From Streptomyces asiaticus (GTDB lineage Bacteria; Actinomycetota; Actinomycetes; Streptomycetales; Streptomycetaceae), in NCBI RefSeq assembly GCF_018138715.1, contig NZ_JAGSHX010000006.1, positions 5,456,001-5,520,000 of the forward strand: 64,000 bases of DNA. Reading direction: 5' to 3'. Positions within the stretch are counted from its first letter, which is position 1. Every line of letters begins with the position of its first letter. The notes below the pieces were generated by a model, which worked only from the letters and a program-made list of their open reading frames with translations, was not told the origin of the DNA and did no database searches. The position numbers were made by a program, and so were the translations under genes. This document shows, one piece after another, positions 1 through 64,000 of the stretch.

Positions 1-768
1 GTCCTGGTAGGCGACGGTGACCAGGTCGGCGAAGCCGTCCCCGTTGATGTCGCCGGAGGACAGGTGCTCGGTGCCCGCGCCGCCGCCGGGCGGGGTGACG
101 CTGGACATCTTCGGGGTGGCCGTATCGCGCAGGTTCGCCGCGCCGTTCACGACCTGGACCTCGGTGCCGTCGGAGATGGCGATGTCGTCGCGGCCGTCGT
201 GGTTGTAGTCGCCCACGGCGATCCTGTCGCCGAACAGCGCGTAGGCGGTGGCCTTGGGCGCGTGGAAGGCGATGGCGTCGCTGGAGAGGCCGTCCTTGGA
301 GCCGAAGACGACCGTGACCGAACCGGCCCGCTTGGCGCTGCCGATGGCCTCGTAGTTCGCGGCGATGATCAGATCACCGTACCCGTCCCCGTCCACGTCG
401 CCGCGCACCACGGCCGAGCCGAAGTGGTCAGAGGCCTCGGGGGTGCCCGGAATTCCCGGGCTGGCCTGCGACAACGTGCCGTGCCGCCCGGTGTCGACCC
501 CGGCCTTGGAGCCGTAGGTCACACCCACATAGCCCGCCTTGGACTTCCCCGAAACGGTCCCGTCGGGCGCGCCCACGCCGAGGTCGGCATAGCCGTCGCC
601 GTCGATATCGCCCGGTGTGGTCTTCCCTGCCGCGGCAGCCGTGGGGGAGGGCTGCTTCTGGTCGGTCCCGTCGCCGTTCGACACCACGGCGCCGGCCCCG
701 GCGGCCACGGCGGCGGTCACGACGGCACCCACCGCCAGGCCCACCACACCTCGGGTTCTATTGCGCAC
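1..768 (-). CDS. FG-GAP / VCBS repeat secreted protein, 3' part cut by window edge
   Basis: The minus strand reads in frame from a GTG at 768 to base 1, so the C-terminal part lies outside the window. GGAGG sits four bases before the GTG. The protein begins with a short basic segment (VRNRTRG) and a hydrophobic stretch that looks like a signal peptide or anchor. It then shows repeated calcium-binding FG-GAP loops of the form DIDGDGYADL, DVDGDGYGDL, DYNHDGRDDI and DINGDGFADL spaced about 60 residues apart. This repeat is known from integrin alpha chains and forms a beta-propeller. In Streptomyces such proteins are secreted, with unknown ligand. Family call is firm; function is unknown. Confidence 0.85.
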   Translation of the reverse strand, partial: MRNRTRGVVGLAVGAVVTAAVAAGAGAVVSNGDGTDQKQPSPTAAAAGKTTPGDIDGDGYADLGVGAPDGTVSGKSKAGYVGVTYGSKAGVDTGRHGTLSQASPGIPGTPEASDHFGSAVVRGDVDGDGYGDLIIAANYEAIGSAKRAGSVTVVFGSKDGLSSDAIAFHAPKATAYALFGDRIAVGDYNHDGRDDIAISDGTEVQVVNGAANLRDTATPKMSSVTPPGGGAGTEHLSSGDINGDGFADLVTVAYQD

Positions 769-1160
769 AAATCCTCCATGAGTAACGCATCGTTCGCCCT
801 TGAGTCCCGACCGCCACCTGTCTCCCCCGGCGGCGGGAACGGAAGAGTCATGGAAGGAGAGCTGTCGGAAAGCTGAACGGTTGCTCAACCCAAGGAAAAC
901 GAGACAGGGTCGTGATCAACGTCAGGGGTAACCCAACTCCCCTTCTGGCCACGGAACTTGAGGTCAAAGGCGGAGAAGTCGGACGCTTTGCGGACGACCG
1001 CCGTCGCCCGCGCCGACGAGATGCCCTGGCCGTGTCCGCCGACGTCCGCCACCGCCCGTCACTGACCGTGAGGCCCCATGTCCCCTGGTCCGCGTGCGCC
1101 CCGCCCGGCCCCGTCGCAATCTGGACGCATGAGACGCATGACACCCCTGGAGGTCTCGCC
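769..1160. other. intergenic stretch, no gene seen
   Basis: About 390 bases between the divergent FG-GAP and cupin genes. I see no convincing reading frame, repeat or operator. It must hold both promoters, but no clear -35/-10 pair stands out. Confidence 0.5.
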
Positions 1161-1607
1161 ATGTCGAGCGAAGAGCCGATGGCAGGCAGCGCCGAGAGCC
1201 AAGCGCGCTTGGCGGCGCTGAGCTCGGCGATCACCGTGCTGCAATCGGCGAAACCGCCGTTCGTGCCGGAGGGGGCGGAGGGGATGACGATCCGCGTCGA
1301 CTACCCACCCGGCGACCCCGGCCTCCCCCCGCACCGGCACTCCGGCCCCGCCTTCGGCTACGTGCTGGAGGGCGAGATGCTCTTCGAGCTGGAAGGCGAG
1401 CCGGAGCGAGTGGTCAGGGCGGGGGAGACGTTCTGGGAGCCGGGCGGCGACGTCATCCATTACCAGGACGGAAACAACCGGACGGACGCCTGGAGCCGCT
1501 TCGTCGTCACCATGTTCTGCGCCCCGGGCCAGCCCATGCTCACCCTGGTCGACGACGAGGAACTGGCCCAGCGTCAACACCTACGGGCGCCCCGCCCCGG
1601 GGCGTGA
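1161..1607 (+). CDS. cupin-domain protein
   Basis: A 148-aa single-domain cupin. GGAGG lies seven bases before the ATG, which decides this start over upstream in-frame codons. The first cupin motif is visible as PPHRHSGPAFGYVLEGE (residues about 55-72) with paired His for metal binding, and the second as PGGDVIHYQDG around residue 95. The fold binds a metal in a small beta-barrel; this small cupin_2 class includes sensors, isomerases and dioxygenase-like proteins, so substrate cannot be stated. It stands alone, convergent with the LysE gene downstream. Confidence 0.8.
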   Translation: MSSEEPMAGSAESQARLAALSSAITVLQSAKPPFVPEGAEGMTIRVDYPPGDPGLPPHRHSGPAFGYVLEGEMLFELEGEPERVVRAGETFWEPGGDVIHYQDGNNRTDAWSRFVVTMFCAPGQPMLTLVDDEELAQRQHLRAPRPGA

Positions 1608-1646
1608 TCCGCCGCTGACGCCGGACCCGGGCGTCCGACACCGGGG

Positions 1647-2291
1647 TCAGTCGGCGCGGCCGGTCGCCGCCACGGTCACGCCCAGGCCGATCATCGCGAG
1701 GCCACCCGCCCCGCCGACCATCGACAGCCGCCGGTCCGAGCGGGCGAACCAGGAACGGGCCGCGGAGGCGCCCAGGCCCCAGAGGGTGTCCGTGATCATT
1801 CCGATGGTGACCGGGACCAGGCCCAGCACCATCATCTGGAGCGGAAGGTGGCCCGCCGAGTGGTTGACGAACTGCGGTAGCACCGCCGCGAAGAAGACGA
1901 TGCCCTTCGGGTTCGTGACGCCGACGAAAATGCCGTCCAGGATCGTCCGCAGATCACCGCGCTGCGCACGGGCCGGGGCCGCCATGTCCGTCACACGCAT
2001 GTCCCCGCGGTGCCGGAACGCCTGCACGCCCAGATGGACGAGATACGCCGCCCCCGCCAGCTTGACGCCCGTGAACACCGCCGCCGAGCTCTCCACCAGC
2101 GCGCCGAGACCCCATGCCACGGCGATCACGGCCAGGTAGCAGCCGACCACATTGCCGAGGACCGTCTCAAGGGCCGTACGGCGGCCGTATGCGAGGGCCC
2201 GGCCGACCACGAACAGCACGCTCGGCCCCGGAATCACAATCACCAGCAGCGACATCGCCGCGAACGCGAGAATGCTCTCCGTGGACACCAT
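1647..2291 (-). CDS. LysE/RhtB family amino-acid exporter
   Basis: A 214-aa integral membrane protein with about six hydrophobic segments. The N-terminus MVSTESILAFAAMSLLVIVI is followed by PGPSVLFVVGRAL, the conserved PGP signature of LysE/RhtB exporters. An AGG AGG-type ribosome site lies nine bases before this ATG; the upstream in-frame ATG at 2330 would add 13 hydrophilic residues and is less likely. The family exports amino acids or small metabolites by proton exchange. Substrate cannot be read from sequence. It is convergent with the cupin gene. Confidence 0.88.
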   Translation of the reverse strand: MVSTESILAFAAMSLLVIVIPGPSVLFVVGRALAYGRRTALETVLGNVVGCYLAVIAVAWGLGALVESSAAVFTGVKLAGAAYLVHLGVQAFRHRGDMRVTDMAAPARAQRGDLRTILDGIFVGVTNPKGIVFFAAVLPQFVNHSAGHLPLQMMVLGLVPVTIGMITDTLWGLGASAARSWFARSDRRLSMVGGAGGLAMIGLGVTVAATGRAD

Positions 2292-2441
2292 ATGTCCGTC
2301 CCTCCTGGACCGGCTCAGTACAGGAGGCATTCAAACAGAAGCCGGAACGTCCGCTCCAGACCCATCCGCGTCCCGTGCGCGGACCGTGCGCAGGCCGTGG
2401 CGGTGAGCCTCGGCACCCGGAGCCCTGATGTCACCCGTGCC

Positions 2442-3641
2442 CTAATTCACCCCGGCGGCGAGTTCGCCGAACAGGCGGCTCGCCGTGGGCGAGGTGAATT
2501 GGCGTTCCAGTTCCGCTCGGGCGATCTGCTTGCGGAACTCTCCTTCGTAGGAGGCGTCACCGGCGTTGTGCATGAGTTCGGTGATCCATGCCGCGTATGC
2601 CTGGTAGTTCCACACATGGCGCAGACAGGTCTCCGAATAGCCGGCGAGCAGGGCCGGATCGTCCTTCTGAATCCGGTCGATGATGGCGCGGGCGAACACT
2701 TCGGCGTCGTGCAGAGCGAGGTTGATTCCCTTCGCGCTCATCGGGGGGACGATATGCGCCGCGTCTCCGAGCAGATACAGCCTGCCGTAACTCATGGGGC
2801 TGTACACCACGCTCCGCAGCGGCAGGATTTGCTTGTGGATGACCGGGCCGGTCGCCACGGGGACGCCGAAACGGGCTTCCAGTTCGCTCCAGACGCGCTC
2901 GTCCGGCCATTGCTCAAGGGTGTCGTCGGGCGCGCACTGGAGATAGAGACGACTGGCCGTGGTGCCACGGGGGATGATTCCCGCCAGGCCGCGGGAATGG
3001 ATCGCCATGGCCGCGGGGTCCGGCGTCACGTCGGCCAGGACGCTCAGCCAGGCGTATCCATAGTCGTAGGAGTAACGAGTGAGGGCGTCGGCGGGGATGG
3101 ATTCCCTGCTGACCCCGTGGTAGCCGTCGCAGCCGGCGAGGTAGTCGCAGTTGATGACCCGTGTCGCGCCGGTGGTGTCCCGGTAGCGGACTCGCGGACG
3201 GGCGCCGTCGATGTCCGCGCCGTCGATGTCTTCGAGGGAGATGTCGGCGGACTCGTAACGAAGGTCTCCGCCGTCCCGCAGGAAGGCGTCCGTGAGGTTC
3301 CGGACGAGGACCTGCTGAGGGCAGAACACCATATCGTCGAAGTCGCCGTCCTCGTCGTCAAAGAGATCGTGCGTGAACCCTTCTCCGTCCATCCGGAAGC
3401 TTATTGTCTCTTCCGGAGCGCCGAAACTCTCCACGACCTCTTCGAGCCCCCATGCGCGGAACATACGCACCCCGCGGCTGTCGATGGTCCCGGCCCGCTG
3501 TCGCCGCTCGACGTATTCACGGCTGCGCTTCTCGAGAACGACGCAGTCGATTCCGTTGCGCAACAGGAAATTGCCGAGCGTAAGTCCGGCGACCCCGGCG
3601 CCCACGATGACTACGGCGGTGCTCTCGCTTGTTTCGGACAT
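2442..3641 (-). CDS. pobA: 4-hydroxybenzoate 3-monooxygenase (FAD)
   Basis: A 399-aa flavoprotein of the length usual for p-hydroxybenzoate hydroxylase (about 394). It shows the FAD Rossmann motif GAGVAGLTLG near residue 13, RQRAGTIDSRGV near 47 matching the PobA R-x-R-A-G segment, the DG motif GCDGYHGVSR near 160, and the GD motif LLGDAAHIVPPMSAKGINLA near 285, which is characteristic of PobA. The enzyme converts 4-hydroxybenzoate to protocatechuate with NAD(P)H and O2. AAGGAGG precedes the ATG. An AraC-family gene lies just upstream in the same direction and may control it. No ring-cleavage genes are next to it. Confidence 0.88.
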   Translation of the reverse strand: MSETSESTAVVIVGAGVAGLTLGNFLLRNGIDCVVLEKRSREYVERRQRAGTIDSRGVRMFRAWGLEEVVESFGAPEETISFRMDGEGFTHDLFDDEDGDFDDMVFCPQQVLVRNLTDAFLRDGGDLRYESADISLEDIDGADIDGARPRVRYRDTTGATRVINCDYLAGCDGYHGVSRESIPADALTRYSYDYGYAWLSVLADVTPDPAAMAIHSRGLAGIIPRGTTASRLYLQCAPDDTLEQWPDERVWSELEARFGVPVATGPVIHKQILPLRSVVYSPMSYGRLYLLGDAAHIVPPMSAKGINLALHDAEVFARAIIDRIQKDDPALLAGYSETCLRHVWNYQAYAAWITELMHNAGDASYEGEFRKQIARAELERQFTSPTASRLFGELAAGVN

Positions 3642-3816
3642 GAAGTGCCAAGCCTCCTTGAAGCTTGCGGAAAGCAGTGGTCGAACACGCCGGAGCAGGC
3701 ACCGGAGGACGAACGACTGTGTCGCCCCGGTGATGCGGCGTGCCGATGACCACTGTGGCCCCGACCGCGGTCGCCGCCCACTGATGAATGGACACCGCAT
3801 ACCGAAAAGCCGCCAA

Positions 3817-4608
3817 CTACTGTGCGTCGTCGCGCAGATCCGCCTGATAGCGGCCCGGGGTCTGCCCGACGACCTCGGTGAACGCCTCGATGAAGCTCGA
3901 GGGGTTGGACCACCCGCACTCCGTCGCGGTGTCGGTGACCGACCGGCCGTTGGTGAGATGGACCAGGGCGTGGTGGATGCGCAGGATGGTGCGCCACCGG
4001 TGGAAGCTCATGCCCAGCTCGGTGTGGAACAGGCGGCTCAGCGTGCGGTCGCTCGCTCCCACGGCCCGTCCCAGTTCGGTCAGGGTCGTGGTCCGGCCGG
4101 GATCGGCGTGCAGGAGGTCGGTGACGGCACGCAGCCGGTCGTCGCGGGGTTCCGGCAGATGCAGGGGCTGCTCGGGGGCCGCGGTGAGCTCGTCGATCAC
4201 CACCGCGCGCAGCCGTTCATGGGCGCCGGGCCGGACCTCCCGCCGATCGGTCAGCGCCAGGAGCGCCTCTCGCAGCAAGGGGCTCACCGCGAACACGCTG
4301 GGGTGTGCCACGAGCGCGTCGCACAGCTCGGCCGGGATGACGACCAGCCGGACGTCGGTCCTGCCGTAGATGCGATGGGAGTGGTCGAATCCGGGCGGCG
4401 TCCACGTCACCCGGTTGGCCGGGGCGACCCAGGTCCCACGCTCGGTCGTGGTGGCCAGGGCACCGGCGGCCGCGTACAGCAGCTGGCCCTGGGGGTGGGA
4501 GTGGGTGTCGACGCGGTAGCCGTGCGGAAGCCAGCCTCCTCCGCTACGAGGTGACGTCTTCCGTGGCGTCGTCGGGGGAGGTGGGAGAGGTTGGCGGGTT
4601 TCCGGCAT
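3817..4608 (-). CDS. AraC-family transcriptional regulator
   Basis: A 263-aa protein with an N-terminal cupin-like sensor (HSHPQGQLLYAAAG near residue 36, the typical H-x-H-x-x-x-Q-x-L-x-Y pattern) and a C-terminal double helix-turn-helix. The latter includes VGASDRTLSRLFHTELGMSF and the closing signature SSFIEAFTEVVGQTPGRYQ. This subclass usually controls neighbouring transporters or catabolic genes. It lies 175 bases upstream of pobA on the same strand, so it is the best candidate for its regulator; this is inference. No strong ribosome site precedes the ATG, so the start could be internal. Confidence 0.85.
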   Translation of the reverse strand: MPETRQPLPPPPTTPRKTSPRSGGGWLPHGYRVDTHSHPQGQLLYAAAGALATTTERGTWVAPANRVTWTPPGFDHSHRIYGRTDVRLVVIPAELCDALVAHPSVFAVSPLLREALLALTDRREVRPGAHERLRAVVIDELTAAPEQPLHLPEPRDDRLRAVTDLLHADPGRTTTLTELGRAVGASDRTLSRLFHTELGMSFHRWRTILRIHHALVHLTNGRSVTDTATECGWSNPSSFIEAFTEVVGQTPGRYQADLRDDAQ

Positions 4609-4681
4609 CGACCGTCAGATTACCGCCGCTCCCGGGGCCGGCTGAACGGAAGATGTGCCGGGGCCATACCCGTCAGGGCCG

Positions 4682-5572
4682 TCACACCACCATCATGAGC
4701 AGCATCGCGGACATGGTTCCGCCCATACCGATATGAGCGGCCAGTGCGGCGTCCGGCGCCGTGCCGAGCCTGCGCCGGCGTCCGTGGCTTCCCCGCTCCA
4801 CCGTCCGGGCCTTGTCCCATACCGAGACGGTCAGCGATACCACGAAGACCACCACCGTGTCCGGCATGGCGAGCAGCCAACGTCCCCATGTGCGGCCTCG
4901 GCCGCCGTCGCGGGTGGCGGGGAGGTGTTTCCCGTTGGTGCCGCGGAGCCGGGCCCAGACGGACGCGCCGATGGACAGCAGGAAGTACACCGCGAGCGCC
5001 GCGGCCACGTAACGCCAGAAGGAGCCCGAGGACGACGTGGCGGTGGCATCGGCCGCGCTGGCCATGCCCGGTGTGTCCATCCCGTGCATCCCTCCCATGC
5101 CCTGCATCCCGTCCATGCCTTCCATGCCGCCCATCCCGTCCATGCCCTGTGCCGAGCCCATCCCGGGCATGTTCTCCATGCCCGGCATCCCGGCCATGGA
5201 GGAGCCGCCCAGCGCGAGTACCGGCCCGGAGGACGTGCTCGTCATGGCGAGCGTCATGATCACCATGCCTGCGCTGCCGACGATGAGGTGCACCCATCGG
5301 CGGCCGTGGCTCCAGCCGCTCGTACGCGTGTGCTTGGCGGCCATCACCACACCGCCGAGTGCCAGGAGGGCGAATGCCATGGCCCACCACACGCCGTGAC
5401 CGGTGTACCAGGCCGCTGTCGCGGGCAGGGTCATGGCGGCCATGCACGCGCCCATCAGCACATCGCCTCCCGCGGCGAAGCGGGCGTCCCCCTCGGTGGT
5501 CACCATGCGGATCAGGCTGACGGCGGTCACCAGTGCGGCGACCACTGCTACGGACCAGCTCAGAGTCTCCAT
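4682..5572 (-). CDS. DUF5134 membrane protein with Met-rich loop, likely copper related
   Basis: A 296-aa membrane protein with about five hydrophobic segments before and two after a striking Met/Gly-rich loop (about residues 128-170) built from repeated GM, GMEGM and GMDGM units. Met-rich loops of this kind bind Cu(I) in periplasmic copper proteins. The N-terminal half matches the DUF5134 pattern common in actinobacteria. It is divergent from a DUF6153 gene and a multicopper oxidase, and a CsoR-like dyad lies in the shared promoter region. The copper role is inferred from the loop and the context. Exact function is unknown. Confidence 0.75.
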   Translation of the reverse strand: METLSWSVAVVAALVTAVSLIRMVTTEGDARFAAGGDVLMGACMAAMTLPATAAWYTGHGVWWAMAFALLALGGVVMAAKHTRTSGWSHGRRWVHLIVGSAGMVIMTLAMTSTSSGPVLALGGSSMAGMPGMENMPGMGSAQGMDGMGGMEGMDGMQGMGGMHGMDTPGMASAADATATSSSGSFWRYVAAALAVYFLLSIGASVWARLRGTNGKHLPATRDGGRGRTWGRWLLAMPDTVVVFVVSLTVSVWDKARTVERGSHGRRRRLGTAPDAALAAHIGMGGTMSAMLLMMVV

Positions 5573-5640
5573 CGTTGCCTTCCGTCGTCATCGGACACTG
5601 AGCCCCTAAGTACGTAGTAGATTAGGAGAGCGTTCAGTGT

Positions 5641-5655
5641 TACCCCCACCGGGTA
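5641..5655. promoter_or_regulatory. candidate CsoR copper-responsive operator
   Basis: TACCC-N5-GGGTA in the short divergent region between the DUF5134 and DUF6153 genes. The full site reads TACCCCCACCGGGTA followed by TAT. CsoR repressors of actinobacteria bind GC-rich dyads flanked by TA on both sides, so this fits well. The site lies about 40 bases upstream of the DUF6153 start. Confidence 0.55.
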
Positions 5656-5694
5656 TATTGGCGGAGTCGCTCACCGAGAGCAGGGATGGAAGCC

Positions 5695-6165
5695 ATGACC
5701 ACAGCCGGGGCCGGACGGGACCGTGCCCGTGGTGGCGCCGGGCGCTGGGTGTGGGTCGCGGCCGTCGCACTGTTCGCCGCGTTCGCCGTGCTCCTCCACC
5801 ACGAGACGAATGCGGCCGTCTCGCCCTCGATGCGTGCCACCGATATGAGTGGGATGGCGCGCATGGTCCATGCGCCCTCGGCGACGATGTCGGCGCACGG
5901 GGGGATGTCGGCGCACGGCGGTGGGCACGACGACACCGCACGGGCTTCCGCCCCGGCCGCGCACGGTGACGAGGGACCCTGTTCCGGCACGGGCGTGCAG
6001 CACTGCTCGGCCGCCGGCGTCGACGTCGTCAAACACATGCCGCCGAGCGAGACCTGGGCCGGCCGCGAGGGCGATGTGCACGCCATCCCGGCCGGTCGCC
6101 CTGTTCCCGGCACCGTGAGTCGGGCGCCGCCCGACCTTTCCGCGCTCTCTCGATTGCTTCTGTAG
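5695..6165 (+). CDS. DUF6153 family small membrane-anchored protein
   Basis: A 156-aa protein with a basic N-terminus, one hydrophobic helix (WVWVAAVALFAAFAVLL, about residues 18-34) and an exported His/Met-rich tail with DMSGMARMVH and repeated SAHGG units, then paired Cys (GPCSGTGVQHCSAAG). The start at 5695 has AGGG nine bases upstream; an in-frame ATG at 5686 would abut that site. His, Met and Cys content and the multicopper oxidase gene directly downstream suggest a copper-handling role in the cell envelope. Its biochemical function is not known to me. Confidence 0.7.
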   Translation: MTTAGAGRDRARGGAGRWVWVAAVALFAAFAVLLHHETNAAVSPSMRATDMSGMARMVHAPSATMSAHGGMSAHGGGHDDTARASAPAAHGDEGPCSGTGVQHCSAAGVDVVKHMPPSETWAGREGDVHAIPAGRPVPGTVSRAPPDLSALSRLLL

Positions 6166-6260
6166 GCCGCCCCCACGGCAACTTCGCGTCCGCGTATGCG
6201 ATCAGCCGTGCCCGCGTGCGACCGAACACAAGGCATATCGAGAAGAGGAACACCACCATC

Positions 6261-7880
6261 GTGAACAGCGTCAACCGCCGCTCTGTCCTGCTGGCCGGGC
6301 TCGGCGCCGCGGGCGCGGGCGCGCTCGCCGCCTGTAGCGGCTCCAGCGGCGACGCCGACCGGACCACCGCTCTGGTCAAGCCGTCCGACCCGGCCGTGAC
6401 CGCAGCCGAGAAGAAGCGCACCAGTACCGGCAAGGTGCACAAGCCGACCCTGACCGCCGCGCCCGCCATGCTGGAGCTCGGCGGCGGCGTCATGGCCAAG
6501 AGCTGGTCCTTCGACGGGCGGGCCCCCGGCAAGGAGCTGCGGGTGTCGGCCGGTGACACCGTGGCCGCCGAACTCTCCAATCAGCTGCCGGACAAGACGG
6601 CCACCTCCATCCATTGGCACGGTCTCGCCCTGCGCAATGACATGGACGGCGTTCCCCCGGCCACGCAGACCGCGGTACGGGCCGGATCCACCTTCACCTA
6701 CCGCTTCATCGCCGACACCCCCGGCACCTACTTCTTCCACCCGCACGTCGGGGTCCAGCTCGACCGCGGGCTGTACGCGCCGCTGATCGTCGAGGATCCG
6801 AAGGAGCCACTGGCCTACGACGACGAGTGGGTGGTCGTCCTCGACGACTGGGTCGACGGTGTCACCGGCACACCCGACGAGGTCTTCGCCGAGCTGCGGC
6901 AGGGCATGGGCGGGATGGAGATGGGTGACCACGACACGGGTGGTCACGACATGAGTGGCATGGGCGGCATGGACATGAGCGGAGACGGGGGCGGGGCGAG
7001 CGCCTCACCGTCTTCTTCCGAGTCCGGCGACGGCATGTCGATGAAGTTCATGCTGATGGGCGCCGACAGCGACCTGCTCGGCGGTGACGCGGGCGACGTG
7101 AAGTACCCGTACCACCTGATCAACGGCCGTGTCCCGGCCGACCCGGATGTCTACACCGGCAAGCCCGGCAGGCGGGTCCGGCTACGGATCATCAACGCCG
7201 GTGGCGACACCGCCTACCGCGTCGCGCTCGGCGGCCACAGGATGACCATCACCCACACCGACGGCTTCCCCGTCGAGCACCAGCGGACCGATGCCCTGCT
7301 GATCGGCATGGGTGAGCGCTACGACGTGCTGGTCACGCTCGCGGATGGCGTCTTCCCGCTCGTCGCGCTCGCCGAGGGGAAGAACACCACCGGTCTGGCA
7401 CTGGTCCGTACCGGCTCCGGCCGGGCACCGAAAGCCACCGTCCGCCCGAGGGAACTGGACGGCACGGTCGTGACGGCCTCGAAGCTCCGCGCGGCGGACG
7501 ACGTCAGGCTGTCGCCGAAGAAGGCGGACCGAGTGCACCGTGTCGACCTGACCGGCGGCATGACGAAGTACAACTGGGCCATCAACGGCAAGGCGTTCGA
7601 CATGAGCGATCCGACGGCCGCCCCGCTCATGGTCGAGGAAGGGCAGCGGGTCCGGCTGGACTTCGTCAACCGCACGGACATGTGGCACCCGATGCATCTG
7701 CACGGCCACACCTACCAACTCGGCGGCTCCGGGCCCCGCAAGGACACCGCGATCGTGCTGCCGAAGAAGAAGCTGTCCGTGGTCTTCGACGCCGACAACC
7801 CCGGCCAGTGGATGCTGCACTGCCACAACGCCTACCACGGCGAGGCCGGGATGATGGCGCTGGTGGCCTATCGAGCCTGA
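6261..7880 (+). CDS. multicopper oxidase, Tat-exported lipoprotein
   Basis: A 539-aa three-domain multicopper oxidase. The GTG start gives a signal with a twin-arginine motif (NRRSVLLAG) and a lipobox-like LAAC near residue 24. Copper ligands are visible in order: HWHGLA (about 118), FHPHVG (about 158), HPMHLHGH (about 477) and HCHNAYHGEAGM near the C-terminus. These are the four conserved type 1/2/3 site segments. A Met/His-rich insertion (GGMEMGDHDTGGHDMSG) around residue 220 resembles the CueO methionine-rich loop that binds Cu(I). Likely role: periplasmic-side oxidation of Cu(I) or phenolics, with electrons passed to O2. Probably in one transcript with the DUF6153 gene. Confidence 0.93.
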   Translation: MNSVNRRSVLLAGLGAAGAGALAACSGSSGDADRTTALVKPSDPAVTAAEKKRTSTGKVHKPTLTAAPAMLELGGGVMAKSWSFDGRAPGKELRVSAGDTVAAELSNQLPDKTATSIHWHGLALRNDMDGVPPATQTAVRAGSTFTYRFIADTPGTYFFHPHVGVQLDRGLYAPLIVEDPKEPLAYDDEWVVVLDDWVDGVTGTPDEVFAELRQGMGGMEMGDHDTGGHDMSGMGGMDMSGDGGGASASPSSSESGDGMSMKFMLMGADSDLLGGDAGDVKYPYHLINGRVPADPDVYTGKPGRRVRLRIINAGGDTAYRVALGGHRMTITHTDGFPVEHQRTDALLIGMGERYDVLVTLADGVFPLVALAEGKNTTGLALVRTGSGRAPKATVRPRELDGTVVTASKLRAADDVRLSPKKADRVHRVDLTGGMTKYNWAINGKAFDMSDPTAAPLMVEEGQRVRLDFVNRTDMWHPMHLHGHTYQLGGSGPRKDTAIVLPKKKLSVVFDADNPGQWMLHCHNAYHGEAGMMALVAYRA

Positions 7881-7889
7881 CCGCCCCAG

Positions 7890-7932
7890 GGCTTCCGTCA
7901 CCTGGTGGGCTCTCCACCGGGTGACGGGAGCC
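7890..7932 (+). terminator. hairpin downstream of the multicopper oxidase
   Basis: A 13-bp stem (GGCTTCCGTCACC with GGTGACGGGAGCC, one G-U type mismatch), starting ten bases after the oxidase stop. It is followed by CTCTGTGTCT, weakly T-rich, as is common in Streptomyces. Confidence 0.65.
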
Positions 7933-7987
7933 TCTGTGTCTCATCGTGGCTCTCGGTCAGGGCGGGTGTGCTGGCACTCGACGAACG

Positions 7988-8341
7988 GTGGGCCGCTGGC
8001 TGCTCGCGGCCGTACCGCCCGCGCTCTCGGCATTGCTGCTCGCGCTGGGGACGATCATCGCCTATCCGTTCGAGATGGACACCATCGTCCGGCTCTCCGG
8101 GAACCGGCTCGTGGCCACCCACTACGGGCTGTACAACACCATCTGCGGCGTCGGCATCACCCTGGGCAACCTGCTCACCGGCGCCGCGCTGGACGCTGCC
8201 CGGGCGGCGGGGATGTCCGCGCTGCCGTGGCTCGCGCTGCTGGCACTGGGCCTGGCCTGTGCCGTGGCCCTGTACGGGTTGCACCGCACCGGCCGCCTCG
8301 CGGCCGTGTCGGCGCCCGACGCACAGCCCGCGTCCGCCTGA
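7988..8341 (+). pseudogene. C-terminal remnant of an MFS transporter
   Basis: The frame encodes about 117 residues with three to four hydrophobic helices and the segment GNRLVATHYGLYNTICGVG, typical of the last transmembrane helices of a 12-helix MFS permease. The 5' two thirds is absent; upstream sequence in all frames lacks the earlier helices. No ribosome site or sensible start is seen. Treated as a dead 3' fragment, lying next to a second broken MFS gene. Confidence 0.65.
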
Positions 8342-8426
8342 CGGGCCAAACGCGGGAACGGAGCGGCGGACGGGGATCAGCCCGTTCGCCGCTCCTCACC
8401 CGCTTCCGCAACTCGGCAAGCGGCGG

Positions 8427-9691
8427 TTACGTACGGCTTCCATGCCGGGCCGGAGCCTCTTCGGCGTCGAGTGCGTGACCTGTGTGGCGGTCCTTCCCGA
8501 GCAGGGCGGCTATGAGGACGGCGCCGAGCGCGAGGAGGGCGGCGGCGACGGAGAGCGCGTAGGAGAAGCCTTCCGCCGCGGCACGCCGTGGGCCTTCCGC
8601 CGCGGCCAGGGCGTTGCGGCGGCGGGTGGCCAGAGCGACCAGGACCGCCACCCCCACCGCGCCGCCGACCTGTTGGACCGAGCTCAGGAAGGTCGAGCCG
8701 AGGCCGGCGTTCTCCTCGGTCGTGCCCGTGAGCGCGGCGACGGTCAGGGTGGGCAGACTCAGTCCGCAGCCGAGGCTCGTGACGAGCATGCCGGGCAGCA
8801 CTCCGGAGGCGTAGCCGTCGCTCGGTGCCACTCCGGACAGCAGCACCAGTCCGGCCGCGCTGATCAGGAACGACGCGACGAGCGTCGGGCGCATCCCGAA
8901 CCTGATCAGCGCTCGGGAGGAGAGCCACATGCCCGCGAGGATCCCGGCGCCGTAGGGCAGGTAGGCGACGCCGGCCGCGAGGGGCGGTAGCCCAGCACGG
9001 TCTGTAGATGCACCATCAGCAGGAAGGCCATCGCGTAGAAGGCGGCGGAGAACAGCAGGGTCGCCCCGTTGGTGACGGCGCGGACGCGGAAGGACAGGAA
9101 CGACAGCGGTACCAGCGGCTCAGCGGAGCGTGCCTCGACCGTGACGAAGGCGAAGGCCAGGGCGGCGGCGAGCAGCAGCGGCCCGGCAGCGGCCGGGCGT
9201 CCCCAGCCCGACTCGGTCTGGAGCAGACCGTAGACGAGGGACACCAGGGCACCGGTGCCCAGTACCGCACCGGGTAGGTCGAGGCGCACCGCCGCTCCCG
9301 CGCCCTGGACGAACCGTCCCCCCACAAGCTGCCACGGCTCCCGCGCCAGCCCACAGAGCAGGCTCGCCGCGCCGAACAGCGCCACCCCGATCAGGAAGAC
9401 CCGTCTGCGGCCCCACAGGTCGGCCATGCGGCCGAAGAGCAACAACAGCCCGCCGAAGGCGAGGAAATAGGCGTTGACGACCCAGGCCAGGCCGGCGGTC
9501 GTGAAACCGAGGTCGTCGCGGATGCTGGGGAGCGCCACGCTCACCACGTTGTCGTCGAGGACGAGCATGAACTGCACCAAGCACAGCACCACCAGGGCCG
9601 GTCCACGGCGGCCGGTGGCGGTGACCGCCGCCGGAGCCGACGACCCGTACGTAACGCGGCGGCGCCCACGGCGCAGATGAAGGATCGGCAT
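8427..9691 (-). pseudogene. DHA2-type MFS efflux transporter, broken by internal deletion and frameshift
   Basis: The 5' part (9691 to about 8985) encodes the N-terminal helices with LDDNVVSVALPSIRDDLGF and the motif GRMADLWGRRRVF. It then jumps from GGRFVQGAGAA straight into RLDLPGAVLGTGALVSLVYG. In intact relatives some 70-80 residues covering helices 4-6 separate these segments, so an internal deletion is inferred. Near 8980 the frame shifts: the protein continues in another frame with MWLSSRALIRFGMRP and the remaining C-terminal helices to 8427. Two separate lesions make a working pump very unlikely. It faces a truncated AraC gene, the usual regulator/pump arrangement. Confidence 0.8.
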
Positions 9692-9775
9692 ACGACGACG
9701 CTATGCACGGGCCGTTCTGGCTGCGATGCGCTACAAGGCCAGGCCATAACGTCTTGGGGACATACGCTGGGCGGC

Positions 9776-10048
9776 ATGACCGAGGCCATCGTGGGACCCG
9801 TCCCGCCCGGGGTCGGCGCCATCGTCGTCGGCATGACCTTCGACCGCTGGCGCACCCATGCGCGACTGCGCGCGGCCCTCTCCCTCCTCGCGGAAGGCCG
9901 GCCCGTCTCCCGGGTCGCGCACACCGTGGGCTATGCGACGCCGAGTGCGTTCCTCGCGGCGTTCCGGCGAACCGTCGGCACCACTCCAGGACGCTACCTG
10001 GGCGGCGGCACCTCGTTGATGTCGGACCCGGACCGAACTCAGCTGTAG
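9776..10048 (+). pseudogene. AraC-family regulator reduced to its C-terminal helix-turn-helix
   Basis: Only the last about 60 residues match AraC regulators: MTFDRWRTHARLRAALSLL followed by VSRVAHTVGYATPSAFLAAF and TPGRYL. The sensor domain and first helix-turn-helix are missing; the few residues before (MTEAIVGPVPPGVGAIVVG) join two segments that are far apart in intact relatives. It is divergent from the broken MFS gene. Most likely the former regulator of that pump, inactivated by deletion. Confidence 0.72.
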
Positions 10049-10077
10049 TAGGCGATCTTCTGTAGTAGGCGATCTTC
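10044..10077. repeat. 17-bp perfect tandem duplication
   Basis: TGTAGTAGGCGATCTTC occurs twice head to tail (10044-10060 and 10061-10077), covering the stop codon of the truncated AraC frame. On the minus strand it reads as a doubled segment after a short MEVLDQKIAYY frame that resembles the end of another lost gene. From 10078 to about 10278 I see no supportable gene. Confidence 0.85.
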
Positions 10078-10278
10078 TGGTCGAGGACCTCCATGGCCCG
10101 GCTCAGCGCCGGCCTCACCCACCACGGCCCACGCCTCGCCCGCCTCACCCTGTCGGTACACGACGACGGCGAAGACCAGGCCCTGCTGGGCGCGGCGGTC
10201 TTCGCGTCGCGGGGCGCGTAGCCGGACTGGCGCGGGTCTCGACGCCGCGTATGGCGCGGCGGAACTCCGCGCGGAAGA

Positions 10279-10303
10279 GCGGGACCCGGTCAGCGGGTCC
10301 CGC
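10279..10303 (-). terminator. hairpin downstream of the beta-helix gene
   Basis: A perfect 10-bp stem, GCGGGACCCG and CGGGTCCCGC, with a five-base loop, 26 bases past the stop of the minus-strand beta-helix gene. The plus-strand side is followed by CCTTCTT, so it could also stop plus-strand transcripts from the pseudogene zone. Confidence 0.6.
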
Positions 10304-10329
10304 CCTTCTTGGTCATCGTGGTGGGCGGC

Positions 10330-11400
10330 TCACTTGGGGTCCTTGATGTCGTCGTCGGACTGGAGCCCTTGCGTGGTGGGCGGGTCAATGGTGCTGCTGC
10401 TGCTGGTGGTGGTGGGGTTGGTGCAGCCGGGGACGCTGCCCTCGGGGGCGCAGTTGTCCGGCTCGTTGTTGATGACCCTGGTGTTGGTGAGCGTCACCTG
10501 ACCCGCCTGGTTGTCGATGCCGCCGCCGGCGGTGATCGCGGTGTTACGCGTGACCAGGCTGTCGACCAGTGTGGCCGTGGCGTTGCCGAAGGTGGTGGAG
10601 AGGTTTGAGAGGCCCGCGCCTCTCACGGCGATGTTCTCCTTGAGAATGGTCGACTTCAGGTTCACGGTGGAACCGTTCACGTTGCGGATGCCGCCACCCT
10701 CGATGGCGGTGTTGCCCCTGACCGATACGGACTCCAGAGTCGCGGTCCCCACTTGGTTCTCAAAACCGCCGCCATTGCTGGTGACCGCCCGGTTCCTGAG
10801 CAGGGAGCCGCGCTTCATCGTCGTTGTGCCGTTACCGTTGTTGAGGACTCCGCCGCCGAAGCTGGACGCGGTGTTGCGCTCGACGATGGTGCGCTCGAGG
10901 TTGAGCTGTCCACCGTTGTTGGAGACGCCACCACCGGTAACCGCGGAGTTCTCCTTGAAGACGGTGTCGTTCAGGTTCAGTGTGCCCTGCTCGTTGAGGG
11001 CTCCGCCGCCAGAGTCGCTGCTGAGGCCGCCGGTGACGGTGAGCGACTTCAGGGTGAGGGTGCCGCCGGATACGACGTGGAAGATGCGGAAACTCTCGGT
11101 GGCGTCCGGGTCGCGTCGGATGGTGGAGCCGTTGCCGGAGATGGTGACGTCCCCGGTGATTTCGGGGAGTCCGTCGTCGGGGTTGTCCGGTGTGGTCAGG
11201 GTGTAGGTGCAGCGGGACGCGAGGGTGATGCGACCGCCGTTGGCGTTGGCCTGGTTGATGGCGTCCACCAGGCCGGGGATGTCGTTGCACCCCACTCGAA
11301 TGTCTTCGGCGGCACCGGCCGCCCCGGTCGGCAGGACCGCGAGGGAGAGTCCGGCACCGACCGCGGCGGTCATGGCGCCGGACCGCGAAATGAACCTCAT
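10330..11400 (-). CDS. secreted right-handed beta-helix repeat protein
   Basis: A 356-aa protein with a signal peptide (MRFISRSGAMTAAVGAGLSL up to about residue 30, cleaved after GAAGA). The body repeats GGG-[ALVF]-x-N units with alternating N and T/S (GGGVSNNGGQLNLERTIVERN, GGGIRNVNGSTVNLK and others), the pattern of a parallel beta-helix of the PMP/pectate-lyase type. The C-terminal 40 residues are a Thr/Ser-rich then acidic tail without an LPXTG motif. The family is typical of cell-surface or secreted carbohydrate-interacting proteins; no catalytic residues can be assigned. It stands alone with its own terminator. Confidence 0.75.
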   Translation of the reverse strand: MRFISRSGAMTAAVGAGLSLAVLPTGAAGAAEDIRVGCNDIPGLVDAINQANANGGRITLASRCTYTLTTPDNPDDGLPEITGDVTISGNGSTIRRDPDATESFRIFHVVSGGTLTLKSLTVTGGLSSDSGGGALNEQGTLNLNDTVFKENSAVTGGGVSNNGGQLNLERTIVERNTASSFGGGVLNNGNGTTTMKRGSLLRNRAVTSNGGGFENQVGTATLESVSVRGNTAIEGGGIRNVNGSTVNLKSTILKENIAVRGAGLSNLSTTFGNATATLVDSLVTRNTAITAGGGIDNQAGQVTLTNTRVINNEPDNCAPEGSVPGCTNPTTTSSSSTIDPPTTQGLQSDDDIKDPK

Positions 11401-11552
11401 CGCTACGCCTTCCTCAGCGCTGGAGTGAAGCGGCGCATCACCGGCGCTCAGCGGCCATGCTGGTCAACCGGGATGGCGAGATGACGTTCCCTTTCTAACG
11501 ACAGGTGATCGCGCCCTCACCCGGTGTGCCGCCAAACGGGTCCGGTCCTGCC

Positions 11553-11850
11553 TCAGCGTTCGCTGCCCGTCGCGGCCTTGAGCGCCTCCGCCGGGGCGGG
11601 CTCGCTTGTGCAGCAGGCGTCGACGGTGTCGAGTGCCGCGCTCTTGCCCATCTGGTCGGCGTCGCCCTTGACGACGTAGACCTCCCACGGCTCCTGGCCG
11701 GGGCCGTGGACCCAGACCTTGTCCTGGAGGGCATAGCAGCAGGAGGTGTCGTTCTCCTCGAACGTGGCGAGCCCCGCGTCCTTGAGGCGGTCGGTGGCGG
11801 CGGTCACCTGGTCGGTGGAGGTCACCTCGACGCCGAGATGGTCCAGCCGC
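11553..11850 (-). pseudogene. 3' half of a CadI/ArsI-type glyoxalase-fold gene
   Basis: The frame encodes LDHLGVEVTSTDQVTAATDR, then TSCCYALQDKVWVHGPGQEP and WEVYVVKGDADQ, ending with a Cys pair (DACCTSEP). These match the C-terminal half of cadmium-induced/ArsI C-As lyase proteins, including the metal-binding His, the CC thiol pair and the Glu in WEVY. The N-terminal half, which supplies the other metal ligand, is missing: upstream of LDHLG the sequence becomes the end of the next gene, read in another frame. There is no start codon with a ribosome site. A truncated remnant, left side by side with an intact reductase gene. Confidence 0.75.
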
Positions 11851-11851
11851 G

Positions 11852-12568
11852 TCAGCGCTGCGGGCGTGCGATCAGCCTGACGTCCGGGCCGGAGCGCGCC
11901 ACGTCCACCAGTTCGCACCGGAGGATGTCGCCGATCGTCTCGATGGTGCCGCCTTCAAGCCCGCTCTTCCCGCGGCCGAGGAGCGCGGGTGCGATGTAGG
12001 CGACGATGCGGTCCACCAGACCGGCCGACACGAACGACGCGGCGAGAGTGGGGCCGCCTTCGAGGAACATGCCGCGCACACCGCGCTGGTGCAGTTCGTG
12101 GAGAAGCGCCTCCACGTCCAGGCCGACCTTCGCACGGGGCAGCCGTACGACGGTGGCCACGCCGTCCAGGTGGGATGCGTCAGCGTCATCGGCGACGGCG
12201 ATCATGGTGGGTGCGGCATCGTCGAGGACCCGGGCGTCAGCCGGGGTCCGGGCGTTGGTGTCGACGATCACGCGCCATGGCTGCTCATCGACCGGCACGG
12301 CGACCTTCAGGTTGGGGTCGTCCTTTACCGAGCGCACGGCGAGGTGGGGGTTGTCGGCCTGCTGGGTGCCGGAACCGACGACGGTCGCCTGGCAGGCCGC
12401 GCGCAGCGCGTGAACCTCCGCACGGGACTCCGCGCTGGTGATCCACTGGCTGGTGCTGTCCGCCGCGGCGATCCGGCCGTCCAGCGTGGCCGCGTACTTG
12501 TAGACGACGTACGGCCGCCCCTCGACCGTATGCCACTCGTCCGTGCCGACCAGCTCGCTGATGTGCAT
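11852..12568 (-). CDS. RibD C-terminal-domain (pyrimidine/dihydrofolate reductase-like) protein
   Basis: A 238-aa reductase. The start at 12568 is fixed by GGAGG five bases upstream. Motifs of the RibD C-terminal/DHFR-like family are clear: VVYKYAATLDGRIAAADSTS near residue 22, VVGSGTQQADNPHLAVR near 62, and MFLEGGPTLAASFVSAGLVD near 172 (the E-G-G-x-x-L NADPH-binding signature). The family reduces 5-amino-6-(5-phosphoribosylamino)uracil in riboflavin synthesis. A lone copy without the deaminase domain or other rib genes may serve a specialised pathway or be a paralogue of unknown substrate. Its stop touches the CadI stump. Confidence 0.82.
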   Translation of the reverse strand: MHISELVGTDEWHTVEGRPYVVYKYAATLDGRIAAADSTSQWITSAESRAEVHALRAACQATVVGSGTQQADNPHLAVRSVKDDPNLKVAVPVDEQPWRVIVDTNARTPADARVLDDAAPTMIAVADDADASHLDGVATVVRLPRAKVGLDVEALLHELHQRGVRGMFLEGGPTLAASFVSAGLVDRIVAYIAPALLGRGKSGLEGGTIETIGDILRCELVDVARSGPDVRLIARPQR

Positions 12569-12606
12569 GGGCTCCTCCAGGCAGATCTTGGTTCCGGGTA
12601 GCCTAG

Positions 12607-13818
12607 TCACGCGGCAGCGACCGCCTCCGCCAGGTCTTGCACCATCGCGGTGCGTCGCCACGGCGCCAAGCTGGTGATAACGCGCCGGAGCTCCGCCGTA
12701 GTGCGACGGGACTCGGTCTCACGGCTGATCTCTAGCGCCTGCATAGCGGTGGCACAGGCTGCGTCCGGGGCACGGTCGGCGGCGTGCGCGGTAGCGAGCC
12801 GGGCCAGATGGAGACCCCGCTCGCGCTGGTATATGGCCGGCCAGTGGTCGAGCGCTTGCTGGTACGTGGTCACAGCGTCTGTCGGCTTGCCCAGCCGGAG
12901 GTAGCACGTTGCCCGCTGGGCGTGGACGTAGGCCGGATTGCAATAACCGCCAAGTCGATCGTTTACCGCCTCGTCTCCTTCGACGAGGGCCTGGGCAGCG
13001 TCGAGCGCGCGGAGGGTCGGCAGTTCGCCTCCGATGAGGGCATGGCCATGTGCTGCCTGTAGGTAGGCGGAAGCGCGGACGCGTTCAGGCACATCACCGC
13101 GCACCCGCAGGGCCGCCGACGCCAGGCCGACTGCCCGCTGCTGCCTCCCGAGTCCGACGGACTGCTGTGCCTTACGCATCAGAATGAAGGCTTGCCGCAC
13201 GGGATCATCGGCTTCCTGCGCCCATTCCATCGCCCGGTCAGACCACCAGAGAGCCTGCTCGGGGCGGCCGAGATCCTCGTACAACCAGCCAGCGAACTCG
13301 GCCCATTCGGCGCCGGTTTGGAGGATCTCCCTGCGGAGGGGGCCATGTGCTCCGGGAAGCAACTGCTGCTCGATGACCGTGAGGTGGTCGTGGACGGCGC
13401 TGATCGCGGCGTGCGGTCCGTACAGCCCGTCTGATTGGACCAGCGTGGTGCGGAGCTGCTGGAGGTGACCGACGACGGCCGGATTGACCGGGCGACGGGT
13501 CGTGGCGCCGACTGGGGCGGGAAGGATGCCGAGACCGGCCGCCGCTGCGGTTGTGCCCAGGAAGTCGCGACGATTCACACCAGCATTGTGCGGTGCGCCC
13601 CCGGCCAGCCCGACTTCGGAGGGGTCCATACCGAGCCGGTCGGCGACGAGCGCGAGCACATCAACGTCGCGTGCTGACTGGCGGCCGCGTTCGAGACCGC
13701 TGATGGTGCTTTGGCTGTATCCACACAGATCGGCCAGCTGTTTCTGGGTCCATCCTCGTGCACGCCGAGCGGCCGAGATGGCCTCACCCGTGCTGGCGTG
13801 GTGTGCTAACTGCCCCAT
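12607..13818 (-). CDS. XRE-family regulator with TPR-like C-terminal domain
   Basis: A 403-aa protein. Residues 10-65 form a lambda-repressor helix-turn-helix (ISAARRARGWTQKQLADLCG then SQSTISGLERGRQ). A Tat-like segment NRRDFLGTTAAAAGLG follows near residue 80; it is commonly seen inside this cytoplasmic family and is not taken as a signal. The remaining 280 residues are alanine-rich helical repeats of TPR type. Codon 4 is TTA (13807-13809), so translation should need the bldA tRNA. It is divergent from a coupled operon starting at 13999, with a perfect dyad between. Its target is inferred to be its own promoter and that operon. Confidence 0.85.
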   Translation of the reverse strand: MGQLAHHASTGEAISAARRARGWTQKQLADLCGYSQSTISGLERGRQSARDVDVLALVADRLGMDPSEVGLAGGAPHNAGVNRRDFLGTTAAAAGLGILPAPVGATTRRPVNPAVVGHLQQLRTTLVQSDGLYGPHAAISAVHDHLTVIEQQLLPGAHGPLRREILQTGAEWAEFAGWLYEDLGRPEQALWWSDRAMEWAQEADDPVRQAFILMRKAQQSVGLGRQQRAVGLASAALRVRGDVPERVRASAYLQAAHGHALIGGELPTLRALDAAQALVEGDEAVNDRLGGYCNPAYVHAQRATCYLRLGKPTDAVTTYQQALDHWPAIYQRERGLHLARLATAHAADRAPDAACATAMQALEISRETESRRTTAELRRVITSLAPWRRTAMVQDLAEAVAAA

Positions 13819-13885
13819 TCCCCGGTCCTGGTCTGCGGTGGCGTGACGCAATAAGGAGATACCCACAGTAGCGGTGCCGTCGCAC

Positions 13886-13908
13886 GCGTATGCAGGTTCC
13901 GCATACGC
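13886..13908. promoter_or_regulatory. dyad GCGTATGC-N7-GCATACGC, candidate operator
   Basis: A perfect 8-bp inverted repeat in the 180-base region between the divergent XRE gene and the 13999 operon, about 70 bases upstream of the XRE start. Position and symmetry fit binding by a dimeric helix-turn-helix regulator. Confidence 0.6.
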
Positions 13909-13998
13909 ACAGCGTCTGATGCATGCGGTGAAGACGGCGCCTCGGTGCCCGCGTTTGCCTGGATACATGAGGTGAGACGCACCGCCGGAGGCATCTTC

Positions 13999-14418
13999 AT
14001 GAGGTCTGTTCAGCCCACGAACGCGCGATGGACACCCCCGTGCGGGGACAACGTAGAGATGGTCGAGGTCGGCCCCCACTGGGATGCCGTGCGCGCTCCC
14101 GTGGAGATCGGTGAGCGTGCGCTGGAGTTACTCGGCGGGGCGACCGGTGCCGTCATCGCCGACTACGCACAGATGTACTGGCTGATCCCCCCGAGAAGCG
14201 CCCAGTACTGGCGACGCCTCCCGGCGGTGCAGGCACTCGGGGCAGCCTCGATCTCGTACATCGGTGTGCCTCCCATCAGCCACACCGCCGGGCCGGTACT
14301 GCACTGGCGCGTCCCGCTCGGGCCCGACCGCTACCTCACGGACAGCCCTCTGTTACGTGGAGCCCTGGCCCAGGTGGTCGCCGCCGAGTTCGGCCCCGAC
14401 CGGGAGGTCGGCCGGTGA
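13999..14418 (+). CDS. conserved hypothetical protein with two TTA codons
   Basis: A 139-aa soluble protein. GGAGG seven bases before the ATG at 13999 favours it over the in-frame codon at 13945. It contains GDNVEMVEVGPHWDAVRAP, GAVIADYAQMYWLIPP and SYIGVPPISHTAGPVLHWRVP. This pattern is one I associate with small Streptomyces proteins next to XRE-DUF5753 genes, function unknown. Two leucines use TTA (14128-14130 and 14353-14355), which predicts bldA-dependent translation. The stop overlaps the next gene start (GTGA). Confidence 0.75.
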   Translation: MRSVQPTNARWTPPCGDNVEMVEVGPHWDAVRAPVEIGERALELLGGATGAVIADYAQMYWLIPPRSAQYWRRLPAVQALGAASISYIGVPPISHTAGPVLHWRVPLGPDRYLTDSPLLRGALAQVVAAEFGPDREVGR

Positions 14419-15251
14419 CCACCACCTACGGCCGCGGCCCCGCGCCGCTCGTTCTGGGGGCGTACCTACGAGCGCTCCGGCTGGCCAGGGACCTCACGCT
14501 CTGCGATGCCGCGGAGGTCATCGGCAGCTCGGCGGCCAAGCTGAGCCGGATGGAGACCGGCCAGGTGGCACAGCAGTGGCAGGACGTGAAAACACTCCTC
14601 CGGTTCTACGAGGTGACCCACTGGTTCACCATCGTCGGCGCACTGCGGTGGTCGGGCCAGCAGTCGAGCGCTCCCAAGCGCAGGGCGGGCACCATCCACG
14701 ACAACGCCGAAGGCTGGGCCGACCGACTGCGCGCCTGCGAGCACCACGCATCCGCGATCTGCGTCTACGCCTCGGCCACCATCCCGCGCATCGTGCAGAC
14801 CACCGAATACCCTGCGGCCCAACTTCCCCTGCTGCCATCGTCCACCCAGCCGCAGGACGTCACCGTCATCCTCGACGGGGCGACGCTCCTGCGCACCTTC
14901 GGAAACCCGCAGGCCATGGCGGCCCAGATGGCTCACCTGCAACGCCTGGGGGTCTCCCCATTCGGCCCCCGAATCTTGGTGGTGCCCTTCCAAGCCGGGG
15001 TCATCCCGCCGCCGGGCATCTTGCACCGCTTCCAACTCCACGGGCACGAGGTCTTCGCCGAGGAGACGAGGAGCGCGCTCTACACCACTGGAGCGGACAG
15101 CCAGGCGGCACGCAGATGCATGGCCGCTGGGCTTGCCGCTGCAAAGGACCCCGAGGCGAGTGCCGCACTGCTGGACGTAGCGCGCCGACGCTTTGAGCAG
15201 CTGGCCTGGCACCCGGAATCGGATCCGCTTCTGGAAGAGCTGACAGCATGA
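14415..15251 (+). CDS. XRE/DUF5753 family regulator (WhiJ-like class)
   Basis: A 278-aa protein with an N-terminal helix-turn-helix ([20 protein letters not shown] then [12 protein letters not shown], residues 15-55) and a DUF5753 domain after it ([20 protein letters not shown], then [20 protein letters not shown] and [11 protein letters not shown]). This class includes WhiJ and many paralogues that act with small partner proteins in Streptomyces development. The GTG start overlaps the preceding stop by four bases, and the stop overlaps the next start (ATGA), so expression is coupled with both neighbours. Confidence 0.88.
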
Positions 15252-15421
15252 CCGCGAGTCTGCTGGGCCCGGCCGCCGTGAACGAGTGGCGCGCAGCTCT
15301 GGGGCACGCCGCGGGCTGCCTGGCCTGCCGGACGTCCGGCGCCAGGTGCGAGACGGGGGAGCGGCTGCTGGGCGCTTACGAGCGGGCTGCGCGGCAGGCC
15401 CGGTCAGAGGAGGGCCAATGA
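15248..15421 (+). CDS. small hypothetical protein with Cys pair
   Basis: A 57-aa frame begins with ATGA overlap to the DUF5753 gene and ends in a second ATGA overlap, which supports it as a real gene. The sequence is [20 protein letters not shown], followed by a segment with three Cys ([11 protein letters not shown]) and a helical, basic C-terminus. The cysteine spacing could bind a metal. Small proteins in this position often partner the XRE-DUF5753 regulator. Function unknown. Confidence 0.6.
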
Positions 15422-15561
15422 GGCACCGACGCCAGGCCCCGCCGAACGGGCAGAGCTCTTTGCCCTCCGCGCCACCCCGCCCGGGCCCGCTGCTCAGCGC
15501 GAGCTCCGCGCTGCGGGCACTCGCCGCCCACCTCTGCATCGCGGGCACCCCAACCCCATAG
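15418..15561 (+). CDS. small proline-rich hypothetical peptide
   Basis: A 47-aa frame opening with [14 protein letters not shown], rich in Pro, Ser and Ala, ending LCIAGTPTP. Its only support is the four-base ATGA overlap with the preceding small gene. It may be a real coupled peptide or a chance frame. Confidence 0.35.
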
Positions 15562-15765
15562 ACCGGGTGGGCCGCCGGCGGCCCGGGGATCCCCCGCCCC
15601 GGGTTGGACTTCGCGGTCGGCGGCCCACCCTCCAAGCCCCCTGCCGGTCGGTATGCCGAGGCGCGGCCACCGACAAGGCAGGGGCAGTGGGGCCCGTCCG
15701 GGCGGACCACCGGACGGGCCCCACCCCGGCAAGACCAGACCAAGTCATCCGACATAGGAGACAAT

Positions 15766-16236
15766 GTGACCGTCACCGCAGAACGGCCGCTCAGCACCGC
15801 GACCGACCCCAGGGCGCTCCTCAGCGCCGCTCTCCTCGACCGGCTCGCCACACGCATCGTGAAGGACCACGACGTCGCGCTGCCACTCGCCGAGCGGATC
15901 GTCGTTCAGACCGCGGCTTTCCTCGCTGCCTGCGCCAACACCACCGGCCGACCGTTAACGCCCAGCACGGCCGTCGACATCGGCTGGCACGCCTTCATCC
16001 TCCACACCTGCGACTACGCCGACTTCTGCCAGCGCGTTGCGGGACACTTCATCCACCACGTCCCCACGAACCCGGCGGAGGGCGAGCACGGCACAGCCGC
16101 GGCGGCGCGGCAGCGCACTCTCGACGCCATCGCGGCCGCCGGGTACGCGGTGGACGCCGACCTCTGGCCCGAAGCAGCCGACTGCAGTCAGTGCCATGCG
16201 GGCTGCTCCGACAGCCCCAACAGCGGAAAGAGTTGA
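15766..16236 (+). CDS. GRDP-like (glycine-rich-domain-protein family) small protein
   Basis: A 156-aa protein. A GTG at 15766 with AGGAG five bases upstream is chosen over a longer in-frame extension. The core VDIGWHAFILHTCDYADFCQ, followed by FIHHVPTNP, resembles the conserved segment of the GRDP/DUF1399 family, with W, paired His and Tyr/Asp conserved. The C-terminus ends in a Cys cluster, DCSQCHAGCSDSPNSGKS. Biochemical role unknown. A SAM methyltransferase follows 65 bases downstream on the same strand, suggesting a shared pathway. Confidence 0.6.
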   Translation: MTVTAERPLSTATDPRALLSAALLDRLATRIVKDHDVALPLAERIVVQTAAFLAACANTTGRPLTPSTAVDIGWHAFILHTCDYADFCQRVAGHFIHHVPTNPAEGEHGTAAAARQRTLDAIAAAGYAVDADLWPEAADCSQCHAGCSDSPNSGKS

Positions 16237-16301
16237 CGTAAGCACGCCGTCGGCCGCCCGGCACCGCCGCCGGGCGGTCGGCCCACGGGAACGGAGGGCG
16301 C

Positions 16302-16979
16302 ATGACGGAGACCGCCTGGGACACCTACGCGCAGCAGAAGCCCCAGCGGCGGCCCGTGAACGCCGCCGGGGAGACGACGTGGTTCAACTGGACGCAGTAC
16401 CCCGACCACGGCCCCGGTGCCGAAATACTCGGTGTAAGTCGCGGCTCGGCCGTCCTGGAGCTCGGCTGCGGGAAAGGCGGCAACCTCGCGCACGTCGCAA
16501 CACTCGGCGCGCGGGCCGTCGGCGTGGACCTGTCCCTGGCCCAGCTCAGGGCTGCCGAAGCCCGATGGTCTGACACCGCTGAGTTGGAGCTGCACCAGGC
16601 GGACGCCCTCGACTTCCTCGCCCACTGCACGGACACTTTCGACGCGGTGTTCTCCGTCTTCGGCGCGGTGTGGTTCATCGACCCTGCCCGACTGCTGCCG
16701 GCGATTCGTGAGCGCCTCCGCCCGGGCGGCATGCTCGCCTTCTCCCAGCGTCCGCCTGCCGAGGGCTGCTACGGCTGTCAGGCGTCGTACATCACCAGGT
16801 CCGAGGACGAGGACCCGCTGGTGGTGAAGCGCTGGGACTACGAACCACCGCGCTGGACGCGGATCCTGCGCCAGCACGGGTTCACCGGAGCGACCGCGCA
16901 CGTGCTGCCCGCGCCGGTCGGCCCCCGGAAGATCGGCACTCTGCTGGTTCGCGCCACGATGGGCCCTGCGACTCTCTGA
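16302..16979 (+). CDS. class I SAM-dependent methyltransferase
   Basis: A 225-aa protein with good ribosome site (ACGGAGG). SAM-binding motif I is VLELGCGKGGNLAHVATLG (about residue 50), followed by AVGVDLS, the acidic turn QADALDFL and motif post-II AVFSVFGAVWFI. A RLRPGGMLAFSQRP segment is typical of Methyltransf_11/25 enzymes. A Cys pair (CYGCQASY) lies in the C-terminal third. The substrate is not evident. Its partner is probably the GRDP-like protein just upstream. Confidence 0.85.
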   Translation: MTETAWDTYAQQKPQRRPVNAAGETTWFNWTQYPDHGPGAEILGVSRGSAVLELGCGKGGNLAHVATLGARAVGVDLSLAQLRAAEARWSDTAELELHQADALDFLAHCTDTFDAVFSVFGAVWFIDPARLLPAIRERLRPGGMLAFSQRPPAEGCYGCQASYITRSEDEDPLVVKRWDYEPPRWTRILRQHGFTGATAHVLPAPVGPRKIGTLLVRATMGPATL

Positions 16980-17090
16980 CCTGCTGCGCAGTGGGTGCCC
17001 CGGCAGAGTTCCAACCTGCGGCACCGTCTGGCGACGTTGATGTCACACCGAAGTGCGCTCGTGCGGCAGAGAGGCCGAGTGTGGCGCCTC

Positions 17091-17110
17091 CCTGGGGGAG
17101 AAACCCCAGG
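17091..17110 (+). terminator. short hairpin after the methyltransferase gene
   Basis: CCTGGGG-N6-CCCCAGG, a perfect 7-bp stem about 110 bases past the methyltransferase stop and just before the left boundary of the probable mobile element. No T-run follows, so its role as terminator is tentative. Confidence 0.35.
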
Positions 17111-17128
17111 TCAGCGGCTTAATGCATG

Positions 17129-17142
17129 GTGCCCCCGGCAGG
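17129..17142. repeat. putative attL: copy of the tRNA-Arg 3' end
   Basis: GTGCCCCCGGCAGG is identical and in the same orientation to bases 32487-32500, which form the 3' acceptor and T-arm end of tRNA-Arg(CCU). A direct repeat of a tRNA 3' end at the far side of a spdB- and integrase-bearing segment is the usual mark of site-specific integration. The match is short, so the boundary may be eroded. Confidence 0.5.
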
Positions 17143-17242
17143 GCACCACGCAGAAGGATGACCCCACTGACCTGCGGAATTTGGTCGGCAGGCTGGTGAT
17201 CAAGGGCAGCTTCGAACCCGTGTCGTGGGGCGGAGCGGGTCG

Positions 17243-18097
17243 ATGAATGGCGAGAGGTCGACACACGCCGGTAGCCGGGCGGGGGCTGCTTTCGAGCGAG
17301 CGGTCACGCTTCGGGCGGTGACGCTGATCATGGCGGCGGTGGTGGGGCTGACGTTCTTGTTCGGCTTCGGCAATGTATGGACCCTCGCGTTGCGGTTGGG
17401 TGTGCCGTCGTGGGTGGCACCCCTTGTGGCCCCGGCGGTAGATCTTTCTGTGCTGGGTTTGCTGCTGGGTACCCGCTATCTCGCGCTGCAGGGTGCGAGC
17501 CGGGAGCAGCTCCGGCCAGCGCGTCGGTTGCTGGTCTTCTCCAGCCTGATGACCTTGGCGCTGAACGTGACGGATCCGCTGCTGGCCGGTCAGAACGGCA
17601 AAGCTGCTTTCGACGCGGTGGGGCCTTTGCTGTTGATCGGTTGGGCAGAGGTGGGTCCGGGGCTTCTGCAGGCCATCAGTCGTGCCGAGGGTGAGGTGTC
17701 ATCTGAGTTTGAGAGAGCAGAAGCCCCCACGAGCCCCGCAGAACGCGCTGCGGCGATGATGGAGCAGGACCGCATCAACGTCGACCTCGTTCCGTCTCTG
17801 GACGAGGATGATCAGCGAAGCCAGCTCGGTGCTGATGGGGACGACCTTCTGAAGCGCGCGCTGGCAGAAGACGCGTGGCATTGGGAGACGTATCAACGGC
17901 CGATCTCGGCTGAGACGCTACGGAAGCAGCTGCACATCGGGGCAGCCAGATCCCGGATGCTGGTGTCCATGGTGCGCTCGGCAAGGGCTGATTATCTGTC
18001 GATGGGGGCACGGTCTGTCGAGTCTGGTCGTGTCTTCTCGGTCTCGCCGTCAGTTGACGGTGCGGGCGAAGAGGGCTGGTGCGTCGAGCACGTTTGA
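17243..18097 (+). CDS. SpdB-like DUF2637 membrane protein (conjugal spread)
   Basis: A 284-aa protein with about four hydrophobic segments in the first 150 residues (TLIMAAVVGLTFLFGFGNVW, WVAPLVAPAVDLSVLGLLLG and others), the DUF2637 pattern of SpdB proteins from actinomycete plasmids and integrative conjugative elements. The C-terminal half is charged and helical (DAWHWETYQRPISAETLRKQ), resembling a DNA-binding winged region. GGAG seven bases before the ATG at 17243 decides the start. It is known to help spread of the element between mycelial compartments. Here it sits alone: no TraB, replication initiator or excisionase is visible. Confidence 0.75.
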   Translation: MNGERSTHAGSRAGAAFERAVTLRAVTLIMAAVVGLTFLFGFGNVWTLALRLGVPSWVAPLVAPAVDLSVLGLLLGTRYLALQGASREQLRPARRLLVFSSLMTLALNVTDPLLAGQNGKAAFDAVGPLLLIGWAEVGPGLLQAISRAEGEVSSEFERAEAPTSPAERAAAMMEQDRINVDLVPSLDEDDQRSQLGADGDDLLKRALAEDAWHWETYQRPISAETLRKQLHIGAARSRMLVSMVRSARADYLSMGARSVESGRVFSVSPSVDGAGEEGWCVEHV

Positions 18098-18296
18098 GGT
18101 GGCGGTTCCGTATCGCGCGAGGTGTGGTCTATGTCACCTGGGCTGAGCGAGGTGATTGTCCTGAATGTGGACTCATGTCCCTTTGTGGCTGCCTGGACTG
18201 GTGTGCGAGGCGATGTCTACTCTCGCGTTCACGATTCCATCGAGAATTGTTCATAACTGAGCAAGGTCTGGGGAGGCCTTGTGGGGGGAGTCTGCT

Positions 18297-21200
18297 ATGC
18301 CTTTGGGCATTCGGCGGTGTACACGCGTGTCCGGGGTGGCGTTGGTTACCTCGGTCATCTTGGGAGCGCTCCCGCACGCTGGTGTACAGGGCGCCGACGT
18401 GCGCACGGCGCCGGTTGCCAAGGAGGCGCGCGGTGTGACGAGCGCGGTGAGCGAGGAGCTGGCGCGGGCGGCTGCTGAGCGTGAGGGCAAGCCGGTGGAG
18501 ATCGCCTCACTGCGGGGTGAGAGCAGCGAGGTGTTCGCCACTCCTGACGGGCAGTTGGAAGCCAGAGAGTACCTGCGTCCCGTTCGAGCGCGCGTAGATG
18601 GTGAATGGAAGGCCATCGACACCGCGCTGGTGAAGACCGGCGACGGGATGGTTGCGCCGAAGGCGACGACGGTGGACTTGGAGTTCTCCGGTGGTGGGAG
18701 TGTGCCGCTGGTGCGGATGACGAAGGCGGGGCGAGAGCTGGCCCTGTCCTGGCCCACGGACCTGCCGGCCCCGCGATTACAGGGCGACACGGCCACCTAT
18801 CCGGACGTCCTGCCGGATGTGGACCTGCGGATGGGAGCCCAGGAAGACGGCTTCACGCAGCTGTTGGTGGTGAAGTCGGCCGAGGCCGCGGCCAGTGAGG
18901 AACTGGCGGAGTTACGGCTGAAGCTGGACGCGGGCGGCCTGGACGTCCAGGAAACCGGCACCGGCGGGGTCGCGGCGAACGACAAAGGCGCGGGCGGCGC
19001 GGTGTTCGAAGCGCCTCAGCCAGTGATGTGGGACTCCAGCCCCGGCCCCGGCGCACAGGAGACCGTCGGCGCACGGGCAAAGGCCGCTGACGTATCCGAA
19101 GCCGACGATGGGGAAGAGCCGGCCGCGGGTGAGTCGGGGAAGCTGGCCCCGGTGGGGGTGGAGGTACCGGCGGCGCAGGATGAGCTGGTGCTAAAGCCGG
19201 ATGCCGATGTGCTGAAGGGCGAGGGTACGGTGTACCCGGTCTTCATCGACCCTCAGTGGTACTCGCCGAAAGCGTCGGCGTGGACGATGGCGTCGAAGTA
19301 CTGGGCGTCGTCACCGCAGTGGAAGTTCAACGGTGACTCAGACGGCGGCATGGGGTACTGCGGCTGGAATTACTGCCAGCCGCAGGACACCAAGCGCCTC
19401 TTCTACCGGATCCCGACGTCGCGGTTCGCGGGCAAGTCGGTGCTGTCGGCGGAGTTCGTGGTGCGGAACACGTGGTCCGCCTCGTGTGACGCGCGAGGCG
19501 TGCAGCTGTGGCGCACCAAGGGGATCTCCTCCTCGACGACGTGGAACTCACAGAACGCGGACGGCTTTTGGATCGATCATCTCAAGACGGAGTCGTTCGC
19601 CTACGGCTACGACGGCTGTGCGGCAAAGGACGCGGAGTTCTCCGTGAGATCTGCCGTACAGGAGGCCGCGGACAAGAAGTGGTCGACGATGACGTTCGGC
19701 CTGCAGGCGTCCAGCGAGAGCGATCGGTACGGGTGGAAGCGGTTCTCGGATGACGCGTATCTGCGGGTGAAGTACAACCGTCCGCCCGCACAGGTCAGGA
19801 TGTCGCAGCTGACCATGGAGTACGGAGGCACCTGCAAGAAGCCGGGGGACGCGGCGCGGGTGCGCACCCTGGGCAAGGTCTCCGCCAACAACATCACCGA
19901 CCCGGACCGCGACAGTGTTGCGGTGCAGTTCCAGGCGAAGTGGGACGCGGGCGACGGCAAGGGGCTGATCGCGCGGTGGAAACCCGCGTTGACCTCGTCG
20001 AAGCGGTCGGGTTCGGACTTCGCGATCGCGTTGCCGTCCTCGATTCCGGCGAACAAGACCGTCCATTGGTATGTCCGCTCCTACGACGGTGCGCAGTACT
20101 CGCCGTGGTCGTTCGCGGGCGGTGCGACGGGGTGCTACTTCGTCTATGACACCTCGGTGCCGAAGGCACCCGCGGTCGCGTCGGGCGAGTATCCGGCGTC
20201 GGACCCGGAGGATCCTGAGGATCCGTGGCTGGACGGGGTGGGCCAGTACGGCACGTTCGAACTGGACTCGTCCTCCACGGATGTGACGCGGTACCGCTGG
20301 GGTTTCAACGGCGATCCGGTGTCGGCGAACCAGGTGTCCACCTCCGCCGGTGCGGCCAGGTCGGTCAAGGTGCTCCCGGCGAAGCCGGGCCTGAACTTCG
20401 TCACCGCCCAGGCCTTCGATGAGGCGGGGAACGGTTCGGAGATCCGCACCTATCAGTTCCGGGTGAAGGCCGGGCAGCCGGAGCGGGCGACGTGGCAACT
20501 GGACGAGAAGCCCGGTTCCGCTCAGGCGGAGGGTTCGACGCCGCCTCGTACGCTCGCTCTGCACGGTGGCGCCGCTACCGGGGCGGAGGGTGTTGTGGGC
20601 AAGGGGCTGTCGCTGAACGGTACGGACGGCTACGCGGCCACGGACCTGTCCGTGGTCGACGGCACCCGCGGGTTCTCGGTGTCGGCGTGGGTGAAGCTGT
20701 CGGAGGTGCCCGACCACGCGGCGATGGTGGCGTCCCAGATCGGCAACCAGACCGCCGGTTTCGAGCTGTACTACTCCGCCAGTTACGACCGGTGGGTGTT
20801 CAACACCTTCGCCGCCGACGAGCCCGGCGCCACGATCGTACGGGCGATGCCCGGCACACCGGGCGGGGTGAAGGCCGGGGTGTGGACCCATCTGGTCGGC
20901 GCGTACGACAGCGTGGACAAGAAACTGCAACTGTTCGTCAACGGCAAGCTGGCGGGCACGGCCTCCCACGACATCGACTGGAACGCCCGCCGGGGCCTGA
21001 TGATCGGCGCGGGTGCGTCCGGCGGAGAGGCCAAGGACTTCTTCCCCGGCACGATCGACGAGACGCAGCTCTTCGACAAGCCCGTCGCCCAGGACGAGGT
21101 CGACAAGCTCCACGCCCACCAGACCGTCGGCGACCCAGGCCGCCCCGCGGTGGCGGTCTTCCACCTCGACGAGGAAACCGGCGCCACCGACATCCAGGGC

Positions 21201-22562
21201 CACGGCGGAGTGATCCCCGCTAAGTACGTGGGCGGCGCCACCACGGGAGCGGCCGGTGTGGCGGGCAAGGCCACTCGGTTCAACGGCACGGACGGATACG
21301 CCAAGATCGGCCAGGAGCGCGCTCCCCATGTCAACACCTCGCGCAGCTTCACGGTCTCGGCCTGGGCCAAGCTGGACAAGAAGCCGGACGGCGCCGCGGT
21401 CATCACAGCCCAGACCGGGGAATACGCCCCGGGCTTCGAGCTGTACTACTCCAAGACCTACGACCGGTGGGCGGTCAACCAGTACTCCGCCGACACCGCG
21501 GACGCGACACCGATCCGGGCCATGCAACCGGACGGGACGCAGGCGCGCGCGGGGGAGTGGGTGCATCTGGTCGGCGTGCACGACACGGTCGCCAACACCC
21601 TTACCCTGTACGTCAACGGGGCCAAGGCCGGATCGACTCAGCTGGCCGGTGCGTTCTATGCGGATCAGTCGATGTACATCGGAGCCGGCTCCTACAGCGG
21701 AGGGGTCGACAATCACTTCCCGGGCACGATCGACGATGTGCGGCTGTTCGACCGCCCGGTCTCGGCCACCGAGGCGCAGCAGTTGTTCAAGCAGCGCGCG
21801 CTGGTCAAGGGACGCTGGACATTCCAGCAGGCGGCCGGTTCGCCACTGACCACACCGGACACCTCCGCGTCCGGCAACGACATGACACTCAACGGCGGCG
21901 CACAGGTCGGAGCGGGCTGGGTCGACGGTGGCCTCCTGCTCGATGGCGTCAACGACTACGCCGCGACGTCCACGGTGCCGGTGGACACGAGCGCGAGTTT
22001 CACGGTGACGGCATGGGTACAAGCCGCGGCCGTACCGAAGGACGAAGTGGCGCTGCTCAGCGCGCCGGGCGCACTGCAGGATGTGTTCGCGGTGCGGTAT
22101 GTGCCCAGTACCACGCCGGACTCCGACCCGGGCCGGTGGCGCATCTCCATGGCGAGTGCGGACAGCAAGGACGCCACGATCACGCATATCGAGAATGGCC
22201 AGTTCTCCAGCCCTGCTGACTGGACACATCTGGCGCTGGTCTATGACGGGTTCGCCAGGCAGCTCAGGCTCTACGTGAACGGAGAGCTGGAAGAGACCGC
22301 CTGTGCGGATAGCGATGGGGACGGTGTGTCGGACGATGCGGCCTGCACTGACCGGATCTCCCAAGCGGACAACGTGCTGTCCTTCAAAGGCACACAGCCG
22401 CTGCAACTGGGGCGTGCCAAGACCGGGACCACCTGGGGTGAGTACTGGCCAGGCGCAGTGTCCGATATGTGGTCTTTCCAGGGCGCGTTGACGGATACGC
22501 AGATCGCCCAGCTAGCCATTGGTATGCCTGGCATGCCCACGGACGTACCAGGCGGCGACTGA
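18297..22562 (+). CDS. large secreted LamG-domain protein, partner of the RHS toxin gene
   Basis: A 1421-aa protein with signal peptide (VSGVALVTSVILGALPHAGV region, cleavage near residue 33). GGGGGGAG precedes the ATG at 18297. The middle contains a beta-rich segment (VYPVFIDPQWYSP near 310) and then three LamG/concanavalin-like jelly-roll domains. They start around residues 773, 994 and 1215, each with the form NGTDGYA...FTVSAWVK...W-x-H-L-V-G...LYVNG. Two TTA codons (18777-18779, 18912-18914) predict bldA dependence. It lies 128 bases before the RHS toxin gene on the same strand. Large LamG proteins next to RHS toxins are common in Streptomyces; a role in surface display or delivery is inference. 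Confidence 0.85.
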   Translation: MPLGIRRCTRVSGVALVTSVILGALPHAGVQGADVRTAPVAKEARGVTSAVSEELARAAAEREGKPVEIASLRGESSEVFATPDGQLEAREYLRPVRARVDGEWKAIDTALVKTGDGMVAPKATTVDLEFSGGGSVPLVRMTKAGRELALSWPTDLPAPRLQGDTATYPDVLPDVDLRMGAQEDGFTQLLVVKSAEAAASEELAELRLKLDAGGLDVQETGTGGVAANDKGAGGAVFEAPQPVMWDSSPGPGAQETVGARAKAADVSEADDGEEPAAGESGKLAPVGVEVPAAQDELVLKPDADVLKGEGTVYPVFIDPQWYSPKASAWTMASKYWASSPQWKFNGDSDGGMGYCGWNYCQPQDTKRLFYRIPTSRFAGKSVLSAEFVVRNTWSASCDARGVQLWRTKGISSSTTWNSQNADGFWIDHLKTESFAYGYDGCAAKDAEFSVRSAVQEAADKKWSTMTFGLQASSESDRYGWKRFSDDAYLRVKYNRPPAQVRMSQLTMEYGGTCKKPGDAARVRTLGKVSANNITDPDRDSVAVQFQAKWDAGDGKGLIARWKPALTSSKRSGSDFAIALPSSIPANKTVHWYVRSYDGAQYSPWSFAGGATGCYFVYDTSVPKAPAVASGEYPASDPEDPEDPWLDGVGQYGTFELDSSSTDVTRYRWGFNGDPVSANQVSTSAGAARSVKVLPAKPGLNFVTAQAFDEAGNGSEIRTYQFRVKAGQPERATWQLDEKPGSAQAEGSTPPRTLALHGGAATGAEGVVGKGLSLNGTDGYAATDLSVVDGTRGFSVSAWVKLSEVPDHAAMVASQIGNQTAGFELYYSASYDRWVFNTFAADEPGATIVRAMPGTPGGVKAGVWTHLVGAYDSVDKKLQLFVNGKLAGTASHDIDWNARRGLMIGAGASGGEAKDFFPGTIDETQLFDKPVAQDEVDKLHAHQTVGDPGRPAVAVFHLDEETGATDIQGHGGVIPAKYVGGATTGAAGVAGKATRFNGTDGYAKIGQERAPHVNTSRSFTVSAWAKLDKKPDGAAVITAQTGEYAPGFELYYSKTYDRWAVNQYSADTADATPIRAMQPDGTQARAGEWVHLVGVHDTVANTLTLYVNGAKAGSTQLAGAFYADQSMYIGAGSYSGGVDNHFPGTIDDVRLFDRPVSATEAQQLFKQRALVKGRWTFQQAAGSPLTTPDTSASGNDMTLNGGAQVGAGWVDGGLLLDGVNDYAATSTVPVDTSASFTVTAWVQAAAVPKDEVALLSAPGALQDVFAVRYVPSTTPDSDPGRWRISMASADSKDATITHIENGQFSSPADWTHLALVYDGFARQLRLYVNGELEETACADSDGDGVSDDAACTDRISQADNVLSFKGTQPLQLGRAKTGTTWGEYWPGAVSDMWSFQGALTDTQIAQLAIGMPGMPTDVPGGD

Positions 22563-22690
22563 CATTCGCAGAGGGTGAGGCCGAGTGGCCTCCGGCCACC
22601 AGGCCACCGGCAGTTCCCGAGTATCGGCTTTCTCTCTACCCCGTGGCGTATGCCTACGGCGGTGCATACAGCGAGGGATGAAGGACAGGG

Positions 22691-25600
22691 ATGAACGGCA
22701 GATCGAGCAAGCGGTTACGGACACTGCGACCTCGTGTCGCGCTGGCCTCGGCCGTGGTCATGGTCGCGACCTTGCTGCAGGGAGTGGCGCAGCCTGCTGT
22801 TGCCGCAGACGACGGAAAAGGACGCCCTGTCCTTCCCCGTGCGGAGCAGCCGGTGCCCGGCACGATCGGCAAGGTCAAGCCGCGCACGGTCATGAAGGGG
22901 CCCCGTACCCCGCAGTCCGCCCCTCGCACCACTTGGCCGAGGGCGGCATCAGGGGTGGTGACACTTCCCGCCGCCGGTGGGAAGGCCGGGACAGGGCCGA
23001 AAAAGGTGCGTGGCCTGCCGCTGGCCCTGGATGCGGAAGGGGGGCGCGGCAAGGCAGCCCGCGGTGACGTTACTGCCCGGGTGCTGGGTCGCGAGGTAGC
23101 GCGGAAGGCCGGGGTTGACGGACCGCTGTTCACGCTGCAGCCCCACCCGGGGCAGAAAAGCGTGAAGAACACCATGGCGGGCCGGGTACGGGCCCGAATC
23201 GACTACGCGTCCTTCGCCGGGGTCTACGGTGGCGGCTACGCGTCCCGACTGACGTTGGTCGAGTTGCCCGCTTGCGTGCTGACGACGCCGGCCAGACGGC
23301 AGTGCCGTACGCCCAAGCCTGTCGAGGTCGTCAACGACACCGAGAAACGGACTCTCACCGCTCAGGACCTGTCTTTGCGTGCGGGTGAACCGACGGTGCT
23401 GACGGCCGTAGCAGAAGAGAAGGGAGACAAGGGGGACTACAAGGCCACCTCGCTCTCGCCTTCTGCGACGTGGAACACCAACCTGAACACCGGCGACTTC
23501 ACCTGGTCGTACGGTATGCCCGTACCGGACGTGCCAGGCGGACTGACACCGAGCGTAGGAGTGTCGTACTCCTCGGGCGGAGTCGACGGCCGCACCGCGA
23601 ACACCAACAACCAGTCCTCCTGGGTGGGCGACGGCTTCGACCTGTGGCCGGGCTACATCGAACGCCGCTACAAACCATGCGCGGAAGACGGAGTGAAGAA
23701 CGCGGACGGCGGCAAGCCGGGCGATCTGTGCTGGGCCTACGACAACGCGTTCATCTCCTTCAACGGCAAGGGCGGGGAGCTGGTGCCCAACGGCACCAAC
23801 TCCTGGAAGCTCAAGAGTGACGACGGCACGAAGATCGACCGCCTCTACGGTTCGACCGACAACGTACGCGGTAACGATGCGAGGAATGACGAGTACTGGC
23901 GGGTCACCACACCCGACGGCAACCGCTACTACTTCGGCTACAACCGCCTGCCGGGATGGGCCGATGGCAAGGAGACCACCGATTCCGCGTGGACGACGCC
24001 GGTGTTCGGCAATGGTGCCGACGAGCCTTGCCATGGGGCGACGTTCGCCGACTCCTGGTGCCAGCAGGCATGGCGATGGAACCTGGACTACGTCGTCGAC
24101 CCCCACGGCAACGCCATCGCCTACTACTACGACAAGGAAACGAACTCCTACGGCCGCAACCTCAAGGCCAAGGACAACACCCGCTACGTCCGCGGGGGTG
24201 ACCTGGACCGGATCGAGTACGGCCTGAAGTCGTCCTCGATGTACGGCACCAAGGCGCTGGCCAAGGTCGACTTCACCAGCGGCGAGCGCTGCCTGCCTGA
24301 TGAGCAGACCGACTGCGCGTCCATCGACAAGGACGCTTTCTACTGGTACGACACCCCCTGGGACCTGAACTGCACGGTGGACGAGGACTGCGACGACGGT
24401 CGGCTCTCGCCGGTGTTCTTCACGCGCAAGCGGCTGACCCGGATCACCGCACAGGCCCTCGACAGCGGCACCTACAAGGATGTCGACTCCTGGGCGTTCG
24501 CCCATCGCTGGGGCAAGGCTGACACCGACTACCAACTGGAGCTGGAATCCATTCAGCGCACCGGCCACAGCGCTGACCCAGCCATCACGCTACCGAAGAC
24601 CACGTTCGCCTACACCCAGTTGGCCAACCGCCTGGATAAGACCGGCGACGGTTACGCACCGTTCATCAAGGACCGGCTGTCCACGGTCGCCGATGAGTCC
24701 GGTGGGCAGATCGACGTCAAGTACTCCGCTGAGGAATGTGACTGGGACTCCCTGCCGACCCCGCAGACGAACACCACGCTCTGTTTCCCGCAGTACGTCG
24801 GCGGCAGTACCAGCGACGACCCTGAACGGCAGTGGTTCAACAAGTACGTGGTCACCTCCGTGACCACAACCGACCGCACTGGTGGCGCGCCTGATCAGGT
24901 GACCGCCTACGACTACAAGGGCGGCGCGGCCTGGCATTACGACGATGACGACGGACTGACCAAGGAGAAGTTCAAGACCTGGTCGCAGTGGCGCGGCTAC
25001 GGGCAGGTGCGGGTCCAGACCGGTGGCCAGGGTGGGACGGGTGCGATGAAGTCGCAGCAGGACACCTACTTCCTGCGCGGCATGGACGGCGACCGCAAGG
25101 ACACCGGAGGCGGCACCAGGAGTGTCACCGTGGCGCTCGATGATGACGAAGGCGACCCGATCACCGACCATGATTCGGCGGCCGGCTTCGCCTACAAGAC
25201 AGTCAGCTTCTCCGGGCCGGGCGGAAAGGTCCTCACCAAGACCATAAACCGGCCCTGGCACCACGAGACCGCGAAAAAGGTCCGCGACTGGGGCACGGTC
25301 ACAGCCAACCTCACCGGGACCGCCCACACCAAGACCTTCACCTCACTGGATGACGGGGCCGGGACCAAATGGCGGACCGCATCAACGGCCACCAGCTTCG
25401 ACACGGTGGCCGGTCGGATCACCCAGGTCGACGACTTCGGTGACAACGACACCGCCGCCGACAACACCTGCACCCGCACCACCTACGCCACCAACACCGA
25501 CAAGAACATCCTCACCCTCCCCTCCCGGGTAGAAGCGGTCGCCACAGCCTGTGACACGACCGCCAACCGACCGGACGACGTCATCTCCGACGCGCGAACC

Positions 25601-28600
25601 GCCTACGACGGCGGCACCTATGGCGACGCCCCCACGAAAGGCGACGCCACCGGAACCGCGGTACTGAAGAAGTACGACGGAACCACCGCCGTCTATGTGG
25701 AGTCCGGCTCGACCTACGACTCCTACGGACGGAAGCTCACCAGCACCGACCTGACGGCCGACGTCACCGTCACCGCGGCCGGAGCACTCAAACGGACCGC
25801 TCGCACCGACGGCCGTACCACCACAACCGCCTACACTCCCGCCTCCGGTTTGCCCACCAGCGCGAAGGTGACCTCGCCCCCCGCCAAGACCGGCGACGCG
25901 AGCACCGCGCAGACCACGACCACCACGCGCGACGTGCTGCGCGGCCTGCCGCTGACCCAGACCGACACCAACGACAAGGTCACCAACTACGCCTACGACG
26001 CCCTGGGCCGCTCCACCAAGGTCTGGCTGGCCGACCGGCTCACCGGCCAGACCCCCACCTACGAGTTCACGTACACCGTCACCGACCGGCAGCCGGTGGC
26101 GGTGGGCACCAAGACACTCGGGAACAACGGTACCCAGCAGACCTCCTACACCCTCTACGACGGCCTGCTACGTGAACGGCAGACACAAGCTCCCGGACCA
26201 GACGGCGGACGGCTGCTGACCGACGTCTTCTACGACGAACGGGGCCTGAAAGCCAAGGACTTCGCCACCTACTACGCTGACGGCAAGCCGAGCGGCACCC
26301 TGTTCAAGCCAGAAGACGCACTGAACGTCGAAACGCAGAACCGCTACACCTATGACGGCCTGGGCAGACAGACCGAGGCACGGCAAATCGCCGGAAACGG
26401 CGACGGCGGCACGGTCCTGGGCGTCACCAAGACGATCCACGGTGGCGATCGCACCACGGTCATCCCACCCGTGGGCGGTACCGCTACCACCACCCTCACC
26501 GACGCCCGCGGTAAAACCACCGAACTGCGCCAACTCCACCAGCGCACGGTCGGCGCCGCCTATGACACGACCACCTACGCCTACACACCACGCGGCGAAC
26601 TGAAGACGGTCACCGACCCAGCCAAGAACACCTGGAGCTACAGCTACGACCTTCTCGGCCAGCTCACCCGTGCCAAGGACCCGGACAAGGGCACGACCAG
26701 CAGCGTCTACGACGACCGCGGTCAGCTGACCTCCACCACCGACGGACGCAACACCACCCTCGCCTACGTCTACGACGGCCTTGGCCGGCGGACCGAGCTG
26801 CGCAAGGACTCGCCCACCGGCGAGCTGAGAGCGAAATGGGTCTACGACACCGTCAGTAACTCGAAGGGCTACCTGGCGGAATCCACCCGCTACGACAACG
26901 GCCGGGCCTACACCTCCAAGGTCGTGGCCTACGACCGCCTCTACCGAGCACTGCGCACGTCCGTCACCATCCCCGCCGAAGAGGGCCCACTCCAGGGCAC
27001 CTATCTGTCCGCCACTACGTACAAAGTCTCCGGACTCGTGGAAGGGAAGGGCTATCCCAAGGCCGGATCCCTTCCAGCGGCCACCATGGCCTACACCTAC
27101 GAGGACGAGACCCTGCGCCCCATCGCCATCGACGGCAGCCAGGGCGTGAAATCCAGTGTCCTTTACAGTCTGACCGGCAAACCGCAGCAGTACGAACTCT
27201 CCAGCGGCGGCGGCAAGAAAACCTGGGCCACCAACACCTACGAATGGGGCACCCAGCGCCTGGCCACGGCGCGGGTGGACCGGCAGGACGTGGCGGGCGT
27301 CGACCAGTACAACACGTATCGCTACGACGAGGCGGGCAACGTGCTGTCGGTATCGGACGTCTCCCGCTCCGGCACCGACAACCAGTGCTTCACTTACGAC
27401 TACTTGCAGCGCCTGACCGAGGCATGGACCCAGGGCGGCAAGGAATGCGCCGCCACCCCGAGCGGCAGTGTGCTGGGCGGCCCGGCTCCGTACTGGACCT
27501 CCTACACCTACGACCAGGTCGGCAACCGCAGGACGGAAACCCTGCACAACCCGTCGGGCGATGCCGCCAAGGACACCAAGCGCACCTACGACTATCCCGA
27601 CCCGGGCAGCGCACAGCCACACACTCTGACGGCCGTCAAAGCCAGCGGGCCCAGTGGAACCGCGCAAGACACCTTCGGCTACGACAAGAGTGGCAACAAC
27701 ACCACCCGAAAGCTGGGCGGCGACACCCAGACCCTTGACTGGGACACCGAGGGGCACCTGTCGAAGGTGACCGAGCCGGTCGAGGGCGGTGCCGACAAGG
27801 TCACCGAATACCTCTACGACGCCGACGGCAACCGGCTCATCGGCCGCACCTCCACCGAGACCACCCTCTACCTGGGCGCCACCGAGATCACGCTGCCCAA
27901 GGGGTCATCCACACCGAGGGCCACCCGCTACATCGACCTCGGCGGCGGCCACCAGGCCGTACAACAGGACGACGGCAGCGTCTCCTTCACACTCGCCGAC
28001 CATCACGGCACCGCACAACTCGCCATCGACGCCGCCTCCCAGAAACTCACCCAGCGACGCACCCTGCCCTTCGGTGATCTGCGTGGCGAGGAACCTGCCG
28101 CCTGGCCCGGCACCAAGGGCTTCGTCGGCGGGACCGACGACACCAAGGCCACCGGCCTCACCCACCTGGGCGCCCGCGAATACGACCCCACCACCGGCCG
28201 CTTCCTGTCCGTCGACCCGGTCATGGACCTGACCGACCCCCAGCAGATCAACGGCTACGCCTACGCCAACAACAACCCGGTCACCGGCTCCGACCCCACC
28301 GGGCGCTTCTGCGACGGTTGCAGCGCCGATGGCGCCAACAACAACTGGACTCCGAGCCACGGTCCGGGCTGCACCACAGAGGGCTGCTACGACACCAGTG
28401 GCCGTATCCTCTACCCGGTCTCCAGCGGCCCTTCCCGAGCCCGGCCCAGCGGCGGCAATTCCTACCGTCCCGGGCGGACGATCAACATCACCCAGAAAAA
28501 GGGTGAACTGCGGCTCGAGGGCATCAGGATTCCGTCCGCCGGCGAACTGGCGAAGCGCTTCCCGGGGTACGACAGCGAAGAGCAGCTCCAAAGATGGGCG

Positions 28601-29578
28601 CAGCAGAAGTGCTATTCGCCGTCCACCCGGCCCGAGGGATTCTGCTCGGCCGCCGAGGCGATCGGGCTGGTGAACTACGAACAGAACGGCTTCGAGAAAC
28701 TGGTGACCGCGGTCGCGGTCAGCGTGGCCTCCCCGGATATCGGCGCGTGGAAGAGCTGCCTGAGCGGCAAGAGCCTCAAAGCCTGCGGCGCGGCCTCGCT
28801 CGACCTCCCATGGGCCCGGGCCTTCAAGGGGCTCAAGGTCCTCAAAGCCTGCAACAGCTTCACCCCAGACACCCAAGTGCTGATGGCCGACGGCACGACG
28901 AAACCTATCGAGGACGTCCAGATCGGCGACAAGGTCCTCGCCACCGACCCCAAGACCGGCAAGACCACCACCAAGACGGTCACCGCCGAGATCAAGGGCA
29001 ACGGCCTGAAACACCTCGTCAGAATCACCCTCGATCTCGACGGCAAGAGGGGCGAGAAGACCGCCTCCATCACCGCGACCGACGGCCACCCCTTCTGGGT
29101 CCCCGAACTCCACGCATGGATCAACGCCACCGACCTCCGCACCGGCCAGTGGCTCCGCACCTCCGCCGGCACCCACCTCCAGATCACCGCCGTCAAGTAC
29201 TGGACCCAGCAAGCCACGGTCCACAACCTCACCATCACCGACCTCCACACGTACTATGTGCTGGCGGGGGCCACTCCGGTCCTGGTTCACAATTCCACAC
29301 CGTGCGATCCTCCTCTGAAGTCGCTGCACCCTGACAGTTCACTCGATAAGAGTTCGCTGGATTTCTGGGGCAAGCAAGACACAGAAGATATCGTCTTTTC
29401 GTTGAGGCCAGGTGCGAAGGAGGCGCTGAGGGTGAAGCCGGACGGGACGATCGCGAATGGAAACACTCGGATAAAGGTCCTGCGGGATCGCGGATACGAT
29501 ATCGACTCCTTGCCTCGCGAGCCCTATGGCAGCAGCCGACCAATGACGGACGAGGATTTCTGGGACATGGATCAATGA
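22691..29578 (+). CDS. RHS/YD-repeat polymorphic toxin with Hint domain and ParB-like C-terminal toxin
   Basis: A 2295-aa protein. Residues 1-38 are a signal peptide (LASAVVMVATLLQGVAQPAVA). Many YD repeats follow (YDALGRSTKVW, YSYDLLGQLTRAKDPDKG, YVYDGLGRRTELR and others, about residues 1040-1750). The RHS core signature AREYDPTTGRFLSVDPVMDL near 1827 ends with YANNNPVTGSDPTG. Residues 2054-2201 form a Hint/intein-like protease: Cys2054 in CNSFTPDTQVLMADG, DGHPFW, and terminal VLVHN. The last about 94 residues are a distinct tip with DGTIANGNTRIKVLRDRGYD (NGNTR at 2256-2260), resembling ParB-like nuclease folds. Codon 9 is TTA (22715-22717). The likely mechanism is Hint-mediated release of the toxin from the RHS shell. 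The immunity gene overlaps the stop. Confidence 0.9.
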   Translation: MNGRSSKRLRTLRPRVALASAVVMVATLLQGVAQPAVAADDGKGRPVLPRAEQPVPGTIGKVKPRTVMKGPRTPQSAPRTTWPRAASGVVTLPAAGGKAGTGPKKVRGLPLALDAEGGRGKAARGDVTARVLGREVARKAGVDGPLFTLQPHPGQKSVKNTMAGRVRARIDYASFAGVYGGGYASRLTLVELPACVLTTPARRQCRTPKPVEVVNDTEKRTLTAQDLSLRAGEPTVLTAVAEEKGDKGDYKATSLSPSATWNTNLNTGDFTWSYGMPVPDVPGGLTPSVGVSYSSGGVDGRTANTNNQSSWVGDGFDLWPGYIERRYKPCAEDGVKNADGGKPGDLCWAYDNAFISFNGKGGELVPNGTNSWKLKSDDGTKIDRLYGSTDNVRGNDARNDEYWRVTTPDGNRYYFGYNRLPGWADGKETTDSAWTTPVFGNGADEPCHGATFADSWCQQAWRWNLDYVVDPHGNAIAYYYDKETNSYGRNLKAKDNTRYVRGGDLDRIEYGLKSSSMYGTKALAKVDFTSGERCLPDEQTDCASIDKDAFYWYDTPWDLNCTVDEDCDDGRLSPVFFTRKRLTRITAQALDSGTYKDVDSWAFAHRWGKADTDYQLELESIQRTGHSADPAITLPKTTFAYTQLANRLDKTGDGYAPFIKDRLSTVADESGGQIDVKYSAEECDWDSLPTPQTNTTLCFPQYVGGSTSDDPERQWFNKYVVTSVTTTDRTGGAPDQVTAYDYKGGAAWHYDDDDGLTKEKFKTWSQWRGYGQVRVQTGGQGGTGAMKSQQDTYFLRGMDGDRKDTGGGTRSVTVALDDDEGDPITDHDSAAGFAYKTVSFSGPGGKVLTKTINRPWHHETAKKVRDWGTVTANLTGTAHTKTFTSLDDGAGTKWRTASTATSFDTVAGRITQVDDFGDNDTAADNTCTRTTYATNTDKNILTLPSRVEAVATACDTTANRPDDVISDARTAYDGGTYGDAPTKGDATGTAVLKKYDGTTAVYVESGSTYDSYGRKLTSTDLTADVTVTAAGALKRTARTDGRTTTTAYTPASGLPTSAKVTSPPAKTGDASTAQTTTTTRDVLRGLPLTQTDTNDKVTNYAYDALGRSTKVWLADRLTGQTPTYEFTYTVTDRQPVAVGTKTLGNNGTQQTSYTLYDGLLRERQTQAPGPDGGRLLTDVFYDERGLKAKDFATYYADGKPSGTLFKPEDALNVETQNRYTYDGLGRQTEARQIAGNGDGGTVLGVTKTIHGGDRTTVIPPVGGTATTTLTDARGKTTELRQLHQRTVGAAYDTTTYAYTPRGELKTVTDPAKNTWSYSYDLLGQLTRAKDPDKGTTSSVYDDRGQLTSTTDGRNTTLAYVYDGLGRRTELRKDSPTGELRAKWVYDTVSNSKGYLAESTRYDNGRAYTSKVVAYDRLYRALRTSVTIPAEEGPLQGTYLSATTYKVSGLVEGKGYPKAGSLPAATMAYTYEDETLRPIAIDGSQGVKSSVLYSLTGKPQQYELSSGGGKKTWATNTYEWGTQRLATARVDRQDVAGVDQYNTYRYDEAGNVLSVSDVSRSGTDNQCFTYDYLQRLTEAWTQGGKECAATPSGSVLGGPAPYWTSYTYDQVGNRRTETLHNPSGDAAKDTKRTYDYPDPGSAQPHTLTAVKASGPSGTAQDTFGYDKSGNNTTRKLGGDTQTLDWDTEGHLSKVTEPVEGGADKVTEYLYDADGNRLIGRTSTETTLYLGATEITLPKGSSTPRATRYIDLGGGHQAVQQDDGSVSFTLADHHGTAQLAIDAASQKLTQRRTLPFGDLRGEEPAAWPGTKGFVGGTDDTKATGLTHLGAREYDPTTGRFLSVDPVMDLTDPQQINGYAYANNNPVTGSDPTGRFCDGCSADGANNNWTPSHGPGCTTEGCYDTSGRILYPVSSGPSRARPSGGNSYRPGRTINITQKKGELRLEGIRIPSAGELAKRFPGYDSEEQLQRWAQQKCYSPSTRPEGFCSAAEAIGLVNYEQNGFEKLVTAVAVSVASPDIGAWKSCLSGKSLKACGAASLDLPWARAFKGLKVLKACNSFTPDTQVLMADGTTKPIEDVQIGDKVLATDPKTGKTTTKTVTAEIKGNGLKHLVRITLDLDGKRGEKTASITATDGHPFWVPELHAWINATDLRTGQWLRTSAGTHLQITAVKYWTQQATVHNLTITDLHTYYVLAGATPVLVHNSTPCDPPLKSLHPDSSLDKSSLDFWGKQDTEDIVFSLRPGAKEALRVKPDGTIANGNTRIKVLRDRGYDIDSLPREPYGSSRPMTDEDFWDMDQ

Positions 29579-29916
29579 GTATTCGAGATCGAGTGCTCGC
29601 AGTCCTGGAGTCGGAGTCCAAGGAAGTGTTCCTGCTGGCCTTGGGGCATCGGCTAGGAATATCGGCGCGGTTCATTTTCTCGGAGGGAAGTTCGGATGCG
29701 CTGCAACAAGCCCGAGCTTGCAATGAGATGATGATCGCCATTTGGTTGCAGGTGTGGGCTATGAAGGATGCTGAAGGGGGTGGCTACCCAGATTCAGAAT
29801 TCCTTCCGATCCTGCTAGGGAAGGCTGACGCAGGAAACGCGCGTCCGCATCTTCGTAATGCAATCGAGAGTGCCCTGCTCTCAGTCGGCGGAGATGGGGA
29901 TAGGGGCGGAGAGTGA
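29575..29916 (+). CDS. probable immunity protein for the RHS toxin
   Basis: A 113-aa acidic, mostly helical protein with MSIRDRVLAVLESESKEVFL, LGISARFIF and MMIAIWLQVWAM. It shows no known domain to my eye. The ATG overlaps the toxin stop (ATGA), which is the usual coupling for a cognate immunity gene. Base composition is clearly lower in GC than the RHS shell, like the toxin tip, so the two appear to travel as a unit. The immunity role is inferred from position, size and coupling. Confidence 0.7.
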   Translation: MSIRDRVLAVLESESKEVFLLALGHRLGISARFIFSEGSSDALQQARACNEMMIAIWLQVWAMKDAEGGGYPDSEFLPILLGKADAGNARPHLRNAIESALLSVGGDGDRGGE

Positions 29917-29962
29917 TATAAGTCCGTAACCTGCCCAGGTCGTGAGATCCCAGAACGCTGAG

Positions 29963-29995
29963 GAGCCCCGTCGGAAGGACATTCCGGCGGGGCTC
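29963..29995 (+). terminator. terminator of the RHS toxin/immunity transcript
   Basis: GAGCCCCG-T-CGGAA pairs with TTCCG-G-CGGGGCTC across a five-base loop, followed by TTGGGG. It lies 47 bases past the immunity stop. Confidence 0.6.
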
Positions 29996-30028
29996 TTGGG
30001 GCGTTTGACGGCAACGCTGACGGCAACG

Positions 30029-30185
30029 TCAGCGGACGGCTGCTGCGGCGGGTGGGTCGTCACGTCTGTCACCCTCGACGCTGAGCACTTCATAGAGGGT
30101 GTCGATGGCTTGGCGTTGGAGGCGGAGCCGGACGGTGGGCGTAGACGCCGGCGGTGACGCCGATGTGCGCCTGGCCGAGGGCTCG
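30029..30185 (-). pseudogene. C-terminal stump of a tyrosine-family integrase
   Basis: On the minus strand two overlapping frames give LGQAHIGVTAGVYAH and then VRLRLQRQAIDTLYEVLS. Together these match the end of actinomycete phage/ICE integrases, where the catalytic Tyr lies in the T-x-x-x-Y-A-H-V segment. The switch of frame shows a frameshift, and nothing upstream resembles the catalytic Arg and His boxes, so the gene is a dead stump. It is on the same strand as the tRNA-Arg, consistent with the former integrase of the local element. Confidence 0.6.
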
Positions 30186-30269
30186 GGCAGGCCGGCGTGG
30201 ACACGGCCTGTTCGGTGCGCCAGGCGCGGCGGGCGACCGCAGCGCGCCGAGAGTGACGGAGTAGCGGCG

Positions 30270-30467
30270 AAGACGCGGGGGTGGGTGCGGGCGGTGTCGA
30301 GCACGGACGCCCGCGACGCCATCGCGCCCGGCACGAAAACCCTGTCGACGACCGAATACCGCTGGCTGGCCTGCCGGTTGACAGAGGCCTTGAGGGACGC
30401 GCTCAGGGTCGCGGAATCGCGGGGACAGCGCATCCCGGATCAGGAAGAGGCGACCGAGGATGCCTGA
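30270..30467 (+). pseudogene. 3' part of a small hypothetical gene of an integrative element
   Basis: The frame ending at 30467 carries DARDAIAPGTKTLSTTEYRW, then LACRLTEALRDALRVAESRG and QEEATEDA, and looks like a normal small helical protein. Upstream in the same frame the sequence is arginine-rich shadow coding opposite the integrase stump, so the true 5' end seems lost. It overlaps the start of the DUF7848-like frame by eight bases, as in an operon. Confidence 0.4.
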
Positions 30468-30746
30468 CTCTCCGAATGCCGGCGCACCGGTACGCAATGA
30501 CTCTCGGGGGCGCTACCGCTTCCGCGAGTACCACGTGACCACCGTCCCCGACCCCATGGCCCTGCCAGCGTTCGAGGCGGTCTGCGTCATCGGCGAAGCG
30601 CGCAACTGCGGCGCACCTCAGGCACGCTGCACACCCCCGACGAACTGACCCTTTGGATCGCCGGACACTGCGCCCAGAGCGGCCACGAGTTCTACGAGCA
30701 GATCGTCCGCGCTCTCGTCCGCGTCGAACAGGGGGCGTGGCAGTAG
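30460..30746 (+). pseudogene. DUF7848-like small protein, frameshifted
   Basis: The first frame reads MPDSPNAGAPVRNDSRGRYR, FREYHVTTVPDP and FEAVCVIGEARNCGA, then fails. One frame over it continues TPDELTLWIAGHCAQSGHEF and YEQIVRALVRVEQGAWQ to a stop at 30746. The combined order (aromatic beta-strands, two Cys, W-x-x-x-H helix, R-x-E-x-G-x-W end) fits small DUF7848-type proteins often found on actinomycete plasmids and integrative elements. The break lies near 30612-30620. Family naming is tentative. Confidence 0.5.
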
Positions 30747-30923
30747 GGCAATAGAGTCCCCCTTCGCCGACACCACGCCAGCGGCAACGCGACCGTGCAG
30801 CCCGAGCCGCTGACGGCAGTAGCGACGGCAACACCCACGGATTTCCCCGCACAACCACGGACGCCAGCGGATCCCGAAACAAGCGCTGACCTGCAAATAA
30901 GGAGGTAGAGCGGGTCCACGTAG

Positions 30924-31333
30924 CACACGTACTATGTGCTCGCGGGCCAGACACCGGTTCTCGTTCACAACGCCAAGTGCGGTGAACAGGGCGGCTCCTT
31001 GAGCCGGCTCTTCGGTAAGCGGAATAACCCAGCCTTCCGGAGCCGAATGCTACGGCGGGAGATCTTCGCGGGATCGCCCATGACATGGTTGATGAGAACG
31101 GCGCGTGGGCCCATGACCCGATGAAGAGGGGAATGCTTCAGGGGCAGGGTGATGAAGACCTACTACGGTTCGTTTTCCATCCAGACGACCCAGGGCGTAG
31201 CTTCATGACGATTGGAGGGGATGGACAGATGATGGAAGGCAACCATCGGATGGCTGAATTGATTTCCCGCGCCTCCGATCCTCGTAGTTCCATTTGCTGG
31301 GATAGGCCAATCTACATCCGAGGCTGGGGGTGA
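30924..31333 (+). pseudogene. orphan Hint-junction plus toxin tip (displaced RHS C-terminus), frameshifted
   Basis: The frame opens with TYYVLAGQTPVLVHNAKCGE, the last residues of a Hint domain, with no RHS gene before it. Bases 30924-30940 are identical to 29246-29262 in the full toxin gene. The tip then reads LSRLFGKRNNPAFRSRMLR, and after a frame change near 31050 continues GIAHDMVDENGAWAHDPMKR, LLRFVFHPDD and MTIGGDGQMMEGNHRMAELI to a TGA at 31331. GNHR echoes GNTR of the active tip, hinting at the same ParB-like fold. It lacks its own start and is probably silent unless recombined. Confidence 0.7.
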
Positions 31334-31726
31334 GTGGTGCGCCTGCGCGTGCGGAAGGTTGCGGGGAAGCTAGCGAGTAGCCACGTGAGGCAGCTTACTT
31401 CCCGGTCAGCTGACCACCTTATGGGCATTGCCATCGATAGAGGGCTTGCCCACAAGGGGAACTGTAAATGGCTTGCGGAGCGAAGAGGCGAGTATGGGCG
31501 TTGCTATCTGGTTCCGGCACTCGATACGCACCTCAAATCCTCGGATATCCGCTGCATCTTGGTGCTGCTGGACCGCAGCAATCGGGCAGTCTGGATGACC
31601 TTGGATGTCAGTCCGTGGATGCTGCTTGGGCTGCCGAAGTTGCGAGGGCGTGAAGTCGTTCACGTGATGGGCCGCTTGGCTTCCAACAGCCCTGTGGTTC
31701 GATGGGATGGCTCGCTCGAGAGCTGA
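31334..31726 (+). CDS. orphan immunity protein candidate
   Basis: A 130-aa protein starting at GTG 31334 (or the adjacent GTG 31337), immediately after the orphan toxin stop. It contains VRKVAGKLASSHVRQLTSRS, ERRGEYGRCYLVPALDTHL and RAVWMTLDVSPWMLLGLPKL, mixed alpha/beta, no recognised domain. Lower GC than the surrounding chromosome. Position directly behind a toxin tip argues for the cognate immunity function, possibly kept because it still protects against siblings with that toxin. Confidence 0.6.
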   Translation: MVRLRVRKVAGKLASSHVRQLTSRSADHLMGIAIDRGLAHKGNCKWLAERRGEYGRCYLVPALDTHLKSSDIRCILVLLDRSNRAVWMTLDVSPWMLLGLPKLRGREVVHVMGRLASNSPVVRWDGSLES

Positions 31727-31749
31727 GGCTTGTGGGGCCGGGTAGAGGC

Positions 31750-31830
31750 TCATACCTCCCGGATCTCGGCCATCGTGCGCACCGCACGGTCGCGCAGCTC
31801 AGGTGGGTAGGAGGGGGGCGTTCCATGACT
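31750..31830 (-). mobile_element. IS3-type transposase OrfA N-terminal remnant
   Basis: The minus strand encodes PSYPPELRDRAVRTMAEIREV and then a stop. Y-P-P-E-[LF]-[RK]-x-R-A-V-R is the opening of IS3-family OrfA proteins. There is no in-frame start and nothing after the stop, so only about 22 residues survive. Confidence 0.45.
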
Positions 31831-31936
31831 CTGACCATTACACGGGAATTGAGCCCCACTTCGCCCGGGGCGGTTCACTCTTTGGGCTGGCTTTCCTGTT
31901 GCTGTCGGGCCCGGGCGCGGACGCCTGGGCAGCCTG

Positions 31937-32224
31937 GTGGTTGTGGCGGATGATCGTGATGCGATGGTGGACCGGGGCGGCCCGGGTGACGGTGCGAGGG
32001 GCGCCGGTCGCCGACGGGATGTGCGTTTCGAGTCCCGTGTCGACACGGTTCAGGGCCCGGAAGCGGAAGCTCTGGCTCGGCAGCAGGTGACCGCTATGTG
32101 TGACGTGGTGAGCTGGGTCGCGCAGCAGCGAGAGCAGAGCCGCGCTTCCGAATCGACCGCGCCCGACGAGGACGGGCCGGTGGGCCAGGGACCGGACCTC
32201 AGGTCATCGCCATCCGAGGGGTAG
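31937..32224 (+). CDS. hypothetical protein, doubtful
   Basis: A 95-aa frame with LARQQVTAMCDVVSWVAQQR and an acidic, Ser/Pro-rich C-terminus (STAPDEDGPVGQGPDL). The central helix looks like real protein, but the N-terminal part is low-complexity and no good ribosome site is seen. It may be a remnant of an element-borne gene. The rest of 31831-32294 shows no gene. Confidence 0.3.
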   Translation: MVVADDRDAMVDRGGPGDGARGAGRRRDVRFESRVDTVQGPEAEALARQQVTAMCDVVSWVAQQREQSRASESTAPDEDGPVGQGPDLRSSPSEG

Positions 32225-32294
32225 GCCTTGGGCCCTGCCGGCCTGCGCACCTTGCGGTGGGTGACCGGCTGCTTGCTGGAGTTACCCCCTCTGG

Positions 32295-32308
32295 TTCGAA
32301 CCTGCGAC
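32295..32308. repeat. partial copy of the tRNA-Arg T-arm
   Basis: TTCGAACCTGCGAC is identical to bases 32502-32515 inside tRNA-Arg(CCU). It lies about 200 bases downstream of the tRNA 3' end, in the same orientation. It could be an att core left by an earlier insertion. Confidence 0.45.
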
Positions 32309-32487
32309 GCTGAGGGCCGGTGCTGACGCTCCTCGTCCAGCCTTGCTGACCTGCGAAGTCGTGGGACGAGGACAGGTTGTGCGGCGGAGCCGGGTCCGCG
32401 CGCGGTCACTGGTCCCGGCGCCGTAGGTAGCCCCACGGGTAGGCGTATGACGCCCTCTGACCTGCGGCAACGCAGGGTGTAACCAAG

Positions 32488-32560
32488 TGCCCCCGGCAGG
32501 ATTCGAACCTGCGACACCCGCTTTAGGAGAGCGGTGCTCTATCCCCTGAGCTACGGAGGC
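32488..32560 (-). tRNA. tRNA-Arg(CCU)
   Basis: A 73-nt cloverleaf on the minus strand: acceptor GCCTCCG/CGGGGGC (one G-U pair), D-arm GCTC/GAGC, anticodon stem CCGCT/AGCGG with loop CTCCTAA (anticodon CCT), T-arm GCAGG-TTCGAAT-CCTGC, discriminator A. The 3' CCA is not encoded. Its 3' end is repeated at 17129 and in part at 32295, which points to use as an integration site. Confidence 0.95.
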
Positions 32561-32666
32561 CCGGCGTCAGGGCGGCATGGTGGTGCCGCCGCGGCGTGCC
32601 GTCACAGTGTAGCGGGTCGGGTACGTGGGCGTTCGGGTGCTCCGGGGTGGTGGGGCCTGGGTTTCG

Positions 32667-32694
32667 CCTCGGGCCGGGGCGTCCCGGCCCGAGG
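32667..32694 (-). terminator. terminator of the des operon
   Basis: A perfect 12-bp stem, CCTCGGGCCGGG and CCCGGCCCGAGG, with a four-base loop, 20 bases past the desD stop. Confidence 0.6.
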
Positions 32695-32714
32695 CCTCGG
32701 GGCCGTCGGGTGGG

Positions 32715-34502
32715 TCAGGCCCCTGGCCCCCATCCCGCGATCGGGTTCTTCAGTGTGCCGATCAGCTGGAGGGCGCCGGCCGGGTCCTGGAGGTCGACCA
32801 TTTCGCGGTTGTTGCGGAGCTGGAGGCGGTTGAGGCAGGAGAGGGCGAAGTCCTCGGCGAACATGTCGTACTGGGCGAATTTGTCCGCGAGGTGGGGGGC
32901 CGAGTGCTGGTAGGAGAGGACGCAGTCGGCGACCGTCTGCCAGAAGGTGTCTTCCTCGAGGAGGCCCTCGCTGACGAGGATGCCGTTGAGGAAGCGGAGG
33001 AAGCAGTCGAAGACGTCCGTGAAGATCGAGAGGAGTTTCTTGTCCTCGGGGACGTCGACGCGGATGCGTTCCACGGTTGGGGGGAGGACCGCGGTGGGGT
33101 CCATGACGGCGATCTCCTCGGCGATGTCCTTGAAGATCACGCGCTGGACGGCGCCGTCCTCGATCACCAGGATGACGTTCTCGCCGTGCGGCATGAAGAC
33201 CAGGTCGTAGGCGTAGAAGCTGTGCAGCACCGGGGTGAGGTAGGCGTCCAGGTAGCGGCGCAGCCAGGTGGCGGGGGTGAGGCCGGACTCCTCGATGAGG
33301 GCGCTGACGAAGGAGGCGCCGTCGGGGTCGGTGTGGAGGAGGGAGGCCATCGTGGCCAGGCGCTGGCCGGGTTCCAGGGACGGGACGGGGCTCTCGCGCC
33401 ACAGGGCCGCCAGCATCTTGCGGTACGGCGAGCCCTTCGCCGTGGCCGTCTCGTACTGGCGGTGGTGGTAGCCGATGGCCGCTCGTTCCCGGATGATCGA
33501 GAAACGCGCGGCGCGGAAGGTCTCGTCCGAGGCGATCAGAGACGCCAGCCAGTCGTTGATGGCCGGCGTCGCCTCCATGTACGCCGCCGACAGGCCCCGC
33601 ATGAAGCCCATGTTCAGCACCGACAGCGCGGTCTTCACATAGTGCTTGGACGGGTCGCTGGTGTTGAAGAACGTACGGATCGACTGCTGGGCCAGGTACT
33701 CGTCGTCGCCGGGGCCCAGGCACACAAGGTACTGCCGGGCGACCTCGGCGGCGAAGCTCACCGACAGCTTGTTCCACCACTGCCAGGGGTGTACCGGCAG
33801 CAGGTGGTAGTCGGCCGGGTCCAGGCCGAGGTCGGTGAGGGTCCGCGCGAAGCGGGCCCGGGTCTCCGCGCTCAGTTCGGAGTGGACCAGGGCGTCGTAG
33901 TCCAGGTCCGCGGAGGACGTGAAGGTGGAGCGGTCGCGGCGGGCGGCGAGCCAGATCAGGTGGACGGGGCTCGCGGTCTCGGGGGCGTACGAGAGGTATT
34001 CGTGGATGCCGAAGCCGAGGCGGCCGTTGTTGGCGACGAAGCAGGGGTGGCCCTCGGTCATCCCCGTCTCGATCTCCTGGAAGCCGGATTTGGCCAGCTG
34101 GGCGGCGGCCACCGGCTCGCCGGCCAGTTTGAAGGCCGTCCCGGAGAGGGTGGAGCTGATCTCCTCGAGGTAGACGGGGAGGATGTCCTCGCTCAGGCCG
34201 AGCCGCCCGCGCAGCTCGATGAAGAAGTCCAGTGCGTCCAGGGGGAGTTCGGCGCCGGTCCGGTCGTGGCGGGTGATGCTGTCCGCCTCGACCAGCCAGT
34301 GGTCCAGGGAGAGGACACGGGCGGCGAAGCGGTAGGTCACCGCCCCGTCGTCGCTGGTCACGGCGTAGCGGCCGGTGGGGTCGAGCTCGGGAGCGAGCAG
34401 CCGCTCGTGGGTGAACTCGGCGAGGGCCTTGCGGATGAGGAGGCGGCCCGCCCGGTCCCACAGGTCGGGGGTGAGGTGGGCGACGGCGTCGCGGGGGCTC
34501 AT
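32715..34502 (-). CDS. desD: desferrioxamine synthetase, IucA/IucC (NIS) family
   Basis: A 595-aa NRPS-independent siderophore synthetase, standard length. Family marks include EGHPCFVANNGRLGFG near residue 148, LLPVHPWQWWNKL near 237 (H-P-W-Q motif), KTALSVLNMGFMRGLS near 302 and the C-terminal FhuF-like part. It condenses N-hydroxy-N-succinylcadaverine units with ATP and closes the trimer to desferrioxamine E-type products. It starts inside the desC stop (four-base overlap). It is the last gene of the six-gene iron-regulated set and is followed by a hairpin. Confidence 0.96.
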   Translation of the reverse strand: MSPRDAVAHLTPDLWDRAGRLLIRKALAEFTHERLLAPELDPTGRYAVTSDDGAVTYRFAARVLSLDHWLVEADSITRHDRTGAELPLDALDFFIELRGRLGLSEDILPVYLEEISSTLSGTAFKLAGEPVAAAQLAKSGFQEIETGMTEGHPCFVANNGRLGFGIHEYLSYAPETASPVHLIWLAARRDRSTFTSSADLDYDALVHSELSAETRARFARTLTDLGLDPADYHLLPVHPWQWWNKLSVSFAAEVARQYLVCLGPGDDEYLAQQSIRTFFNTSDPSKHYVKTALSVLNMGFMRGLSAAYMEATPAINDWLASLIASDETFRAARFSIIRERAAIGYHHRQYETATAKGSPYRKMLAALWRESPVPSLEPGQRLATMASLLHTDPDGASFVSALIEESGLTPATWLRRYLDAYLTPVLHSFYAYDLVFMPHGENVILVIEDGAVQRVIFKDIAEEIAVMDPTAVLPPTVERIRVDVPEDKKLLSIFTDVFDCFLRFLNGILVSEGLLEEDTFWQTVADCVLSYQHSAPHLADKFAQYDMFAEDFALSCLNRLQLRNNREMVDLQDPAGALQLIGTLKNPIAGWGPGA

Positions 34503-35269
34503 CGGGTCACTCCTTGGGCGTCGCGGGCCGTCCGGGCGGTCGGTTCAGTCCGCTCGTTCCGGTCGATCGGGTGGGTCGGTTCGGTCCGTCCGTTCCGTCC
34601 GTTCCGGTCGGTCCGGTCGGTCCGGTCGGTCCGGTCGGTCCGGTCGGTCCGGGCGGTCCGGGCGGTGCGGTCGGTCCGTGCCGTCCGTGCGGCATCGGCG
34701 GCGAGTGCGGTGCGCGCGGCCTCGAACCGCTCGCGGGTGCAGATGCTGAGGTAGGCGTCCTTCTCGGGTTTGGCGATCCGCTCGACGATCTCGAAGCCGA
34801 CGGCCGCGTTGAGCGCGTGCACCGCGTCATTGCGCACATCGGGCTCGACCACCACGCGCCGGACGGCCGGATCGGAGAAGCAGAACTCCATGACGGCGGT
34901 GATCACGGCGAGCGTGAAGCCGTGCACCGGGGTGTCGGTCGGCGCGCACAGGAAGTGCATGCCGACGTCGCCGGGCCGGGAGGGGTAGAGACCGGCGAGT
35001 TCCACCCGCGACGGGTCATAGCGCTCGGCCAGGAACGCCGGACGCCCCTCGTGCAGGCCGATGAACGCCTCATGGTGCGGATGCTCGTGGATCTTGCGGT
35101 ACTCGGCGGCGACCTCCGCCTCGTCCGCCTCCTGCATCATCCAGAACGACGCCTTGGGGTGGGTCACCCAGCCGTGCAGCAGCGCGGCGTCGGCCGCCGG
35201 GTCCAGGGCGCGCAGGGCGAAGGTGCCCAGGCGCGCGTCGGTGTGCTCGAAGAGCGGCGGGGATGTCAT
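34499..35269 (-). CDS. desC: GNAT acyltransferase for N-hydroxycadaverine, with repetitive tail
   Basis: A 256-aa protein. Residues 1-185 are a GNAT fold of the IucB/RhbD type ([20 protein letters not shown] near 30, [39 protein letters not shown]), which acylates N-hydroxycadaverine with succinyl- or acetyl-CoA. The remaining about 70 residues are an odd tail of Thr-Asp-Arg repeats coded by a 9-bp minisatellite (34603-34647). Usual family length is near 180-190, so the tail is an add-on. Both ends overlap neighbours by four bases. Confidence 0.93.
34603..34647. repeat. 9-bp minisatellite inside the desC 3' end
   Basis: Five perfect tandem copies of TCCGGTCGG, flanked on both sides by degenerate copies (34520-34690). 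On the coding strand each unit is one Asp-Arg-Thr tripeptide. Being a multiple of three, copy-number change keeps the frame open into the desD start. Confidence 0.9.
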
Positions 35270-36573
35270 GACACGGCTCCTTCCGGTGCGCCGAACTCCT
35301 GGAAGGCGATGGACTTCTCGACCGGATAGTGCTCCCGCCCCAGCAGCTCACGGATGATCCACGAGTTGCGGTACGGGCCCATGCCCAGGTCCGGGGAGGT
35401 CAGGCTGTGGGCGTGGGTGGCGCCGTTCTGGAGGAAGATGCCGCGCCCGGTGGTGTCGATGCTGTAGTTGCGGGCGACGTCGAAGCGGCCGTGGCGGTCC
35501 CAGCGGATGCGGTCGCGCACCGGGTCCAGGAAGGCGGGCACCTGGTAGCGGTAACCGGTGGCCAGGACGAGCCCCTGGGTGGTGAGCGAGAAGTCCCGCT
35601 CCTGCTCGGTGTGGCGCAGCCCGAGGGTGTACGTGGCGGACTGCTCGTCGTACGCCGCGTCGGTGAGCGCGGTGTTGGTCAGCAGCCGCGTGGGCACCGG
35701 GCCGCCCACGCTCTTCTGGTACAGGAGGTCGAAGATGCCGTTGATGAGGTCGGCGTCGATCCCCTTGAACAGGCCCTTCTGCTCGCCCTCCAGCCGGTAG
35801 CGGGTGTCCTCGGGGAGCGCGTGGAAGTAGTCCACGTACTCGGGCGAGGTCATCTCCAGGGTGAGTTTGGTGTACTCCAGCGGGAAGAAGCGCGGGGAGC
35901 GGGTCACCCAGTTCAGCCGGTAGCCGTGGGTGTCGATGTCGGCGAGCAGGTCCTGGTAGATCTCGGCCGCGCTCTGGCCGCTGCCGACGACGGTGATGGA
36001 CTCCTTGGCCTGGAGCGCCCGCTTGTTCTCCAGGTAGTCCGTGTTGTGCAGCAGATCGCCGCCCAGGCCCCGGCACACCTCGGGGAGGTACGGCGGGGTG
36101 CCGGTGCCCAGCACCAGATGGCGGGCGCGGTGGGTGGTGGTCTCGCCGCTCGCGGGGCGCAGGGCGCGCACCGTGTAGAGGCCGTCGGCCTCGTCGTACT
36201 CGACGCTCGTCACCTGGTGGCCGAAGCGGACGGACGGGAGCTTCGCGGCGGCCCAGCGGCAGTAGTCGTTGTACTCCGCGCGCAGCGGATAGAAGATCTC
36301 GCGGATGTAGAAGGAGTACAGCCGCCCCGATTCCTTGAGGTAGCTGAGGAAGGAGTACGGGGAGGTGGGGTCGGCCAGGGTCACCAGGTCGGCCATGAAC
36401 GGGGTCTGGAGGGTGACGCCGTCCAGCAGCATGCCCGGATGCCAGTCGAAGTCGGGCTTGCTCTCCAGGAACAGTCCGTCGAGTTCGTCGATCGGCTCGG
36501 TGAGGCAGGCAAGGCCCAGGTTGTAGGGGCCGAGCCCGACCGCGATGAAGTCGTGGGTGTGCGGGGTGGGCAC
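35266..36573 (-). CDS. desB: cadaverine/lysine N6-monooxygenase
   Basis: A 435-aa flavin N-monooxygenase (IucD/RhbE type). The GTG start at 36573 has GGAG six bases before it. Motifs: FAD site [13 protein letters not shown] near residue 12, substrate segment [20 protein letters not shown] near 45, NADPH site [16 protein letters not shown] near 185 and the [12 protein letters not shown] motif near 360. It hydroxylates the terminal amine of cadaverine before acylation by DesC. It lies 26 bases after desA and overlaps desC. Confidence 0.96.
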
Positions 36574-36599
36574 GAGGGTCTCCGGCGGGGTGAAGGGGC

Positions 36600-38186
36600 T
36601 CAACTGGCGCGCGAGTGGCGGGGGCCGCTGAGCTCGGGCTCGATGTGGAGGGCCAGGTACTGACCGGCGTGTTCGGCCAGCAGGTCGAGGACATACGCGA
36701 TGTCGCTCAGCGAGGTCTCCGGGTTGAGCAGGGTGAACTTGAGGTGGTGACGGCCGTCGACGACGGTTCCGGCGACCACCGCCGCGCCGGAGGCGGCCAG
36801 CGCGTCCCGGGCGTGCAGATTGGCGCGGTCGACGAGGTCGGGGTCGCACGGCCCGTCGGACGGCGGTACGTAGCGGAAGACCAGCGTGGACAGCTGCGGC
36901 TCGGTGACCACCTCGTAGCGCGGATCGGTGTCCAGCAGGGCCCATGCCTCGGCGGCCCGCTCCACCACCTCGTCGAAGAGCGCCCCGACGGCGTCCGCGC
37001 CCATGATCCGCAGCGTCAGCCACAGTTTGAGCGCGTCGAAGCGGCGGGTGGTCTGGATGGACTTGTCCACCTGGTTGGGGATCAGGTTCCGGGCGCTGTG
37101 CTCGGGGTTGAGATAGTCCGCGTGGTACGTGGCGTGGCTGAGCGTGGCGCGGTCGCGGACCAGGACGGCGCTGGAGCTGACCGGCTGGAAGAAGGACTTG
37201 TGGTAGTCCACGGTCACCGAGTCGGCGCGCTCGATGCCGTCCAGGAGGTGGCGGCGGGTCGGGGAGACCAGCAGCCCGCAGCCGTACGCGGCGTCCACGT
37301 GCAGCCAGGTGCCGTGCCGGGCGCACAGCTCGGCGATCTCGGGCAGCGGGTCGATGGAGCCGAAGTCGGTGGTGCCCGCGGTGGCCACGACGGCCATGAC
37401 GATCAGGCCCTCGCGGCGGCAGCGGTCCAGCTCATGGGCGAGGGAGACGGTCCGCATCCGGCGGTCCTGGTCGCAGGGGACCGGGATGACGGCCTCGTAG
37501 CCGAGCCCGAGGATGGCGGCGGCCTTCTGGATGGAGAAGTGGCTGACCTGGGAGGTGAGGATGCGCAGCCGGGGCAGGATCGCGGATTTCGCGATCGTCT
37601 CACCGGCGGCGGTGGCCTCCTTCTCGACCAGGGTGCACGCCTCGTCGCGGGCGAGCAGCATCGCCTGGAGGTTGGACTGGGTGCCGCCGCTGGTGAAGAT
37701 GCCGTCCGCGGCCTCGCCGAGGCCGATGCGCTCCGCGGTCCAGTCGATCAGCCGGCGCTCGATCAGGGTGCCGCCGGCGCTCTGGTCCCAGGTGTCGAGG
37801 GAGGAGTTGACGGCGGAGAGGACGGCCTCGCCCAGCAGTGCGGGGATCACCACGGGGCAGTTGAGATGGGCCAGGTAGCGCGGGTGGTGGAAGTAGACGG
37901 TGTCCCTGAGGTAGACGCTCTCCAGCTCCTTGAGCGCGGCGTCCGGATCGCCGAGCGGGCGCTCCAGGTCGATTCCGGAGATCTCGGGGGCGAGCTCGGC
38001 GGGGGTGATGCCGGTGAAGGGGCGCTCGGCGCGGGCGACGGTGGCGGCCACCAGGCCGACGCCGTCGGTCACGGAGCGCCGATAGCGTTCCGCCGTACGG
38101 CCGTTGAAGAGGTGGGCCCTGCCATCCGCCGCCCCGGGTATCGGCTCCGGCGACGGGTCCTCAGCGGTCTGCGCGAGGAAACTCAC
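36600..38186 (-). CDS. desA: PLP-dependent lysine decarboxylase
   Basis: A 528-aa group II decarboxylase making cadaverine from lysine, the first step of desferrioxamine synthesis. A GTG at 38186 with AAGGGA upstream gives the start. Visible: [20 protein letters not shown] near residue 165, [17 protein letters not shown] near 300 and the PLP-lysine segment [17 protein letters not shown] with Lys330. No iron box is visible in the 290 bases before it (38187-38478, no gene), so it is probably read through from the upstream genes. Confidence 0.95.
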
Positions 38187-38478
38187 GGTCTGTCCCTTCT
38201 GGAAACGAGCATGCGGGCGTGCGGACGGCGCCGGCATGCGGCTGGGTGGGGGAGGGGGCGGCCTGCGGCCTGACGGCCCGGTGGGCTGACGGCCTGGTGG
38301 GCATGCGGGGGCGCTGGACGTGGCGGCAGGGCGCGCGGGGGCGCGCCGAGCGGTCGGCCGCCGGCGTCCAGCGGTCGGCCCTCTGCGGTCCTTTGGAGGG
38401 ATTCGGTGAGAGGGATTCAGTTGTGCGCCGCGGGGGTGGATTCAGCTGGGGGGCTGGGGAGCGGCTCCGGCGACGGGG

Positions 38479-39366
38479 TCAGTCGTCGGTCGCGGGGCCG
38501 GCGCCCGACACGGCCTCCTCGACGAGCTGCTCCTCACAGGCGCCCAGGCGCCAGTAGCCGGTGAAGGTGACGGCCTTGCGGTCGAAGCCGCGCTCGCGCA
38601 CCAGGTGGCGGCGCAGCGCCCTGACCGTTCCGGCCTCGCCCGCGATCCAGGCGTACGGCGTGCCGTAGGGCAGCTCGGCGGCGCCCACCGCGTTCAGCAG
38701 CAGGGCGGAGCGCGGGGTGCCGGGGGCGATGGCGTCCCGGACCAGCCAGGTGATCTCGGCCCTCGCCTCGGTGCGCAGCTCCTGGATGTCCTCGGCGTGC
38801 TGGACCTCGAGCCACACCTTGACGGGGAAGTCGGCGGGCAGCCATTCGAGGATGCCCGCGATGGCGGGCAGCGCGGTCTCGTCGCCGGTGATCAGCACCC
38901 AGTCGGTCCTGGACGGCGGCCGGAAGTCCACCCCGCCGTTGTCCTCCACCACCGGGCCCAGCAGGGTGACGCGGTCGCCTGCCTCGGCGCGCGCGGCCCA
39001 GCGGGCGGCCGGGCCGCTGTCGTGGTGGAGCGCGAAGTCCACGTCGATCTCATCGGGGTCGCGGCGCTGTTGGCGCACCGTGTACGAGCGCATGATGCCG
39101 CGCTCGGCCGGATCCATCGCCCGCCAGGTGGTGAACCAGCCATCCCCGGCCTCGACCGGCACCACCGGGGCGGTCTGGCCGGGGTGCGGCAGGAAGAGTT
39201 TGAAGCGCTGGTCGCGGCCTCCGCTGATGAAGTCCTTCAGACAGGCGCCGCCGAAGGTGATCCGCGCCATGGACGGTCCGAGCGCGCGGGTCCGCACGAC
39301 CCGCGCGTCGAAGAACCGGAACGGGACGGCGGTGGTGGGGGCGGTTTTGGTGGCTGCGGTGGTCAT
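38479..39366 (-). CDS. siderophore-interacting protein (ferric-siderophore reductase)
   Basis: A 295-aa flavin reductase of the SIP/ViuB family. The FAD-binding motif is MRSYTVRQ near residue 92, followed by DVDFALHHDSGPAARWA, and the C-terminal SIP domain has LITGDETALPAIAGIL near 160 and WIAGEAGTVRALRRHL near 245. It releases iron from ferrioxamine in the cytoplasm by reduction with NAD(P)H. It sits between the binding lipoprotein and desA, 61 bases from the former, and fits uptake linked to synthesis. Confidence 0.93.
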   Translation of the reverse strand: MTTAATKTAPTTAVPFRFFDARVVRTRALGPSMARITFGGACLKDFISGGRDQRFKLFLPHPGQTAPVVPVEAGDGWFTTWRAMDPAERGIMRSYTVRQQRRDPDEIDVDFALHHDSGPAARWAARAEAGDRVTLLGPVVEDNGGVDFRPPSRTDWVLITGDETALPAIAGILEWLPADFPVKVWLEVQHAEDIQELRTEARAEITWLVRDAIAPGTPRSALLLNAVGAAELPYGTPYAWIAGEAGTVRALRRHLVRERGFDRKAVTFTGYWRLGACEEQLVEEAVSGAGPATDD

Positions 39367-39427
39367 GGGAGGGGGGTCTTCCCTTCGCTTGCCGTGGGGA
39401 GGCCGGGGCCAGCCGGTCGACTGACCG

Positions 39428-40453
39428 TCAGCTGACCTTCTTCGCGTCCTGGATGGCCTTGGTGAGGGATTCGACGAGCGGGGCGGCGCCTGCGTACGAG
39501 AAGCGCGGCTCGCTGCTCCAGGGGGCGATCTGACCGGCCTTGACCGCGGCCAGCTTGGACCAGGTCGGCTTGGAGGTCAGGGCCCCCGGCTGGAGGGTCG
39601 CGGTGCGGTTGTCGAGGAAGAGCACATCAGCGTCGTACTTGTCGGCGTTCTCCCAGCTGAGGCTCTCGAAGTAGCCGCCCTTGTCGGGCTTTTCGGGGAC
39701 GACGAAGTCGACGCCGAGCTCGCTGAAGTAGATCAGGTCGGCATTGATCTTCGGGTTGGAGACATAGAAGAGATCGGCGCTGGCGGAGCAGGCCATGACC
39801 TTGATCTTGTGCGATTTGACGGTTTTGCGCAGGGTCTCGGTGGCCTTCTCGAACCGCGCCTTGGCGTCGGTGACCTTCTTGGCCTTCAGGTCGGCGCCGA
39901 GCGCCTCGGCCAGCGCGGCGTAGCGCTTGATGGGCTCGAGCATGGAGATCCGGCCGGTGGCGATGGCGGCGCTGGGGGCCAGCTGGAGGATCTTCTTCTT
40001 GCTGTCGTCCGGGAGGTAGAAGAGCGCGCCCGGGTCGTACATGTTGGTGATCAGCAGATCGGGGCTGAGCGAGGCGTACTTCTCGACGTTGAACTGGCCC
40101 CAGGTGTTGCCCAGGGACGTGGCCTGGTCGACGGGGAAGTCGCCCGCCTGGACGTCCGGCTTGCCGTTCTTCAGCGTGGTCGGGCCGAAGACGCCCGTGA
40201 TCTGCTTCTCGATGCCGAAGTCGTAGAGCGCGGCCGCCGCGGCGATGTAGGCCACGATGTGCTGCGGCCGGCTGTCGAGGCTGATCTTCTTCTTGCGGTC
40301 ATCGGTGAACGACCAGGAGCCGCCGCCGTCGTCACCGCCGGAGCCCGAACCGCCGTTGTCCCCGCAGGCGGTGACCAGGGCTCCGAGCCCGAGGGCGCCG
40401 CCCGCGGTGAGCAGACCGCGGCGGGAGAGGGGGAGTGCTCTGGCCTGGCGCAT
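39428..40453 (-). CDS. desE: ferric-siderophore-binding lipoprotein (FecB/FhuD type)
   Basis: A 341-aa ABC substrate-binding protein. The chosen ATG opens a Tat-type lipoprotein signal: SRRGLLTAGGALGLGALVTAC, with Cys as lipid site near residue 30. The body has PQHIVAYIAAAAALYDFGIE, SPDLLITNMYDPGALFY and the C-terminal AGAAPLVESLTKAI typical of the iron-siderophore class III binding proteins. An upstream ATG at 40492 is possible but would precede the signal. It likely binds ferrioxamines; the position before sip and desABCD matches the desE arrangement known in Streptomyces. The permease and ATPase are not in the window. Confidence 0.88.
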   Translation of the reverse strand: MRQARALPLSRRGLLTAGGALGLGALVTACGDNGGSGSGGDDGGGSWSFTDDRKKKISLDSRPQHIVAYIAAAAALYDFGIEKQITGVFGPTTLKNGKPDVQAGDFPVDQATSLGNTWGQFNVEKYASLSPDLLITNMYDPGALFYLPDDSKKKILQLAPSAAIATGRISMLEPIKRYAALAEALGADLKAKKVTDAKARFEKATETLRKTVKSHKIKVMACSASADLFYVSNPKINADLIYFSELGVDFVVPEKPDKGGYFESLSWENADKYDADVLFLDNRTATLQPGALTSKPTWSKLAAVKAGQIAPWSSEPRFSYAGAAPLVESLTKAIQDAKKVS

Positions 40454-40515
40454 GAAGGTGCTCTCTCTCGATGCATACGGGGGCATGGTCACGGGACGGC
40501 AACCCGAGGACGTAG

Positions 40516-40534
40516 TTAGGTTAGCCTAACCAAC
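40516..40534. promoter_or_regulatory. iron box (DmdR/IdeR operator)
   Basis: TTAGGTTAGCCTAACCAAC, with the palindromic core GGTTAG-C-CTAACC at 40519-40531. This matches the 19-bp iron box of actinomycete DtxR-type repressors. It lies about 60 bases before the lipoprotein start and is the only iron box I found, so it probably governs all six downstream genes. Confidence 0.9.
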
Positions 40535-40604
40535 CTGTTTGTCCAGTGGGTGGGGTCGTTCCGGACCTCACATCGAGGGGCTCATACGGCCGTTCAGGGC
40601 GGAT

Positions 40605-41603
40605 TCACAGGTCCAGCACCAATCGCGGGCCACGGCAGCGTGAGACACAGATCATCATCGTCTCGCCCGAGGCCCGCTCCTCGTCGGTGAGCACGGAGTC
40701 GTGGTGGTCCACCTCCCCCTCGACGACGTCCGTCTCACACGTCCCACAGGTGCCCTCTTCGCAGGAGTACAAAACCGGTACCCCCGCCGCCTCGACCGTG
40801 CGCAGCACGCTGCGCTCCGGCTCCACGGTGAGCGTCAGACCCGAGCGGGTGAGCACCAACTCGAAGGCCCGGGTGCCCGATTCGGCGCCCGCGTCGTGCG
40901 TACGGGGCTGGAAGCGCTCGGTGTGCAGGGACCCCTCGGGCCAGTCGCGGCACGCCTCCTCGGCGGCCTGGAGCAGTGGTTCGGGGCCGCAGCAGTAGAC
41001 CAGGGTGCCGGGACCGGCCGGGGCGGTGGGGTGCGGCGCGGTGGGGTGCGGCGCGGTGAGGTACGGCGCGAGGTCGAGCAGCCCCTCCTCGTCCTGCGGC
41101 ACCAGGCGCACCTTGTCGCCGTAGGCGGCGGCGAGCTCGTCCGCGAAGGCCATCGAGGCACGGGTGCGCCCGCCGTAGAGCAGCCGCCAGTCGGCGCCCG
41201 CGGCCTCGGCGGCGGCCGTCATGGGGAGGAGGGGGGTGATGCCGATGCCGCCCGCGATGAACAGATAGCGGGCCGCCGGGCGCAGCGCGAAGTGGTTGCG
41301 CGGCCCGCGCACCCGCACCGTGCCGCCCTCGGTGAGGGTGTCGTGCACCCGGGCGGAGCCGCCGCGCCCGGCGGGGGCGCGGAGCACCGCGATCCGCCAG
41401 GAGGCGCGGTCGGCGGGGTCGCCGCACAGCGAGTACTGCCGGATCCGGCCCGCGTCGAGGACGAGGTCGAGATGGGCGCCGGGCTCCCAGGCGGGGAGGT
41501 CACGGCCCGCCGGATGGCGCAGCGTCAGCGCCACCACGTCCGAGGCCACCTCCTCCCTGCGGGCCACCAGCAGGGTGTCCTCGTACTCGCCGCCGGGGTT
41601 CAT
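40605..41603 (-). CDS. PDR/VanB-type oxidoreductase (FMN, [2Fe-2S])
   Basis: A 332-aa reductase. AAGGAG eight bases before the ATG at 41603 decides the start. Order: flavin domain with IRQYSLCGDP near residue 54, NAD domain with FIAGGIGITPLLPM near 115 and LVYCCGPEPLLQAAEE near 205, and a C-terminal plant-type ferredoxin with YSCEEGTCGTCETDV near 285 and a distal Cys (ICVSRC). It passes electrons from NAD(P)H to a partner oxygenase, here surely the Rieske protein two genes upstream. A TAPHPTAPHPTAP repeat marks a linker. Confidence 0.92.
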   Translation of the reverse strand: MNPGGEYEDTLLVARREEVASDVVALTLRHPAGRDLPAWEPGAHLDLVLDAGRIRQYSLCGDPADRASWRIAVLRAPAGRGGSARVHDTLTEGGTVRVRGPRNHFALRPAARYLFIAGGIGITPLLPMTAAAEAAGADWRLLYGGRTRASMAFADELAAAYGDKVRLVPQDEEGLLDLAPYLTAPHPTAPHPTAPAGPGTLVYCCGPEPLLQAAEEACRDWPEGSLHTERFQPRTHDAGAESGTRAFELVLTRSGLTLTVEPERSVLRTVEAAGVPVLYSCEEGTCGTCETDVVEGEVDHHDSVLTDEERASGETMMICVSRCRGPRLVLDL

Positions 41604-41809
41604 GAACGGGGCTCCTTCCGGTGGCCGTTGGGCAGGTGCTCGGAGGGATCGACGGGGTGGTGCCCGGTGGGGTGGGCGAGCATCCACTGCCACAGCTCGA
41701 CCGGGTCCTCCGCGGTGCGCTCGGCGCCGCAGTGGCAGACCCCGTGCAGCACATCGGTGCCGGGCAGCCAGTCGATCCGGTACACCTCCGCCGTGGGCGT
41801 GCCCTTCAC
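41600..41809 (-). CDS. small protein between Rieske oxygenase and its reductase
   Basis: A 69-aa frame from GTG 41809. Its start overlaps the oxygenase stop (GTGA) and its stop overlaps the reductase start (ATGA), so it is translationally coupled on both sides. The sequence has VYRIDWLPGTDVLHGVCHCG and DPVELWQWMLAHPTGH, with a C-x-C pair that could hold metal. I do not recognise the family; a role in assembly or regulation of the oxygenase is a guess from position. Confidence 0.75.
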   Translation of the reverse strand: MKGTPTAEVYRIDWLPGTDVLHGVCHCGAERTAEDPVELWQWMLAHPTGHHPVDPSEHLPNGHRKEPRS

Positions 41810-42867
41810 GGGGACGCCACCACGGGCGCGGTCTTCTCCCCTTCGGCGGCGAGGCGGGCGAGGATGCGGCGCGCGGCCAGTCCGCCGGTGTCGATGTTGA
41901 TGCTGAGCTCCTGATAGCCCGCGCGCTCGGCGTCCAGCGCCTTCTGGAGCACGTTCAGCGCCGCCACGTCCTGGAGCACCACGGTCCGGTTGAGGTCGTG
42001 GAGGAAGGTGGAGACCTCCTCGTCGTCCTGCGCGAAGTCCCGTGAGACGGCCCAGAAGTCGTACACATGGCGGTCGGTGGACGGGGTGATGGCGTAGGTG
42101 ATCTCCACATGGAAGGCGTGGGGATCGGAGCCGTCCGGTTCCGGCAGCACTCCCACCGGGGCGATCCGGCTGTGCAGGAGATACAGACAGGGCGCGTGGT
42201 ACTCGATGTCCTGCCAGCGGGTGATGCGGCCCTCGATGCCGGTGGAGCGGGCGTAGAAGGGCGGGCACTCGGCGTCGTCCATGTGGCGGCTGACCCGGAC
42301 GACGCCCGCGCCCTCGTCGACCTCCGTGGTGATCGGGGTCTCGGCGACCTCGGGGGTGCCGATGTAGCCGCCGTGCAGATACGTCTCGTGGGAGAGGTCC
42401 AGCAGATTGTCCACGAGCAGGCCGTAGTCGGCGTCGATCGGCTCCATGCCGCCGACCGTCGTCCAGCGCGGATCGGCCAGCCAGGGGGCGCGCGGCACCG
42501 CGCCGGGGTCGGCGAGCGCCGGATCCCCGATCCACACCCACACCAGCGAGTCCCGCTCGACGACGGGGTAGGAGCGGACCCGGGCGGTGCGCGGGACGCG
42601 CTTCTGGCCCGGTACGAACACACAGGTGCCGCCGGTGTCGTAGGTGAAGCCGTGGTAGCCGCAGACGACCGTGTCGCCGTCGAGACGGCCGGCGGTGAGC
42701 GGATAGCGGCGGTGCACACAGCGGTCGGCGAGCGCGATGACCTTGTCGTCGGACTCGGCGCGGTAGAAGGCGATGGGTTCGTCGAGGATGGTGCGCCCCA
42801 GCAGCTCGCGGCCGATTTCGCGGCCGTAGGCGGCGACGTACCACTGGTTTTTCGCGAAGGCGGTCAT
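41806..42867 (-). CDS. Rieske non-heme iron aromatic oxygenase (VanA-like)
   Basis: A 353-aa oxygenase alpha subunit. The Rieske centre is CVHRRYPLTAGRLDGDTVVC with GYH following (C-x-H-x17-C-x2-H, about residues 49-72). The mononuclear iron site is DNLLDLSHETYLHGG near 152. Length and sequence resemble vanillate O-demethylase oxygenase and related O-demethylases. The substrate is unproven. No strong ribosome site is seen; an in-frame GTG at 42894 would add nine residues. It is followed by the coupled 69-aa protein and the reductase, forming a two-component system. Confidence 0.9.
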   Translation of the reverse strand: MTAFAKNQWYVAAYGREIGRELLGRTILDEPIAFYRAESDDKVIALADRCVHRRYPLTAGRLDGDTVVCGYHGFTYDTGGTCVFVPGQKRVPRTARVRSYPVVERDSLVWVWIGDPALADPGAVPRAPWLADPRWTTVGGMEPIDADYGLLVDNLLDLSHETYLHGGYIGTPEVAETPITTEVDEGAGVVRVSRHMDDAECPPFYARSTGIEGRITRWQDIEYHAPCLYLLHSRIAPVGVLPEPDGSDPHAFHVEITYAITPSTDRHVYDFWAVSRDFAQDDEEVSTFLHDLNRTVVLQDVAALNVLQKALDAERAGYQELSINIDTGGLAARRILARLAAEGEKTAPVVASP

Positions 42868-42905
42868 GCGTGCCAGCGTGGTGACGCCCGTCACGCACGG
42901 GCAAC

Positions 42906-42930
42906 GGCCCTTCCACTGAGTGGAAGGGCC
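42906..42930 (-). terminator. strong hairpin before the Rieske operon
   Basis: GGCCCTTCCACT and AGTGGAAGGGCC form a perfect dyad around one base. It lies 38 bases past the stop of the upstream small membrane gene and separates that transcript from the Rieske genes. Confidence 0.7.
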
Positions 42931-42967
42931 GCGCGGGGAGGTGTGCCGCGGTGGACCGCCGGGCGGG

Positions 42968-43246
42968 TCAGCCGCCGAACTGCCAGAAGACGGAGTGATT
43001 CACCGTCAGCAGGACGATCAGCAGGACCACATCGGCGATGCCGAGGGTGAGTCCGAGCAGCGCCCGGCCCCTGCGGCGGGTGTTCCGGGCGATCGCGAGC
43101 GTCCCCAGGACGATCGCGCAGGGCCCGAAGACCGCGTTGAACAGCAGCAGACCGATCAGACCGAGCACGAAGGAGGCGACGGCCATGCCGTCGGCGTCCT
43201 GGCGCGCCCGGACCGGTGAGGTGCGGGACGGTGCGGTGAGTGCCAT
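42968..43246 (-). CDS. DUF4190-type small membrane protein
   Basis: A 92-aa protein with two hydrophobic helices (GMAVASFVLGLIGLLLFNAV and LLGLTLGIADVVLLIVLLTV) separated by a basic loop (RNTRRRG). The pattern A-[IV]-x-S-x-x-L-G-L-I-G then G-R-x-L-x-x-x-G-x-x-L-G matches DUF4190 proteins of Gram-positive bacteria, of unknown function. It follows another small membrane protein gene five bases upstream and probably shares its transcript. Confidence 0.8.
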   Translation of the reverse strand: MALTAPSRTSPVRARQDADGMAVASFVLGLIGLLLFNAVFGPCAIVLGTLAIARNTRRRGRALLGLTLGIADVVLLIVLLTVNHSVFWQFGG

Positions 43247-43251
43247 GGGTC

Positions 43252-43407
43252 TCAGCTCCCCTTGTGCCCGGTGCGTTCGCGGATGAAGAAGATCAGCAGC
43301 CAGGCGCCGATGGCGCCCGCGGCGGCGAGGAACAGGGGGAGCGGAGTGTGCGCCGCCGCCCCCAGAAGAACCCCCATCAGGGCGAGTGCCGCGACGATGA
43401 AGAGCAT
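43252..43407 (-). CDS. 51-aa membrane protein
   Basis: Starting at ATG 43407 (GAGG six bases before), the protein is two hydrophobic helices, MLFIVAALALMGVLLGAAAH and PLFLAAAGAIGAWLLIFFIR, with a basic C-terminus RERTGHKGS. Longer in-frame starts reach back into the operator region and are rejected. It is divergent from a TetR gene with two dyads between them, so it is a likely target of that regulator. Function unknown. Confidence 0.75.
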   Translation of the reverse strand: MLFIVAALALMGVLLGAAAHTPLPLFLAAAGAIGAWLLIFFIRERTGHKGS

Positions 43408-43466
43408 GTGTGCCTCTCTCGAAGTGACGATCCGGATGCGGTTGGCGTGCGGATGGTAATTGTTCG

Positions 43467-43494
43467 GTGAACAGTTGGAATCACAACTGTTCAC
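43467..43494. promoter_or_regulatory. inverted repeat GTGAACAGTTG-N6-CAACTGTTCAC
   Basis: A perfect 11-bp inverted repeat between the small membrane genes and the divergent TetR gene. Its half-sites share GTGAACAG with the second dyad 36 bases away. Confidence 0.8.
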
Positions 43495-43529
43495 TGAGTT
43501 CTAGAGTACCCCGCCGAACCCTGGAAAAA

Positions 43530-43553
43530 TTCAGCGAACGGCTGTTTACTGAA
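43530..43553. promoter_or_regulatory. FabR-like dyad TTCAG-N14-CTGAA at the TetR start
   Basis: TTCAG-CG-AAC-GGCT-GTT-TA-CTGAA is symmetric except for the CG/TA pair and ends four bases before the TetR ATG. The core AGCGAAC...GTTTACT is close to the FabR-type operator pattern. A bound repressor here would block the TetR gene itself. Confidence 0.65.
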
Positions 43554-43557
43554 TGAT

Positions 43558-44193
43558 ATGAGTCACACGTCCGGGGTCCGGCAGGCCCAGAAGGAGAAGA
43601 CGCGGCGCGCGTTGATGGACGCCGCGTTGCGGCTGCTGGAGGACCAGAGCCTGAGCAGTCTGGGGCTGCGCGAGGTCACGCGGGCGGTGGGAGTGGCACC
43701 GGCCGCGTTCTACCGGCACTTCCGGGATCTGAGCGATCTCGGTGTCGCGCTGGTCGAGGAGAGCCTGGGCAGCCTGCACCACATGATCAATGCGATCCTC
43801 GCCGGTCAGGAGGGTGACGAGGAGCGGATCGAGGCCACCGTCGATGCGGTCGCCGAACATGTCCGTCACTACCCCGCGCATATCCGCTTCATCGCACGTG
43901 AGCGGCATGGCGGGGTGCGCCCGGTGCGCCAGGCCATAGCCGCCGAGCTGGACCGATTCGCCGATGAGGTGGCCGCCGCCTTCTGTCCGCGGCTCCCGGC
44001 GGAATCCTGGCCACCGGAAGATGTCCGGATGCTTGCGGAGCTGTATGTGGACCGCATGGTGATGACGGCGACGGCGTTCCTGGAGGCGCAGGCCGATCAC
44101 CCCGAGGCCGCGGACGAGCGGCGAGTGGCCGCCACGGCGCGCAAACAGCTTCTGCTGATCAGCCTCGGGCGCCGCCACTGGCACGACGCGTGA
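43558..44193 (+). CDS. TetR-family regulator, FabR/FasR-like
   Basis: A 211-aa regulator. The helix-turn-helix is LGLREVTRAVGVAPAAFYRH, followed by FRDLSDLGVALVEE; A-x-A-x-F-Y-R-H-F-R-[DS]-[LM]-x-[DE]-L-G-L is typical of the FabR group controlling lipid genes. No ribosome site precedes the ATG and the second operator ends four bases before it, so the mRNA may be leaderless or nearly so. Likely targets are its own gene and the divergent small membrane protein genes. Its 3' end overlaps the convergent metalloprotease gene by 35 bases. Confidence 0.85.
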   Translation: MSHTSGVRQAQKEKTRRALMDAALRLLEDQSLSSLGLREVTRAVGVAPAAFYRHFRDLSDLGVALVEESLGSLHHMINAILAGQEGDEERIEATVDAVAEHVRHYPAHIRFIARERHGGVRPVRQAIAAELDRFADEVAAAFCPRLPAESWPPEDVRMLAELYVDRMVMTATAFLEAQADHPEAADERRVAATARKQLLLISLGRRHWHDA

Positions 44194-45490
44194 TCTCCAC
44201 GCCGTAGTCGCCGGCCGCGTCCCGGCCGGTGACCCGGACCCGTATCCGTATGCCGTTCGCCGCGGCGTCGAAGGTCTCGCCGGGCGCGTAGGCCGCGTCG
44301 CTGAGCCCGGGGTGGACATTGTGCTCCCGGGTGCAGCCGCGGCCGTTGGGGGTGGAGTCCACGATGGTGACGGGGCCGCCGCCGGAGTCGACACCGGTGT
44401 TCACCCAGGAGATCAGGACCCCGGGCTTGCATATCGCCTCGTCGTTGCCGCCGGTCGCCCGCGCCTCGATCGCGTAGCCGGTGGACGGCGAGACGGGGAC
44501 GAAGACCAGCTTGGTCCCCTCCGCGCGGCTCAGCGGGGACAGGGTGTGGGCGAAGACCCCGGACCGGGCGGCGCACGCGATCTGCCGCGGGCCGAGCCAA
44601 CCCAGCTTCCACTTGTGCCAGGCCAGCAGGTCGTTGCCGGGGCCCCAGTCCTCGGACATCACATCCCAGTGGCCCGCCTTGTCGCCGCCGCCGTGGGTAT
44701 AGAGGTCGGGCAGCCCGAAGACATGGCCGTTCTCATGGGGCAGGACGCGGAAGCCGGTGCGGCGCAGCGAGCCGGAGCCGTCGTCCTGGCGGCTGTAGAC
44801 GAAGGAGACATTGGCCAGCGGAACGCCGTCGGCGGCCGGGGCGTGCTGGTTGTCGGCGTAGGTGACGGACAGCACGGCATGCGCGGCCGGTGGCCCGGCG
44901 TTCGGGGTGACCAGGACGTTCACCAGGTCGTAGCGGCGGAAGTCGACCTTGGGGTCGGCGGACTTGGCGATGTCGGCGACGAGTTTGCGATAGCCCGGGT
45001 CGAAGGGGCTGCCGCGCTTGATGCCGTAGGCGTGGAACGGGCGCGGCATCCGCAGCCAGTGGGTGATCGGCATCTCGGGGCGGTAGTCCAGCCGTCCGTA
45101 CGAGCTCTGCGCGAACCACCGGGAGGTCTGCGGGAAGAACTCCTCGAAGCGCTGGCGGGCGGTGCCCTGACCGCGGACATCGGGGAAGTCGATCATGAGG
45201 TTGAGGGCGTGGACGGTGCCGGTGCTGCGGCTGTAGCCGCGGCCGGTGGGTATGCCGTCGGCCATCTGGAGCCCCGGTCCCGAGGCGAGGGCGCAGGGCG
45301 CGAGCGAGCCGAAGTCCGGGGGCGCGGAGGGCGCCGGGGTCAGCTCGGAGGGTGCGGGGGGCGCGGGACGCGGGGCCGCCGCCGGGGCGACCACCGCCAC
45401 CGTGAGCACGGCGGCGGTGGCGAACGCGCTGCCTCTGCGGGGCCGGCGTATTCGTATGCGGGGGCGGGTGGTCCCATGCGTCTGGTCCAT
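44159..45490 (-). CDS. secreted M6-like zinc metalloprotease
   Basis: A 443-aa protein with a long Tat-like signal region (RIRIRRPRRGSAFATAAVLT then VAVVAPAAAP). The catalytic motif is RVLPHENGHVFGLPDLYTHG (HExxH near residue 248), with the downstream D/W segment HWDVMSEDWGPGNDLLAWHK typical of immune-inhibitor-A-like M6 peptidases, where D-x-M-[SA] is conserved. The C-terminal part is beta-rich and binds Ca in relatives. It acts outside the cell on proteins. Its 3' end overlaps that of the convergent TetR gene. Confidence 0.85.
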   Translation of the reverse strand: MDQTHGTTRPRIRIRRPRRGSAFATAAVLTVAVVAPAAAPRPAPPAPSELTPAPSAPPDFGSLAPCALASGPGLQMADGIPTGRGYSRSTGTVHALNLMIDFPDVRGQGTARQRFEEFFPQTSRWFAQSSYGRLDYRPEMPITHWLRMPRPFHAYGIKRGSPFDPGYRKLVADIAKSADPKVDFRRYDLVNVLVTPNAGPPAAHAVLSVTYADNQHAPAADGVPLANVSFVYSRQDDGSGSLRRTGFRVLPHENGHVFGLPDLYTHGGGDKAGHWDVMSEDWGPGNDLLAWHKWKLGWLGPRQIACAARSGVFAHTLSPLSRAEGTKLVFVPVSPSTGYAIEARATGGNDEAICKPGVLISWVNTGVDSGGGPVTIVDSTPNGRGCTREHNVHPGLSDAAYAPGETFDAAANGIRIRVRVTGRDAAGDYGVEITRRASGGARG

Positions 45491-45619
45491 TGCCGACCAC
45501 GGTGTGATGGCGCGGTCCGGGGCGCCCGTGGGGTGCCGCCGAACGGCGGAATGAGCTGCTCCGTCCGGGCGGCGGGGGTGCCGGGCAGGTGTGAGGCAGG
45601 TCACGTACGGACGCAGAAA

Positions 45620-45681
45620 TTCCGGGGACTCATTCCCCGTTTAACCGAGTGACCGCATAAACGGGGACTCACTCCCCGGAA
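45620..45681. promoter_or_regulatory. two nested operators upstream of the TetR-MFS operon
   Basis: Two near copies, 45620-45643 and 45658-45681, each contain a dyad CGGGGA-N5-TCCCCG or its variant, with a TTTA flank. The copies are inverted relative to each other, so the whole 62 bases is also one large palindrome. This fits cooperative binding of a TetR dimer pair about 110 bases before the TetR start. Apart from this, 45491-45793 holds no gene. Confidence 0.8.
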
Positions 45682-45793
45682 AGTTGAAGCTCGAACGTCA
45701 AGGCCGGGGCGCGGCGCCGCCGCCAAGCCGCCGGAGCACCGGCCACCGAGAACCGTACGCGTGGAAGCCGTACGCGCAGAAGGGAGTGCTGTC

Positions 45794-46444
45794 ATGGCCG
45801 CTGAGACGATCACCGCGAAGTCCGCACAGCCCCGGCTGCGCGCGGACGCCCTGCGTAACCGTGAGCGCATTGTGGCGGCCGCCCGAGAGGTGATCGTCGA
45901 GTGCGGGGCGCACATCCCCCTCGATGAAATCGCTCGACGGGCGGGGGTCGGCAATGCCACGATCTACCGGCACTTCACGGACCGCCGTGAGCTGATCCAC
46001 CATGTGGCGCTCTCGGTGATGTCCCGTGTCGCCGACCAGGCCGAATCCGCCCTGGCCGAGGAGGACGACACCTTCTCGGCGCTGCGGCGCTTCGTCCACG
46101 CCGCGGCGGACGAGCACATCGGCGCGCTGTGCCTGCTGCTCTCCGACGGCCTCGACAAGGAGCACCCTGATTTCATCGCTACCCGCGACCGTCTGGCGGA
46201 CGGTGTCGAAGCCCTGATGGGGGCCGCGAAAGCCGAAGGCAAACTGCGCACCGACATCGGCGTCGGTGACCTGATGGTCGCGCTCAATCAGCTCACCCGG
46301 CCGCTGCCCGGCAGCGCCTGTGTGGACTTCGAGCCCTTTGTGCACCGGCATCTGCAACTGTTCCTGGACGGTCTGCACACCCCGGCGCGCTCGGAACTAC
46401 CCGGAAAGTCCGTGACCTTGGAGGATCTGCAACACCGGCCGTGA
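45794..46444 (+). CDS. TetR-family repressor of the adjoining efflux pump
   Basis: A 216-aa regulator. GAAGGGAG eight bases before the ATG at 45794 fixes the start. The helix-turn-helix is IPLDEIARRAGVGNATIYRH, followed by FTDRRELIHHV near residue 45. The C-terminal domain is helical and hydrophobic (ALCLLLSDGLDKEHPDF) and probably binds the pump substrate. The nested dyads upstream and the MFS gene 182 bases downstream indicate an autoregulated resistance operon. Confidence 0.88.
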   Translation: MAAETITAKSAQPRLRADALRNRERIVAAAREVIVECGAHIPLDEIARRAGVGNATIYRHFTDRRELIHHVALSVMSRVADQAESALAEEDDTFSALRRFVHAAADEHIGALCLLLSDGLDKEHPDFIATRDRLADGVEALMGAAKAEGKLRTDIGVGDLMVALNQLTRPLPGSACVDFEPFVHRHLQLFLDGLHTPARSELPGKSVTLEDLQHRP

Positions 46445-46626
46445 CGTGACATAGATCGCATCCGGCCGATCCCGGAGCACCGCTTATTCCGCGCACGTTC
46501 ACACGTCTTCCTTACGTGCGTCGTCGCCTCTCGCTACCTCTTATTCCAACGGCTTATGCCGGTCTGACCCTGACCGGCCCCTTACGTTCCATTTCTCACT
46601 CTCCGCACCGCTAGGTAGGCCCATCC

Positions 46627-48135
46627 ATGCCTGAAACGGCTCAGTTCGTCGATCCCCGGCGCTGGAAAGCGCTCATATTCATCGCCCTCGCCCAGCTGAT
46701 GGTCGTGCTCGACGCGACCATCGTGAACATCGCGCTGCCCAGCGCCCAGGCCGATCTCGGCATCTCCGACGGCAACCGGCAGTGGGTCATCACCGCCTAC
46801 GCCCTCGCCTTCGGCGGACTGCTGCTGTTCGGCGGCCGGATCGCCGACCTGTGGGGACGCAAGCAGACCTTCATCGTCGGTCTGATCGGCTTCGCCGCCG
46901 CCTCGGCCGTCGGCGGTGCCGCGCTGAACACCCCCATGCTGCTGGGTGCGCGCGCCCTCCAGGGTGTGTTCGGCGCGCTGCTCGCCCCCTCCGCGCTCTC
47001 GCTGCTCGCGGTGATGTTCACCGACGCCAAGGAGCGCGCCAAGGCGTTCGGTGTCTTCGGTGCCATCGCCGGTGGTGGCGGCGCCGTCGGTCTGATCCTC
47101 GGTGGTGTGCTCACCGAGTACATGGACTGGCGCTGGACCTTCTTCGTGAACATCCCGTTCGCCATCGTCGCCGCGATCGGCGCGGTCGCCGTGATCCGCG
47201 AGCCGGTGGAGAGCCACAACTCGTCCCGGCTGGACGTCCCCGGCGTGATCCTGGCCACCACCGGTCTGGTCTCGCTGGTCTACGGCTTCACCCGCGCCGA
47301 GGCCGACGGCTGGTCCGCGGGCCCGACCATCGGTCTGTTCGTCGCCGCGGCCGTGCTGCTGCTCGCCTTCGTGGTCGTCGAGTCGCGGGTGAAGGCGCCG
47401 CTGCTGCCGCTGCGGGTGGTCGCCGACCGCAACCGCGGCGGTGTCTACGCCTCGCTGGCCCTCGCCATCATCGGCATGTTCGGCCTGTTCCTCTTCCTCA
47501 CCTACTACATGCAGGTCGTCAAGGGGTACAGCCCGGTCAAGACCGGCTTCGCCTTCCTGCCGATGGTCGCGGGCATGATCACCGGCTCGACGCAGATCGG
47601 CGCCCGGCTGATGACCCGCGTCCCGGCGCGGCTGCTGATGGGCCCGGGCTTCCTGGTCGCCTCGGTCGGCATGCTGCTGCTGACCCAGATCGACCTGGAC
47701 ACCTCGTACCCGGCGCTGATCCTGCCCGGGTTCCTGTTGCTCGGCCTCGGTATGGGTACCGCCTTCATGCCGGCGATGAGCCTGGCCACGCATGGTGTCG
47801 AGCCGCGTGACGCGGGTGTCGCCTCGGCGATGGTCAACACCTCGCAGCAGGTCGGCGGCGCCATCGGCACCGCGCTGCTGAACACGATCGCGGCGAGCGC
47901 CACCACCGAGTACGCGAAGTCGCATGCGGCGGGGGCCCCTTCCCGCACGGCGCTTCAGCTCCAGTCGATGGTGCACGGCTACAGCGCCGCCATCTGGTGG
48001 GCGGTCGGCATCCTGGTGCTGGCCGCGGTCATCGCCATCACGTTCGTCAACGCCGGACAGCCGAAGGGCGACGGCGCGGTCGCGGGCTCCGGTGAGGGTG
48101 CGGCGGAGGACGTCGTTCCGGTGATGGCGCACTGA
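46627..48135 (+). CDS. DHA2 (EmrB/QacA) MFS drug efflux pump, 14 TM
   Basis: A 502-aa permease of the usual length for 14-helix drug:H+ antiporters. Visible: MVVLDATIVNIALPSAQADL (helix 1, motif D1), WVITAYALAFGGLLLFGGRI followed by ADLWGRKQTF (motif A), GARALQGVFGALLAPSALSL (motif B/C region), and the late helices to residue 480. It is downstream of the TetR gene and probably under its control. Drug spectrum unknown. In contrast to the broken homologue at 8427-9691 it is intact. Confidence 0.92.
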   Translation: MPETAQFVDPRRWKALIFIALAQLMVVLDATIVNIALPSAQADLGISDGNRQWVITAYALAFGGLLLFGGRIADLWGRKQTFIVGLIGFAAASAVGGAALNTPMLLGARALQGVFGALLAPSALSLLAVMFTDAKERAKAFGVFGAIAGGGGAVGLILGGVLTEYMDWRWTFFVNIPFAIVAAIGAVAVIREPVESHNSSRLDVPGVILATTGLVSLVYGFTRAEADGWSAGPTIGLFVAAAVLLLAFVVVESRVKAPLLPLRVVADRNRGGVYASLALAIIGMFGLFLFLTYYMQVVKGYSPVKTGFAFLPMVAGMITGSTQIGARLMTRVPARLLMGPGFLVASVGMLLLTQIDLDTSYPALILPGFLLLGLGMGTAFMPAMSLATHGVEPRDAGVASAMVNTSQQVGGAIGTALLNTIAASATTEYAKSHAAGAPSRTALQLQSMVHGYSAAIWWAVGILVLAAVIAITFVNAGQPKGDGAVAGSGEGAAEDVVPVMAH

Positions 48136-48185
48136 TGCGCTGAGGCCCGTTCGCCGGACTGTCCGTAGCCGGTCTGACGTCAGGT

Positions 48186-48230
48186 GAAGGCCCCGCTCCT
48201 CCTCGGGACTCGAGGAGGAGCGGGGCCTTC
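48186..48230. terminator. bidirectional terminator
   Basis: A perfect 20-bp stem (GAAGGCCCCGCTCCTCCTCG and its complement) with a five-base loop, between the convergent MFS and MarR genes. Confidence 0.9.
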
Positions 48231-48248
48231 GTGTGGTGTCTCGGAGCG

Positions 48249-48761
48249 TCAGCGCAGCCAGGGGAGGTCGGCGCCGGCCGGCTGGAGGCCGTCCGCGATG
48301 ATCCGGCATACGGCGCCGAACTGCTCGACCTGCTCGGGGGTGAGCCGGTCGAAGATGGCCGTCCGTACGGCGGTGACATGGCCGGGGGCGGTGTCCTGGA
48401 GCACCTTGAGTCCCTTGTCGGTCAGGACCGCGTTCTGTCCGCGCTTGTCGTCGGGGCAGTCCTCGCGCCGGACCCAGCCGTCCTTCTCCATGCGCGCGAC
48501 GGCGTGGGAGAGCCGGGAGCGGGTGATCTTGGCGGCCTCGGCCAGTTCGGTCATCCGCATCCGGTGGCGCGGTGCCCAGGAGAGCTTCACCAGCAGGCCG
48601 TAGTAGACGTGGGGCATGCCCGCGTCACGCTGCAACTGGCGGTCGAGGTGGTCCTCCAGGAGCATGCTCGCCTGGACATACGCCTGCCAGCTGCGCTGTT
48701 CGTCTTCGGTCAGCCAACGCGGCTCGTCGGCGTCTGAGGGGGTTTTCATGGCGTCGTCCAC
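48249..48761 (-). CDS. MarR-family regulator
   Basis: A 170-aa protein with the MarR winged helix: MRMTELAEAAKITRSRLSHA, VARMEKDGWVRREDCPDDKR and GQNAVLTDKGLKVLQ, where the wing D-x-R-x-x-x-x-x-L-T-x-x-G is standard. Start may be GTG 48761 or ATG 48749. It is divergent from a DODA-type dioxygenase, the pairing known for quinone- or catechol-responsive MarR proteins; that role is inference. No cysteine occurs near the N-terminus, so thiol oxidation of the OhrR kind is less likely. Confidence 0.88.
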   Translation of the reverse strand: MDDAMKTPSDADEPRWLTEDEQRSWQAYVQASMLLEDHLDRQLQRDAGMPHVYYGLLVKLSWAPRHRMRMTELAEAAKITRSRLSHAVARMEKDGWVRREDCPDDKRGQNAVLTDKGLKVLQDTAPGHVTAVRTAIFDRLTPEQVEQFGAVCRIIADGLQPAGADLPWLR

Positions 48762-48822
48762 GCGTCCATTCTAGGGAATTCTCTTTGAATCTTAAATAAC
48801 TGTGCGCTACAGTGATAACTAC

Positions 48823-48842
48823 ATGCTTGAGACTTCAAGCAT
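48823..48842. promoter_or_regulatory. dyad ATGCTTGA-N4-TCAAGCAT, MarR operator candidate
   Basis: A perfect 8-bp inverted repeat in the divergent region, about 35 bases before the dioxygenase ATG. The AT-rich flanks (TTTGAATCTTAAATAA at 48784) contrast with the local GC content and mark the promoter. Confidence 0.75.
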
Positions 48843-48876
48843 TTGGCGAGCTTCTGTCGACTGACGAGGAGTCCTC

Positions 48877-49686
<810 letters not shown>

Positions 49687-49780
49687 GGCGGAGGAGGGTT
49701 TGCCGTGAGGTTGAGGGGGGCGGGGGAGCGCGCTCGGTGGGGTGTGGCTGAGCGGGTACGGCCCGGCTGGGGCGCTTGGG

Positions 49781-50956
49781 TCAGAGCACCGGGTCGATCA
49801 TCGCGCAGGCGTGCAGTGCGGTGGCCAGGGCCGTCGGGTCCGTACCCCGGGCGACATCGAGCGCGGTGTCGGTCAGCTTGATGGCGTGCTCATCGCCGTG
49901 CGCGGCGGCGTGGGCGAAGACTTCCTCGGGGGTGATGCCCTTCCCGTCCACGGATGGCAACCGGTCGGCCGGGAGCGCTTCCGCGGGTGCGTACACCGCC
50001 GTGACCACGGCGCTCGCCGCCCATGCCGCGTCCAGACTCGGCGCCCACAGCTCGCGCGGCAGCGCGGGCAGGGCGCGCAGGACGGCGTTGGGCGCCGTCG
50101 CGGCGTGGACCAGCATGATCGGTTCGCCGTGGCCGTGGGTGGCGTAGCGGTGCGTCGCGGCCCGTACGAGCTCGGTCAGACGTCGGCGCGCCTCCTCGGG
50201 CCGGTCGGCGAGGTTGGCGGGGCCGTCGGGGCCGTCGGGGCCGTCGGGGTCTTCGGGACCGTGGGGGCCGTTGGGGCTGGGGCCGGTCGTTCGGCTGGGC
50301 CGCGGGGTGGACGGCTCAGCGGGCGGCGGGGCGGTGGGCGGCCAGGTGGGGAAGGCGGTGAGCCGGGCCAGCCGCTCCCGGATGCCACCGCTCTGGTCGG
50401 CGATCGGCTCCACGGCGGCCAGCGCGTCGGCCGCCGACCCGGAGGCGGGGCCCGGTAGCCGGCGGAGCGGCGGCAGCGGGGCGTGGCGGGCGGCCCAGTA
50501 GCCGAGGGCGTGGGCCAGCTCGGCGGTGCGGGGAGCGGTCGACGTGCCCGGGTCGTCCAGCAGGGTCCGTACGGCGTGGCCGACGCGGATCACCGGATGG
50601 GTCGCGCCGGCGGCGATGCCCGGCAGCAGCCGCGGCCACCACACGGTGAGCACGTCCTGCCAGGGGTGGTCGGCGAGCTCCCGGTCGAAGTAGGCGGGCC
50701 AGTCGGCGAGCCGACGTGGATCACCGAGCGCCTCGCGCCAGTTCTCCTCGGTGATCGCGGCGTACGAGCGCGGCATCTCCTCCAGCTTGTCGCGATAGCG
50801 GTCCAGCCAGCGGTGCACGGTGCGCCCCTGGCCGTGGCGCACCAGTGCCTCCACGGCCATCGGCGCGTGATTGCTCAGCCATCCGTGGCGCTCGGGGCCG
50901 GAGGCGTGCAGTCGCTCGAGGGCTTCGTCGAGAGTTCCACTCGTGTCGTCTGTCAT
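49781..50956 (-). CDS. questin oxidase-like protein
   Basis: A 391-aa protein with LSNHAPMAVEALVRHGQGRT near residue 27, WLDRYRDKLEEMPR, and ATHPVIRVGHAVRTLL near 116, then HAATAPNAVLRALPALPREL in the C-terminal half. This matches the questin oxidase (DUF4243) family, Baeyer-Villiger-type enzymes of aromatic polyketide ring opening in fungi and poorly characterised in bacteria. A Pro/Gly/Asp linker (GPEDPDGPDGPDGP) around residue 235 interrupts the domain and is coded by a short repeat. Convergent with the dioxygenase. Function here unproven. Confidence 0.75.
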   Translation of the reverse strand: MTDDTSGTLDEALERLHASGPERHGWLSNHAPMAVEALVRHGQGRTVHRWLDRYRDKLEEMPRSYAAITEENWREALGDPRRLADWPAYFDRELADHPWQDVLTVWWPRLLPGIAAGATHPVIRVGHAVRTLLDDPGTSTAPRTAELAHALGYWAARHAPLPPLRRLPGPASGSAADALAAVEPIADQSGGIRERLARLTAFPTWPPTAPPPAEPSTPRPSRTTGPSPNGPHGPEDPDGPDGPDGPANLADRPEEARRRLTELVRAATHRYATHGHGEPIMLVHAATAPNAVLRALPALPRELWAPSLDAAWAASAVVTAVYAPAEALPADRLPSVDGKGITPEEVFAHAAAHGDEHAIKLTDTALDVARGTDPTALATALHACAMIDPVL

Positions 50957-51089
50957 GGGCTCACGCTAGGGAGGGCGGGACGGCCCCGGAACGGACCGGG
51001 GACGGAGGCGTGCGGGGACCAACGACCTAAGCCGGGCCGGGCCCGGTCGGGCCCGGCCGCCGATCCTCGAAGGCTGAGGGTTACTCCCT

Positions 51090-51154
51090 TTACTCCCGGG
51101 GTGCTCCGCCCGTACGTGGACGTTACTCCCGAGGGTGTTCCGCCCGTACGTGGA
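51090..51154. repeat. duplicated 3' end of the membrane protein gene
   Basis: A 31-base copy at 51090-51120 and a 32-base copy at 51123-51154 are near identical (TTACTCCCG...CGCCCGTACGTGGA). The second is the true gene end with the stop; the first is a downstream duplicate. Confidence 0.8.
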
Positions 51155-51557
51155 AGACGTAGAACGACATGCCCGCCATCGCGAGCCCCGTCCCCAGCCC
51201 GATCCCCGCTGACCGGTACACCGAGCCTCCGCTCACGGAGTGCAGAAAGCCGAGCGCACAGCCGAGGACCGTCCCGTAGAGCACGGCCCGGATCTCCGGC
51301 ATCAGGCCCGGCGTCATCATGCCGAGGGCGTAGCAGAGCGCTCCGACCACCGCCGCCGAGACCACGCCGAAGACGGCGGCCGTGGGGATGGTGGAGCCCT
51401 GGTTGTGGGTCACGAACATCACCCAGCCGCCGTAGAGCACCGCGAGAACGGCTGGGACACCCCAGGAGGCGGAGGGGTGCAGTCGGAGCGGGAGGCGTGG
51501 ATGGCGGTGGTGGCTCACGAGGGCGGTGCGGGCTGTGGGGGCTGTGGGGGCATTCAT
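51123..51557 (-). CDS. hypothetical integral membrane protein
   Basis: A 144-aa protein with a His/Pro-rich N-terminus and four hydrophobic segments (SWGVPAVLAVLYGGWVMFV, AAVFGVVSAAVVGALCYALG, IRAVLYGTVLGCALGFLHSV and IGLGTGLAMAGMSFYVF). No family recognised beyond Streptomyces membrane proteins of this size. It is divergent from hrdD; the 370 bases between hold the hrdD promoter and no gene. Confidence 0.65.
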   Translation of the reverse strand: MNAPTAPTARTALVSHHRHPRLPLRLHPSASWGVPAVLAVLYGGWVMFVTHNQGSTIPTAAVFGVVSAAVVGALCYALGMMTPGLMPEIRAVLYGTVLGCALGFLHSVSGGSVYRSAGIGLGTGLAMAGMSFYVFHVRAEHPRE

Positions 51558-51826
51558 GGCGGAACCTCCTCGTCGCCGCGTCCCCGCCCTGGCCTGTCAC
51601 TTTCCAGCGCACACCCATGCCGAGTGCCGGGCAACCCGGAGCGATGGGCCATACGGGCAACCGGCGGCCCGCGAGATTCGTCTTGACAGATGGGAGAAGG
51701 GCAGAAGAGCCGTGGGAGGCCGCCGCACAAGGGGTCTGACCTGCGCTTCCCGGTGTCTCGGCAGCGCGCTGACCCGCGTGTGGCTGGACAGGATACTGCA
51801 TGATCGTAAAAAGGTGGGGGCCTGAT

Positions 51827-51853
51827 GGGAATTCTGTCCTGATTCCAGTCGTT
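51827..51853 (+). promoter_or_regulatory. SigR-type promoter of hrdD
   Basis: GGGAAT-N18-GTT matches the SigR (thiol-oxidative stress) consensus exactly, about 75 bases before the hrdD start. hrdD is a known SigR target in S. coelicolor, so this is strong. A SigE-like reading (GGAAT-N15-GTC) overlaps the same bases. Confidence 0.85.
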
Positions 51854-51930
51854 GTTTCCTTCGGACGGGGCACCCGACACCGGAGAGTCCGTCCATAGTC
51901 CGCGCCCGATCCATCTGTAAGGGAGCACGC

Positions 51931-52935
51931 ATGGCAACCCGTGCCGTCGCCCGTAATCAGTCCGCCGCCGGTGGTGGCGCTGATGGGGCCAACAGTGTTC
52001 GCGCCTCAGGCGGGGAGATCGCCGATCGCGACCTGGTCGGCATGTATCTCGACGAGATCGCTCGCACCCCGCTGCTGGACGCGGCGAAGGAGGTCGAGCT
52101 TTCTCAGTCCATCGAAGCGGGGGTGTACGCCCAGCAGATCCTGGACGGGGAGGTTGAGGACACCTCTGCCGCAGGTGCGAGCCGCGAGGAGCTGGAGGCG
52201 ATAGCCGCCGAAGGCGCCCGCGCCAAGGACATCTTCATCCGCTCCAATCTGCGCCTCGTCGTGGCTGTGGCGCGCCGCTATCCGCGCAGTGGGCTGCCCC
52301 TGCTCGACCTGATCCAGGAGGGCAACGCGGGCCTGGTGCGCGCGGTGGAGAAGTTCGACTACACGAAGGGCTTCAAGTTCTCGACCTATGCCACGTGGTG
52401 GATCCGTCAGGCCATCACGCGCTCGATCGCGGATCAGTCCCGTACGATCCGGCTGCCCGTCCACCTGGTCGAGGAGCTCGGCCGGATCCGCCGGGTGCAG
52501 CGGGAGTTCAACCGTGAGCACGGCCGCGAGCCGGAGCACGCCGAGATCGCCGAGGAGCTCGGCTCCACGATGGAGCGGGTCTCGGATGTGCTCGACTGGG
52601 CCCGCGACCCGGTCAGTCTGAACATGTCGGTCGACGACGAAGGGGAGACCCAGTTCGGCGATCTGCTGGAGGACACCTCGGCCGTCTCGCCCGAGCAGTC
52701 GGTGATGACGCTGCTGCGCAGCGAGGAGCTGGAGGACCTGATCGGCCGCCTCGACGACCGCACCGCCTCCATCATCAAGGCGCGGTACGGCATCGACGAC
52801 GGCCGGGAGCGCACCCTGACCGAGGTCGGCAAGCAGCATGGCCTCACGCGTGAGCGGATCCGACAGATTGAGAAGCACGCATTGCTTGAGCTGAAGAAGA
52901 TGGCCCGCCAGACCGGTTTCGACGCAGCAGCTTGA
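51931..52935 (+). CDS. hrdD: RNA polymerase principal-like sigma factor HrdD
   Basis: A 334-aa group 2 sigma-70 factor. Region 1.2 is DRDLVGMYLDEIARTPLLD near residue 32, region 2 has NLRLVVAVARRYPRSGLPLL, DLIQEGNAGLVRAVEKFDY and FSTYATWWIRQAITRSI near 105-170, region 3 follows, and region 4 ends GLTRERIRQIEKHALLELKK. The N-terminus MATRAVARNQSAAGGG and length match HrdD of Streptomyces rather than HrdB (over 500 aa) or other Hrd proteins. It directs transcription at housekeeping-like promoters and is dispensable in S. coelicolor. TAAGGGAG precedes the ATG. Confidence 0.93.
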   Translation: MATRAVARNQSAAGGGADGANSVRASGGEIADRDLVGMYLDEIARTPLLDAAKEVELSQSIEAGVYAQQILDGEVEDTSAAGASREELEAIAAEGARAKDIFIRSNLRLVVAVARRYPRSGLPLLDLIQEGNAGLVRAVEKFDYTKGFKFSTYATWWIRQAITRSIADQSRTIRLPVHLVEELGRIRRVQREFNREHGREPEHAEIAEELGSTMERVSDVLDWARDPVSLNMSVDDEGETQFGDLLEDTSAVSPEQSVMTLLRSEELEDLIGRLDDRTASIIKARYGIDDGRERTLTEVGKQHGLTRERIRQIEKHALLELKKMARQTGFDAAA

Positions 52936-52988
52936 GTTCTCAGGCCCATAGACCCCAGCAGCCACCAGATCCCCTCCCACCCCTAGAC

Positions 52989-53027
52989 CGAGCCCCGGCG
53001 CCTCCCCCCCCCCGGCGTCGGGGCTCG
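52989..53027 (+). terminator. hrdD terminator with C-run loop
   Basis: CGAGCCCCGGCGCC pairs with GGCGTCGGGGCTCG (one mismatch); the loop holds a run of ten C. CTTGTGTCTGTCT follows. The homopolymer is a likely site of length variation. Confidence 0.8.
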
Positions 53028-53071
53028 CTTGTGTCTGTCTGCTGGGGGTGTGGATCTGGGGACGGAGGGGG

Positions 53072-53809
53072 TCAGGCGGCGAAGCCGCCGTCCACGGCGA
53101 TCGACGCCCCGGTGATGTAGCGGCCGCTGTCGCCCGCGAGATGGGCCACGGTCGCCGCGATCTCCGTGGTGCGGCCGTAGCGCCCGAGCGCGGTGAAGCC
53201 GCTCTGGAAGGCGGCGTTCTCGCCGTCGGCCGGGTTCATATCGGTGTCCACGGGGCCGGGGTGGATCAGGTTGGCGGTGATTCCGCGCGGGCCGAGCTCA
53301 CGGGCCAGGGCCTTGGTGAGGCCGGTCAGCGCGGTCTTGCTGGTCGCGTAGAGGCTGCCGCCGGGGAAGGCGACCCGCTCGGCCATACAGCTGCCGATGT
53401 TGATGATCCGCCCGCCGTCGGCCATATGCGCGGTGGCCGCCTGCGCCAGGAGGAACGGTGCCCGGACATTCACGGCGAGAACCCGGTCCACATCGTCCAG
53501 CGACAGCTCGGCGATGGGGCCGAGGGCGCCGACGCCCGCGTTGTTGACCAGGATGTCCAGACGGCCGAACTCGGCGGCGGTCCCCTCCACGGCGGCCCGC
53601 ACCGCCTGCGCGTCGACGCCGTCGGCCCGCACGGCCCAGGCGCGGCGGCCGAGCACCTTGATCCGGTCGACGACATTCGCCGCGCGCTCGGCCTGGCTGT
53701 GGTAGGTCAGGGCGACATCGGCGCCCTCCTCGGCGAGCCGGATCGCCACGGCCTCCCCGATGCCCCGGCTGCCGCCGGTGACGAGGGCCGCCTTGCCGTC
53801 GAGTGTCAT
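53072..53809 (-). CDS. short-chain dehydrogenase/reductase
   Basis: A 245-aa classical SDR. Cofactor motif ALVTGGSRGIGEAVAIRLAE near residue 8 (TGxxxGIG), NNAGVGALG near 88, catalytic Ser in IINIGSCMAERVAFPGGSLY and Tyr-x-x-x-Lys in YATSKTALTG near 155, then NLIHPGPVDTDMNPADGENA. AGGAGAAGG precedes the ATG. The Tyr-His-Ser at the cofactor pocket (LTYHSQAERA) favours NADPH. Substrate unknown; 3-oxoacyl-reductase-like. Confidence 0.9.
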   Translation of the reverse strand: MTLDGKAALVTGGSRGIGEAVAIRLAEEGADVALTYHSQAERAANVVDRIKVLGRRAWAVRADGVDAQAVRAAVEGTAAEFGRLDILVNNAGVGALGPIAELSLDDVDRVLAVNVRAPFLLAQAATAHMADGGRIINIGSCMAERVAFPGGSLYATSKTALTGLTKALARELGPRGITANLIHPGPVDTDMNPADGENAAFQSGFTALGRYGRTTEIAATVAHLAGDSGRYITGASIAVDGGFAA

Positions 53810-54121
53810 GCCTTCTCCTCTGCTCTTCCTTGTATTCCTGAGATGCGGAAAAGATCCCGCTATGCGGTGGTCCCGGAGGACATGACTCGATCCTGGCCGG
53901 GCGGGCCCTGGAAGTCCGGCGGGATTCGGACGGTGCGCTGGCGGCGATGGGTGGTGGCGATGGGCGGCGGCCAGGGGCGGGTCAGCCAGGGCTGAGGCGG
54001 TGAGCCAGGAAACATGCCCGGTCGAGTTTGTTTCGTGCCCGAGTCTGTTTACTTTCCTGCATCGCCCACGTAATCTGGCCGCGAAATCACAGGTTCGGGC
54101 ATGGAAGGGACGTAAACCCAC
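53810..54121. other. divergent SDR / fruR intergenic region
   Basis: About 310 bases with no gene. Two TGTTT-centred repeats (TTTGTTTCG at 54027 and TCTGTTTACTTTC at 54044) and TGCCCGAG/TTCGGGCA arms around 54036-54100 are candidate DeoR-type (FruR) operator elements, but symmetry is imperfect. Confidence 0.4.
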
Positions 54122-54883
54122 ATGTACGCACCGGAGCGTCAGCAGGAGATTCTCCGGCTCGCCCGCGAGGGCGGGCGGGTGGATGTCCTGTCCCTCGCCG
54201 AGGAGTTCCAGGTCACCGCCGAGACCGTACGGCGTGATCTGCGCGCCCTCGACCGGGCAGGGCTCGTCCGCCGTGTGCACGGGGGCGCCATCCCGGCCGG
54301 ACGGCTGGACTTCGAGCCCGATCTCGCCGAGCGCGAGTCCACCGCCGCCGATGAGAAGGACCGGATCGCGCGGGCCGCCATCGCCGAGCTGCCGTCCGAC
54401 GGCAGCGTGATCATCGACGCGGGCTCGACGGCGGCCCGGTTCGCCGCCGCCCTTCCCCTGGAGGCCAAGCTCACCGTCGTCACCCACGCCCTGCCGGTCG
54501 CCGCCCGCCTCGCCGACCACCCCGGTATCGCGCTGCACCTCGTCGGGGGGCGGGTCCGCCACCGCACCCGGGCCGCCGTGGACGCATGGGCGCTGCGCGG
54601 CTACGGCGAGATCAAGGCCGATGTGGTCTTCCTCGCCACCAACGGCTTCTCGCTGGACGGCGGGCTCACCACACCCGATCTCGCGGAGGGCGCCGTCAAG
54701 AGCGCCATGATCGCGGCGGCCCGGCGGGTGGTGCTGCTCGCGGACTCCGCCAAGTTCGGCCGGGAGCACTTCGCCCGGTTCGGCGGCCTGGACGATGTCG
54801 ATCTGCTCATCACGGACACCGGGCTCAGCCCCCAGGACGCCCTGGCCATCGAGCGCCAGGGCACGGAAGTGGCACGCGCATGA
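54122..54883 (+). CDS. fruR: DeoR-family fructose operon regulator
   Basis: A 253-aa DeoR regulator. The helix-turn-helix is VDVLSLAEEFQVTAETVRRD, followed by LRALDRAGLVRRVHGGAI, the family signature. The C-terminal sugar-phosphate domain has DEKDRIARAA, IIDAGSTAARFA near 100 and VVLLADSAKFGREHFARF near 200. Its stop overlaps the fruK start (ATGA), so it is in the operon it controls. Fructose-1-phosphate is the expected inducer. Confidence 0.92.
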   Translation: MYAPERQQEILRLAREGGRVDVLSLAEEFQVTAETVRRDLRALDRAGLVRRVHGGAIPAGRLDFEPDLAERESTAADEKDRIARAAIAELPSDGSVIIDAGSTAARFAAALPLEAKLTVVTHALPVAARLADHPGIALHLVGGRVRHRTRAAVDAWALRGYGEIKADVVFLATNGFSLDGGLTTPDLAEGAVKSAMIAAARRVVLLADSAKFGREHFARFGGLDDVDLLITDTGLSPQDALAIERQGTEVARA

Positions 54884-55824
54884 TTCTCACCGTCACCCCC
54901 AACCCCAGCCTGGACCGTACGTACGAGATCCCCGCGCTGGAGCGCGGCGCCGTGCTGCGGGCCACGGCCGACCGGGTCGACCCCGGCGGAAAGGGCGTCA
55001 ATGTCTCGCGCGCCGTGGCCGCCGCGGGGCAGCGCACGGTGGCCGTGCTGCCGCTCGGTGGACCGGAGGGCGCGCTGCTCGCCCGGCTGCTGGAGGAGCT
55101 GGGCATCGAGGCAGCGGGTGTGCCCGTGGCGGGCTCGACCCGGGTCAACATCTCCGTGGCCGAACCGGACGGCACCCTCACCAAGCTCAATGCGAGCGGG
55201 CCCGAACTGAGCGATGCCGAGGCCGAGGCGGTGCTGGAGGCCGTCCGGACGAGGGTCGAGAGCGCCGACTGGATCGCCTGCTGCGGCAGCCTGCCCCGGG
55301 GGCTCGCACCCGAGTGGTACGCCGAGCTGGTGGCGCGGGCCCACCGGGCGGGCGCCCGGATCGCCCTGGACACCTCCGGCCCCTCGCTGACCGCCGCCCT
55401 GCGTGAGCGCCCCGATGTGGTGAAGCCCAACGCCGAGGAGCTGGCCCAGGCCGTGGGCCGTCCGCTGACCACCGTGGGCGAGGCGGTCAAGGCGGCCGAG
55501 GAACTGCGGGGGCTGGGTGCCCGCGCGGTGCTCGCCAGCCTGGGCGCCGACGGCCAGCTGCTGGTCGACGAGACCGGCGCGTACTTCGGCACCGCCCGGG
55601 TCACCGCCGTGCGCAGCAACGTCGGCGCGGGCGACGCCTCGCTCGCCGGATTCCTCGCGGCGGGCGGCTCCGGGCCCGCCGCACTCGCCTCGGCCGTGGC
55701 CCATGGAGCGGCCGCGGTGCAGCTGCCGGGAAGCGCCATGCCGACCCCGGCCGACCTCGACCCGTCCGCCGTGGTCACCACGTCGGACATCCCGCTGGAC
55801 CGTGTGCTCAAGGAGCCCGCGTGA
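54880..55824 (+). CDS. fruK: 1-phosphofructokinase
   Basis: A 314-aa PfkB-family kinase. MILTVTPNPSLDRTYEIPAL at the N-terminus and DPGGKGVNVSRAVAAAGQRT near residue 35 bind the sugar phosphate; the second PfkB signature VGAGDASLAGFLAAGG near 248 has the catalytic Asp. It converts fructose-1-phosphate to fructose-1,6-bisphosphate. It overlaps fruR by four bases and precedes fruA by 85 bases. Confidence 0.95.
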   Translation: MILTVTPNPSLDRTYEIPALERGAVLRATADRVDPGGKGVNVSRAVAAAGQRTVAVLPLGGPEGALLARLLEELGIEAAGVPVAGSTRVNISVAEPDGTLTKLNASGPELSDAEAEAVLEAVRTRVESADWIACCGSLPRGLAPEWYAELVARAHRAGARIALDTSGPSLTAALRERPDVVKPNAEELAQAVGRPLTTVGEAVKAAEELRGLGARAVLASLGADGQLLVDETGAYFGTARVTAVRSNVGAGDASLAGFLAAGGSGPAALASAVAHGAAAVQLPGSAMPTPADLDPSAVVTTSDIPLDRVLKEPA

Positions 55825-55909
55825 CCGGCCGACCCCACTCCCACCCCCCAGTCCCCACTCCGTCCGCCCGCCTCCCCCAGGGCGGCACCGCACACAAGGG
55901 AGCCGCGAG

Positions 55910-58009
55910 ATGAGTGAGTTGATCACCGCGGATCTGGTCGACCTTGACCTGTCCGCCGACACCAAGGAAGCCGCCGCCCGGTCGCTCGCCGAACGCATGG
56001 TCCAGGCAGGCCGGGTCACCGACCTCGACGGCTTTCTCGCCGACGTGGCGGCGCGCGAGGAGCAGATGCCGACCGGCCTGGACGGCGGCATCGGCATACC
56101 CCACTGCCGCAGCGCCCATGTCACCGAGCCGACCCTGGCCTTCGGGCGCAGCGCGGCCCGGATCGACTTCGGCGCGGCGGACGGGCCGGCCGATCTGGTC
56201 TTCCTGATTGCCGCCCCGGAGGGCGCGGACAGCGACCATCTGACGATCCTGTCGAGCCTTGCCCGGCAGCTGATGAACGCCGACTTCACCGATGCGCTGC
56301 GCTCGGCCGACCAGCCCGAGCAGGTGGCCGCCCTGATCCGCGGCGAGGAGCCCGCCACGGTTGAGCCCGCCACGGCTGAGCCCGCAGCCGCTGAGGCTGC
56401 TCCGGCCGAGCCTGCTGCGGCCGAGCCCGCCGCCTCCGACTCGGTTGCGGCCTCGGCCGCTGCCTCCCAGACCGCGCCGGAGCCGGTGGCCCCGTTCCGG
56501 ATCGTGGCCGTCACGTCCTGCCCCACCGGTATCGCCCACACCTATATGGCCGCCGAGTCGCTGGAGAACGCCGCTCGCGAGGCCGGGGTCGAGCTGGTGG
56601 TCGAGACCCAGGGCTCGGCCGGATTCGACAAGCTCCCCGCCGCCACCATCGCCGCCGCCGACGCGGTGGTCTTCGCGCACGATGTGGAGGTGCGGGAGAA
56701 GGCCCGCTTCGCGGGCAAGCCGACGGTGGACGTCGGGGTGAAGGTGGCCATCAACCGCCCCGCCGAGCTGATCGCCGAGGCGCGCGGGAAGGCCGCGCGG
56801 GGCGAGATCGCCGCACCGGCCGACGGCGCGGAGGGCTCGGCGCCGATGGACGCGGACGGTGCCGCCGGTGACGGCTTCGGCACCCGGCTGCGCAAGTGGC
56901 TGATGACGGGCGTCAGTTACATGGTCCCGTTCGTCGCCGCGGGCGGTCTGCTGATCGCGCTCGCCTTCGCGATCGGCGGTTACGAGATCGCGAGCGCCAA
57001 GTCCGTGGCGGACCACTTCGTCTGGACCGAGACCAGCAGCTGGGCGGCGCTGCTCTTCCAGATCGGCGGTGCGGCGTTCACCTTCCTGGTGCCGGTCCTG
57101 GCGGGCTATATCGCCTACGGGATGGCCGACCGGCCCGGTCTGGTCCCCGGTTTCGTGGGCGGCTACATCGCGACCACCATCAAGGCCGGATTCCTCGGCG
57201 GTCTGGTCGCGGGTCTGATCGCGGGCGCGGTCGTCATGGCCATCCAGCGGTTCAAGGTCCCGGCGTCGCTGCGCGGCATCATGCCGGTGGTGGTGATCCC
57301 GCTGATCTCCTCCGCGATCGTCGGCGTCCTGATGTTCGTGGTGATCGGCAAGCCCATCGCCTCCGCGCAGGAGGCGATGACCGACTGGCTCAACGGCCTC
57401 TCCGGCGCCAACGCCATCGGGCTGGGCGTCCTCCTCGGTCTGATGATGTGCTTCGACCTGGGCGGCCCGGTCAACAAGGTGGCCTACGCCTTCGCCACCG
57501 GCGGTATCGCGGTGTCGGACCCCTCCACCGGAAGCCTCAAGATCATGGCCGCGGTGATGGCCGCCGGTATGGTCCCGCCGCTGGCGATGGCCCTCGCCAC
57601 CACCGTGCGCGGACGGCTGTTCACCAAGACCGAGCGGGAGAACGGCAAGGCCGCCTGGGTGCTGGGTGCCTCCTTCATCAGTGAGGGCGCCATTCCGTTC
57701 GCCGCGGCGGATCCGCTGCGGGTGATTCCCTCGTCGATGGTGGGCGGTGCCGTCACCGGTGCGCTGTCGATGGCGTTCGACTGCACGCTGCGCGCCCCGC
57801 ACGGCGGCATCTTCGTGGTCCCGCTGATCGGCCAGCCGTTCCTCTACCTGCTGGCCATCGTGGCGGGCACGGTGGTCTCGACCGGTCTGGTGGTCTTCCT
57901 CAAGGGGCTGCGGAAGACGGCGGAGCCGGGGGCCACCGGCCAGGCGGGCGGCGGTGCTGCCACGGGTGGCGCCACCGAGGACGAGTCGAAGGTGGCGGTG
58001 GCGGTCTGA
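55910..58009 (+). CDS. fruA: PTS fructose-specific EIIABC
   Basis: A 699-aa multidomain permease. EIIA (1-145) carries the phosphohistidine in GIGIPHCRS near residue 64. An Ala/Glu/Pro linker (PATAEPAAAEAAPAEPAAAE) follows. EIIB (about 200-300) has the phosphocysteine in VTSCPTGIAHTYMAAESLEN. EIIC (about 330-670) has eight to ten hydrophobic helices, with FDLGGPVNKVAYAFATGG near 510. It imports fructose as fructose-1-phosphate. The AAGGGAG upstream and position after fruK complete the operon; ptsH/I are elsewhere. Confidence 0.96.
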   Translation: MSELITADLVDLDLSADTKEAAARSLAERMVQAGRVTDLDGFLADVAAREEQMPTGLDGGIGIPHCRSAHVTEPTLAFGRSAARIDFGAADGPADLVFLIAAPEGADSDHLTILSSLARQLMNADFTDALRSADQPEQVAALIRGEEPATVEPATAEPAAAEAAPAEPAAAEPAASDSVAASAAASQTAPEPVAPFRIVAVTSCPTGIAHTYMAAESLENAAREAGVELVVETQGSAGFDKLPAATIAAADAVVFAHDVEVREKARFAGKPTVDVGVKVAINRPAELIAEARGKAARGEIAAPADGAEGSAPMDADGAAGDGFGTRLRKWLMTGVSYMVPFVAAGGLLIALAFAIGGYEIASAKSVADHFVWTETSSWAALLFQIGGAAFTFLVPVLAGYIAYGMADRPGLVPGFVGGYIATTIKAGFLGGLVAGLIAGAVVMAIQRFKVPASLRGIMPVVVIPLISSAIVGVLMFVVIGKPIASAQEAMTDWLNGLSGANAIGLGVLLGLMMCFDLGGPVNKVAYAFATGGIAVSDPSTGSLKIMAAVMAAGMVPPLAMALATTVRGRLFTKTERENGKAAWVLGASFISEGAIPFAAADPLRVIPSSMVGGAVTGALSMAFDCTLRAPHGGIFVVPLIGQPFLYLLAIVAGTVVSTGLVVFLKGLRKTAEPGATGQAGGGAATGGATEDESKVAVAV

Positions 58010-58016
58010 CCGCATC

Positions 58017-59009
58017 TCAGCCACGCCCTGTCGGGCCCGGCGGCCTGCCCACCTCCGTGGGCGGGCCGCCGGTCTCCGTGGGCAGGCCGCGCGAGGCGTA
58101 GTAGGCGCCGAGCGCGGCCTCGCCACCCGACCCCATGGCGGTCGCGATCCGCTGGAAGCGGACCGACCGAAGATCACCGGCGGTGAAGACCCGGGGACGC
58201 TGGCTCCCGGGAGGGCAGTAACCGGACCGGTCGGCCGCCACGGCCCCGGCCGGGGGCGCCGGGGCGCTGCCCAGGTTGAGGAAGACGAGATCGGCCGCGA
58301 GCGTGCGCCGCTCGCCCTCCACCGTCTCGACCTCGGCGGTGACCGGTGCCGACGCGGACCCGGGACCCAACTCCAGCCGCCGCACGGCCACCAGCTCCAC
58401 CCGCGGGTCCCGCCGGACCTCCTCGGTCTTGTAGGCGTCCTCGGGCGGATACGCCACCACAAAGCGGGCCTGGAGCTCCGGATGGGCCCGCGCCACCGTG
58501 CCCAGGGGCCGGTCCGCCCCCAGGACCAGCACCGTCCGGTCGTCGATCGCGTCCGGTTCCGCCTCCCACAGCTGCGGCAGCGCCCGGCCCGCCGCGCCGC
58601 CGAGCCATCCCGCTCCCTCGGGGCCCAGCGGCCCGACTCCCGTGGCGACGACTACGTATGGAGCGGTCAGCCGCGACTCACCCGCCCGATCGGACCCCGG
58701 GGACCCGGCCGGCTCCACAGCCTCCACCGTGACCTCGACGCGGTCGTCGAAGGCATCGATCAGCGTGGCGCGGCGGCCGAGCTCCACCCGGCACAGATCA
58801 CACTGCGCCAGATCGGCCTCGATCGCCGCCGCCAGATCCGGGCCGTTGGTGGCGGTGAGGACATTGCGCACCACCGGGATGCGCCGCAGTGCCCCGCACA
58901 GGGCGTCGCCCGACTCGATCAGCACCGAGCGCATCCCCACGCTCGCCGCCATCACGGCGGCGGCACAGCCCGCCGGGCCACCGCCGACGATCAGCAGATC
59001 CGTATCCAT
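58017..59009 (-). CDS. thioredoxin-reductase-like FAD oxidoreductase
   Basis: A 330-aa flavoprotein. GAGAGGGGG precedes the ATG at 59009. FAD motif LLIVGGGPAGCAAAVMAASV near residue 5, a second nucleotide-binding region VLVLGADRPLGTVARAHPEL, and the closing GD motif RVFTAGDLRSVRFQRIATAM near 285, as in thioredoxin reductases. The C-x-x-C (QCDLCRVEL) is at about residue 70, not in the usual position near 135, so thiol exchange of the TrxB kind is doubtful. Substrate unknown. It converges with fruA seven bases away. Confidence 0.8.
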   Translation of the reverse strand: MDTDLLIVGGGPAGCAAAVMAASVGMRSVLIESGDALCGALRRIPVVRNVLTATNGPDLAAAIEADLAQCDLCRVELGRRATLIDAFDDRVEVTVEAVEPAGSPGSDRAGESRLTAPYVVVATGVGPLGPEGAGWLGGAAGRALPQLWEAEPDAIDDRTVLVLGADRPLGTVARAHPELQARFVVAYPPEDAYKTEEVRRDPRVELVAVRRLELGPGSASAPVTAEVETVEGERRTLAADLVFLNLGSAPAPPAGAVAADRSGYCPPGSQRPRVFTAGDLRSVRFQRIATAMGSGGEAALGAYYASRGLPTETGGPPTEVGRPPGPTGRG

Positions 59010-59082
59010 CCGAAGCCCCCTCTCCTCATCGCTCCGGCCCGCTTCTCCCGGCCGGACGCTTCCTTCCCCCGGCCTCCGCGGA

Positions 59083-60225
59083 TCAGAGGCCGTAAAGATC
59101 CCGGTACGCGGGGAAGACACCGCCCGGGCCGTCCACGGTCTCCGCCGCGAGCACCGCCTTGACCACCGCCCGGGTCAGCATGTCCGCCCCGGCCGCCAGC
59201 ACCTCGTTCAGCGCACCGCTCTCCCGGTGCACCCCGAACGCCGGATCGCCGGCGTCCTCGGGGTCTCCCTCCGGTATCAGCGGGCGCCCACAGGTGGCCA
59301 GGGCGAAGACCGTGTCGCCGTCGGAGAGCAGATGCACCGGCCGGACGGCCCGCGCCAGACCGTCGTGTGCCGTCCCCGCGAGCTTCTGCGCCTGGGCCCG
59401 GGTGAGCACGGCGTCGGTGGCGACCACGGCCAGTGTGGTGTTCAGCGGAGGCCGCACCGACGCGGCCTGCCGCCGCTCCGACTCGGCCCGCGCGGCGGCG
59501 AGCCGGCGCATCGCCTCCACGTGCACGGCCGCGCCGGGCCGGTGCGGCCCGCCCTCTTCCGACGGTCCGTAGTGCTCCCCGTACAGCGCACCCGTACCGG
59601 GATCGACGACCGACCCCGCGGCGTTGACCACCGCCAGCGCGGCCACGGTGACGCCGGACGGCAGCACCGTGGAGGCCGAACCGGTGCCGCCCTTGAGTCC
59701 ACCGGCCACCGCGCCCGTGCCCGCCCCCACATTGCCCTGGGCGACCGGAGCCCCCGTCTCCGAACCGGCCGCCGCCTCGATCGCCTCGCGCCCCAGCGCG
59801 GCGTCCGGGCGGGCCCGCCAGTCGCCGCCCCGGCCCAGGTCGAAGAGGGCGGCGGTCGGGACCACCGGAACGACCTGCGCCGGGTCGGGCCCGACCCGGA
59901 AGCCCCGGCCGTGGTCCTCCAGCCAGGCGGCCACCCCCGAGGCGCTGTCGAGCCCGAAGGCGCTGCCACCGGTCAGCACGACGGCATCGACACGCTGGAC
60001 CAGATTGCGCGGATCGAGGGCATCGGTCTCCCGGGTGCCGGGGCCACCGCCGCGCACATCGACGGCGGCGACCGCCCCGCCCTCGGGGGCCAGCACCACG
60101 GTCGTTCCGGTGAGCCGGCCGCCGCCGGACCGCTGGGCTTGGCCCACCCGCAGTCCGTGGACATCCGTCAGGCCGTCAGCCGGACCGGTGGGGGCAGATT
60201 CGGGGTTTGTCCGCTCGGCATCCAT
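59083..60225 (-). CDS. P1 family peptidase (DmpA/S58 aminopeptidase type)
   Basis: A 380-aa protein. DVHGLRVGQAQRSGGGRLTG near residue 21, VVLTGGSAFGLDSASGVAAW near 82 and the self-processing/nucleophile segment PLNTTLAVVATDAVLTRAQA near 263 are the DmpA/peptidase S58 signature, where cleavage before Thr/Ser makes the active N-terminal nucleophile. The protein acts as an aminopeptidase or amidase; substrate unproven. Start at 60225 has a weak ribosome site; ATG 60258 is an alternative. Confidence 0.88.
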   Translation of the reverse strand: MDAERTNPESAPTGPADGLTDVHGLRVGQAQRSGGGRLTGTTVVLAPEGGAVAAVDVRGGGPGTRETDALDPRNLVQRVDAVVLTGGSAFGLDSASGVAAWLEDHGRGFRVGPDPAQVVPVVPTAALFDLGRGGDWRARPDAALGREAIEAAAGSETGAPVAQGNVGAGTGAVAGGLKGGTGSASTVLPSGVTVAALAVVNAAGSVVDPGTGALYGEHYGPSEEGGPHRPGAAVHVEAMRRLAAARAESERRQAASVRPPLNTTLAVVATDAVLTRAQAQKLAGTAHDGLARAVRPVHLLSDGDTVFALATCGRPLIPEGDPEDAGDPAFGVHRESGALNEVLAAGADMLTRAVVKAVLAAETVDGPGGVFPAYRDLYGL

Positions 60226-60394
60226 GGAAGCTATGCGTAGCACGGGAAGCCATGGCATGGTCGAGTGGCGAGGCGCGAACCACCCCCGTATCCCCCCTTC
60301 CGCGATCGCCGCCGAAGCGTGCCGGACGGGATGAGGACCCCTCATATAGAGGGCGTTCATCAGACGTTGATGGCCTGACAGCAATCTGAGCTGT

Positions 60395-60970
60395 ATGCCG
60401 TTCGCCCCCGTCCGAAAGAAGACCGCCGTGCCCCGTAGCTCTCGGACGGAGGAGCTCCCGACACCGGCCGCCGACCCTCGGCGGGCCGCCCGGGTGGCCC
60501 TCCGCTGGATCAGTGAGCCGGACTGCACCGAGGAGCTCACCCATGCCGAGCTGCTCGACCAGGCGGCCCGGGCCGCCGCCGCGCTCACCCGGCTCGGTGT
60601 CCGCGCCGGAGACCGGGTGGCGGTCCATCTGCCGCTGGTGCCCGAGTCCGTGATCGCCACGCTCGCCTGCGGCCGGCTCGACGTCGTCCGCGCCAGCCTC
60701 CCCATGGGGCTGCGCCCCCATGAGTTGCGCGACCGGATCAGGGAGGTCGGCGCCAAGGTCGTCATCACCGCGGACGCCGGGCAGCACGGCGGGGAGATAC
60801 AGCCGCTCAAGCGCCATGTCGACCGGGCGCTGGCCGGCTGCCCCGAGGTGCGGTCCGTACTGGTGGTCCACCGGCTGGCCTGCCCGGTGTCCTGGAGGCC
60901 CGGGCGTGACCTGTGGTGGCACGACGAGCTCGGCCGATACACCGAGCCGCTGCCCGGGCCGTATTCTTGA
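60395..60970 (+). CDS. AMP-dependent synthetase N-terminal-like protein, short form
   Basis: A 191-aa protein with RWISEPDCTEELTHAELLDQ, GVRAGDRVAVHLPLVPESVI near 72 and VITADAGQHGG near 125, matching the N-terminal third of acetyl-CoA synthetase-like AMP ligases (A-D-x-G-x-R-G-G in the parent). The ATP-binding P-loop, A5 and catalytic C-terminal lysine domain are missing. Because it is open, ends cleanly four bases before the next gene and keeps normal codon use, it may be a genuine short protein rather than a fresh truncation. Confidence 0.65.
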   Translation: MPFAPVRKKTAVPRSSRTEELPTPAADPRRAARVALRWISEPDCTEELTHAELLDQAARAAAALTRLGVRAGDRVAVHLPLVPESVIATLACGRLDVVRASLPMGLRPHELRDRIREVGAKVVITADAGQHGGEIQPLKRHVDRALAGCPEVRSVLVVHRLACPVSWRPGRDLWWHDELGRYTEPLPGPYS

Positions 60971-60973
60971 GGC

Positions 60974-61162
60974 ATGAGCACCGCCCCTGCCCCTGGACCG
61001 CGCGATCCGGCCGCCGCGCTGAGCTTCGACGATCCCTTCGCGCAGCGGTCATCGGACGATACGGACCACGGGTGGGGTGAGCGGGTTCCCGGCGGCGACA
61101 GTGCCGACGATGCCGCTGATCTGGCCCGGTTCCTCGACGAGAAGCCGCCCCACCACCTCTGA
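60974..61162 (+). CDS. small acidic hypothetical protein
   Basis: A 62-aa protein, MSTAPAPGPRDPAAALSFDD... ending ADLARFLDEKPPHHL, with no membrane segment. It begins three bases after the preceding stop. It is acidic and proline-rich, probably partly disordered. Converges with mscL. No family known to me. Confidence 0.6.
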   Translation: MSTAPAPGPRDPAAALSFDDPFAQRSSDDTDHGWGERVPGGDSADDAADLARFLDEKPPHHL

Positions 61163-61169
61163 CGGATTC

Positions 61170-61673
61170 CTAGGCGCTGGAGCCGCTGCCGCCACCGTCG
61201 CAGACGGTGGCGCGCTGTGCCACCAGCTCGTCGCGGATCTCGCGCAGCAGAATGATCTCCTCGGCGTCCGCGACGGCCTGCTCCTCCGCCTTCGCCTCCT
61301 TGGCGGCCTTCCGCGCCAGATAGCGCGACATCGGCAGCACCATCAGGAAGTACACCACCGCCGCGGTGATCAGGAAGGTCAGCACGGCTGAGAGCACGCT
61401 TCCCCAGAGAATCGGGATGCCGTGGACGATATCGCCCGTGGCGTTGGTCTCGCAGGGCGCCTTGAGACAGGAGCGGTACTTCTCGAGGTCCTTCGTGCCG
61501 AAGGCTCCGACTATGGGGTTGATGAGGCCCTTCACTATCGAGTTCACGACGGCGGTGAAAGCGGCTCCGATGACGACCGCGACGGCCAGGTCGATCACAT
61601 TGCCGCGCATCAGGAAGGCTTTGAACCCCTCCATGACGCTCTGCTTCTCCTCGGTCACCTTCTCCTGACTCAA
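61170..61673 (-). CDS. mscL: large-conductance mechanosensitive channel
   Basis: A 167-aa channel subunit. The N-terminal helix FKAFLMRGNVIDLAVAVVIG and AAFTAVVNSIVKGLINPIVG form TM1 with the pore pattern; TM2 is VLSAVLTFLITAAVVYFLMV; the C-terminal KAAKEAKAEEQAVADAEE bundle and ILLREIRDEL complete it. It opens under membrane tension to release solutes on osmotic downshock. The periplasmic loop has a Cys pair (SCLKAPCETN). Confidence 0.96.
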   Translation of the reverse strand: MSQEKVTEEKQSVMEGFKAFLMRGNVIDLAVAVVIGAAFTAVVNSIVKGLINPIVGAFGTKDLEKYRSCLKAPCETNATGDIVHGIPILWGSVLSAVLTFLITAAVVYFLMVLPMSRYLARKAAKEAKAEEQAVADAEEIILLREIRDELVAQRATVCDGGGSGSSA

Positions 61674-61787
61674 CCCACTGCCTCTCTTTCGCCGCGTCGG
61701 TGCTTGAGCGGACGGTTCCGCAACCTACACCCGCAGGTGAAAGGGGCATCAGGGGAGTCGGGGCAGTCGTCGGGGGAGTCGGGGCAG

Positions 61788-62465
61788 TCAGCGGCGGCAT
61801 AGTGTCACCGTCAGTCGGGAGTCGGCCGCGGCTCCGGCCAGCGCTGTGGCGTCCGCTCGCGGCACCGTCAGCACCACCAGCGCCCCGCCGCCGTCCGCCG
61901 CGCCGTCGAGCGTGCCGCTGTCCGGCGCCCCGTCGCCGCTCGTATCCGCTTCCACCTCGGCCTCCGGCGCGCCGCCGTCGGCTTCGCTGTCCGTCGCGCG
62001 GGCGCTTCGAGACCCCGGCACCTCGGCCACCCGGACCCCACGCGCGACCACCCGCGCCGTAGCACCGGAGGAGCGGGCCCGTGCGGCGTCCGGCAGCGGC
62101 GTGGCCAGCACATCCACCCGGTCGCCGGGGTGCAGCAGCCGTACCGCCGCGGCGTCGGCGATCCGGACCGGCGCCGAGACCATGGCGGGGCTCGGGCCAC
62201 CCCGCCGCTCCTCACCCGTGGGCGCGGGCGCGCGGGAGGACACCGCGTCCGTGTGCTCCCGGCCGGACGGCGCGGCGGCCGCGAGCGCGGCGGCCGTCAG
62301 CGCGAGCCCGGCCGCCATCGCACGGCGGCGTCGCCGCACGGTCCGCCGCAGCCCGAATCCGCCGGTGCGCCTGGTGCGCCCGGTGCGCACCGGATCGAAG
62401 CGGGGCACCGCACGGGCCGGGGGAGCGGAGCGGGGTAACGCGAGGGTGGGGGACGGATGGGACAT
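61788..62465 (-). CDS. SAF-domain RcpC/CpaB-like membrane-anchored protein
   Basis: A 225-aa protein with a long basic N-terminus (TGGFGLRRTVRRRRR), one hydrophobic helix (AMAAGLALTAAALAAAAPSG, about residues 49-68) and a small extracytoplasmic SAF/CpaB-type domain (VRIADAAAVRLLHPGDRVDV near 100, then VARGVRVAEVPG). CpaB proteins assist Flp pilus assembly, and many actinobacteria carry isolated copies. The C-terminal third is Ala/Asp/Gly-rich. No other pilus genes are present. Confidence 0.72.
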   Translation of the reverse strand: MSHPSPTLALPRSAPPARAVPRFDPVRTGRTRRTGGFGLRRTVRRRRRAMAAGLALTAAALAAAAPSGREHTDAVSSRAPAPTGEERRGGPSPAMVSAPVRIADAAAVRLLHPGDRVDVLATPLPDAARARSSGATARVVARGVRVAEVPGSRSARATDSEADGGAPEAEVEADTSGDGAPDSGTLDGAADGGGALVVLTVPRADATALAGAAADSRLTVTLCRR

Positions 62466-62627
62466 GGCACATCACCGCCTGCCGGGAGGGTCCGAGTGCT
62501 TCTGGCCCCCTCACCATGCCCGCCCCCACCCGATCCCGCTCGGGCCTGTGGACGGCCACCGGGCTGTGGATAACTCGGCCACCCGAGCGAGCGACACCCG
62601 CCCCGTCCGGCTGCCCCCGCACCGCGC

Positions 62628-63473
62628 CTACGGAAGCTCGATCCCCAGGTCCCAGCCGTCGTGGGCGTGGGTGCACAGGCAGTCCCGGGCGGAGGTCTCC
62701 GGCAGCCTGCCCACCGCGTCGAAGAGCACCTCGCGCAGTCGGCCCACGTTCTCCCCGAAGACCTTCAGCACCTCGGTGTGGGTGACGCCCTCGCCGGTCT
62801 CGACCCCCGCGTCCAGGTCGGTGACCAGCGTCAACGACGTGTAGCAGAGCCCCAGTTCACGGGCGAGTACCGCCTCCGGGTGGCCCGTCATGCCGACCAC
62901 CGACCAGCCCTGCGCCGCATGCCAGCGCGATTCGGCGCGGGTCGAGAAGCGCGGCCCCTCGACGACGCACATCGTCCCGCCGTCCACCGGCTCCCAGCCG
63001 CGTCCGCGCGCCGCGTCCACGGCCGCCTTCCGGCCCACCGGGCAGTACGGGTCGGCGAATGTGGTGTGCACCACGTTCGGGATCCGGCCGTCCGGCAGCT
63101 GCTCGCCGTCGAAGTAGGTCTGCGTACGCCCCTTGGTACGGTCCACCAGCTGGTCCGGGACGAGCAGCGTGCCGGGTCCGTACTCCGGCTGAAGCCCGCC
63201 GACCGCGCACGGGCCGAAGACCTGCCGCACCCCGAGCGAGCGCAGGGCCCAGAGGTTGGCACGGTAGTTGATGCGGTGTGGCGGCAGATGGTGCTTGCGG
63301 CCGTGCCGCGGGAGGAAGGCGACCCGGCGCCCCTCGATGTCGCCGAGGACGAGCGAGTCGCTCGGCGCCCCATAGGGAGTCTCCACGGTGATCTCGGTCA
63401 CGTCGTCGAGGAACGTGTAGAACCCCGATCCCCCGATGACCCCTATGTCTGCTTGCCTGCTGGTCTCGACCAT
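62628..63473 (-). CDS. mtnP: S-methyl-5'-thioadenosine phosphorylase
   Basis: A 281-aa PNP-family phosphorylase. DIGVIGGSGFYTFLDD near residue 9, FLPRHGRKHHLPPHRINYRA near 53 (phosphate and sugar site), and VVEGPRFSTRAESRWH near 170 then GMTGHPEAVLARELGLCYTS match the MTAP family. It releases adenine and 5-methylthioribose-1-phosphate in methionine salvage. It uses MTA from polyamine and siderophore-related metabolism. Its own promoter lies between it and the fmdB terminator. Confidence 0.93.
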   Translation of the reverse strand: MVETSRQADIGVIGGSGFYTFLDDVTEITVETPYGAPSDSLVLGDIEGRRVAFLPRHGRKHHLPPHRINYRANLWALRSLGVRQVFGPCAVGGLQPEYGPGTLLVPDQLVDRTKGRTQTYFDGEQLPDGRIPNVVHTTFADPYCPVGRKAAVDAARGRGWEPVDGGTMCVVEGPRFSTRAESRWHAAQGWSVVGMTGHPEAVLARELGLCYTSLTLVTDLDAGVETGEGVTHTEVLKVFGENVGRLREVLFDAVGRLPETSARDCLCTHAHDGWDLGIELP

Positions 63474-63503
63474 GTGATCACCCTAGCCATCCGCGCCCGC
63501 GCG

Positions 63504-63547
63504 AACGACACCCCGCCGCCTCCCGGGGGAGGCGGCGGGGTGTCGTT
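63504..63547 (-). terminator. strong terminator downstream of the FmdB gene
   Basis: A perfect 21-bp stem (AACGACACCCCGCCGCCTCCC and its complement) with a two-base loop, 25 bases past the FmdB stop. Confidence 0.9.
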
Positions 63548-63572
63548 GAAGCCGAGGAACCAGGCGGCCGGA

Positions 63573-63929
63573 TCAGGCGGCCGAGCTCGACGTCGAGGAC
63601 GACGAAGACGCCGAGGAGGGCGTCGACGACGAAGACGTCGAGGAAGAGGAGTCCGAGGACGAAGACGAGTCCGAGGACGAGGAGGACGACGAGCCGGAGC
63701 TGTCGCTCTTCGCCGCCGGCTTGCTGGAGCCGCCGCTCGAGCTGCTGGAGGAGGAGCGGCTGTCGTTCCGGTAGAAGCCGGAGCCCTTGAACACGATGCC
63801 GACCGCCGAGAACACCTTCTTCAGGCGTCCCTTGCAGTTGGGGCACTCGGTGAGCGCGTCGTCGCTGAACTTCTGCACCGCCTCGAGGCCCTCGCCGCAC
63901 TCGGTGCACTGGTACTGATAGGTCGGCAC
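63573..63929 (-). CDS. FmdB-family zinc ribbon protein with poly-Ser tail
   Basis: A 118-aa protein. The GTG at 63929 with AGGAGG upstream is preferred to the longer ORF start. Residues 1-50 are the FmdB zinc ribbon: VPTYQYQCTECGEGLEAVQK, then LTECPNCKGRLKKVF (C-x2-C ... C-x2-C), followed by GSGFYRNDSR. The last 60 residues are almost pure serine with Ala, Asp and Gly. FmdB domains appear in regulatory proteins of formamidase operons and elsewhere; in actinobacteria the function is unknown. Confidence 0.88.
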   Translation of the reverse strand: MPTYQYQCTECGEGLEAVQKFSDDALTECPNCKGRLKKVFSAVGIVFKGSGFYRNDSRSSSSSSSGGSSKPAAKSDSSGSSSSSSSDSSSSSDSSSSTSSSSTPSSASSSSSTSSSAA

Positions 63930-64000
63930 GTTCTTCCTCCTGGCACTCTCACTCAATGAGTGCTAACGACGCTCCATAGTGCAGTATTCCCGCGCGTCAG

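What the first reader, a model, noticed from the sequence alone, without database searches (positions are those of the whole stretch)
30924..31726. Orphan toxin tip and immunity cassette behind the active RHS gene
About 1.3 kb downstream, a fragment begins within a Hint C-terminus (TYYVLAGQTPVLVHN), sharing 17 identical bases with the active gene (29246-29262 and 30924-30940). It continues into a different toxin tip, now frameshifted, followed by an open 130-aa immunity candidate. This is the arrangement expected when a new tip displaces an old one by recombination at the Hint junction. The intact immunity gene and broken toxin fit selection to keep protection.
Basis: partly seen in the sequence, partly recalled or inferred. 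Interest (0 to 1): 0.88.

Follow-up and report, generated by a model that had tools for sequence, protein, structure and literature searches.

The report
Scar of a toxin-tip-swapping mobile element
Behind a large bacterial toxin gene lies an older, discarded toxin tip with its antidote, and the 17 letters the two share look like the docking site of a mobile DNA element that gave the gene a new tip and pushed the old one aside.

Summary
In detail: a Hint-end fragment, a frame-broken second tip and an intact 130-aa ORF lie behind the RHS gene. Its refutation test fails: relatives carry this tip on RHS-Hint proteins, in L024 with a homologous immunity gene directly behind. The mechanism looks more specific than proposed. 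The shared 17 bp resemble a tyrosine-integrase core site. In relatives, pSAM2-type integrative elements lie between the active pair and the displaced one; they bring tip, immunity gene and integrase, and end in a conserved arm joined to the core. The window's 1-kb spacer is collinear with pieces of such an element, collapsed by deletions. Support: a rare TAT codon in the core (35 of 47 Hint genes against 11% background); core pairs within 20 kb, 17 same-strand and 0 opposite; the core beside 15 of 17 integrases of one clade, and 0 of 13 distant ones; the arm at 23 of 24 attR-like junctions. Against: some displaced copies keep Hint sequence instead, and no recombination was shown. Orphan tips are known; this site and carrier were not found in ten paper searches.

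The parts
22691..29578 (+). active RHS toxin gene, 2295 aa; PT-HINT at residues 2064-2202
   Evidence: ORF; Pfam
29246..29262 (+). proposed attL core in the Hint end; proposed 7-bp overlap CGTACTA at 29250-29256
   Evidence: identical to 30924-30940; like 26 sites with in-frame Hint upstream
29294..29578 (+). active toxin tip (GNTRI motif), proposed to have come with the element
   Evidence: sequence; lies between core and integrase remnant as in related elements
29575..29916 (+). active immunity candidate, 113 aa
   Evidence: 4-base overlap with the toxin gene; no Pfam, PADLOC or NCBIfam match
30056..30179 (-). remnant of the C-terminus of a tyrosine integrase, in two frames
   Evidence: tblastn E 1.3e-6 to 1.9e-7 with five of six integrase queries, 0.025 with the sixth
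29917..30923 (.). collapsed integrative element: four pieces collinear with the L025 element
   Evidence: blastn pieces match L025 248-300, 1779-1875, 2725-2764, 9328-9940 in order
30888..30906 (+). attR arm, decayed inverted repeat GACCTGCAAATAAGGAGGT
   Evidence: GACCWGCRAAA with up to 2 mismatches within 120 bp upstream at 23 of 24 attR-like sites
30924..30940 (+). proposed attR core; proposed 7-bp overlap at 30928-30934; AGCACA-CGTACTA-TGTGCT at 30922-30940
30927..30971 (+). Hint C-terminal fragment TYYVLAGQTPVLVHN
   Evidence: translation
30972..31333 (+). displaced toxin tip (EGNHRMAEL), frame lost in its first part; later part open
   Evidence: frames 30936-31124 and 31085-31333; relatives
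31334..31726 (+). displaced immunity candidate, 130 aa, intact
   Evidence: homologues; homologue directly behind the RHS-fused tip in L024 and behind the orphan in L025
32487..32560 (-). tRNA-Arg (CCT) downstream; similarity between this locus and L011 ends inside it

Best explanation
The orphan is the former tip and immunity gene of this RHS gene. A pSAM2-type integrative element (AICE) with its own tyrosine integrase integrated into the DNA that codes HTYYVLAG at the end of the Hint domain. Its attP carries the same core, then the last Hint residues, a new tip and a new immunity gene. Integration therefore makes an in-frame fusion of RHS, Hint and new tip (attL), followed by the new immunity gene, the integrase on the opposite strand and the rest of the element. 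The old tip and immunity gene are left without a start behind the element's far end (attR). In this window the element later collapsed to 1 kb and the old tip lost its frame. Shown by sequence: the two cores, the collinear element remnant, elements at the same place in relatives, the tie between one integrase clade and the core, and tip families in both states. Inferred: that this integrase acts on this core, that the order of events is as stated, and that excision could restore the old tip.
For: (1) A core pattern degenerate at synonymous positions occurs in 62 of 121 genus genomes, 117 matches, 0 for the reversed control. Within 20 kb adjacent copies lie on the same strand in 17 pairs and on opposite strands in 0; 12 genomes have such pairs. 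(2) DNA-level constraint: Hint genes picked by their Pfam model, not by the core, have TAT for the second Tyr of HTYY in 20 of 24 and 20 of 29. The two sets share 10 loci; as a union of distinct sites it is 35 of 47, against 151 of 1368 Tyr codons elsewhere in the same frames. (3) 9 of 33 located Hint loci have an integrase of the clade downstream on the opposite strand; all 9 have the TAT codon (9 of 20 against 0 of 13, Fisher p 0.005). (4) From the integrase side, of 17 loci whose integrase is at least 70% identical to the query, 13 have the core 751-1260 bp beyond the 3' end of the match and 2 more at 1786 bp (L165) or 1.0 kb beyond the second piece of a split gene (L176); 0 of 13 at 39-51% identity within 1500 bp. 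(5) 23 of 24 attR-like flanks have the GACCWGCRAAA arm, against 4 of 26 attL-like. (6) Between two arm-bearing cores the record NZ_CP108578.1 annotates integrase, HTH protein, replication initiator, DUF2637, FtsK and GntR; NZ_CP108236.1 has a HINT toxin, barstar-family protein, integrase, DUF2637, FtsK/SpoIIIE and GntR in that order; Pfam finds integrase and RepSA in L075 and L140. (7) The window spacer is collinear with such an element. (8) Seven tip clusters hold both orphan and RHS-fused members; one pair is 84% identical with homologous ORFs behind both.
Against: No excised circle, empty site or recombination assay was seen. In the window only about 40 residues of integrase survive. 24 of 33 sampled Hint loci have no detectable integrase of the clade, and neither have two core-bearing Hint loci of another family (G659), so the core also persists without one. 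Four displaced or second copies keep Hint sequence upstream instead of the arm: L025:10948, L071:12377, and L155 and L157, which are 2 of the 5 downstream cores met in the survey. One integrase of the clade, L164, has no core with up to 2 mismatches on its whole 6-kb contig. The shells of the window gene and its paralogue L011 diverge at about 28300, before the Hint domain, so exchange also happens elsewhere. Relatives of the tip also sit on RHS cores without Hint (P0013, L014, L015). Shared descent inflates the codon statistics to an unknown extent.
Confidence: 0.86

Rival explanations
1. General homologous recombination at shared Hint sequence replaced the tip, as described for Salmonella rhs, and the integrase genes are bystanders.
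For: Koskiniemi 2014 gives evidence for fusion of an orphan tip by recombination across 522 bp (PMC3967940, passages). Four displaced or second copies here keep Hint sequence upstream (L025:10948, L071:12377, L155, L157), so this route may well act at other loci.
Against: In the window identity is 17 bp, and the left flank is unrelated to Hint but like other orphan flanks. The integrases found lie on the opposite strand with the room of a tip pair between them and the core. The core has a rare-codon signature.
Confidence: 0.08
2. The cassette was inserted downstream as a ready-made orphan pair and never belonged to this RHS gene.
For: The tip is frame-broken, and no second copy of it fused to an RHS gene was found in this genome.
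Against: An element arm lies on its left side, as at 23 of 24 attR-like sites. A piece of the same immunity gene also lies behind the paralogous RHS gene (97% over 144 bp). The Hint end and the tip are joined as in full-length proteins of relatives.
Confidence: 0.05
3. The core is conserved only because HTYYVLAG is needed by the Hint protein, and the resemblance to an attachment site is chance.
For: The peptide is well conserved across Hint domains.
Against: The synonymous choice goes against the background (TAT 35 of 47 against 11%; ACG 27 of 31 against 28%), while codons of the equally conserved PVLVHN vary. The core is also kept at 24 attR-like sites where no intact Hint frame stands upstream.
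Confidence: 0.01

Closest known systems
Orphan rhs-CT/rhsI modules of Salmonella (Koskiniemi 2014, PMC3967940; passages)
   Same: A displaced tip and immunity gene behind the main gene, no start signal, and fused relatives elsewhere
   Different: There fusion is put down to homologous recombination over 522 bp; here the shared block is a 17-bp core with integrase and element arm
cdiA-CT/cdiI orphan arrays (PMC4927057; passages)
   Same: Tandem displaced pairs with intervening integrase and transposase genes; site-specific recombination and displacement by new modules were proposed in general words
   Different: No attachment site, integrase clade or element type in the passages seen; a different delivery protein
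AICEs of the pSAM2 type (PMC3218068, PMC9513070; passages)
   Same: Integrase, replication protein, FtsK-like transfer gene, GntR regulator, and accretion of several elements at one site
   Different: Those described mostly use tRNA genes, some protein-coding genes such as rlmN; here the site is inside a toxin gene and the element supplies a new toxin end
Prophage polymorphic toxin cassettes of Mycobacterium abscessus (PMC8092301; passages)
   Same: A toxin-immunity cassette next to an attachment junction
   Different: Those are described as whole toxin genes of the prophage, not as a new end for a resident gene

Membership tests
Orphan RHS tip-immunity module | Shell fragment plus tip plus immunity gene downstream of a main gene | tested here: met
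Orphan RHS tip-immunity module | Same tip family fused to a full RHS protein elsewhere, with a related immunity gene behind | tested here: met
   L024: RHS_repeat and PT-HINT, tip 66% identical to P0011, immunity E 1e-11 and HHalign 97.8%
RHS polymorphic toxin with Hint | RHS repeats and PT-HINT before a variable tip | tested here: met
RHS polymorphic toxin with Hint | Tip is toxic and the immunity protein neutralises it | not testable with these tools
   no assay; no family match for tip or immunity
AICE (element in relatives) | Tyrosine integrase, replication protein and FtsK-type transfer protein between att-like sites | tested here: met
   NZ_CP108578.1 between cores at locus 7484 and 17777: annotated integrase, replication initiator, FtsK, GntR, integrase 84% identical to the clade query. 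L075: integrase and RepSA; L076: FtsK and GntR. L140: integrase, part of RepSA, and FtsK below the cut-off
AICE (remnant in the window) | The same genes present | tested here: not met
   only a 3' integrase remnant and pieces of the rest are seen; a derivative, not a working element
AICE | Excision, conjugation and integration occur | not testable with these tools
   needs experiments
Salmonella-type homologous tip switching | Long homology (hundreds of bp) between main gene and orphan | tested here: not met
   17 bp exact within about 45 bp of coding similarity, unrelated left flank
ParB-like fold for the tip | Significant structural match | tested here: inconclusive
   AlphaFold pLDDT 77.6; best ParB match E 3.7; the likeness of the GNHR motif is recalled

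The most novel reading that the evidence does not exclude
A family of Streptomyces-group integrative conjugative elements spreads as exchangeable toxin-tip cartridges. Its integrase recognises a 7-bp overlap hidden in the conserved Hint codons of RHS genes, so each integration rewires the resident toxin and installs the matching immunity gene. Excision gives the old tip back. Repeated integrations build ordered arrays of silent tips (four cores in L081, three in NZ_CP108578.1). The resident gene keeps a rare codon because it is an attachment site. The element may favour its own spread by arming its new host against kin without it.
Probability: 0.6. Interest if true: 0.93.

Novelty: new variant of a known kind. 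Interest (0 to 1): 0.87.

Why it matters
How polymorphic toxins change their tips has been put down to recombination in general terms. Here the exchange point becomes a defined site with a candidate enzyme and carrier, so tip switching could be made to happen and measured. It links conjugative elements to the arming of their hosts, explains tandem orphan pairs as accretion of elements, and gives a short tag with which displaced tips and immunity genes can be found in genome data.

Tried and rejected
Two scans of viral contigs gave no relative of tip or immunity. Pfam, PADLOC and NCBIfam gave nothing for the tip and immunity proteins. Fold searches of tip and immunity models gave no PDB match at E <= 0.001, so no catalytic activity is claimed. 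A search of 199 relatives with the immunity protein gave the own genome (two places) and one weak hit, 8e-4. The exact 20-base pattern is rare in the wider phylum: 4 of 12 genus genomes and 1 of 384 others; that other one, G659, has two cores in Hint frames and no integrase of the clade in 17 kb around each. Three plasmid records were opened: NZ_CP109164.1 has two cores but no integrase in its gene table, which the tool calls incomplete; NZ_CP108236.1 and NZ_CP108578.1 are the clean examples.

Rows dropped and limits of the samples: the 40 Hint loci were chosen by me from genomes with few contigs, leaving out loci already fetched because they hold the core, so that survey is tilted slightly against the core; 7 of the 40 were dropped because the script did not locate the Hint end. 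Of 30 Hint loci, 26 gave the motif, 24 of them with TYYV. The two sets share 10 loci; one search counts each site once. The 27 loci behind one search were mostly chosen because they hold the core, so its counts are not frequencies; its 26 attL-like sites include one displaced copy (L071:12377) and its 24 attR-like sites include L025:10948, which has Hint remnants and no arm. One search used the 30 loci handed out, one per genome; several of the 17 close integrases are partial. Of its 4 misses, L165 has its core at 1786 bp, L176 is a split gene with the core beyond its second piece, L172 ends at the contig end, and L164 is a true miss. Tips under 30 aa were dropped (one), and four relatives of the window tip were added to the 83.

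Papers: one search listed one, not relevant; six; none; some searches were seen as listings with starts of abstracts. Passages were read in PMC3218068, PMC9513070, PMC3482391, PMC3967940, PMC8092301 and PMC4927057; no paper was read whole. 'Not found in print' rests on these ten searches of open-licence papers only.

Full report
What is there. The RHS gene 22691-29578 has RHS repeats and a pretoxin Hint domain. It ends in a short tip, followed with a 4-base overlap by a 113-aa ORF. After a 1-kb spacer, 30924-31726 holds a piece of Hint end, a second tip in two frames, and an intact 130-aa ORF. The 17 identical bases are exact and end on both sides.

The orphan tip is real and belongs to RHS proteins. 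Apart from the window's own sequence, homologues of the open piece of the tip were listed at up to 89% identity. Relatives end proteins with RHS repeats and PT-HINT in L024 (Streptomyces sp. ICBB 8177), L026 (Kitasatospora sp. GP82) and L027 (S. rubellomurinus); L013 ends Hint plus tip in a long open frame. In L024 the ORF directly behind is a homologue of the window's 130-aa protein (E 1e-11; HHalign probability 97.8). In L025 (Kitasatospora sp. GP82) the same pair is again an orphan, with an open tip and a 45% identical immunity protein.

The junction is not ordinary. Upstream of the orphan's Hint piece, the window, L025 and L026 share a non-Hint flank that ends in GTAGCAC before the core. 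With the core this makes AGCACA-CGTACTA-TGTGCT, a 6-bp inverted repeat around 7 bases, the usual shape of a tyrosine recombinase core (general knowledge). In 27 loci, 26 sites have an in-frame Hint upstream (attL-like) and 24 do not (attR-like). Of the 24, 23 carry a GACCWGCRAAA arm (up to 2 mismatches) within 120 bp, against 4 of the 26. Most of these loci were chosen because they hold the core, so the counts describe structure, not frequency.

The core is constrained as DNA. Searching 121 genus genomes with a pattern that allows synonymous alternatives gave 117 matches in 62 genomes and none for the reversed pattern; 99 of 117 have TAT, 18 TAC. To avoid choosing by the core, Hint domains were taken by their Pfam model. 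In a first set the second Tyr of HTYY is TAT in 20 of 24, in a second in 20 of 29. The sets share 10 loci; over 51 distinct sites, 47 have Tyr there and 35 of these use TAT, against 151 of 1368 Tyr codons elsewhere in the same frames. Thr is ACG in 27 of 31 in the second set, against 837 of 2958. Binomial p-values are below 1e-10, but the genes are related, so the true strength is lower.

An integrase goes with it. In related loci a tyrosine integrase (Phage_integrase PF00589) lies on the opposite strand behind the active immunity gene. In the survey it lies downstream of 9 of 33 Hint loci; all 9 have the TAT codon, none of the 13 others. Starting from the integrase, of 17 loci at 70-100% identity 13 have the core 751-1260 bp beyond the 3' end of the match in the same orientation. 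Of the other four, L165 has it at 1786 bp, the split gene L176 has it 1.0 kb beyond its second piece, L172 ends with its contig, and L164 has none on a 6-kb contig. None of 13 at 39-51% identity has it within 1500 bp. The usual gap is just the room of a tip and an immunity gene. Core copies lie on the same strand in 17 adjacent pairs within 20 kb and on opposite strands in none; these are in 12 of the 121 genomes.

The element. In S. goshikiensis NZ_CP108578.1 three arm-bearing cores follow each other (locus 1114, 7484, 17777). Between the last two the record annotates integrase, HTH protein, replication initiator, DUF2637, FtsK and GntR, the gene set of an AICE. NZ_CP108236.1 has cores at 102208 (one mismatch) and 112976. 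Its annotation reads HINT toxin, barstar-family protein, tyrosine integrase, HTH protein, DUF2637, FtsK/SpoIIIE, GntR, XRE and NUDIX, with hypothetical genes among them and two behind the second core. Pfam finds integrase and a full RepSA match in L075, FtsK/SpoIIIE and GntR in L076, and integrase, part of RepSA and a sub-threshold FtsK match in L140, which also carries a transposase. L081 has four cores with integrases or pieces of them between: an array, like the accretion of AICEs at one site in Streptomyces (PMC9513070, passages).

The window's spacer is such an element, collapsed. Its 1007 bases match L025 in four pieces in the same order and orientation (L025 248-300, 1779-1875, 2725-2764, 9328-9940). 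The first holds the end of the integrase, the last runs into the attR arm. An integrase remnant is seen at 30179-30056 (E 1.3e-6 to 1.9e-7 with five of six queries). So the active tip and immunity gene came with the element, and the orphan pair is what the gene had before (inference from the layout).

Tips change state. Among 83 tips from these loci, 60 clusters were found, 47 of them single. Seven clusters hold both a tip behind an attR-like site and an RHS-fused one, at identities from about 30% up. The best is the active tip of L077 and the orphan of L137 (84% over 104 aa), with homologous ORFs behind both (62.5% over 104 aa). Of 24 orphan tips 18 are open for at least 91 aa, so the window's broken tip is the minority case.

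The genome has two more RHS loci with the core. The paralogue L011 shares the shell (82.5%), a piece of the same orphan immunity gene (97% over 144 bp) and the sequence downstream (88%). Its active tip differs, and another tip fragment and a transposase-like ORF stand between. The orphan pair is therefore probably older than the split of the two loci, with tip changes later (inference).

Against and limits. Nothing here shows recombination. 24 of 33 surveyed Hint loci have no integrase of the clade nearby. Of the 5 downstream cores met in that survey, 3 have the arm (L137, L139, L140) and 2 have Hint sequence upstream (L155, L157); L025:10948 and L071:12377 are also of that kind. So a second way of displacing tips, perhaps homologous recombination or duplication, is likely at other loci. 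Shells of paralogues also break upstream of Hint, at about 28300. The tip's activity is unknown: no family or fold match. The word toxin rests on the RHS-Hint context.

Known and new. Displaced orphan pairs are well known (PMC3967940). For CDI loci, intervening integrases and site-specific recombination were already proposed in general words (PMC4927057). The toxin survey of 2012 describes exchange by cassettes; the first 300,000 characters, which are held, have no 'integrase' (PMC3482391). AICEs are described mainly at tRNA genes, with some in other genes such as rlmN (PMC3218068, PMC9513070). No paper held all of: Streptomyces, integrase, Rhs, toxin, Hint domain; AICE, Streptomyces, integrative and conjugative, Rhs; Rhs, Streptomyces, toxin, site-specific recombination, orphan. 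What appears new is the defined site inside Hint codons, the integrase clade, the element arm, and the reading of such orphan tips as what lies beyond attR.

Noticed in passing
L071 (own genome C6:7591000-7610000): A third RHS locus with cores at 8195 and 12377, a broken integrase of the same clade, and a second copy that keeps Hint sequence upstream: a different kind of displaced fragment.
   Followed up: partly
L155 (+1615) and L157 (+1623): Second cores behind Hint genes with Hint sequence, not the arm, upstream; no integrase of the clade found. Possibly displaced by another route.
   Followed up: partly
L011:10899-12660: Behind the paralogous RHS gene: a fragment of a different orphan tip (79% over 29 aa to an active tip in L125), then a 431-aa ORF that looks like a transposase (recalled, not tested), then pieces of the window's orphan tip and immunity gene.
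   Followed up: partly
window 31856-32513 and L011:12665-13323: 88% similarity downstream ends inside tRNA-Arg (CCT); L011 has no tRNA gene. This could be the trace of a second integrative element at the tRNA.
   Followed up: no
window about 28300: Shell similarity between the two RHS paralogues stops before the Hint domain, so a second, upstream point of exchange may exist.
   Followed up: no
P0013; L014; L015: Relatives of the orphan tip also follow RHS cores without a Hint domain.
   Followed up: no
L140:6370-8256: A transposase gene with IS481-type domains inside an otherwise AICE-like element.
   Followed up: no
G659 (L195:9337, L196:7608): Two exact cores in Hint frames of a genome of another family of the same class, without an integrase of the clade in 17 kb around each.
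   Followed up: partly
window 32715-40492: Genes on the minus strand next to the tRNA look like a hydroxamate siderophore cluster (decarboxylase, monooxygenase, synthetase, binding protein); recalled from sequence, not tested.
   Followed up: no
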